From: Spirochaetales bacterium
GTDB lineage: Bacteria; Spirochaetota; Spirochaetia; DSM-2461
DNA length: 32,176 nt
Direction of reading: 5' to 3'
Assembly: GCA_028532905.1 (NCBI GenBank)
Contig: JAQQAM010000098.1
Span: forward strand, 1 to 32,176
Shown here piece after piece: positions 1 through 32,176 of the stretch (position 1 is the first letter of the stretch; every line of letters begins with the position of its first letter). The position numbers were made by a program, and so were the translations under genes. A model generated the notes under the pieces. That model made no database searches, was not told the origin of the DNA, and worked only from the letters and a program-made list of their open reading frames with translations.

Positions 1-2
1 TA

Positions 3-446
3 GTGGAAACCATTAAAAGCGGTGAATATGACCTGATTAAACTGAACTTCCCCAACGGGGATATGGTCGGCCACACCGGTGTATTCCAGGCGGTTGTCTG
101 CTCCATGGAAGCTATGGACTTGAGCATCGGCCGGATCAAAGCTGCAGTTGAAGCAGCCGGAGGTGTTCTGATCCTCACGGCAGACCATGGTAATTCTGAT
201 GACATGTATGAGCATAACAAGAAAACCGGAGATGTGGTGATCAAGGAAGACGGAAAACCCAAAGCCAAGACATCCCACTCTCTGAATCCCGTTCCCTGCA
301 TTATCTATGATGCCGACTACAAGGGGGATTACTCCAAGACTCTGAAAGAAGGACTGGGAATCAGCTCTGTGGCTGCTACGACCATCAACCTTCTGGGATA
401 TGAAGCACCTGCAGATTATGATGCTTCTGTTCTTGAGAAAAACTAA
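3..446 (+). CDS. gpmI: 2,3-bisphosphoglycerate-independent phosphoglycerate mutase, C-terminal part
   Basis: The gene enters from the left edge; the GTG at position 3 is internal, not a start. The enzyme interconverts 3- and 2-phosphoglycerate in cytosolic glycolysis, using two metal ions. The 147 visible residues carry the family's metal ligands: Asp20 and His24 in NGDMVGHTG, Asp61 and His62 in TADHGN, and His92 in KTSHSLNPVP. The 41-residue spacing between the first two Asp ligands matches the usual one. Between TADHGN and the last His there are roughly 13 more residues than in typical short forms (acidic and Lys-rich, residues 70-86), so this is a variant with an extended loop. A hairpin terminator follows directly. 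Confidence 0.95.
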   Translation: METIKSGEYDLIKLNFPNGDMVGHTGVFQAVVCSMEAMDLSIGRIKAAVEAAGGVLILTADHGNSDDMYEHNKKTGDVVIKEDGKPKAKTSHSLNPVPCIIYDADYKGDYSKTLKEGLGISSVAATTINLLGYEAPADYDASVLEKN

Positions 447-473
447 GTAAATCTCTGATCAATAAGAGACGAG

Positions 474-514
474 GGCCGGTTAATCCTTTACAGGGATGCC
501 GGCCTTTTCTTTTC
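474..514 (+). terminator. Rho-independent terminator after gpmI
   Basis: GGCCGG at 474-479 pairs with CCGGCC at 499-504 across a 19-nt loop, followed by TTTTCTTTT. It terminates plus-strand transcription from gpmI. The right arm and T-run lie inside the last codons of the convergent HEAT-repeat gene, whose stop codon (480-482) falls in the loop. Read on the minus strand, no T-run follows the stem, so it looks one-directional. Confidence 0.75.
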
Positions 515-2681
515 TGGATGCCGCCCAGGCCGCCAGACGCCGTATTTTACGGTTCTCATGATTACTGAATCTGCTGATCATCCCCTCCTTCTCCTCCGCC
601 CGGATCAGTGCCTGAAGAGAAAGAGCACGAATGGTGGAACTGATGTCTCTGGCAGATGTGAGCAGGGCACGGCAGGCCTCCTCAGTGGCGATGAGACAGA
701 GAGCTTCCACGGCGCTCTTCCGTTTTCTGTATAAAGGACTGGAGGATTGTGCAATCATTCTGTCAGTAAAACCTGTAGCCTTGAGTATGTCTCTGACCGC
801 ATGGGAAAACATATCCTGAGAAAGCATGCTCAAAAGCACAGACTCTCCCTTCTCTTTCATAAGGCGGATCAGATTCTGCAGACAGGTCCGGCTGAAGGCG
901 CCGGCCTTTTCGTAAAGGGGCAGAAGTACTCTGATGTCCTCAAAGGAAGACTTGTCTTTCAATGTCTCTGTGATATAGTCATTGAGCATGCCCCCTTCAC
1001 GGTACAGCCGGGCTGTTATGGGTATCAGTCTGACATTGGAGGACTGTTTTACAGCATCCAGTATCACTTTATGGATCTCTTCCAGTTCCTCTGTGTTCTG
1101 CAGAGTGCTTTCTATCTCCTGAAAGCAATCCTCTTTGTCCCAGTCTATAAGTACCGAAGCACACACGGCTCTGACTGACGGTTCCGGATCATATAAAAGA
1201 CCTTTCATTTTCATAAGAGAGGCTGTGTGATTCAGTTCCATCAGAGCTTTCAAAGCCGCAGTGCGGGAAGCAGCCTGGGGGGACAGAAGTTTTTCCTCTA
1301 TTTCATCAATGAAATCCCGGTTTCCTGACGCCGCCAGAAGGGCAATCACTCTCTGGTGTAAAGATGCGTCATACTGGGCAAAGAGTATGGATATTTCCGC
1401 ATTCAGGCTTTCCCTGTTCCACTGTCTGACAGACTCAGAGAGAATTTTCATCTCCTTTGTATTCAGAAGATGAAGGTTTTCCAGTATGAACAGAATACAG
1501 CTGTCTTCACAGAAGCGGGACAGTATGATCAGAGCCCGGCCTCTTACCGCCATATCAAGGGCATCACTGCGGACAATCTGATTCAGCTCAGACAGACAGA
1601 GGGCGGGGGGGAGTGTGGAAAAAGCTTTTATCAGACTGTTTGTGAAAGGGAAATCCTTGTTCTGCAGGTGATTTTTCAGTTCCGGATAATAGATAAGCCC
1701 ACCCTCAACCGGCAGATGTTCCAGTAGATAGGGCAGGATGGAAGACCGGCCGTCTTTCAGTAAATCCCTTATCAGGAAAAGGGTTTCCGGATCTTTTCTG
1801 CTGCAGACCGTCTGGAGTGCCCGTTCTCTCATTTCGATATTGACGGGACTGTTTCCCGGAAGACTGAATATCTGCTCCATAGTCCAGGAAAACAGGGGAC
1901 TGGTGCATCCGGATTCATAAAGACTGAGAGCCGTAAAGAGGGCTCCTCTTTTTTGCAGGTTTTCCTTTTTCTCCAGAAAAGAGAGCACCTGATGGTCCGC
2001 TGCTTTCTGCAGCAGTCTGATCCGCCGTTCCAGATCTTCCCTGTCCCGGAGTGTGGATTTTCTGAGCAGTTTATCAAGAGATCCGGCTTTTTCAAGGTAC
2101 AGCGCTGCAGAGAGAACAACCGCTTTACGGCTGTCTTTCATCATCTCCAGGGCAATATTATGATCGTGGGAGGATCTGGTATTTAAAAGCTCAAGGCAGT
2201 GAACTTTTTCCTCAAAGTTCAGAGCATCAGGGTTTATGGAATAAAGATCGGAAAAATCCTTTTTTATCCGTCTGTAGGCAGCTGTCCGAACGGTCCGGAC
2301 AGGATCATTGAGATAGATTCTGAAAAGGGTATTGTACAGTCTGTGTCTGTCGGCAGACTGGAACCGTTCCAGCATAAGTATGCGAATCGCTGCACAACTG
2401 TCGGAAAACATATCCCACAGCTGACGTCTGCTGTCCTCATTCAGTGAATACAGAAGGACACTACAGCCCTGCCGGCGCAGTGCATCATCCCTGTGCATGG
2501 ACAGAATGCGAATATCCTGTTCATAGTTCAGAAGAAGTTTCTTCCAGGGGGCATCTGTATCATCATATTTCATTCCCGAGAACTCCCGGACTATCCACTT
2601 AAGCCGGTCTTCGGATGATTTAAATGCATTAAGGAGATCACGTCCCCTGGGGTTGTTTTTCAGTTTCTGCAGTCTGGACAT
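480..2681 (-). CDS. HEAT-repeat protein, large, function unknown
   Basis: A 733-residue protein with no signal peptide or membrane span. It is built almost wholly of paired amphipathic helices with alanine-rich repeats typical of HEAT/Armadillo solenoids. Clear examples lie near residues 100-140, 465-525 (SRTAALKALMELNHTAS and the following PEPSVRAVCASVLID) and 660-725 (RKRKSAVEALCLIATEEA, then SSTIRALSLQALIRAEE). Such solenoids are protein-interaction scaffolds; no catalytic motif is visible. The start ATG lies 13 nt after the glpK stop, so the two are probably one minus-strand operon. A GGGG sits only 1 to 2 nt before the ATG, so the ribosome site is poor and translation may couple to glpK. 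Nothing ties it directly to glycerol metabolism. Its 3' end overlaps the gpmI terminator. Confidence 0.85.
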   Translation of the reverse strand: MSRLQKLKNNPRGRDLLNAFKSSEDRLKWIVREFSGMKYDDTDAPWKKLLLNYEQDIRILSMHRDDALRRQGCSVLLYSLNEDSRRQLWDMFSDSCAAIRILMLERFQSADRHRLYNTLFRIYLNDPVRTVRTAAYRRIKKDFSDLYSINPDALNFEEKVHCLELLNTRSSHDHNIALEMMKDSRKAVVLSAALYLEKAGSLDKLLRKSTLRDREDLERRIRLLQKAADHQVLSFLEKKENLQKRGALFTALSLYESGCTSPLFSWTMEQIFSLPGNSPVNIEMRERALQTVCSRKDPETLFLIRDLLKDGRSSILPYLLEHLPVEGGLIYYPELKNHLQNKDFPFTNSLIKAFSTLPPALCLSELNQIVRSDALDMAVRGRALIILSRFCEDSCILFILENLHLLNTKEMKILSESVRQWNRESLNAEISILFAQYDASLHQRVIALLAASGNRDFIDEIEEKLLSPQAASRTAALKALMELNHTASLMKMKGLLYDPEPSVRAVCASVLIDWDKEDCFQEIESTLQNTEELEEIHKVILDAVKQSSNVRLIPITARLYREGGMLNDYITETLKDKSSFEDIRVLLPLYEKAGAFSRTCLQNLIRLMKEKGESVLLSMLSQDMFSHAVRDILKATGFTDRMIAQSSSPLYRKRKSAVEALCLIATEEACRALLTSARDISSTIRALSLQALIRAEEKEGMISRFSNHENRKIRRLAAWAASRKEKAGIPVKD

Positions 2682-2694
2682 GCCCCTATAATAA

Positions 2695-4227
<1,533 letters not shown>

Positions 4228-4245
4228 TAAAGTATTTTTTCTAAC

Positions 4246-4274
4246 ATTATCAGGGACATTATGGAATTTGTCTA
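4246..4274 (-). promoter_or_regulatory. Predicted glpK promoter
   Basis: On the minus strand TAGACA (4274-4269) and GATAAT (4251-4246) are separated by 17 bp; each hexamer differs from the sigma-70 consensus at one base. Transcription should start near 4239, giving a leader of about 65 nt that contains the phased ATCAAA boxes. Confidence 0.6.
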
Positions 4275-4281
4275 GAAAATT

Positions 4282-4310
4282 GTGACAGGAAGTAAAAAAT
4301 AATAGATACT
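4282..4310 (+). promoter_or_regulatory. Predicted promoter of the MBL/cNMP-binding gene
   Basis: GTGACA (4282-4287) and GATACT (4305-4310) with a 17-bp spacer. It stands back to back with the glpK promoter, the -35 boxes 7 bp apart. Transcription would start near 4317, giving a short leader of about 23 nt without an evident Shine-Dalgarno sequence. Confidence 0.5.
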
Positions 4311-4339
4311 AATCAAAAATGAGCCGATAATAAATTATT

Positions 4340-6532
4340 ATGAATCTAGTTAAGGTTACCACCGGTTTATACTGGCTGGAAATACCGGAAAAAGATCTGT
4401 ATCTCATGTGCGGATGTCCCATGGACAGCATCAAGCATCTGGAGAATAAGAATATTATTCACAGAGTGGACCGGGATGACTGTTATATGGAAACCGGTCC
4501 CAATGCCATACTCCTTTCTGATCTGGCCGTGCAGAATGGTTATTTCTGTAATCTGGCCGAGTTCCCCATCCTTCATATGATGTATAAACAGGGCATGGCT
4601 CTGCCAGGGCATCCCGGCAACAAGGGACAGAGTCCCTGGCTTATCGGTACGGAAGATCAGGTGGAGTCTCAGAAAAATTACATTTTCAGAGGCAATTACG
4701 GTCTGGCCTCCAGGGACGAACTCCGGGACTCAGGCTGCACCGAAGATGAACTTGACGTTATGTGGAACCTTAAAATGAAGTTCAACTTCAACACCATCCT
4801 TGAACCCTCCGAGCTGATAGATACAACGGTCATCGATAAAGAGGAAGTGGAACTCCGTCCCGATGTCTACCTCAAACGGACAGGATTAAACTGTTATACC
4901 CTCCGGTATAATGGAGAAACCGCAGAGATTGATCTGAACCTGAAGCCGGAAGAACTCTATGAGCCTCCCTATACCCTTGATTCCAGAAAACTGGACAGGG
5001 AATATTTTTCCATCATTCATGTGGGTGAAGGGAACGGCTGGGACAACAACCGGCCCTGTATGGGCAGCATCCTCTGTTATCAGGGAAAGATTTATCTTAT
5101 TGATGCCGGACCCAATATAGAATATTCACTCAATGCCATGGGCCTGTCGGTGAACAATGTTGAGGGTATTTTCCATACCCATATTCATGATGATCACTTT
5201 GCCGGTCTTACCTATCTAATCATGGCCGATCATAAAATCAAATATTATGCCACGTCCTCGGTTATGGCTACGGCAAAAAAGAAACTGTCTGCCCTTATGG
5301 GACAGGATGAATCCATGTTCGACAATGTGTTCCATCCTGTGGAGCTCAATTGCGGCAGCTGGAATGATATTGCCGGACTGGAAGTCAGACCGCTTTTTTC
5401 TCCTCATCCTGTGGAGACCTCAGTTTTCTATTTCAGAGTTATGGGGGCGGACGGGTATAAATCCTATGCCCATCTGGCGGATGTTATTTCCGACCGGGTT
5501 CTGAAAAATTACATCTCTGAAAAGCCGGACCAGGGAATCAGTAAGGAGTTTTACGACAAGGTCTGGCAGGACTACAGAGAATATGCGGACATCAAGAAAA
5601 TAGATGTAGGGGGAGGGCTGATCCACGGAGATGCCGCGGATTTTAAAGATGATCCCTCTGAACTTGTGATTCTCAGCCATCTTGACCGGGCTCTGGTGAA
5701 CGAAGAGAAAGAAATCGGCAGCAATGTGGAGTTCGGTACACAGCATGTTCTTATTTCATCCAATCAGAACTACAGTATGATTCAGGCATCCAGTATTTTA
5801 AGCTCCTACTTTCCTGAAACATCGGAATCTGATCAGCAGATGCTTCTGAACGGGGGAACCCTCAGAGAATTCACCGCCGGGACAATCATAGCCAAAGACA
5901 GTACCAAAATGGATCATGTATTTCTGATCCTTTCGGGAAAGGTTGATTACATATTTTCTGAAACAGGTACCTATCATGAAATGACCGCCGGCAGCACTGT
6001 GGGCCTGATGAACGGATTATGGGATGAGCCGATCCGGGGCACATACAGAGCCTCCGCCCATGTGGAAGCCCTTGTGATCACCAAAGAAGTCTTTCTGCGC
6101 TTTCTTAACAAATACAATGAACTGGAAAACCTGAAGAAGGCCAGCCGGAGAATCTTTGATCTGCGCTGTTCCCATCTTTTCGGTTCCCGGATCTCCAATA
6201 CCAACCTGGTGAAACTGGCACAGCGGGCGGGAACAGTGAATTTCCTGCCCGGCGATGTTATTCCCGGCGGCTGGTCCCGCGATCTGTACCTGATCAAGAA
6301 AGGGGAACTGGAAATCCGCATGAAGGGGAAAACAATCGGTTCCCTGGGCAAATGGGATTCCTGGGGAGGATACCCTGTGTATCCCATCTGGAAGGATCTG
6401 GATATTGAAGCTGTGGTCAGTGGAAACAGAGCCGCTGAGTTCTATAGGATCTCCTATGAAGTCCTTAAGGATATTCCTGTGGTACAGTGGAAACTCTATC
6501 AGCTGTGGTCCTGCTGGGGAGCCCGTTGCTGA
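4340..6532 (+). CDS. Metallo-beta-lactamase-fold protein with two cyclic-nucleotide-binding-like domains
   Basis: A 730-residue cytosolic protein. Residues 1 to about 220 are a domain I do not recognise. Residues 225 to 480 are a metallo-beta-lactamase fold: LIDAGPN, then the metal motif His281-x-His283-Asp-Asp285-His286, with His356 (SPHPVE), His429/Asp431 (LIHGDAAD) and a final SHLDRA as further candidate ligands. Residues about 490-610 form a cyclic-nucleotide-binding beta-roll (GGTLREFTAGTII, VFLILSGKVDYIF). A second, weaker copy is at about 635-725 (FLPGDVIPGG, LYLIKKGELEIRM). The combination suggests a hydrolase gated by a nucleotide or other small ligand; the substrate is unknown. The ATG at 4340 has no clear ribosome site. 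The gene is divergent from glpK and is followed after 61 bp by a flavoprotein gene. Confidence 0.85.
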   Translation: MNLVKVTTGLYWLEIPEKDLYLMCGCPMDSIKHLENKNIIHRVDRDDCYMETGPNAILLSDLAVQNGYFCNLAEFPILHMMYKQGMALPGHPGNKGQSPWLIGTEDQVESQKNYIFRGNYGLASRDELRDSGCTEDELDVMWNLKMKFNFNTILEPSELIDTTVIDKEEVELRPDVYLKRTGLNCYTLRYNGETAEIDLNLKPEELYEPPYTLDSRKLDREYFSIIHVGEGNGWDNNRPCMGSILCYQGKIYLIDAGPNIEYSLNAMGLSVNNVEGIFHTHIHDDHFAGLTYLIMADHKIKYYATSSVMATAKKKLSALMGQDESMFDNVFHPVELNCGSWNDIAGLEVRPLFSPHPVETSVFYFRVMGADGYKSYAHLADVISDRVLKNYISEKPDQGISKEFYDKVWQDYREYADIKKIDVGGGLIHGDAADFKDDPSELVILSHLDRALVNEEKEIGSNVEFGTQHVLISSNQNYSMIQASSILSSYFPETSESDQQMLLNGGTLREFTAGTIIAKDSTKMDHVFLILSGKVDYIFSETGTYHEMTAGSTVGLMNGLWDEPIRGTYRASAHVEALVITKEVFLRFLNKYNELENLKKASRRIFDLRCSHLFGSRISNTNLVKLAQRAGTVNFLPGDVIPGGWSRDLYLIKKGELEIRMKGKTIGSLGKWDSWGGYPVYPIWKDLDIEAVVSGNRAAEFYRISYEVLKDIPVVQWKLYQLWSCWGARC

Positions 6533-6593
6533 GTCCTTTTTCAAGTCAGTCCGGCTCTGGAAATTAATTCAAAATTAGAATAAAGTCCTCCCT

Positions 6594-7880
6594 ATGAATC
6601 AAATAATAAAATACGACTGTATCATTGTCGGAACAGGGCCTGCCGGACTGGGGGCTGCGTTTAAACTGATCAATGAAAAACCGGGCATGAAAATTCTCAT
6701 GCTGGATAAATCCAATTACTCAACAGGCGGTCTCCGGAACGACTGTAAAATGAATTTCACCTATCCCATAGGCTTTACCCAGGGAAACTGGGAGAAAGAG
6801 GAAGCCGAATACTACATGGATCAGGTGGAAGCCATACTGAATCCCGATCTGATGGATAAAAAGAATATTGATGTCTATGAGAAGAGGGCCTCTTCTCTGG
6901 GAGTGGAGCTGCTGAATATAAGACAGTCCCATCTGGGAACAGACGGCGGGCTGGCTCTGATCAAAAAACTGTGTGCTCAGCTTGAGAGTCTGGGTATTGA
7001 ATTTTCACTTGGCAATGAGGCTCAGCAGGTTCTGCCGGAAGGCAAAATTCTAAAAACCGCCAAGGGGGAGTATGAATACGGTTCCCTGATCATTGCCCCG
7101 GGACGCCAGGGATTCAATTTCCTGCAGAAGGTAATGAAGGATCTGGACATCTATTATATTGATAATATTGTGGATATCGGCATCCGAGTGGAGACCCGTC
7201 TGGATCATTATCCCATTGTTAAGGATTACTACGATCCCAAGTTTCATTTTCCCGGAAAGGTAAGAACCTTCTGCACCAACAGCGGAAATGCCCATGTGGT
7301 TCAGGAAAAATACAAGACCCATGACGGCAAAGATTTCTATTCGGTGAACGGCCATGCCTGGTCCAAGCAGAAGAAGGGCGAGAACGGTCTGGTTAACTTT
7401 GCCATGCTTAAGACCATCCGTTTGACAGCCCCCCTGGCCAGCGGTCATAATTATGCCGAGATCATCGGACTCCAGGCTGCACTTCTGGGTGGGGGAAAGC
7501 CCATCATGCAGAGGGTGGGAGACTTCAGACTGTCCAAGCGTTCCTATGATCACAGTTTTAATGATGACTACTACGATTTTGAACCCACTCTGAAAAGCTG
7601 TTCTCCCGGAGATATTGCTCTGGCCATGCCCAGTAAGATTATGAGGGCTATCTGGAAGTCCATGAAGCAGCTGGATACCATCATTCCGGGAGTTCTTCAT
7701 CCTTCCACCATCATGTACTATCCTGAAATCAAGATGTACGCCAATAAACCCGAATTCAAAGACCGTCATTTTGCGGTAAAAGAAGATATTTATATGATTG
7801 GAGACGGTGCCGGAACCAGCCGGGGCATCACCGGAGCCTGGGCCAGCGGAATCAGAGCGGCCGAAGGAATACTGCAGTAA
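6594..7880 (+). CDS. FAD-dependent dehydrogenase (NAD(P)/FAD oxidoreductase, COG2509-like)
   Basis: A 428-residue flavoprotein. The N-terminal dinucleotide fold has Val12-Gly-Thr-Gly-Pro-Ala-Gly18 and an acidic end to strand 2 (MLDKSN). The C-terminal FAD-closing motif is at residues about 402-419 (IGDGAGTSRGITGAWASG). Cysteines occur at GLRNDCKMNF and SCSPG, but no iron-sulfur cluster motif is evident. It resembles the uncharacterised FAD-dependent dehydrogenases sometimes annotated as geranylgeranyl-reductase-like; the substrate cannot be read from the sequence. Its stop codon abuts the prfC start with no gap, so the two are surely co-transcribed. The start ATG has no purine-rich ribosome site (the upstream bases are TCCTCCCT), and a TAGAAT box lies at 6576-6581, so the leader may be very short. 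Confidence 0.85.
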   Translation: MNQIIKYDCIIVGTGPAGLGAAFKLINEKPGMKILMLDKSNYSTGGLRNDCKMNFTYPIGFTQGNWEKEEAEYYMDQVEAILNPDLMDKKNIDVYEKRASSLGVELLNIRQSHLGTDGGLALIKKLCAQLESLGIEFSLGNEAQQVLPEGKILKTAKGEYEYGSLIIAPGRQGFNFLQKVMKDLDIYYIDNIVDIGIRVETRLDHYPIVKDYYDPKFHFPGKVRTFCTNSGNAHVVQEKYKTHDGKDFYSVNGHAWSKQKKGENGLVNFAMLKTIRLTAPLASGHNYAEIIGLQAALLGGGKPIMQRVGDFRLSKRSYDHSFNDDYYDFEPTLKSCSPGDIALAMPSKIMRAIWKSMKQLDTIIPGVLHPSTIMYYPEIKMYANKPEFKDRHFAVKEDIYMIGDGAGTSRGITGAWASGIRAAEGILQ

Positions 7881-9452
7881 ATGATTGAAAACAAAAGACT
7901 CACATTCGCCATCATCAGCCATCCTGATGCGGGTAAGACAACTATGACAGAAAAGCTTCTCCTTTTCGGAGGAGCAATCCATGCGGCAGGAGCTGTAAAA
8001 TCGGGCAAGACAGCCCGGAAAACTGTTTCCGACTTTATGGAAATGGAAAAAAACAGAGGTATTTCCATCTCCACATCGGTAATGGGATTTGATTATCGGG
8101 AACGGAAGGTCAATATTCTGGATACTCCCGGGCATGCGGACTTCTCGGAAGATACCTACCGAACCCTGACCGCCGTGGACAGTACCCTGATGGTGATCGA
8201 TTCGGTCAAAGGGGTTGAGGAAAGAACCCGGAAACTCTGTGAAATCTGCCGGATGCGGAAAACTCCCATTATCACCTTTGTCAACAAATTTGACCGGGAG
8301 GGGAAAGATCCTGTAGAGCTCCTGGATGAGATCGAGGCAGAGCTGAATGTGACCGTCTGTCCCATGAGCTGGCCAGTAGGTCAGGGACAGAACTTCAAGG
8401 GTGTTTACAGCCTTTATGAGAAAAGACTGATTCTCTTTTCGGCTCATGGTGTTCAGGAAGATCAGGATATTTTTGAAATTTCCGATATCAACACCAAAGA
8501 TCTGGATCATAAAATCGGAGAGTTCGAGGCGGCCAAACTGAGAGAGGATCTGGAACTGATCACCGAGATTTATCCCGATTTTGATCATGATCTGTATATG
8601 AGCGGTGAACTGACCCCCGTCTTTTTCGGTTCCGCCATCAATAACTTCGGAATCAGAGAGCTTCTGGACTGTTTTGTGGATATTGCCCCCGGACCCGGCG
8701 AGTTTGAAGCCGAAAGCCGTATCGTGGAACCCGGTGAGAAGGGCTTTTCCGGATTTATCTTTAAAATCCACGCCAACCTGGATCCCCGCCACCGGGACAG
8801 AATCGCCTTTATGCGAATTGTGTCGGGAGAATTTGAAAAGAATAAAAGCTATACCCACGTGCGCACGGGCAAGGGGTTTAAAACATCCAATCCTACGGCC
8901 TTTATGGCTCAGAGCCGGAATGTGGTGGACACAGCGGTTCCCGGTGATATTATCGGCCTTCATGATACAGGGACCTTTAAAATCGGAGATACCCTGACAG
9001 AAGGGGAAGATATCCAGTTCAAGGGAATCCCCAGTTTTGCCCCCCAGATCTTCCGTTCGGTGGTCAATAAGGACCCCCTGAAGGATAAACAGTTCCGGAA
9101 CGGTCTGGATCAGCTGGCCGAAGAGGGAGTTGTTCAGATTTTCACCAAGGTATCCACAAAAACCAAACTCATCGGTGTGGTGGGAGCCCTTCAGCTTGAT
9201 GTTATCCAGCACAGACTGGCCAATGAGTACAAGGCCACCTGTATATTCGAACCCGTTGATTTTCAGACGGCCTGCTGGATCAATGCGGAAGACAGGAAGG
9301 TCCTTGACAAGTTTGTGGCTGAAAATCAGAATAAAATTGCCGAGGATGTCCGGGGACAGCTGATCTATCTGGCCCCCAGCCGCTGGATGCTGGACAGAAC
9401 AGTGGAAGACTATCCCGGATTGAAATACTACTTTACATCAGACCTCAAATAA
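7881..9452 (+). CDS. prfC: Peptide chain release factor 3
   Basis: The GTPase RF3 removes RF1 or RF2 from the ribosome after termination; cytosolic. Length 523, close to the usual 525-530. G1 is SHPDAGKTT (residues 13-21), G2 RGISISTSV (59-67), G3 DTPGH (81-85) and G4 NKFD (135-138). The RF3-type N-terminus (RLTFAIISHPDAGKTT) and the KSGKTARKTVSDFMEMEK segment distinguish it from EF-G and from TypA/LepA. The start ATG directly follows the stop of the flavoprotein gene; GAAGGAA inside that gene's 3' end is a distant ribosome site. A hydrolase gene follows 12 nt downstream. Confidence 0.97.
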   Translation: MIENKRLTFAIISHPDAGKTTMTEKLLLFGGAIHAAGAVKSGKTARKTVSDFMEMEKNRGISISTSVMGFDYRERKVNILDTPGHADFSEDTYRTLTAVDSTLMVIDSVKGVEERTRKLCEICRMRKTPIITFVNKFDREGKDPVELLDEIEAELNVTVCPMSWPVGQGQNFKGVYSLYEKRLILFSAHGVQEDQDIFEISDINTKDLDHKIGEFEAAKLREDLELITEIYPDFDHDLYMSGELTPVFFGSAINNFGIRELLDCFVDIAPGPGEFEAESRIVEPGEKGFSGFIFKIHANLDPRHRDRIAFMRIVSGEFEKNKSYTHVRTGKGFKTSNPTAFMAQSRNVVDTAVPGDIIGLHDTGTFKIGDTLTEGEDIQFKGIPSFAPQIFRSVVNKDPLKDKQFRNGLDQLAEEGVVQIFTKVSTKTKLIGVVGALQLDVIQHRLANEYKATCIFEPVDFQTACWINAEDRKVLDKFVAENQNKIAEDVRGQLIYLAPSRWMLDRTVEDYPGLKYYFTSDLK

Positions 9453-9464
9453 GGAAGCTGCCCC

Positions 9465-10277
9465 ATGACCCCCACCGAGTTCAAAACCAAGGATGTTGAT
9501 ATCAGACGCTGTGCCCGTCCCCGAAAAATGGGCTCCGGAAAGGAAGCGGTTCTGGGACTCCATGGCTATATGGGATACCCGGGAGAGCTGGTCTATCCGG
9601 CACAGCAGCTGGCGGATGCCGGGTTCACTGTGTCTCTTCCCCGGTTTCCCGGGCATGGCACCTGTGGAGAAGACTTCAACAATTCCAACGGTGGCCAGTG
9701 GCTCCGGGCAGCGGTTGACGCCTACCTGGAACTGAAAACCGATCACGAAAAAGTGCATCTTATGGGGCATTCCATGGGGGGGATTCTCTCCATCATACTG
9801 GCGTCCATGTTCCCGGTTGAGAAGATGGTCCTTATGGCTCCTGCGGTTAAAATCAAAGGTCCTCTTCTGCTGGCGGAACCCCTCAGCCTTTTTGTGAACA
9901 AGGCCATGAACCGTCCCCCCTGGAAGTCAGATCCGTCCATTCAGTTTTTTGACGACAGGGATGAAGATGATGATCAGTACCTGGGACAGGAATACTGGAC
10001 CTGGTCCTATTTTAAAAGACTGGCCGACCTGTCCCGTCTGAGACGGCGGTCTGTCAGAGCCCTTCCGGCAGTACAGGCGGAAACCCTGACCATTATGGGC
10101 AGCAAGGACCCTACCGTGGATCCCGCTGCCGCGTCGGTCATAGAGAAGAGGGCGGGAGGCAGAACAGAAACAGTCTTTCTGGAAAACAGTGCCCATCTTG
10201 TTCCCTATGAGAAAGATTACAAAAAAAATGCGGAGTTAACTGTATCCTGGATGCTGCCATCCGCTTTTAATAAATAG
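9465..10277 (+). CDS. Alpha/beta hydrolase, carboxylesterase/monoacylglycerol-lipase-like
   Basis: A 270-residue cytosolic serine hydrolase with no signal peptide. HGYMGYPGE (33-41) gives the oxyanion-hole region. GHSMGG carries the nucleophile Ser103. Asp215 (GSKDPTVD) and His244 (NSAHLVP) complete the triad in the expected order and spacing. The pattern matches small carboxylesterases of the Est30 type that cut short acyl esters, but the substrate is unknown. AAGGAAG stands 7 nt before the ATG. It lies 12 nt after prfC and 34 nt before moxR with no terminator, so it may lead transcription into the bat cluster. Confidence 0.88.
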   Translation: MTPTEFKTKDVDIRRCARPRKMGSGKEAVLGLHGYMGYPGELVYPAQQLADAGFTVSLPRFPGHGTCGEDFNNSNGGQWLRAAVDAYLELKTDHEKVHLMGHSMGGILSIILASMFPVEKMVLMAPAVKIKGPLLLAEPLSLFVNKAMNRPPWKSDPSIQFFDDRDEDDDQYLGQEYWTWSYFKRLADLSRLRRRSVRALPAVQAETLTIMGSKDPTVDPAAASVIEKRAGGRTETVFLENSAHLVPYEKDYKKNAELTVSWMLPSAFNK

Positions 10278-10311
10278 TAAAAAAACAGTTGATATACCGG
10301 AGTCAATCATC

Positions 10312-11292
10312 ATGAATACACAAACAGAATCACTACCGGAATCATGTCTTTCCATCATTCAGTCCATACAGAATGAAATGGGAAAGGTGATTGTTGGACA
10401 GAAGCATGTTCTGGACCGGATGATGATCGGTCTAATCTGCAATCAGCATGTGCTGCTGGAAGGTGTTCCCGGACTGGCAAAAACCCTTATAGTCAGCACT
10501 TTGGCAAAGATCATTTCAGCCGAATCCTCACGCATACAGTTTACCCCCGATCTGCTCCCTGCGGACCTGACGGGAACCATGATCTACAATCCCGGAAAAG
10601 GGGACTTCTACTCCCGGAAAGGACCGGTTTTCACCAATATTCTCCTGGCAGATGAAGTAAACCGGGCTCCGGCCAAGGTGCAGAGTGCCCTTCTGGAAGC
10701 CATGCAGGAGAGACAGGTGACCATTGGAGAGGAGAGTTATCCTCTGGACGATCCTTTTATGGTTCTGGCTACCCAGAACCCCGTGGAACAGGTGGGAACC
10801 TATCCTCTCCCGGAAGCCCAGGTAGACCGTTTTATGCTCAAAATTCTGGTGGATTATCCCGAAAGGGAGGAAGAACTGGCCATCCTCAGGGCCCAGAGGA
10901 AACTCAGTTCCCGCCCGGAAGCCGATTCAGTATGTACCGTAGAGGACATTAAATCCCTCAGGCAGATGGCGGAAGAACTGTATATGGATCCGAAGCTGGA
11001 GGAATACATTATTGATCTGATCCAGGCCACAAGACATCCGGAGCAGTGGAAGCTGGATTTTTCTTCCTATATTCAGTTCGGAGCATCCCCCAGGGCCTCT
11101 ATCTTCCTGTCCCAGGCCGCCAGAGCCCTGGCTCTTCTTAAAGGACGGTCTTATGTGACCCCTTCTGATATCAAGGAGATTGCTCCCGATATACTGAGAC
11201 ACAGAATTATTTTAAGTTATGAGGCGGAAGCAGAGGGCAGAAATGCCGACTGGATTATCGCCCGTATACTGGAGACTGTTCCCGTACTATGA
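10312..11292 (+). CDS. moxR: MoxR-family AAA+ ATPase
   Basis: A 326-residue AAA+ ATPase, a proposed chaperone acting on its von Willebrand-domain partners. Walker A is GVPGLAKT (51-58); Walker B is ILLADEVNRAP with Asp114/Glu115. The MoxR-typical ALLEAMQERQVTIG and ATQNPVEQVGTYPLPEAQVDRF follow, the latter with sensor 1 and the arginine finger. First gene of an eight-gene cluster; its stop overlaps the next start in ATGA. GGAG lies 11 nt before the start. The order MoxR-DUF58-lipoprotein-BatA-BatB matches Borrelia bb0176 to bb0172 as I know that cluster. Confidence 0.95.
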   Translation: MNTQTESLPESCLSIIQSIQNEMGKVIVGQKHVLDRMMIGLICNQHVLLEGVPGLAKTLIVSTLAKIISAESSRIQFTPDLLPADLTGTMIYNPGKGDFYSRKGPVFTNILLADEVNRAPAKVQSALLEAMQERQVTIGEESYPLDDPFMVLATQNPVEQVGTYPLPEAQVDRFMLKILVDYPEREEELAILRAQRKLSSRPEADSVCTVEDIKSLRQMAEELYMDPKLEEYIIDLIQATRHPEQWKLDFSSYIQFGASPRASIFLSQAARALALLKGRSYVTPSDIKEIAPDILRHRIILSYEAEAEGRNADWIIARILETVPVL

Positions 11293-12164
11293 TTGATTCC
11301 AAACTGGCCGCCCGGCTGGAGCGGATCCGAGTCCTCACAAGAAGAAAGATAACAGCCGCCTTTGCAGGAGATTATCTGTCAGCCTTCAAGGGAAGGGGGA
11401 TGGAGTTCGAGGAGGTCCGTCCCTATCAGCCGGGAGATGAAGTGAAATTCATTGACTGGAATGTGACCGCCCGGAGTTCAGAACCCTATGTCAAGGTGTA
11501 CAGGGAGGAGCGGGAGCTGTCCATGATGCTGCTTCTGGACCTGTCTCCCTCCGGTCTGTTCTCATCTCAGGAAAAGAGTAAGAACCAGCTGGCGGCTGAG
11601 CTCTGTGCCATGCTGGCCTATACGGCCGTTTCCAATCAGGACCGGGTGGGTCTGGCTGTTCTCACAGATTATGTTGAGAAAGTCATTCCCCCGGCCAGAG
11701 GGAACCGCCATGTGATGCATCTGATCCGGGATGTTCTCACCTATGAACCGGAAGGGTCCGCTACATCCATCAGTGCCGCCCTGGAGTATGTGAACAATAT
11801 TCTCAAGAAAAAAAGCATTCTCTTTCTTATTTCCGATTTTCATGATGAGGGTTATGAGCACCATCTGGCAGCGGCAGCCGAAAAGCATGACCTAGTGTGT
11901 ATACAGCTACTTGATCCCCGGGAGGAAAAGGCTCCGGACAGAGGTCTGTACCGCTTCAAAGATCCTGAAACCGGCAGCACCAGGCTGTATGACGGCCGAA
12001 GTCCCCGGTCCAGAAAGGTGTGGGAAGATCTTTATAGAATCCGTCAGGATCGTCTCAGGAAAATGATGCACGAAAAAGGAGCCGATTTTCTGACCCTCCA
12101 CGCTGGTGAAGACTGGGTGCTCCCCTTGAGCCGTTTCTTTATGAAAAGAGGGGGCCTGATTTGA
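11289..12164 (+). CDS. DUF58 protein of the bat cluster
   Basis: A 291-residue cytosolic protein. The DUF58 signature is plain: GRGMEFEEVRPYQPGDEVKF followed by IDWN (residues 35-58), then AR and EPYVK. DLSPS (Asp84, Ser86, Ser88) forms a DxSxS metal-site motif, so it has a von Willebrand-like fold with a possibly intact MIDAS. FLISDFHDEGYE gives the later part of the same fold. It is normally the partner of MoxR. It overlaps moxR by 4 nt and the next gene by 4 nt. Confidence 0.93.
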   Translation: MIDSKLAARLERIRVLTRRKITAAFAGDYLSAFKGRGMEFEEVRPYQPGDEVKFIDWNVTARSSEPYVKVYREERELSMMLLLDLSPSGLFSSQEKSKNQLAAELCAMLAYTAVSNQDRVGLAVLTDYVEKVIPPARGNRHVMHLIRDVLTYEPEGSATSISAALEYVNNILKKKSILFLISDFHDEGYEHHLAAAAEKHDLVCIQLLDPREEKAPDRGLYRFKDPETGSTRLYDGRSPRSRKVWEDLYRIRQDRLRKMMHEKGADFLTLHAGEDWVLPLSRFFMKRGGLI

Positions 12165-13072
12165 AAATACTCCCCTCAGCCCTGCTTCTCTTTGTGATCA
12201 TCCCGCTGATTTCCTGTTCTCCTGCCGACCTGCCGGATGAGGAAAAAAGGGTGCTCTTCGAAACAGAAACAGAGTCAGGATCACTGAGTCTGTACACCGG
12301 AGACAGAGAGTACAGATATACGGACCGAATTCCATTTTATCTGGAGTTTACAGAAGCCCCGGATGTTTCTGAGTCCGGCAGTGTTCGGGCTTTCCTTGAA
12401 CCGGGAATCTCCTGGGGAGATTTTAAAGTCTATTCTGTGAGACAGATGAGTCTGCACAGTTTCGAAGTCCTTATGCTTCCTCTGAGTACAGGAACCCTGG
12501 CATTGAATGCCCCTTCAGGATTTCCCTTTGATGTGGATGCCCGTATTCCGGTGGATTCGGTTCTGGAGCCGGGGGATGAGGGACGGGAACTGTCTCCTCT
12601 TCTGGAGGAAGAACAGTCTTCTATTCTCTTTATATCTCTATCAGCCGCCGGGGCTCTTACAGCAGCAGGGCTCTTGGTCTTTGTATTGTTGAAAAAGAAA
12701 AAAAAATCCTTGCCCGCCGCAGAAGAACCGACGCTGGCGGCTTTTCTGGAACAGACCTTCTCTCTGCCTGCCGAGCAAAAGGACAGCGTTCATTACCGGG
12801 AACTGTACAGACTGCTTTTGAAGGATCTGGCCGCCCTCCACACCGGTGTTTCCCTGTCCGCCGGTCCGGTGGAGCTGATAGAGCAGCTGGAAGGTCCCTC
12901 TCCTTTAAATCAGTGGGCTCTTCGGGAACTGTATCCCTTTCTGGAAGAGCTGGAGAGAGCCTTTTTTGCCCCTTCGGAAGGTCTGGCCCTTTTCAGTCAT
13001 CAGAGAAACAGGGACATTCTGTATCACTGGGTTCAGTTTGTGGCTGATGAAAAGAAGAGGGGGGCATTATGA
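12161..13072 (+). CDS. Predicted lipoprotein with C-terminal cytoplasmic tail, bat cluster (BB0174-like position)
   Basis: A 303-residue protein starting at TTG in the TTGA overlap with the DUF58 gene, with AGAGGGGG upstream. The N-terminus is a lipoprotein signal (FVIIPLISC, Cys at residue 20). Residues 21-150 should be a periplasmic beta-rich domain, 152-176 one membrane span, then a Lys-rich stop and a cytoplasmic part of about 125 residues with helices and EL-rich segments. This topology and the place between DUF58 and BatA match the unnamed gene in spirochaete bat clusters (Borrelia bb0174) and, loosely, DUF4381 proteins of other clusters. I assign it to the complex by context only. Confidence 0.75.
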   Translation: MKILPSALLLFVIIPLISCSPADLPDEEKRVLFETETESGSLSLYTGDREYRYTDRIPFYLEFTEAPDVSESGSVRAFLEPGISWGDFKVYSVRQMSLHSFEVLMLPLSTGTLALNAPSGFPFDVDARIPVDSVLEPGDEGRELSPLLEEEQSSILFISLSAAGALTAAGLLVFVLLKKKKKSLPAAEEPTLAAFLEQTFSLPAEQKDSVHYRELYRLLLKDLAALHTGVSLSAGPVELIEQLEGPSPLNQWALRELYPFLEELERAFFAPSEGLALFSHQRNRDILYHWVQFVADEKKRGAL

Positions 13073-14088
13073 TCCGCTTTGAATCTCCCTTCTATTTTGC
13101 ATTGATCCTTGTTATTCCTCTGCTCATCTATCTGCAAAGGCGCTCCCGGCCGGCACTCATATATCCGAGCCTCAAGACTCTGCCTTTTGTTAAAAGCATT
13201 AGAATCAGGCTTTTCTTTTTCAGGGATCTGTTTTTCTATCTGGCTGTTCTGACAATGATCACAGCTCTGGCCGGCCCTTATACCATACTGGGTGAAGAAA
13301 AAGACTACAGCAGGGGATATATGCTGCAACTCGTGGTCGACCGGAGCGGCAGTATGGGCAGCTTTATGGATAAAAAGGGAGAATCAAACCGTCTGGATGT
13401 AGTTAAATCCGTTCTGGATGATTTTATCAACGGAAACGGTTCTTCCCTGGAAGGGCGGGGCAGTGACCGGATCGGATTGATTACATTTGCCCTGTATGCC
13501 GATACCATGGCGCCCCTGACTGTCAGCCACGGCATTGTTACAGAACTGCTGTCTACAGTCTCCCTTGCCCGGGAGGAGGAAGACGGAACGGCCATAGGCG
13601 ATGCCCTGGCTCTGGCGGTTGCCAGGCTGACGGCCTATCAGCAGAAAGCGGGAATCGATTCATCCGGTTCGGTCATCATTCTTTTGACAGACGGACAGAA
13701 TAACAGCGGCTCTGTCGACCCTGAAGAGGCCGCCGAAATGGCAGCCCGTTATGGGATCAAAGTGTATACCATCGGTTTCGGGGGAGGGTATTACAGGAAT
13801 GCCTTCGGTTTGATCCGGGAAATTCCTCCGGAATACGGAATTGATGAAGTGACCCTGCAGGCCATTGCCGAGACAACCGGGGGAGCCTACTTCAACGCCG
13901 GGGATGAAAAATCACTGGCCGCTGTCTACAGGGAAATTGACCGGCTTGAAAAAGTGGATACCCAGGAACTGAGGAGTACGGAAAAAAAGCTCTATTTTGA
14001 AATCCTGTTGAAGCTCTCTCTGATCCTGCTTCTGGCGGGCGGGATCAGCAGGTACCTGTTTCTGAATCTGGTAGAGGGGGAAGGATGA
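13069..14088 (+). CDS. batA: BatA, von Willebrand factor A-domain membrane protein
   Basis: A 339-residue inner-membrane protein. It opens with the Bat N-terminal segment (FESPFYFALILVIPLLIYLQ), a second span at about 52-72, then a vWA domain and a last span at about 305-330. The MIDAS is complete: Asp91-x-Ser93-x-Ser95 (DRSGSM), Thr174 (DGTAIGDAL) and Asp208 (LTDGQNN). The family was linked to aerotolerance in Bacteroides and to stress or virulence in Leptospira and Borrelia. Likely ligand binding through a divalent metal at the MIDAS. AAGAGGGGGG lies just before the ATG; 4-nt overlaps at both ends. Confidence 0.93.
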   Translation: MIRFESPFYFALILVIPLLIYLQRRSRPALIYPSLKTLPFVKSIRIRLFFFRDLFFYLAVLTMITALAGPYTILGEEKDYSRGYMLQLVVDRSGSMGSFMDKKGESNRLDVVKSVLDDFINGNGSSLEGRGSDRIGLITFALYADTMAPLTVSHGIVTELLSTVSLAREEEDGTAIGDALALAVARLTAYQQKAGIDSSGSVIILLTDGQNNSGSVDPEEAAEMAARYGIKVYTIGFGGGYYRNAFGLIREIPPEYGIDEVTLQAIAETTGGAYFNAGDEKSLAAVYREIDRLEKVDTQELRSTEKKLYFEILLKLSLILLLAGGISRYLFLNLVEGEG

Positions 14089-15101
14089 GTTTTCTGAATC
14101 CCGGAGCCCTTCTGTGGGGGTTGCCGGCAATAGTCATACTGGCACTGTATCTGACGGGTAAGATCAGAGGAAGACGGTACACTGTTCTCATGAGGGGAAA
14201 ATCGGCTTCCCGAAGGGGCGGCTCTCTCCGGTCTGTCCTTGTTCCCGTATTCCTGTCCTTCTCTTTCCTGTTTCTCATTGTCGCGGTGATGCGTCCTGTG
14301 TCCAATCCAAGACTCAAGAGCGTGGAACAGTCCGGCAGGAATCTGGTCTTTGTGGTGGATGTGTCCCGCAGTATGCTGGCGGAAGATCTTGTTCCCAACA
14401 GGCTGGAACGGGCCAAATATGATATCCTCAATTCCATACAAAGCCTGTCAGGAAACCGTGTCGCCCTGGTCGCCTTTGCAGGCAATCCTGTCCTGAAGTG
14501 TCCTCTGACTCTGGATTACAGTTATTTTTCCCAGGCTGTTTCTGATCTGGGACCGGCCAGCGTAAGCCGGGGAGGAACAAACCTGGGAGATGCTGTACGC
14601 ATTGTAATGGATGACCTCTTTGACCCGGAAGACAGGCAGTCTATGGATATTATTCTGATTACCGACGGAGAAGATCAGGAAAGTTTTCCCCTTCAATCTG
14701 CAGCCAGAGCCGGTCAGGCGGGTGTCCGGATTATTGCCCTGGGTCTGGGAAATCAGAAAGACGGAGCGGCCGTACCAGATGAGGAAGGGACTCTGGAATA
14801 TCAGAATGAACCGGTCTATTCCAGGGCCGATATGGATACATTGAATAAAATGGCCGCTGCCTCAAGGGACGGATGGGCTGTGGCTGTGGAAAGCGGCCGT
14901 CTGCCCCTTGACTCCCTTCTGTTCCGGCTGAACAGAAAAGGTGAAAATACAAGTACAGGGACTGCAGATCAATACCTGTATGATGAGCATTACAGATGGG
15001 CACTGCTGCCGGGAGTCCTCTTTTTTCTTCTCTACCTTCTCGCTGAAAATACGGCTTTCTTTTCCGGTGAAAAGCAGGGCAGCAGGAGGAGGAAGGCATG
15101 A
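14085..15101 (+). CDS. batB: BatB, von Willebrand factor A-domain membrane protein
   Basis: A 338-residue paralogue of BatA with the same layout: spans near residues 5-22, 52-72 and 300-320 around one vWA domain. MIDAS residues are Asp92, Ser94 and Ser96 (DVSRSM), Thr165 (GGTNLGDAV) and Asp194 (ITDGED). DVSRSM with LAEDLVPNRLERAK is the usual BatB reading. GAGGGGGAAGG precedes the ATG directly. It probably pairs with BatA in the membrane; 4-nt overlaps on both sides. Confidence 0.93.
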   Translation: MSFLNPGALLWGLPAIVILALYLTGKIRGRRYTVLMRGKSASRRGGSLRSVLVPVFLSFSFLFLIVAVMRPVSNPRLKSVEQSGRNLVFVVDVSRSMLAEDLVPNRLERAKYDILNSIQSLSGNRVALVAFAGNPVLKCPLTLDYSYFSQAVSDLGPASVSRGGTNLGDAVRIVMDDLFDPEDRQSMDIILITDGEDQESFPLQSAARAGQAGVRIIALGLGNQKDGAAVPDEEGTLEYQNEPVYSRADMDTLNKMAAASRDGWAVAVESGRLPLDSLLFRLNRKGENTSTGTADQYLYDEHYRWALLPGVLFFLLYLLAENTAFFSGEKQGSRRRKA

Positions 15102-16009
15102 AAACCTCTTTTATGGTTTCTCTGACTAAGATCCTTTGTCTGGTGATTCTGACCCTGTCCTTTTCAGTTCCCGCCCTTCAGGCTCAGGCCGCCGGGGCAG
15201 CCGCCTCCGGGACAGATCCGACAGAAACAGAGGGAGGCGATTTGAATACCCCTGCCGGTTTATATGCTGCGGGACAGTACACTGAGGCCGCCCGTCTCTA
15301 TCTGGAAACATCGGGCAGACAGAAAGTCCCCTCCTATTACAACGCCGCCCGATGCTATCATCAGGATTATGTGGAGAACAGCAATATTGAATCCCTTGCC
15401 GCCGCCGTTGACGGTTACTTCAGAGTTCTGGATCTGGACCCTGCCCATCCTCAGGCTCTGAGGAATCTGGAGCTTGCCAGAAGGGAACTGGAGCAGTATG
15501 AATCAGACAATCAGAAGAATGAGTCCCCTGACAGTCAGAGTGATCAGAAGGAATCACAGAACAAGGATCAGTCAGAGGGGGCGGACAATAAGATGAGCTC
15601 TGATGATCTGAACAATCTGGCGGAAGAACAGGAAAAGCTGGCAGATTCAGCAGGAAAGGAACAGAACCGGCAGGATCAGTCTGAACTGACAGAAAAGACT
15701 GAACAAGCCGCCTCCCGAGCCGGGGAAGAGAGTCCGGAAAAAGATACTCTGGACCGGGCTGTTGAAAAACAGAAGGAAGCCCTGGAGAAAATGGATCAGG
15801 GAGACAGCGGGGCTGCAGCTCAGGCACAGAAGGAAGCGGCCTCTTTACTCAGAGAAGCGGCCCGGCAGGCGGAACAGTTAGAATCGGAAACAGAAGATGA
15901 GGGCGACCCCCTGCCCGAGGATATACAGTCTGTATTAAACCGGGAGCAGGCGAGAAACCGGGACAGACAGAATACAGAGGACGTGATTAGAGTGGAGCGA
16001 GACTGGTGA
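15098..16009 (+). CDS. batC: BatC-like TPR protein with long charged tail
   Basis: A 303-residue exported protein. A signal peptide covers residues 1-30 (cleavage near ALQAQA). TPR-like helices occupy about 50-125 (AGQYTEAARLYLE; GYFRVLDLDPAHPQALRNLE). Residues 130-303 are rich in Gln, Asn, Glu, Ser and Asp, with heptad-like Glu/Lys/Ala stretches (EEQEKLADSAGKEQ, KQKEALEKMDQ), so largely disordered or coiled coil. This matches BatC, the periplasmic TPR partner of BatA/BatB. AGGAGGAGGAAGG gives a very strong ribosome site. Confidence 0.85.
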   Translation: MKTSFMVSLTKILCLVILTLSFSVPALQAQAAGAAASGTDPTETEGGDLNTPAGLYAAGQYTEAARLYLETSGRQKVPSYYNAARCYHQDYVENSNIESLAAAVDGYFRVLDLDPAHPQALRNLELARRELEQYESDNQKNESPDSQSDQKESQNKDQSEGADNKMSSDDLNNLAEEQEKLADSAGKEQNRQDQSELTEKTEQAASRAGEESPEKDTLDRAVEKQKEALEKMDQGDSGAAAQAQKEAASLLREAARQAEQLESETEDEGDPLPEDIQSVLNREQARNRDRQNTEDVIRVERDW

Positions 16010-17706
16010 AGCACAGAACAGTACTATTCCTGATTTTATTCATCTCATTTCAGAGGCTGTGGGCTTCAGACCTGCAGGTTTTTCTGGACAGTTCTGAAAG
16101 TTATGTGGGCCTTCCCCTGCAGCTGACGATGCAGATCAGCAGCAGCAAAGCGGTTGACCGTCCGGATCTGGGGTCCATTCCCGGTTTTCAGATTACCAGT
16201 GCCGGAGAGTCCAGATTTGAGCAGCGCTCATTGGGCAGCGGCGGCAGCAGTCGGACGGTGACCATGGAATACAGCTGGCGGCTTCTTCCCCTGAAAACAG
16301 GAAACCTCAGTATCCCGTCATTTGAGATGGATCTGGAAGACGGAACATACAGAACAGAAGTCATACAAGTCCTGATCAGAGAACCCGGTCCGGTGGAAGG
16401 ATATCACCTTTTTCTCAGTGCCGGGGGAGATACTGCTTTTCCGGATATTCCTGTCCGCCTTACCCTGAAATGGCTCTTTTCTTCCGAAGTGAGCCGACCG
16501 GATTTTACACTTCCCTTTCTGAATCAGACCAATCTCAGGGTGGAGGATCTTCCCCCGCCGCCATCGGGCAGTGCGGATATCTATAAATTTTCTGTGGAGG
16601 GACGTACCGTGTATGCTGTTCAGTCTGCAGAAATCTATGAAGGGGAGCAGTATGCTTCCCTCAGTATGGAGTGGAATATATACCCCGGGGAGGCAGGACC
16701 CCTGGAACTGGAGCCGGTCTTTCTCTCTTTTCAGCGCTCTGTACTGGACAGCCGGGGAAGAAAAACCTATGCCCCGGCGGTGATTCCCTCCAATGCTCTG
16801 GGTCTTGAAGTGAATGAACTGCCCCGGGCCTTGAGCCGTTTTCCGGGAGGTGTCCTTGTGGCTGAGGAAGACCTGGATATACGCATTGAACTGAATCAGA
16901 CGAGAATATACCCCGGAGATCCTGTTGAAGCCTCAGTTCTTATAAGCGGACTGAGCAGCCCTGCCCTGACAGACTTTGCCGGATTATCTGTTCTGGATGA
17001 ACTGAGAGGGAACATCCGGGTGGAACGAGGCAGTCTGATCAGTGAAGTGAAAGGAAAGACACTTGTTCTCAATGAAACCGTCCGAATTGAACAGGATACA
17101 CTCAGTGAATTCCCGTCTTTAAAAATACCATACTACAGCCTTTCCGAAGGGAAGGTGAAAGAGGCTGTGAGTCCTGCTGTTCCATTGACTGTTCTTTCTC
17201 TGGAAGAGAATCCGGCGCTATTATTTTCCCCATCCGCTGAGCCGGAAGACTCCGGGGAGATATTCCCCGGGATGATCAGCTTAAGAGGCAACCGCAGTCT
17301 GGTGACACAAAAACTCTCGTTCTCTTTCCAGTCCCTGAAATGGTTCATACTCTTTTTCTTCACCGCATCGGCCGTTCTGCTTCTGCTGCCGCCCATGGCC
17401 GGTCTGTTCAGAACCTTCCGTTTCGGAAAAAGAGAAGCGGATATTCGAACAACTCTTAAACGGAGCATAGGGGATTATGAAAAAAAACCGGGCAGAGAAA
17501 CGGGACAGATCCTGCTGGAGCATTTGACGGCCTGGCAGCCGGTGAGCACTCAGTCTGACGGTTGGTATCAGGAGCTGATGGGGCTATTGGAAAACAGTCT
17601 CTGGAATGCACATCAGGATGATTCAGCATCCGACAGGGAGCGGATATTAACCATTCTCAATGAGAACCTTGTCAGATCACTGCGCAAAAAGAAGGAAAGA
17701 CCATGA
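16006..17706 (+). CDS. batD: BatD, oxygen-tolerance-type envelope protein
   Basis: A 566-residue protein with a signal peptide (residues 1-20, ending LWAS) and tandem beta-sandwich repeats. The first contains VGLPLQLTMQISSSKAVDRP and the family pattern in which PDLGSIPGFQI is followed by SRTVTMEYSWRLLPLKTGNL and SIPSF. A second repeat starts near 285 (LNQTRIYPGDPVEASVLI). One membrane span lies at about 443-465, then a cytoplasmic tail of about 100 residues. This is the BatD layout. It starts at GTG, in the 4-nt GTGA overlap with batC, with GGAG 8 nt upstream. Confidence 0.9.
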   Translation: MKHRTVLFLILFISFQRLWASDLQVFLDSSESYVGLPLQLTMQISSSKAVDRPDLGSIPGFQITSAGESRFEQRSLGSGGSSRTVTMEYSWRLLPLKTGNLSIPSFEMDLEDGTYRTEVIQVLIREPGPVEGYHLFLSAGGDTAFPDIPVRLTLKWLFSSEVSRPDFTLPFLNQTNLRVEDLPPPPSGSADIYKFSVEGRTVYAVQSAEIYEGEQYASLSMEWNIYPGEAGPLELEPVFLSFQRSVLDSRGRKTYAPAVIPSNALGLEVNELPRALSRFPGGVLVAEEDLDIRIELNQTRIYPGDPVEASVLISGLSSPALTDFAGLSVLDELRGNIRVERGSLISEVKGKTLVLNETVRIEQDTLSEFPSLKIPYYSLSEGKVKEAVSPAVPLTVLSLEENPALLFSPSAEPEDSGEIFPGMISLRGNRSLVTQKLSFSFQSLKWFILFFFTASAVLLLLPPMAGLFRTFRFGKREADIRTTLKRSIGDYEKKPGRETGQILLEHLTAWQPVSTQSDGWYQELMGLLENSLWNAHQDDSASDRERILTILNENLVRSLRKKKERP

Positions 17707-18470
17707 AAAAAGTGATGTACCTGTTTCTGGTTCTTGTATTGCATTTACCTCTTTATGCCCGCACGGTAACGACGGGAAATGAGCTGTTCAGGCAGGCTCT
17801 CTCGGGAGAAGAGAGTTTTGATGCGGCTGCTGCCGATTATGTGCGTTTAATCAATGAAGGGGAAACAGATCTCTTTTCTCTTTACTATAATCTGGGAAAC
17901 ACACTGTACCTGGCGGATGATCCCGTTGCCGCTCTGGCTGCCTACGGAGCCGCCCTTAAGCTCAAGCCCTCGGATGAGGACTGTATTGCCAACAGAAATC
18001 TGGTCTTAGGAGAGCTGGAACTGGAAGCTCCCGTACCCGATGCCGCCGGTTCTTTCCTCCATGGACCTGTACTGCTGTTTGGTGTGAAGGCTGCAGGAGT
18101 CATCCTGTTGTTTCTGACGGTATCTGCCTTTGGGGCTGCCCTTCTTTTTCTGATAGTAAAAAAGCCGGTTTTCAGAACTATCTCGGTAATCCTTCTTGTC
18201 CTGTCCCTGCTTATGTCCGGCTCCCTGTTCAGCTGGAATCCAAATCCGGCTGTCATTGCACAGGACAACACCGCCCTCAGACGGGGAGACAGTCCCCTTT
18301 ATGAGCCGTTGGCCGTTCTGCAAGCAGGAACCTCCATCCATATCATTGAAGAGCGGAAGGGCTGGTTTCGGGTCAAAACCGGGAAAACGGCGTCCTCTGT
18401 GAGTCAGACCGGCTGGATTCAGGATACCCAGATGATTGATATTCAGAAGCTTATTGATCGTTATCAGTAA
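17703..18470 (+). CDS. batE: BatE-like TPR/SH3 membrane protein
   Basis: A 255-residue envelope protein: signal peptide (1-19), TPR-type helices (about 55-105, YYNLGNTLYLADDPVAALAAY), two membrane spans (about 125-150 and 157-177), then a bacterial SH3-like domain (about 195-245: LYEPLAVLQAGTSIHIIEERKG, WFRVK, GWIQ). TPR plus SH3 at the end of a bat cluster is the BatE layout. AAGGAAAG precedes the ATG, which overlaps batD by 4 nt. It is the last gene with a 4-nt overlap; the next gene is 76 nt away. Confidence 0.85.
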   Translation: MKKVMYLFLVLVLHLPLYARTVTTGNELFRQALSGEESFDAAAADYVRLINEGETDLFSLYYNLGNTLYLADDPVAALAAYGAALKLKPSDEDCIANRNLVLGELELEAPVPDAAGSFLHGPVLLFGVKAAGVILLFLTVSAFGAALLFLIVKKPVFRTISVILLVLSLLMSGSLFSWNPNPAVIAQDNTALRRGDSPLYEPLAVLQAGTSIHIIEERKGWFRVKTGKTASSVSQTGWIQDTQMIDIQKLIDRYQ

Positions 18471-18546
18471 ATTAAGTATTTTAAATATATGATTTTCTTT
18501 TCCTGATAACAGGATGGAAAAAGTACAGATATAAGCAGGTGATGAT

Positions 18547-18915
18547 ATGAAACAGAATGTTGCCATACTGGGAGCCAGTCAGAAAGAGGAGCGTTACTCC
18601 AACAAAGCACTGCATATGCTTCTGGAACATGATCATGCAGTTTTTCCGGTTCATCCGACACTGGAAGACATTGACGGAAACAAGGTGTATCCCAGGCTGT
18701 CGGATATTGATCAGTCCATTGATACACTGACAGTTTATGTGGGACCAAAATGGATTGATCCTCTTATTGACGAGATCGTGTCTCTTCATCCGGGAAGAGT
18801 TATCCTGAATCCCGGTACAGAATCCGAAAATCTGAAGAATGCTCTGGACAAGGCGGACATACCCTGGCTGGAAGCCTGTACCCTGGTGCTTCTGAGAACC
18901 GGACAGTTTTCCTGA
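18547..18915 (+). CDS. CoA-binding domain protein (YccU-like)
   Basis: A 122-residue single-domain Rossmann protein. AILGASQKEERYSNKA at the start and FPVHPTLEDIDGNKVYPRLSD in the middle are the hallmarks of small CoA-binding proteins of the YccU family; ILNPGTESE and EACTLVLL close the fold. The family binds CoA; no enzymatic role is established to my knowledge. AGGTGATGAT precedes the start. It is 76 nt downstream of batE, with no terminator between, and ends before a strong bidirectional terminator. Confidence 0.88.
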   Translation: MKQNVAILGASQKEERYSNKALHMLLEHDHAVFPVHPTLEDIDGNKVYPRLSDIDQSIDTLTVYVGPKWIDPLIDEIVSLHPGRVILNPGTESENLKNALDKADIPWLEACTLVLLRTGQFS

Positions 18916-18936
18916 CTTTCTCATTCGGTTTTCCGG

Positions 18937-18979
18937 AAAAAAATCCCCTGGACTGTTGATACAGCAGGGGATTTTTTTT
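18937..18979. terminator. Bidirectional terminator between the CoA-binding gene and dsbD
   Basis: AAATCCCCTG (18941-18950) pairs with CAGGGGATTT (18965-18974), with an inner stem CTGT/ACAG around a TGAT loop. A7 precedes and T8 follows the stem, so it works on both strands. It ends the long plus-strand bat transcript and the convergent dsbD transcript. Confidence 0.9.
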
Positions 18980-18999
18980 GAGCTTATGAAAAGCGGTTC

Positions 19000-20718
19000 T
19001 TATTGGTCAGGGAGGGATGTAAACGCATCCTCAAGGATGGAAAAACTCAGAACTTCCGGGAGAATCTTAACCTCTTCTCCGGGAAGGTACACGAGATAAA
19101 GGGGCACTCCCGCACGGTTCTGGCTGTAAATCCATTCCATGGCCTCCTCATTGCTGACGGTAATATCCCCTTTAACAGTCCTGATGCCTTTGGATGCAAA
19201 AAGATCTTTGGCCCTGTCGGTATTCAGAACTGTTCGCTCATTGACCTTGCAGCTGGTGCACCATTCGGCAGAAAAGATAAGAAAAAGGGGCTCTCCCTCA
19301 TCTATAATGCTGTTCACCTCATCAGGATCAAACTGTTCCCAGTAGGATGAGCTGTTAACAGTCACCCCGGATTCGGAATCATCGAAGACCAGCAGATACC
19401 GGGCAGATCCGAGAATCAGCAAAAGAGGAAGAATCCTGAAGATGCGGCGCCAGAGTTTCTTACGGCTCTGTCTGCTGCTCCATCCCCATATCCAGGCAGC
19501 CAGAGACAGAACCAGCAGGAACCACAGAACAGAACCGAATGGAGGTCCAATCTGTTTTATAAGAGTCGAAGAGAGGTAGATGACCGTTCCCATAAGGAGA
19601 AATGCCATAAACTCTCTGAACTTATCCATCCATTTGCCGGGTTTGGGAAGGATTCTGAAAAATCCGGGGAAAAATCCCAGAAGAAGAAAGGGGAGGGACA
19701 GTCCCAGGCCTGTGAGAGTCATGATCAGGAAGATGACCAGTGCCGACTGGGAAAAAGCGAAGCCCATGGCACTTCCCAGAAAGGGGGCTGTACAGGGGGT
19801 GGCAACAAATACGGCAAAAATCCCCGTAAAGAAGGAACCGGCATACCCTTTCTTCCTTGACAGGGAGTCTGCCTTGTTCATTCCTCCGGTGGGAGGCAGA
19901 AGAATAAATACTTCAAACAGGGAGAGGGCAAACAGAAAAATGACCGAGATCAGAACGGTCAGAAAAAGAGGACTCTGGAAGTGGAAACCCCATCCCAGAA
20001 GCTTTCCCGACTGCTGCAGCAGAATGATCACAAGAGACAAAGCCCAGAAGGAGACCAGAATTCCTGCGGTGTAGAGAAAACCGTGTTTGATCAGGACGGG
20101 CCGTTTCTCTCCGCTCTGGCTGATCAGGTTCATGGCTTTTACCGAGAGTAAGGGTAGTACACAGGGCATCAGATTCAGAAGAAAACCTCCTGCCAGTGCC
20201 ATCAGAAGGAACAGCCAGAGAGTCCCCCCCTCCTGTGACTGTACAGGGTCGCCAGTTATATCCAGAGTCACCAGGAGCTCGGTACGACCTGGAAAATAAC
20301 AGATACCCTCATCATCACAGAGCTGAAAATGGGCATTGATAATCATTTCACTGCTGCCCTGTGTCATAGTATCGGATACCAGGAGTTCCAGAACCAGTTC
20401 CGCAGAGTCGTAATATTGTATATCTCCATTACTGTCTACTTTCCCCTCGGGGAAAACAGTGGTTCCGAAAAGAATTCCCTTATCTCCTGTTCCCTCCAGA
20501 TAAAACTGCTCCGGATTGTGAGTCTGATGATAGCCTGGAGGGAAGGTATACAATACCTTTACCGAGGCTGTTTCACCGGGTCTGTAGCTTTCTTTGTCCA
20601 GGGAAACTCTGATCTCCGGATCCGGCGGAGCCGATGCACCGGGCAGGGAAATCTGAGAAAAAACCGGTACTGTTAAAAAGAGGTAAAATAGACTTTTAAG
20701 TAATAGTGTTTTATTCAT
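19000..20718 (-). CDS. dsbD: Thiol:disulfide interchange protein DsbD
   Basis: A 572-residue inner-membrane protein that carries reducing power from cytosolic thioredoxin to the periplasm. All three DsbD modules are seen. The periplasmic alpha domain has Cys134 and Cys140 (QLCDDEGICYF). An eight-span membrane domain has Cys186 (NLMPCVLPLL) and Cys309 (VATPCTAPFLG). The C-terminal thioredoxin domain has Cys487-x-x-Cys490 (AEWCTSCK). A signal peptide covers about residues 1-21. I choose the ATG at 20716-20718 because the signal peptide starts there; a TTG 36 nt upstream keeps the frame open but adds a poor leader. No ribosome site is visible, and the predicted promoter puts the transcript start within a base or two of the ATG. 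Confidence 0.95.
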   Translation of the reverse strand: MNKTLLLKSLFYLFLTVPVFSQISLPGASAPPDPEIRVSLDKESYRPGETASVKVLYTFPPGYHQTHNPEQFYLEGTGDKGILFGTTVFPEGKVDSNGDIQYYDSAELVLELLVSDTMTQGSSEMIINAHFQLCDDEGICYFPGRTELLVTLDITGDPVQSQEGGTLWLFLLMALAGGFLLNLMPCVLPLLSVKAMNLISQSGEKRPVLIKHGFLYTAGILVSFWALSLVIILLQQSGKLLGWGFHFQSPLFLTVLISVIFLFALSLFEVFILLPPTGGMNKADSLSRKKGYAGSFFTGIFAVFVATPCTAPFLGSAMGFAFSQSALVIFLIMTLTGLGLSLPFLLLGFFPGFFRILPKPGKWMDKFREFMAFLLMGTVIYLSSTLIKQIGPPFGSVLWFLLVLSLAAWIWGWSSRQSRKKLWRRIFRILPLLLILGSARYLLVFDDSESGVTVNSSSYWEQFDPDEVNSIIDEGEPLFLIFSAEWCTSCKVNERTVLNTDRAKDLFASKGIRTVKGDITVSNEEAMEWIYSQNRAGVPLYLVYLPGEEVKILPEVLSFSILEDAFTSLPDQ

Positions 20719-20729
20719 ATATATGAATA
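20712..20729. repeat. 18-bp perfect palindrome over the dsbD start codon
   Basis: TATTCATATATATGAATA is a perfect palindrome. It covers the dsbD ATG (20716-20718), the expected transcription start and part of the -10 box. A repressor bound there would block dsbD. AT-rich alternation could also produce it by chance. Confidence 0.45.
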
Positions 20730-20754
20730 TAATTAACTCTGTATTGAAAATCAA
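20726..20754 (-). promoter_or_regulatory. Predicted dsbD promoter, near-leaderless
   Basis: On the minus strand TTGATT (20754-20749) and TATATT (20731-20726) are 17 bp apart. The start of transcription would be about 20719-20720, next to the ATG at 20718, so the mRNA would have almost no leader. This fits the missing Shine-Dalgarno sequence. Confidence 0.5.
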
Positions 20755-20756
20755 TA

Positions 20757-20785
20757 TTGACCTATGGGCGTAAGGCTGTTAAATT
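20757..20785 (+). promoter_or_regulatory. Predicted promoter of the NDK-like gene
   Basis: TTGACC (20757-20762) and TAAATT (20780-20785) with a 17-bp spacer, divergent from the dsbD promoter with only 2 bp between the two -35 boxes. Transcription would start near 20792, 35 nt before the ATG. Confidence 0.45.
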
Positions 20786-20826
20786 AGGCTTTATTATTAA
20801 TGAAAGAAGGTTAGAAAAAACGAAAA

Positions 20827-22023
20827 ATGGCTGAAGAACTGTCATACATTCTGATCACCCCCTATACCATTGTTAAATCCAGAACGGGCGGTGTGCTCTC
20901 CAGACTCCTGTCGAGAGTTGATCTGGAGCTTGTGGGAACACAGATTTTTGCTCCCTCTCAGGAACTGGCTGAAGCATATGCGGCATCACTGTATAAACAG
21001 TCTGTCGATACGAATTCATCCAGTCCCAAACTTCTCAGCGACTTTGTCCTGAAAACATTCTCCCCATCCAACGGACGCAGACACCGGGTCATGATGCTGC
21101 TGTTCAAAGGAGAGGATGCCTGTAGAAAATTATCAGATATTGCAGGAGCTCTGTATCCTGAAAACAGAAGTATCGAGTCCATAACCGGTGAAACAATCCG
21201 TGACACCTACGCCGATCTTGTGAAAGATCAGGATGGAAACATTGTGTACTTTGAGCCCGCCGTTATGACTCCCCGGACTCAGGAAACGGCCACTCAGAAT
21301 ATGAAGATATTTGCCCCTTTTATCAGCAATGAACCGAATATTGTTGAGAATATGGCTTATCCTGCCAATGCCAAAATTGAAAGAACCCTGGTCATCATCA
21401 AACCGGATAACTGGAAATATGCCAGTTCCAGACCGGGAACCATTATCGATATGTTCAGCAGAACCGGTCTGCGTCTTATCGGCTGTAAAAAATATCAGAT
21501 GACTGTTTCGGAAGCCCTTGAGTTTTACGGTCCTGTAAGGGATGCCCTTATTTCCAAACTGGGACCCATGTTCGGTGCCCGTGCCAAGGTCGTTCTGGAA
21601 AAAGAATTCGGTCTGCCCCTGTCTATCGATATGGATAAGATCCTCTCCGACAGTTTTGGAAAGGAATACGCTGTCGACCAGTTCAACAAGATCGTGGAGT
21701 TCATGTCCGGTACCAGACCCGATAAGTGTCCCGAAGAGGAAATGGATTCACCGGGTAAGGTGAAATGTATGGTTCTTATCTATGAAGGTGTAGATGCTGT
21801 ACAGAAAATCCGTGATGTCCTCGGACCGACGGATCCCACTAAAGCCCCTGGAGGAACAATCCGCAGGGAGTTCGGCCATGATGTTATGGTGAATACAGCC
21901 CATGCTTCTGATTCTCCCGAGAATGCAGAAAGAGAAATGGGAATTGTCAGAATCCAGAACAACCGCTGCGGTAAAATCCTGAGAGAGCATATCGGGATGA
22001 GCCACGAGGATGTGGGCAGGTAA
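20827..22023 (+). CDS. Two-domain nucleoside-diphosphate-kinase-like protein, first domain degenerate
   Basis: A 398-residue cytosolic protein, against about 140 for ordinary Ndk. Residues about 185-398 are an NDK domain: RTLVIIKPDNW with the nucleotide Lys, then VLGPTDPTKAPGGTIRREFG and NTAHASDSPENAEREM with the phospho-acceptor His359. This domain has an insertion of about 60 residues (about 240-300) between its two halves. Residues 1-165 follow the same pattern (YILITPYTIV, GVLSRLLSRVDLELVGTQIF, VMMLLFKGEDACRKLSDIAG), but the Lys is replaced by Thr and the His position by Tyr141 (NIVYFEP). The first copy is probably a regulatory pseudo-domain. It may still transfer phosphate between nucleotides through domain two. 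AGAAGG is about 16 nt from the ATG, a poor ribosome site. Confidence 0.82.
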   Translation: MAEELSYILITPYTIVKSRTGGVLSRLLSRVDLELVGTQIFAPSQELAEAYAASLYKQSVDTNSSSPKLLSDFVLKTFSPSNGRRHRVMMLLFKGEDACRKLSDIAGALYPENRSIESITGETIRDTYADLVKDQDGNIVYFEPAVMTPRTQETATQNMKIFAPFISNEPNIVENMAYPANAKIERTLVIIKPDNWKYASSRPGTIIDMFSRTGLRLIGCKKYQMTVSEALEFYGPVRDALISKLGPMFGARAKVVLEKEFGLPLSIDMDKILSDSFGKEYAVDQFNKIVEFMSGTRPDKCPEEEMDSPGKVKCMVLIYEGVDAVQKIRDVLGPTDPTKAPGGTIRREFGHDVMVNTAHASDSPENAEREMGIVRIQNNRCGKILREHIGMSHEDVGR

Positions 22024-22032
22024 TAATACCGG

Positions 22033-22068
22033 AAAAAAAACAGGGGCTGAAGTCAATTTCAGCCCCTG
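22033..22068. terminator. Terminator between the NDK-like gene and lysC, strongest for lysC
   Basis: CAGGGGCTGAA (22041-22051) pairs perfectly with TTCAGCCCCTG (22058-22068) around a 6-nt loop. On the minus strand it is followed by eight T (A8 at 22033-22040 on the plus strand), a strong terminator for lysC. On the plus strand the tail TCTATTTATAAT is only moderately T-rich. Confidence 0.85.
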
Positions 22069-22132
22069 TCTATTTATAATCCTTCGTCAATTGTATAAAT
22101 CATCTCTCCCTGCCGGGAGTCATCCCGATCAC

Positions 22133-23470
22133 TCAGCCCAGAAAAGCATCATGAAGGGTCTGAATTGTACTGTCGGTTTTATCCTGGGGGACAACCACCG
22201 ACAGATTGATATCTGAAGATCCCAGAGAAATCATTCTCACAGGAGTATCTTTCAGCGAGGCGAATACTTTTGATATAAAGCCTGAATCCTTCCACAGATC
22301 CTGACCGACCATGCAGATAATGCTCTTGTCCTGTTCAACAGAGACATTGGCTATTTCTGATATCTCCTCTGTTATGGTTTCCAGGGAATCTGCATTCTCT
22401 ATGGTGATGGAAACAGATACTTCTGATGTGGAAATCAGATCAACAGGTGTCTTGTGTTTTTCAAAAATACCAAATATCCGGCTCAGGAATCCATAGGCAT
22501 TCAGCATTTTCGAAGAGTTGATGTTGATCAGGGTAATTCCTTTTTTAGAGGCAATCGCCTTCAGTCCGGTACCGCTGAGTTTATGTTCAATGGTTGTGCC
22601 CGGATGGGAAGGATCTCCTGTATTTTTTACAAGAACAGGGATTTTATTGCCCACTGCAGGCTGAATTGTTGCCGGATGAACAACCTTGGCTCCGAAGTAG
22701 GCCAGCTCTCCCGCTTCTGCATAGGTAATGGAATCAATGGTTTTTACTCCTTTTACGAAGCGGGGGTCAGAACTCATAATCCCGTTGACATCGGTCCAGA
22801 TCTGAATCTCTTCCGCACCGAGTGCCGCTCCGATGATGGCTGCAGAATAATCGCTCCCGCCGCGGCCCAGTGTGGTGGTGACGCCGTTTTCGGTTGCCGC
22901 AATAAAACCCTGGGTCACAATTAGTTTTCCTTTCTCCGGTTTTACCTTGTTCCGGATCAGGTCAAGGGTTTCTTCCATTCTGGGAGACGCGGAGTTGAAG
23001 TTTTCATCTGTGAGCATAAAGGTTCTGGCATCAAGGAGGGAGGCGTCCATATTCCGTTCCAGAGCTCTGTGGGTAATAATGGTAGTGGACAGTCGCTCTC
23101 CGAATGAGAGAAGGGCATCCCGGCTTCTGGGAGAACATTCTCTTAACAGGGACAATCCTTTTAAAAAGGCGATAAAATCCGAGAACAGTTCATTCAGTTT
23201 CTGTTCACATTCTTTAAGATTCTCAGCGCTGAGAAAGGAATAGGCTGCCTGAAGATGGATATTTTTCAGTTCTTCAAAAGGAGGGAAGGATTCTTCCATT
23301 CTTCCCGATTCTGCAAGGTCTATGAGCTCAAGAATGCAGTCTGTTGTTTTTCCCATAGCAGAAGACACCAGTACGGGAGCTTTATCCAGCTGGGATTCAG
23401 CTATACTGAGAGCTTTATCAATCCAGATATTATCCTGTACGGAGGTTCCGCCGAATTTCATTACTACCAT
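22133..23470 (-). CDS. lysC: Aspartate kinase
   Basis: Makes beta-aspartyl phosphate from aspartate and ATP, the first step towards lysine, threonine, methionine and diaminopimelate. Length 445, in the range of monofunctional class III enzymes. KFGGTS (residues 5-10) begins the kinase fold. LLSFGERLST, TQGFIA, TLGRGGSDYSAA, IQIWTDVNGIMSSDPR, and AEAGELAYFGAKVVHPAT follow in the usual order. Two ACT domains fill the C-terminus (from about 300: ITLININSSKMLNAYGFL; then IICMVGQDLW with VRMISLGSSDINLSVVV), so feedback control is expected. AAAGGA lies 10 nt before the chosen ATG; a second ATG three codons later is possible. No homoserine dehydrogenase domain or asd neighbour is present. Confidence 0.95.
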   Translation of the reverse strand: MVVMKFGGTSVQDNIWIDKALSIAESQLDKAPVLVSSAMGKTTDCILELIDLAESGRMEESFPPFEELKNIHLQAAYSFLSAENLKECEQKLNELFSDFIAFLKGLSLLRECSPRSRDALLSFGERLSTTIITHRALERNMDASLLDARTFMLTDENFNSASPRMEETLDLIRNKVKPEKGKLIVTQGFIAATENGVTTTLGRGGSDYSAAIIGAALGAEEIQIWTDVNGIMSSDPRFVKGVKTIDSITYAEAGELAYFGAKVVHPATIQPAVGNKIPVLVKNTGDPSHPGTTIEHKLSGTGLKAIASKKGITLININSSKMLNAYGFLSRIFGIFEKHKTPVDLISTSEVSVSITIENADSLETITEEISEIANVSVEQDKSIICMVGQDLWKDSGFISKVFASLKDTPVRMISLGSSDINLSVVVPQDKTDSTIQTLHDAFLG

Positions 23471-23497
23471 GGTTTATTATCCTTTAAAACATTTAAA

Positions 23498-23544
23498 CAG
23501 AGTCTTCTTCTTAAAACTCTGATTCTCCCTTATTCTGAAAAGGG
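23498..23544 (-). promoter_or_regulatory. Two small hairpins in the lysC leader
   Basis: On the minus strand, CCCTT/AAGGG (arms 23540-23544 and 23527-23531) is followed by CAGAGT/ACTCTG (arms 23516-23521 and 23498-23503) with a 12-nt loop, then TTTAAATGTTTT. This could be an attenuator, but stems are only 5-6 bp and the known lysine riboswitch structure is not recognisable. Confidence 0.25.
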
Positions 23545-23569
23545 TATAAATATGTATTATTTTTGCAAA

Positions 23570-23596
23570 ATTATACATTTAATAGTAATTTGTCAA
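23570..23596 (-). promoter_or_regulatory. Candidate lysC promoter with perfect hexamers and short spacer
   Basis: On the minus strand TTGACA (23596-23591) and TATAAT (23575-23570) match the sigma-70 consensus exactly, but only 15 bp separate them, two fewer than the best spacing. Activity may therefore be low or depend on a regulator. Leader length to lysC would be roughly 90 nt. Confidence 0.45.
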
Positions 23597-23969
23597 TATC
23601 ATAGAAATCGACTTTTCCTTTCTCTTTTGTTGTTTATATTGATACAGTGTATTTAATTATTTAATTCATAGTTCTGTAAATTTCTCTGTAAATAATGGAA
23701 AACCTTTTTTAATACCATAAAGATATTGAATCAAAATTATTAGAATAAAAGGTGTTTTCTAGCCATCCTGGACAGTAACTAAAGTTAGGATTGAGTATTC
23801 TAAGAAATGGTTTCAGAATGATGATAGTTGTTCTTATAAACCAATTCAAGCCGATTTACCATGGTAAGGAATAACTGCTCCTTGGATTAACCCCACAAAA
23901 AAATGTGATTGTTGGTTTTTAAAATAAGATGTATTCTGAAAACAATTAAAAATAAAAGGATAATCAATA

Positions 23970-24611
23970 ATGAAAAAGTTTCTATTAATCATTTTTCTAT
24001 TCTCTATCACTACCCTTATGTATTCTGAGGATACCCATAATATTTCAGTCGGTATCGATTTCCCACTTCTTTCTGAAACTGTAAGAAGTGATGGGATGAC
24101 ACAGAGTTCTACTCTAACAGGTTGGGGAATTTCATTTTCCGGTTATTCTTTTTGGAATGATATGAATGTTGGGCTCATGTCTAGTGGGAGTATCGATTTC
24201 CCGCAAAAGGTAAAAGACGATCTTGGAAATATTGCTTATACAGATATGTTTGATTTTAATATGATGTTGAATCTACTGTTCGGTGCTGGTTTTAGAAGTA
24301 ATCCTGATAAAAATATTCAGTTCTATGGTGGAGCAGGAATTCATTTTATGAGTTATAACGCTTTTATTGATACCTATGCATACTTCTACTCATTAGAAGC
24401 ATACAATTTAGGTCTTGGTGTTGATCTAAATGGAAAAATAGACCTTTCTGAGTCATTCTATTTACTGCTTGGAACATCCCTTTTCTATGATTTTTTTAAT
24501 ACAACAAAAGTTAGTGATGGTTATCATTATGTATATGGAGATTATGATTCCTACATTGGACTCTGGTTTATTCCTCGGTTAGAAATAGGCTTTCAATATT
24601 TTAGAAATTGA
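23970..24611 (+). CDS. Predicted outer-membrane beta-barrel protein
   Basis: A 213-residue exported protein: signal peptide at residues 1-19 (MKKFLLIIFLFSITTLMYS), then alternating aromatic/hydrophobic strands with glycines (GWGISFSGYSFWNDMNVGLMSS; NLLFGAGFRSN; IQFYGGAGIHFMSY; FYLLLGTSLFYDFF; WFIPRLEIGFQYF). It ends in an aromatic strand (IGFQYFRN), as small eight-strand OmpA/OmpX-like or OmpW-like porin folds do. I cannot assign a family. AAAAGGA lies 9 nt before the ATG. Codon use is much more AT-rich than in lysC or the downstream kinase. First gene of the AT-rich block. Confidence 0.75.
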   Translation: MKKFLLIIFLFSITTLMYSEDTHNISVGIDFPLLSETVRSDGMTQSSTLTGWGISFSGYSFWNDMNVGLMSSGSIDFPQKVKDDLGNIAYTDMFDFNMMLNLLFGAGFRSNPDKNIQFYGGAGIHFMSYNAFIDTYAYFYSLEAYNLGLGVDLNGKIDLSESFYLLLGTSLFYDFFNTTKVSDGYHYVYGDYDSYIGLWFIPRLEIGFQYFRN

Positions 24612-24633
24612 AATTCTTTTATAGTAGGATGAT

Positions 24634-24666
24634 ACTGCGGATAAACCAATTTCTGTCTACAAGGAG
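24634..24666 (+). repeat. Intergenic repeat, copy 1
   Basis: A 33-bp element starting ACTGCGGATAAAC and ending TTCTGTCTACAAGGAG. It matches copy 2 (24905-24937) without gaps at 26 of 33 positions, the last 16 identical. Its end supplies the AAGGAG ribosome site of the next gene. Confidence 0.75.
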
Positions 24667-24680
24667 ATAAATCTATAATA

Positions 24681-24905
24681 ATGATCAATGTAATTATCGC
24701 ACTATCAATTGTAGTCATTCTTACGTTTATTGATATTATTGTTTATACGAACTATTCAGATGAACCCAGTAGTCTGATTGAATCTAAAATGTTTGTCCTA
24801 CAAAATCTGAAATCAGAAAGGATTCCAAGGTTTTATAAAATAGTTTCAGTAACTCTGTTACTAGCAATGATAATGTGGGTATTGTTTAATTTTATTATTA
24901 ACTGA
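24681..24905 (+). CDS. Small two-span membrane protein, unknown
   Basis: A 74-residue protein with membrane spans at about residues 3-22 and 53-72 and a charged loop between (SLIESKMFVLQNLKSERIPRF). Both ends are probably on the same side. No family recognised. AAGGAG from the intergenic repeat lies 14 nt before the ATG, somewhat far. AT-rich, same strand as its neighbours; stop 41 nt before the next ATG. It could belong with the following two small membrane genes. Confidence 0.6.
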   Translation: MINVIIALSIVVILTFIDIIVYTNYSDEPSSLIESKMFVLQNLKSERIPRFYKIVSVTLLLAMIMWVLFNFIIN

Positions 24906-24937
24906 CTGCTGATAACTAGCGTTCTGTCTACAAGGAG
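24905..24937 (+). repeat. Intergenic repeat, copy 2
   Basis: 33 bp starting ACTGCTGATAAC and ending TTCTGTCTACAAGGAG. It begins at the last base of the preceding stop codon and provides the AAGGAG ribosome site 9 nt before the next gene. Confidence 0.75.
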
Positions 24938-24946
24938 TAATGAACA

Positions 24947-25324
24947 ATGAGAACAATATTACGTTGGTGTTTGTTGCCATTTGCCCTAATGCTCACAGTT
25001 CTACTTGGTATCATATTATATTTTTATTTCGAAAATACTTTTCTTTTACCTGAATATACATTTTCTGTTATTGCTATACTCTGGATTATCGAGAGTTATT
25101 TAATCTCTCCAAGCAAGAAAATGCTAGTAACAACAATGACTCTGATATTTGGAATCACAATTTCTGTATGGCTTACTGCTCCAGTATTTTATCCAGAGTA
25201 TCATCCAAAGGCTTATGAAGTGACATATTTGCCTTTCATTACAATAATTAGCTCAGGTATATTTACTCAGTTGATTTTAGTCTTTATTCGTAAATTGAAG
25301 ACACACGAGGGGAGAACAAATTGA
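24947..25324 (+). CDS. Small membrane protein with about four spans, unknown
   Basis: A 125-residue hydrophobic protein with spans near residues 6-27, 36-53, 60-78 and 91-113, and a positive C-terminus (RKLKTHEGRTN). No family recognised. AAGGAG in repeat copy 2 gives a good ribosome site. Its stop is 1 nt before the ATG of the next gene, so these two are translationally linked. Confidence 0.65.
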   Translation: MRTILRWCLLPFALMLTVLLGIILYFYFENTFLLPEYTFSVIAILWIIESYLISPSKKMLVTTMTLIFGITISVWLTAPVFYPEYHPKAYEVTYLPFITIISSGIFTQLILVFIRKLKTHEGRTN

Positions 25325-25325
25325 T

Positions 25326-25721
25326 ATGATCTTTGTTCTTGTAATCGTTATTTTCATATTTCTCGGTATGGTCATACAGGTATCAGAAAGATCCAGGTTA
25401 GAAATAGGAGATTTATTGAGAAATGAAAATGATAGAGAACTATTCATTGAGCGATATTCAAATGTTCAGATTGATCTTCAAAGGATACGAATAGTTGGCA
25501 GATATAAAGGAGGAAATTCAACACAAAGGAAGGTACCAATTGATGGCCCAATTCCAGTCTCAACATGCTGGGTCACCATATCAGAAACTCTTCAGATAGT
25601 TAAAATTGGAAAATATAAAGATAAAATTCTTTTTTCAACAGGATATACTGAGGAGAATAAAACTACTCTTCAAGAACTCATTAGGAATCATGAAGAGCTG
25701 CATTTAGATCTGGATCATTAA
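25326..25721 (+). CDS. Single-span membrane-anchored protein, unknown
   Basis: A 131-residue protein: N-terminal span (residues 2-19), then a soluble part of about 110 residues with mixed strands and helices (IDLQRIRIVGRYKGGN; SETLQIVKIGKYKDKILFS; LQELIRNHEELHLDLDH). No family recognised. GGGGAG lies 11 nt before the ATG, inside the previous gene's end. Last of the three small AT-rich membrane genes. Confidence 0.62.
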   Translation: MIFVLVIVIFIFLGMVIQVSERSRLEIGDLLRNENDRELFIERYSNVQIDLQRIRIVGRYKGGNSTQRKVPIDGPIPVSTCWVTISETLQIVKIGKYKDKILFSTGYTEENKTTLQELIRNHEELHLDLDH

Positions 25722-25767
25722 CTGAAAATGTATATTTATGATTTACTTAACACCCACCCCGAAAAAC

Positions 25768-25800
25768 GCTTCTGATAAAGTCCTATTCCGTCCACAGCTC
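25768..25800 (+). repeat. Intergenic repeat, degenerate copy 3
   Basis: GATAAA, then after 6 bp TTCCGTCCACA, corresponding to GATAAA-5 bp-TTCTGTCTACA of copy 1. The AAGGAG end is lost and no plus-strand gene follows. It is preceded by AAAAACGCT, which recurs at 26316-26324. Confidence 0.45.
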
Positions 25801-25828
25801 ATCAGTTGTTTGCTTAACAAATAAATCA

Positions 25829-26242
25829 TTATGATAATTCGATATCACGTAATATCCCATTGATTTTGGCTCGATGCATCTCAACTATGAGCTCTTTGGC
25901 GGTCAGCTGTGATAACCGATGCACTTCTACCTGGATCAACTCATATGCTCTCTTTGATAGATTTTTATAAATCCTGTCAGAAATACGATCATCAACATCA
26001 ATCAATGAGACTGCGATGGTAAAAGCATCCAGGTTTTTCAGCATGGTAGTGATCTCAGAATCAGTCATGATTTCAACATTTTGAAAAGTAAGATCATATT
26101 CCCTCTTATGAAGTGGTGTTAATTTGATCGATCCATCAATTATTTCCAGTTCAAACTTATCTGTTGCATTGCATTGCTTCAGAACTGGTTGAGGGAGTCT
26201 TATCCCTTTAGAATTTCCTATTTGGATAATCGGTATAATCAT
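25829..26242 (-). CDS. AbrB/MazE-type DNA-binding domain fused to a FliG C-terminal-like domain
   Basis: A 137-residue cytosolic protein. Residues 1-44 are a SpoVT/AbrB-MazE swapped-hairpin domain (IIQIGNSKGIRLPQPVLKQ, then FELEIIDGSIKLTP). Residues 62-135 follow the FliG C-terminal helical domain: I64, L68 and D72 of the first helix, then RIYKNLSKRAYELIQVEV (90-107), which aligns without gaps to the FliG stretch containing NMSxRAA, and a last helix HRAKINGILRDIE. Of the five charged torque residues of E. coli FliG (Lys264, Arg281, Asp288, Asp289, Arg297), only two have equivalents: Arg98 for Arg281 and, conservatively, Glu106 for Asp289. The others are Ile81, Val105 and Thr114, and the GPVR motif is missing. 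A motor role is unlikely; oligomerisation or binding to motor parts is possible. AAGGAG is 5 nt before the ATG. No toxin gene is adjacent. Confidence 0.75.
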   Translation of the reverse strand: MIIPIIQIGNSKGIRLPQPVLKQCNATDKFELEIIDGSIKLTPLHKREYDLTFQNVEIMTDSEITTMLKNLDAFTIAVSLIDVDDRISDRIYKNLSKRAYELIQVEVHRLSQLTAKELIVEMHRAKINGILRDIELS

Positions 26243-26259
26243 AAAATCTCCTTGTATTC

Positions 26260-26277
26260 ACTATGTAATTATATAGT
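26260..26277. promoter_or_regulatory. Palindromic operator candidate over the -10 box
   Basis: ACTATGTAATTATATAGT is an 18-bp palindrome with only one mismatched pair (positions 6 and 13). It covers the TATAAT of the AbrB-FliG gene promoter. AbrB/MazE proteins commonly repress their own promoters at such sites, so autorepression is a fair inference. Confidence 0.5.
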
Positions 26278-26295
26278 ATTTACTTTTGTTTTCAA
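26268..26295 (-). promoter_or_regulatory. Promoter of the AbrB-FliG fusion gene
   Basis: On the minus strand TTGAAA (26295-26290) and a perfect TATAAT (26273-26268) are 16 bp apart. Transcription would start near 26261, about 18 nt before the ATG, leaving room for the AAGGAG site. Confidence 0.65.
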
Positions 26296-26358
26296 AGGAT
26301 AGATCCGATTAATTAAAAAACGCTCTACAGTGGCTTAATCCAAAGATATGGTGTACTG

Positions 26359-28374
26359 ATGTCAATAAATCAGAGTAAAATGAATCAAGTATTTAATGTT
26401 CAAGTTACAAGCTTTTGGTATAATGATTTATCAATGAAAAAAGGGACTGCATCAGAATCGGGAAAATTATACGATAATATTTTCAAAGACCTCAATTTTT
26501 CATCGACTCTCGTATTGGGAGCCGTAGTTGTTGTTTTGTATCTGATCTCCCTGTATATGCCTGATCTCGGACGGTCCCTGATACTGGGCTGGGTCATTCT
26601 GAGTGCCTGGACCATCATGGTGTTTACCGGGAGAACCAATCATTTTTACGGTTCGGCTCTGCTGACCATGGCTTCTTATGTTTTTTTCTCCGCTGTGTCC
26701 CTGTATATCATGTATCTGGTGAGTTACGAACAGAGATTTTTCTTTGATCAGAATATGACCGTACAATTCTGGCTGGGTGCTTCTTTTGTTGAGACCCTGG
26801 GAATGGCTCTCATTCTTGTTCTGTACCTGAAAAGACTTCCTGTTTCTTTCGCAGTGCCCGTTTGTATTATTCTTTCACTCGGTACGATTGCTCTGATCGC
26901 AAGCGGATACTACCCGGCCTGTATCAGTGTGGATGGGGATTTCACGGCCTTTATGAAATTCTCTTCCATTACAGTGGCCGCATTATATTTGACGGGACTC
27001 TATTATCTGTTCCGGTCTATTCGGAAATCCTTCCAGTTTTCAGAATTACTGATGTCTCTGACTATGCTTTTATCCACCTTATCCACTCTGGTGTTTGTCT
27101 TTGGTAAGGGGGAATCCGTTTCTGTGATTGCCTATATTCTCAAGGCTCTGGCCTATCACAGCCTCTACAGAGGTGTTTTTCTGGAAGCCGTACTCAAACC
27201 CATAGAGACTCTGAAGAAAACTGAATCTGAACTGAGGCGGGAGGAGTTTTTCTACAGACAGACTCTGACAGCCGTCAATGAGGGAATGTTCCGTTATTAT
27301 GCAGACCGGGGCATTCTGGAGGTCTCATCAGTATGGGAAGTTATGACAGGCCATTTCAGAAAGGATTATGAGAGCAGTCTGGATTACTTCAACCGTCAGT
27401 TTGCCGAGAAGGACAGAAAAGAGATTATCAGATCCATGAGAAAGGCGATTAAAGATGGATCAATCCTCAACGGAGAGTATCAGGTCTGCCGGAAAAACGG
27501 CGACACCATGTGGATTCTCATGCGTGCCCGCATGGGCTCTGATCAGGAAGGCAGACCCTGTCTGATCGGAATGATGAGCGATATTACCCACAGTAAGGCC
27601 ATCGAAAAGGAACTGATCGAAGCCAAGGAGAAAGCGGAAGAGAGCAACAGGCTGAAGACCAGTTTCCTTGCCAATATTTCCCATGAGATCAGAACACCCC
27701 TGAATGTTATACTGGGCTTTACAGGCCTTCTTGTAAAGGATCTGCCCGAGGATGAGAACAGTGAGGAAAGGCAGAAGTTTGTTGAACTGATCAGGCAGAG
27801 TTCCAATCAGCTGATCACCATCATTTCCAATATTATTGATATTTCCAGAATACAGAATGAAAGCATTGATCTTCAGGTTCAGAAGCTTCCTGTCAGAGAC
27901 TTTTTCCAGAATTTATACACCGTATACAGAAAACTGATGGATGACAGAGTGAAAAAGGAAATCCGCTTGAACTGGAGTTATCCCGACCATATGCCGGATT
28001 ATATTTTTCTGAATACGGATATTGAACGCTTTCATCAGATCTGGCAGAATCTGCTGAACAATGCCATGAAGTTTATTGAATACGGACAGATCTCCTATGG
28101 AGTCCACTCCTTTGATCCGGAAGAGGGAAAAATCGTTTTTTTTGTTGAAGATACAGGTCCCGGTATTTCATCAGGAAAGGATCAGATTATTTTTGAACGC
28201 TTCAGACAGGGGGAAGAGGGCCTGGCCAGGCGCTACGGCGGCAGCGGACTGGGCCTGAGTATCTGCCGGGAACTTCTGCAGCAGATGAAAGGAGACATAT
28301 ACCTGGACAAAGAATACAGCGGAGGAGCCCGTTTTCTCTTTTCCCTCCCGGAGTACGGTAATGATTCCAACTGA
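26359..28374 (+). CDS. Sensor histidine kinase with MASE3-like membrane domain and PAS domain
   Basis: A 671-residue inner-membrane kinase. Residues about 50-270 hold seven or eight spans resembling the MASE3 sensor (YLISLYMPD; GYYPACISVDGDFTAFMKF; ILKALAYHSLYRGVFLEAVLKP). A PAS domain is at about 291-412 (NEGMFRYYADRG; GEYQVCRKNGDTMWILMRA). The HisKA domain has phospho-acceptor His442 (SHEIRTPLN). The HATPase domain has NLLNNAMKF (564 on), DTGPGI and YGGSGLGLSIC (about 625-635). There is no receiver domain and no adjacent response regulator. The start is uncertain: ATG 26359 has GGTG upstream, but the first 25 residues are AT-rich and unusual, and a TATAAT at 26419-26424 suggests the ATG at 26434. 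It overlaps the next gene by 14 nt. Confidence 0.9.
   Translation: MSINQSKMNQVFNVQVTSFWYNDLSMKKGTASESGKLYDNIFKDLNFSSTLVLGAVVVVLYLISLYMPDLGRSLILGWVILSAWTIMVFTGRTNHFYGSALLTMASYVFFSAVSLYIMYLVSYEQRFFFDQNMTVQFWLGASFVETLGMALILVLYLKRLPVSFAVPVCIILSLGTIALIASGYYPACISVDGDFTAFMKFSSITVAALYLTGLYYLFRSIRKSFQFSELLMSLTMLLSTLSTLVFVFGKGESVSVIAYILKALAYHSLYRGVFLEAVLKPIETLKKTESELRREEFFYRQTLTAVNEGMFRYYADRGILEVSSVWEVMTGHFRKDYESSLDYFNRQFAEKDRKEIIRSMRKAIKDGSILNGEYQVCRKNGDTMWILMRARMGSDQEGRPCLIGMMSDITHSKAIEKELIEAKEKAEESNRLKTSFLANISHEIRTPLNVILGFTGLLVKDLPEDENSEERQKFVELIRQSSNQLITIISNIIDISRIQNESIDLQVQKLPVRDFFQNLYTVYRKLMDDRVKKEIRLNWSYPDHMPDYIFLNTDIERFHQIWQNLLNNAMKFIEYGQISYGVHSFDPEEGKIVFFVEDTGPGISSGKDQIIFERFRQGEEGLARRYGGSGLGLSICRELLQQMKGDIYLDKEYSGGARFLFSLPEYGNDSN
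26419..26424 (+). promoter_or_regulatory. Perfect -10 box inside the 5' end of the kinase gene
   Basis: TATAAT, preceded by TTTTGG, with only a poor -35 (TGTTCA at 26397-26402, 16 bp away). If used, transcription would begin near 26431, about 3 nt before the ATG at 26434, giving a near-leaderless mRNA and a 646-residue kinase. Confidence 0.35.
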
Positions 28375-30805
28375 TTTTACAGGCCGATTTGCACTTGATG
28401 TGCATGAACGGATGCTGAGAGATATTGAAGAGGCTGAAGGCAATGAAGTTCTCTGGGTGGGATCAATCAATGAGGATAAAGTTGTCTCCTCTGTAAAAAC
28501 CGCAGCCCGGGGACATGAAAGTGCTGTTCCTGCTGTTATGGAGCATATGGAGAAGGGAGATGTGGTCATCCACAACCACCCGTCAGGTGTTCTCAAGCCC
28601 AGTGATGCCGATTTATCCCAGGCCTCCCTGCTTGGGAACCAGGGAATCGGTTTTTATATTGTCAATAATTCTGTGGATGCCGTGTATGTGGTGGTGGAAC
28701 CGGTACTGTACAGCCCGGATGTTCTTCTGGATACACATGATCTGTGTTCCATTCTGTCTCCCGGCGGACCACTTTCAGAAATAGATCCCCATTATGAGGA
28801 GCGACCTTCCCAGATAGAACTTCTGGAAACCATAACAAATGGTTTCAATGATGAGAAAATTGTTGTGGCCGAAGCGGGAACGGGAGTCGGCAAATCCTTC
28901 TCTTATCTGATTCCGGCACTCAAGTGGGCGGATGCCAATGAACAGAGAGTTGTTATTTCTACGGCGACCATCAATCTGCAGCAGCAGATCATGGAGAAGG
29001 ATCTGCCTCTGGCACAGACACTCAGTGGTACGGATGTAAAGGCTGTTCTTGTGAAGGGGAGACGGAACTATCTGTGTAAAAACAGGCTGGCCGATGCCCT
29101 TGAGGAAAATTCTCTGTTCAGGGAGAAGAGCGATCTTCTGCTGCAGATAAAGGAATGGGGGGAGAGCAGTCCCACCGGAACAGTTTCGGAACTTCCCTTT
29201 CTGCCCCCCGATGAGCTCTGGTCCCGGGTCTGCAGTGATGCGGACAGCTGTTTCGGAGCCCGCTGCCGTTATTTTGAAAATTGTTTTGTCATGAAATCCA
29301 GAAGGGAAGCCGCTGCGGCAGGAGTCCTTGTGGTCAATCATCATATGTTTTTTGCCGATATGTCCCTCCGGATCAGCGGTCTGGGGTTTGACGGGACCGT
29401 TCTCCTTCCTCATTTTCACAAGGTTGTTTTTGATGAGGCTCATAATATTGAAAACAGTGCTACAAGCTATTTTTCCGAGGAATATAACAGAATCCAGCTG
29501 CTGAAATATCTGCAGAGACTGTTTCTGCAGAAAAAGGGCCGGTCCATCGGTGTGCTCATTCGTCTGGAAGCCATTCAGGAAGCACCCGAGGGGGTTCTGT
29601 TTTCCGAGCTGCTCCGGGATCTCAGATCCCAGGCGGAAATTCTGGATGCCCTGGCTTTTGATTTCTTTCCCGGAGAAACCTCTGTGAGACTCCAGGACAA
29701 TAGCCATCCCGATTATCTGCGGAAAATCAGAGAGCCCCTTCTTCTCACCAGAGAAAAGCTGGCTCAGTTTATAGCCTACCTCAACAAATGGTACGATCTG
29801 ATTCCTGAAGAAGAACAGGAGAATACTGTGGTTCTTGAGTTCAAGATGATACTCAGCAGGTTGAACGGATATTCGGTCTTTCTCAATAAGTTCAGCCAGT
29901 TTGATGCAGAAGATGATGAGGGTGTTTTCTGGATTGAAAAGAAGGTGAGAGATGGCAAATCCTATGTCCGTTTTCTCATTACACCCCTGGAGATCTCGGG
30001 CTGGATGAAATCAGGAATCTACGACTCCTACAGCTCCGCCGTTTTCACCTCGGCTACCCTGACCATGGATAACAGTTTCCGGTACTGGCAAAAGAGGATG
30101 GGGTTGGATTCCCAGCTCCCTGAGCGGGTTCAAAGCGGCCGTTTTGCCTCTCCCTTCCCCTATAAAGATAATGTTCTTCTAGGGCTGCCTGACGATATTC
30201 CCGAGCCCAATGCCCCTGAATACAGGGAGGTGTTGCGGGATTCAATCAAAAAACTGCTGGAGAGCAATGAAGGAAGGGCACTTGTTCTGTTTACATCCTA
30301 CGAACTGCTGAAGTTCTGCTACGACGGGATTCTTGAGGACTGGTCTTTTCCGGAAGTGACCCTTCTCAGGCAGGGCAGTGAAGACAGAGGAAGGCTCTTA
30401 AAACACTTTACAGAGGATGTTCAAAGCGTTCTGTTTGCCACCGACTCCTTCTGGGAGGGAGTGGATACGCCGGGGGAATCTCTGAGGCTGGTGATTCTCT
30501 GCAAGCTTCCCTTCCGGGTACCCACAGACCCCGTTTATCAGGCCAGGCTTGAGGCTGTGGAGAAAAGGGGAGGCAATTCATTCCGGGAACTGTCTCTTCC
30601 TGAAGCGGTTATGAAATTCCGGCAGGGATTCGGACGGCTTATGAGACGGAAAACAGACCGGGGAGCCGTAATTATTCTGGACTCCCGTATTGTGAGTAAA
30701 AATTACGGTTCCGTCTTTCTCCGCTCTCTTCCCCAAACCATTGAGTCAAGGAAACGTTTTGTCTCTGTTCTGGAAGATATGGAGAATTTTATCTATGAAA
30801 ATTGA
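28361..30805 (+). CDS. DinG/XPD-family helicase with N-terminal JAMM (RadC-like) domain
   Basis: An 814-residue protein. Residues 1-120 are a JAB1/MPN-type domain: Glu29, then His71-x-His73-(7)-Ser81-x-x-Asp84 in IHNHPSGVLKPSDAD, the zinc-binding JAMM pattern as in RadC. The rest is a superfamily 2 helicase of the DinG/XPD type: Walker A GTGVGKS (173-179), an iron-sulfur cysteine set Cys291, Cys297, Cys302 and Cys308, DEAH (358-361), NHHMFFAD, and motif VI QGFGRLMRR (about 755-763). It should unwind damaged or structured DNA in the 5'-3' direction, as this family does. E. coli DinG lacks the N-terminal domain; some Gram-positive forms carry an exonuclease there instead. GGAG is 7-8 nt before the ATG, inside the kinase gene. 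Confidence 0.88.
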   Translation: MIPTDFTGRFALDVHERMLRDIEEAEGNEVLWVGSINEDKVVSSVKTAARGHESAVPAVMEHMEKGDVVIHNHPSGVLKPSDADLSQASLLGNQGIGFYIVNNSVDAVYVVVEPVLYSPDVLLDTHDLCSILSPGGPLSEIDPHYEERPSQIELLETITNGFNDEKIVVAEAGTGVGKSFSYLIPALKWADANEQRVVISTATINLQQQIMEKDLPLAQTLSGTDVKAVLVKGRRNYLCKNRLADALEENSLFREKSDLLLQIKEWGESSPTGTVSELPFLPPDELWSRVCSDADSCFGARCRYFENCFVMKSRREAAAAGVLVVNHHMFFADMSLRISGLGFDGTVLLPHFHKVVFDEAHNIENSATSYFSEEYNRIQLLKYLQRLFLQKKGRSIGVLIRLEAIQEAPEGVLFSELLRDLRSQAEILDALAFDFFPGETSVRLQDNSHPDYLRKIREPLLLTREKLAQFIAYLNKWYDLIPEEEQENTVVLEFKMILSRLNGYSVFLNKFSQFDAEDDEGVFWIEKKVRDGKSYVRFLITPLEISGWMKSGIYDSYSSAVFTSATLTMDNSFRYWQKRMGLDSQLPERVQSGRFASPFPYKDNVLLGLPDDIPEPNAPEYREVLRDSIKKLLESNEGRALVLFTSYELLKFCYDGILEDWSFPEVTLLRQGSEDRGRLLKHFTEDVQSVLFATDSFWEGVDTPGESLRLVILCKLPFRVPTDPVYQARLEAVEKRGGNSFRELSLPEAVMKFRQGFGRLMRRKTDRGAVIILDSRIVSKNYGSVFLRSLPQTIESRKRFVSVLEDMENFIYEN

Positions 30806-30809
30806 TATG

Positions 30810-30839
30810 TTGATTTTTATGGGTCAGTAGAGCTAATAT
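30810..30839 (+). promoter_or_regulatory. Weak promoter candidate for the DHOD-like gene
   Basis: TTGATT (30810-30815) and TAATAT (30834-30839) with an 18-bp spacer; TATAAA at 30837-30842 is an alternative -10. Transcription would start about 25-30 nt before the ATG. Confidence 0.3.
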
Positions 30840-30874
30840 AAAGTAATGGAAAACTAACAGTAATAGGAGTTAAA

Positions 30875-31858
30875 ATGGCGGATCTTCGTACAAAATATAT
30901 GGGGCTGGAATTAAAAAATCCCTTTATCGTTTCAAGTTCAGGTCTCACTGATTCAGTGGAAAAGGTAAAGAAAGCTGCGGAAGCAGGTGCGGGAGCTGTT
31001 GTTCTTAAATCTCTCTTCGAAGAGGATATTGCAAATGCAGCCGATAAGGACGGGTCAATGGATGCTTATGCGGTACACCCGGAAGCCATGGAGTACATTC
31101 ATCACCTGGGAATGCTGCAGCAGCCCGACGCGTACCTGGAGCTGGTGGAAGAATCTGTCAAAGCAGTGGATATTCCTGTTATTGCCAGCCTGAACTGCTA
31201 CAGCGATGAGTGGTGGCTGGATTATGCTCAGAGAATAGAGAAAATGGGCGCTCAGGGAATAGAACTGAATATTGCTCTTGTTCCCGTTTCTGTAAAAGAA
31301 AGCTCTGAAGAGATCGAAGCGAAAGTCATTGCCATTGTTAAAAAAGCAGTCGATGCTCTGAGCATTCCTGTCTCTGTAAAGATCGGCTCTTATTTCAGTT
31401 CCCTGCCTCAGCTGGTAAATAAAATCAGACAGGCCGGAGCCTCTGCGGTCGTTCTGTTCAACCGGTTTTACAGACCCGATATTGATATTGAAAAACTGGA
31501 GTTTAAGATGGGGAATCCCCTCTCCGGTGAAGATGAATACAATTCAGTTCTCAGGTGGACCGGAATCCTTTCTGATCTTGTGGAGTGTGATTTTTCAGCT
31601 ACAACAGGCATACATGACTCTGCCTCAGCCATCAAGCTGATTCTGGCGGGTGCCGATACGGTTCAGATCTGTTCCGCACTGTATAAGAAAGGAGTGGGGG
31701 AGCTGACAAAAATGATTGCAGAAATGGAAGAGTGGATGGACAGAAAAGAGTTCGCTTCCATCTCTGATTTCCACAGCCTCCTGAGTCTGGAGGATGATGA
31801 AGAGAAGAAATTCTATCAGAGACTTCAGTATGTGAAAGCTTTGAAGGGAATTAAATAA
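30875..31858 (+). CDS. Dihydroorotate-dehydrogenase-like flavoprotein
   Basis: A 327-residue TIM-barrel FMN protein. TKYMGLELKNPFIVSSSGLT is the class 1 DHOD N-terminus. SVKIGSYFS supplies the FMN Lys region, and ATTGIHDSASAIKLILAGADTVQICSAL the phosphate-binding end. The active-site loop of true PyrD (NxxCPN) is replaced by LNIALVP (131-137), so the catalytic cysteine is absent and the substrate is probably not dihydroorotate. This fits the uncharacterised DHOD-2-like group. AGGAG lies 6 nt before the ATG. It stands 69 nt after the helicase gene and ends at a bidirectional terminator. Confidence 0.85.
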   Translation: MADLRTKYMGLELKNPFIVSSSGLTDSVEKVKKAAEAGAGAVVLKSLFEEDIANAADKDGSMDAYAVHPEAMEYIHHLGMLQQPDAYLELVEESVKAVDIPVIASLNCYSDEWWLDYAQRIEKMGAQGIELNIALVPVSVKESSEEIEAKVIAIVKKAVDALSIPVSVKIGSYFSSLPQLVNKIRQAGASAVVLFNRFYRPDIDIEKLEFKMGNPLSGEDEYNSVLRWTGILSDLVECDFSATTGIHDSASAIKLILAGADTVQICSALYKKGVGELTKMIAEMEEWMDRKEFASISDFHSLLSLEDDEEKKFYQRLQYVKALKGIK

Positions 31859-31891
31859 CTTAAAAAACCTGCGGGATAGACCTGCAGACAT

Positions 31892-31931
31892 AAAAAAAGC
31901 TGCTTCAGTATGACTGAAAGCAGCTTTTTTT
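31892..31931. terminator. Bidirectional terminator between the DHOD-like gene and groES
   Basis: GCTGC-TTCAGT (31899-31909) pairs with ACTGAAAGCAGC (31913-31924), one bulged base, loop ATG. Seven A precede and seven T follow, so it serves both converging genes. Confidence 0.85.
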
Positions 31932-31945
31932 ATGGGAAAGAAGAA

Positions 31946-32176
31946 TTATTCTACAATCGCAATGATGTCCTGCATTTTGATAATCAGGTGGTCTACATCA
32001 TCAATATTGATTGTTGTTCCGGCGTATTTGTCGTACATAACTTTATCGCCTTCTTTTACAGTGATCAGGTCCTTATCATCACCAATAGCTACAACAGTAG
32101 CAGTCTGTGTTTTTTCCTGAGCTGTTTCAGGAATATACAGACCTGATGCTGTTTTGGTTTCTGCCTCTACTACTTT
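31946..32176 (-). CDS. groES: Co-chaperonin GroES, C-terminal part
   Basis: The gene runs off the right edge; 76 residues are visible. GroES caps the GroEL chamber in the cytosol. Translation gives TKTASGLYIPETAQEKTQT, then VVAIGDDKD, KEGDKVMYDKYAGTTINID and the end HLIIKMQDIIAIVE, the usual GroES C-terminus. Only the mobile-loop region and N-terminus, about 15-20 residues, are missing. groEL is not on the downstream side, where a terminator follows, so groES here is either alone or downstream of other genes. It converges with the DHOD-like gene. Confidence 0.95.
   Translation of the reverse strand, partial: KVVEAETKTASGLYIPETAQEKTQTATVVAIGDDKDLITVKEGDKVMYDKYAGTTINIDDVDHLIIKMQDIIAIVE

Follow-up and report, generated by a model that had tools for sequence, protein, structure and literature searches.

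The tandem NDK gene and its surroundings

The window, i.e., the whole stretch of 32,176 nucleotides analysed here from a Spirochaetales bacterium (contig JAQQAM010000098.1 of assembly GCA_028532905.1), harbors on the plus strand at 20827-22023 a real open reading frame (ORF) of 398 residues with an ATG start, which encodes two nucleoside-diphosphate kinase (NDP kinase, NDK) domains, hereafter D1 and D2 of the tandem NDK. The Pfam NDK profile PF00334 matches the whole protein with an E-value of 1.1e-32 and 113.2 bits, passing the Pfam cut-off of 27 bits, and at E<=1 nothing but NDK, and in particular no DM10 domain, is found in Pfam. The NCBIfam equivalog cut-off for ordinary bacterial NDK is not reached (106.5 bits vs 155 for NF001908), and the protein falls even further under the cut-offs of the other NCBIfam NDK models listed. 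A full-length AlphaFold2 model was obtained with a pLDDT of 88.2 and a pTM of 0.86, the latter lending some confidence to the predicted position of one domain relative to the other. The gene and the signals predicted around it are as follows:

20757..20785, plus strand: predicted sigma-70-like promoter, TTGACC-17-TAAATT, with TG ahead of the second hexamer (pattern match)
20827..22023, plus strand: tandem NDK gene, 398 residues, pseudo-NDK D1 followed by NDK D2 (ORF, PF00334, AlphaFold2 model)
22038..22071, both strands: terminator-like hairpin between the tandem NDK gene and the convergent aspartokinase-like gene (pattern match)

Within 20600-22300, seven sigma-70-like matches are present compared with 3.2 (sd 2.0) in shuffles, and the terminator-like hairpins amount to two matches compared with 1.5 (sd 1.2). 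The upstream neighbor is a divergent DsbD-like gene, and the downstream neighbor is a convergent amino-acid-kinase/ACT gene, aspartokinase-like by our reading. In 80 loci plus the window, analysed with a crude ORF caller, no operon partner constant across the tandem NDK family was found. The neighbors are lineage-specific, their domain names resting on one example each: one Sphaerochaeta-type group has an isochorismatase-domain gene upstream in 13 loci, at a distance of 31-90 bp, a class I/II aminotransferase gene lies 11-254 bp downstream on the same strand in nine Lentisphaerota/Verrucomicrobiota loci (L052, L053, L054, L060, L064, L297, L299, L302 and L303), and 9 of 10 Planctomycetota loci have a metallo-beta-lactamase-fold gene downstream (at no more than 16 bp in seven of them, at 103 and 1864 bp in the other two). 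In the Planctomycetota loci L287-L295, a GyrA-like gene comes after the tandem NDK in eight and a DnaE-like gene before it in six, both labels coming from a reading of the sequence rather than from a profile search. A mobile-element origin was rejected, as no match to the tandem NDK at E<=1e-10 was found among 72,556 plasmid and 50,697 phage records.

Elsewhere in the window, 28361-30805 encodes a helicase, by our reading DinG-like, with an N-terminal RadC/JAB-like stretch (HNHPSG; PF04002 at 21.4 bits, cut-off 22.1), and a run of MoxR-type AAA, DUF58, two VWA, BatD and TPR genes at 10312-18470 is presumably a Bat-type operon. A short minus-strand protein at 25829-26242 matches the FliG C-terminal domain (PF01706, 38.4 bits), and the protein encoded at 4340-6532 combines metallo-beta-lactamase-fold and cyclic-nucleotide-binding domains and has a weak match to the anti-Pycsar Apyc1 (22.5 bits, cut-off 50).

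Conservation and structure of the two domains

Relatives at E<=1e-15 were taken as family members. The conservation alignments comprised 82 non-redundant members, with partial matches such as L034, L079, L091 and L095 left out, then 120 and finally 180 rows (179 unique), i.e., the first 82 plus 77 more from Verrucomicrobiota/Lentisphaerota and 20 from Planctomycetota, and they cover only some of the 125 Verrucomicrobiota/Lentisphaerota carriers described below. The features of D2 are as follows:

21370..21960, plus strand: D2, residues 182-378, NDK domain with complete active site (PF00334, hhalign, solved NDKs)
21400..21402, plus strand: Lys192, active-site Lys of D2, in IIKPD (179 of 179 relatives)
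21544..21672, plus strand: D2 insert 1, residues 240-282 (43 residues), alphaA-alpha2 region (alignment gap, DSSP)
21715..21762, plus strand: D2 insert 2, residues 297-312 (16 residues) (alignment gap)
21901..21903, plus strand: His359, expected phospho-His of D2 (176 of the 178 relatives with a residue there; two have Gln)

The second half alone matches PF00334 with an E-value of 1.4e-26 (93.4 bits), aligns with canonical NDKs in hhalign at 9.7e-33, and, within the predicted full-length model, matches solved NDKs at Z ~16. All seven NDK pocket residues are present in D2 (K192, Y234, R346, N356, H359, S361 and E370), the set of Lys, Tyr, Arg, Asn, His, Ser and Glu being that listed for M. tuberculosis NDK in an excerpt of PMC7554756. 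Across 179 relatives, K192, Y234, R329, T335, R346, N356, H359, D362 and E370 are 98-100% conserved, the count being 179/179 for K192, Y234, R329 and T335 and 178/178 for R346, N356, D362 and E370, and the pocket is near-invariant in Planctomycetota as well (His in 20/20). The Lys in IIKPD and His359, on which the first-pass annotation had based its view of the second half, are thus both in place. The two tandem NDKs with Gln at 359 are from Lentisphaeria, L060:438-1613 (sheep colon) and L064:6001-7176 (yak cecum); their genomes (G399 and G400) gave no second PF00334 protein, and NDK-less cells or a non-catalytic role are possible explanations.

An insertion of about 60 residues had been proposed for D2. 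Extra residues are indeed found there, but as two blocks of 43 and 16 residues, with 2 more near residue 198. Insert 1 extends the alphaA-alpha2 hairpin, and the model around it shows long helices at 235-261 and 268-294. The stretch 236-285 spans 45-59 residues in 176 of 179 relatives and only 15-17 in three (L182, L183, L184; G433, G582, G694), and since these three are without most of the insert, the helical hairpin is not essential to the family. The stretch around insert 2 is of similar length, 15-22 residues, in all 179 rows. According to an excerpt of PMC7554756, the M. tuberculosis NDK hexamer has one trimer with a remodelled alphaA-alpha2 region and an opened cleft.

The features of D1 are as follows:

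20827..21327, plus strand: D1, residues 1-167, of NDK fold but lacking catalytic Lys and His (hhalign, model Z, PF00334)
20857..20892, plus strand: D1 motif TPYTIVKSRTGG, residues 11-22, with Thr11 in place of the catalytic Lys (179 relatives)
21196..21216, plus strand: D1 motif IRDTYAD, residues 124-130, R125 being the counterpart of the pocket Arg in NDK GTIR (alignment)
21247..21267, plus strand: D1 motif YFEPAV plus Met147, residues 141-147, with the His counterpart at 146/147 (alignment, DSSP)

The first half alone matches PF00334 with an E-value of 1.6e-5 and 25.2-25.5 bits, slightly below the cut-off of 27. Among 56 D1 sequences, 41 match PF00334 at E<=0.01 (best 2.2e-10), and no Pfam family other than NDK is found at that threshold. 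An hhalign comparison of the D1 alignment with 11 ordinary NDKs gives an E-value of 1.3e-8. D1 modelled separately with AlphaFold2 (pLDDT 81.1, pTM 0.79) matches solved NDKs at Z ~13; of the 984 chains aligned, 249 reach Z>=8 and a single further one lies at Z 5-8. RovC_DNA-bd (E 0.12) and BT3441_fam (E 0.013) were rejected as families for the first half, both being non-significant and far below their cut-offs. The first-pass annotation, which had described a pseudo-enzyme/enzyme tandem of two NDK-like halves and would have been refuted by a first half of non-NDK fold or one assigned to another family, is supported here by PF00334, hhalign and the models, the first half being an NDK by both fold and profile.

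The catalytic residues of D1 are lost. Thr11 occupies the position of the NDK catalytic Lys, as had been proposed, whereas the assignment of Tyr141 to the position of the His has to be revised: hhalign sets VVHA of NDK on AVMT (145-148) of D1, and DSSP of the full model places the short strand ahead of helix alpha4 at 146-147 and Tyr141 elsewhere, in a hairpin of its own (130-133/139-143). Tyr141 is thus ruled out by both the alignment and the secondary structure of the model, and the His counterpart is Val146/Met147, column 147 being Leu, Phe, Ile, Met or Val in all 178 relatives with a residue there. In the alignments Arg125 is the only pocket residue of the seven that D1 keeps, and D1 does not by itself qualify as an NDK pocket; Tyr51 is conserved, but it stands one position ahead of the NDK Tyr.

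D1 does, however, carry a signature of its own, TPYxxxKSRTGGxxxR...R125...D130...EPAV, which is near-invariant in 179 distinct relatives from four phyla. Within its first motif, P12 is found in 178 of the 179, K17 in 175 (Arg in the other 4), S18 in 175, R19 in 178, T20 in 173, G21 in 179 and G22 in 167, and position 11 is Thr in 152, Asn in 25 and Ser in 2. R26 (179), R87 (174) and G95 (179) are similarly kept, as are R125 (178/179), D130 (176/179), E143 and P144 (178/178 each) and V146 (173/179). In the 20 Planctomycetota rows, T11, P12, Y13, S18-G22, R26, R87, R125, D130 and F142-A145 all reach 20/20, K17 and V146 19/20 and Y141 15/20; position 126 is Gly in 19 of these rows instead of Asp, and position 30 is mostly Leu instead of Arg. 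Columns with at least 95% conservation in the 179 rows number 19 of 167 in D1 vs 34 of 197 in D2, and the median dN/dS is 0.072 for D1 and 0.054 for D2 (Nei-Gojobori, 26 non-overlapping pairs from 68). The conserved motif and low dN/dS argue that D1 is under purifying selection, and the view of D1 as a decaying copy was rejected on these grounds. The description of the first domain as "dead" therefore holds for NDK catalysis but is otherwise misleading. As D1 keeps near-unchanging residues of its own in distantly related bacteria, this silent half probably still does something important.

When the full-length model was compared with solved structures by VIA, the five best matches were doublet-microtubule chains aligned across both domains, the best being 6u42_5O, i.e., FAP67 (Z 23.8, 274 residues, 3.2 Å); we take the other four to be NME7 counterparts of FAP67. 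Single NDKs rank below these chains, at Z ~16 and with D2 only. In Foldseek, the two-domain microtubule chains give TM scores of 0.46-0.56 (by query length) at 5.4-9.6 Å, and the domain arrangement would therefore be only roughly like theirs. An excerpt of PMC7554756 describes NDK assemblies as dimers joined via beta2 strands and gives the dimer-face residues of the M. tuberculosis enzyme, to which 13 positions of the tandem NDK were matched by number. Of these counterparts, S18, T20, G21 and G22 in D1 and P203, G204, D208 and S211 in D2 are 93-100% conserved, K221 in D2 is 94% conserved and the others vary more. This pattern would fit a putative D1-D2 pseudo-dimer, for which the pTM of 0.86 and the ranking of two-domain chains above single NDKs also speak.

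Carriers, ordinary NDK and origin

Tandem NDK was found in 30 of 392 Spirochaetota genomes sampled and in 125 of 288 genomes of Verrucomicrobiota/Lentisphaerota (the phylum of a Verrucomicrobiota assembly, Lentisphaeria included). A third set of 199 genomes, from the phylum to which a Sedimentisphaerales assembly belongs and which we treat as Planctomycetota, yielded 22 carriers. The 61 named loci come from a single Sedimentisphaerales assembly and from members of Verrucomicrobiota, Spirochaetota and Lentisphaerota. Metagenome assemblies make up the majority, and some of the organism names attached to them, for example Akkermansia muciniphila or Treponema denticola, may be erroneous. The nearest named relatives of the window's protein are from Spirochaetaceae assemblies (77%, L035), and 19 of 20 aligned Planctomycetota rows are 37-43% identical to it. 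G415 (46% identical) and G737 (54%), both counted among the Planctomycetota carriers, are similar to the forms of other phyla and could stem from misbinning or recent transfer. Two copies of tandem NDK are present in L044 (frames at 5985 and 7290, head to tail) and also in G224 and G327. Tandem NDK is thus a family of Verrucomicrobiota, Lentisphaerota, Planctomycetota and part of Spirochaetota, not peculiar to the window's genome.

A search for a separate normal ndk, as suggested by the first-pass annotation, located one in the window's genome (C126:1267-1698, 150.7 bits). The ordinary NDK of this genome and genus (L001, which is G000:C126:1267-1698, L103 and L104) is a long-branch form with an insert before the NxxH motif. 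Every one of the 30 carrier genomes in spirochaetes is at least 92% complete; 10 of them also have an ordinary NDK, the window's genome included, and in 20 no other PF00334 match was found at E<=0.001; for carriers reached via named loci, tandem NDK is the only form in 27 of 29. Across all 392 Spirochaetota, an ordinary NDK was detected in 262 (E<=1e-22). In the 288-genome set, 90 matches were obtained at E<=1e-22; with G582 set aside, where the match is to the tandem protein, this gives 89 genomes with canonical NDK, 125 with tandem NDK and a single one with both (G496), where 38.6 would be expected. Fisher tests give p 1.5e-4 for exclusion in Spirochaetota and 5e-27 in the 288-genome set; these tests ignore shared ancestry, and the completeness figures cover the spirochaete set only. 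In Planctomycetota, canonical NDK is present in 18 of 22 carriers and in 182 of 199 genomes overall.

Because the two forms nearly exclude each other in the 288-genome set and tandem NDK is the only NDK detected in 20 of 30 spirochaete carriers, it probably replaces ordinary NDK in these lineages, although both forms occur together in the window's genome and in 18 of the 22 carriers from Planctomycetota. Replacement in every carrier was rejected, as Planctomycetota carriers mostly keep the canonical gene. At the cut-offs used, 110 of the 392 Spirochaetota genomes and 75 of the 288 in the Verrucomicrobiota/Lentisphaerota set gave neither form, and NDK function is therefore not indispensable.

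A tree of 106 domain rows was built from 36 D1 and 36 D2 (36 chosen tandem proteins) and 34 canonical rows (selected by pattern from 59 loci). D1 forms one group (100/100) and D2 another (97/95), both apart from the canonical rows, with very long branches and a program warning that make the deeper order unsafe. In hhalign, D1 scores 88 against D2 vs 76 against canonical NDKs. Since D1 is slightly nearer to D2, the comparison would favour an internal duplication as the origin of D1 and D2, a question that the long-branched tree cannot settle. The nesting of D1 sequences may suggest, with poor support (fork 81/33), that spirochaetes gained the gene from Lentisphaerota. No stand-alone D1 was found among the family matches apart from contig-end fragments.

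Functional interpretation and comparison with known systems

Taken together, we lean towards the view that tandem NDK is a housekeeping NDP kinase made as a covalent active/inactive pair, i.e., a covalent pseudo-dimer. In such a protein, D2 would make NTPs by the usual ping-pong phospho-His mechanism via His359, as NDK does, with its active-site lid lengthened by the helical hairpin, whereas D1, having given up NDK catalysis, would take the place of the second subunit in the NDK dimer, with the floor of its former active site rebuilt as a conserved surface (TPYxxxKSRTGG, R125, D130 and FEPAV). The analysis establishes the sequence, the homology, the complete D2 site, the constraint on D1 and the distribution; the activity of D2, the packing of the two domains as a pseudo-dimer and a supporting or tuning effect of D1 on D2 are inferred. 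Judged by its distribution, the protein would in the first place have an ordinary role, NTP supply in place of canonical NDK. Against this view stand the carriers that also keep canonical NDK, the genomes with neither form, the two Lentisphaeria members with Gln at 359 and the modest Foldseek scores.

NDK is usually thought unregulated, and ligand control is the main rival to this reading. D1 might be a sensor in which a nucleotide or phosphate-bearing metabolite, bound at the rebuilt former site, switches D2 on or off, in line with the ligand-controlled kinase activity that the first-pass annotation had suggested beside a new role. We regard this as doubtful: the invariant charged residues K17, R19, R26, R87, R125, D130 and E143, several of them placed by the alignment beside the former active-site floor, would suit such a site, as would the retention of the pocket-Arg counterpart R125 in 178 of 179 relatives, and the enlarged D2 lid offers a possible coupling route, yet the same charged residues could equally be structural, Arg125 is the one pocket residue of seven that D1 keeps (Tyr51 being one position off the NDK Tyr), and the gene neighborhoods show no recurrent partner that would point to a signal. 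A fuller version, in which the NDK pocket of D1 has turned into a ligand site (TPYxxxKSRTGGxxxR / R-x4-D / FEPAV) and NTP synthesis answers a nucleotide-like signal via the D2 lid hairpin, is put forward only tentatively; if true, NTP synthesis would have a built-in regulator in a large part of Verrucomicrobiota/Lentisphaerota and in some Planctomycetota and Spirochaetota.

Roles other than NTP synthesis are discussed for some eukaryotic NME proteins, and tandem NDK might likewise serve mainly as a scaffold or protein-His kinase, with NDK chemistry secondary. Its coexistence with the ordinary enzyme (in 18 of 22 carriers from Planctomycetota and 10 of 30 from spirochaetes), the two members with Gln at 359 and the structural likeness to FAP67 speak for such a role; however, the near-invariant D2 pocket, with the His in 20 of 20 Planctomycetota rows, and the near-exclusion of tandem and canonical genes in Verrucomicrobiota/Lentisphaerota make it improbable. 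That D1 has gained a different catalytic activity, making the protein bifunctional, appears very improbable: its conserved mix of Lys, Arg, Asp and Glu is as strict as the catalytic set of D2, but the argument is purely inferential, with NDK the only Pfam assignment in 56 D1 sequences at E<=0.01 and no other active-site pattern recognised. A chance resemblance or a decaying, functionless duplicate, to which the loss of the catalytic Lys and His might point, is scarcely credible given a motif kept over four phyla, a median dN/dS of 0.07, the NDK fold and the lack of any stand-alone D1, contig-end fragments aside, among the matches.

With the covalent active/inactive pair as the preferred reading, the work of NDK appears to be done in a widespread family of bacterial proteins by two fused halves, one of them a pseudo-enzyme with residues of its own that are conserved to the degree of a catalytic site. 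The tandem is the only NDK homologue detected in many genomes of Verrucomicrobiota, Lentisphaerota and spirochaetes, and genomes counted as without canonical ndk may still have NDK function. Tandem NDK also offers a natural experiment on the purpose of the second subunit in the NDK dimer.

In the usual description, canonical NDK assembles from identical subunits, every one of which has a working site. Tandem NDK resembles the canonical bacterial enzyme in the complete site of D2, with 34-38% identity in profile alignments, and in the NDK fold of both domains, and differs from it in the tandem arrangement, the one dead domain, the two inserts, scores below the NCBIfam cut-offs and the separate grouping of D1 and of D2. 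Waddlia chondrophila, according to an excerpt of PMC13318545, has two separate ndk paralogues, WcNdk1 and WcNdk2, both with the HGSD motif; as far as that excerpt goes, it shares with the tandem carriers two ndk copies and the wider Planctomycetes-Verrucomicrobia-Chlamydiae group, but the copies are separate genes rather than a tandem with a dead domain. In the open-licence literature, searched by titles and abstract openings, no description of a bacterial tandem NDK was recognised.

The eukaryotic ciliary microtubule and gamma-tubulin ring protein NME7/FAP67 is the best structural match of tandem NDK across both domains, and like it has two tandem NDK domains, one of them without catalytic residues. 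FAP67 consists of a DM10 domain and two NDK monomers linked by a loop (excerpt of PMC7554756), and in NME7 one NDK domain autophosphorylates and the other is inactive (excerpt of PMC13256974). In NME7, however, the N-terminal DM10 domain is followed by the competent and then the inactive NDK domain, whereas tandem NDK is without DM10 and has the inactive D1 first; it also differs in the lid insert of D2 and in its bacterial hosts. In sequence, FAP67 is no nearer to tandem NDK than single NDKs are (3.8e-14 vs 5.5e-18). Orthology with NME7 is thus unsupported, given the absent DM10, the reversed order and the lack of special sequence closeness. The nearest known architecture is nevertheless that of eukaryotic NME7, in reversed order and minus DM10.
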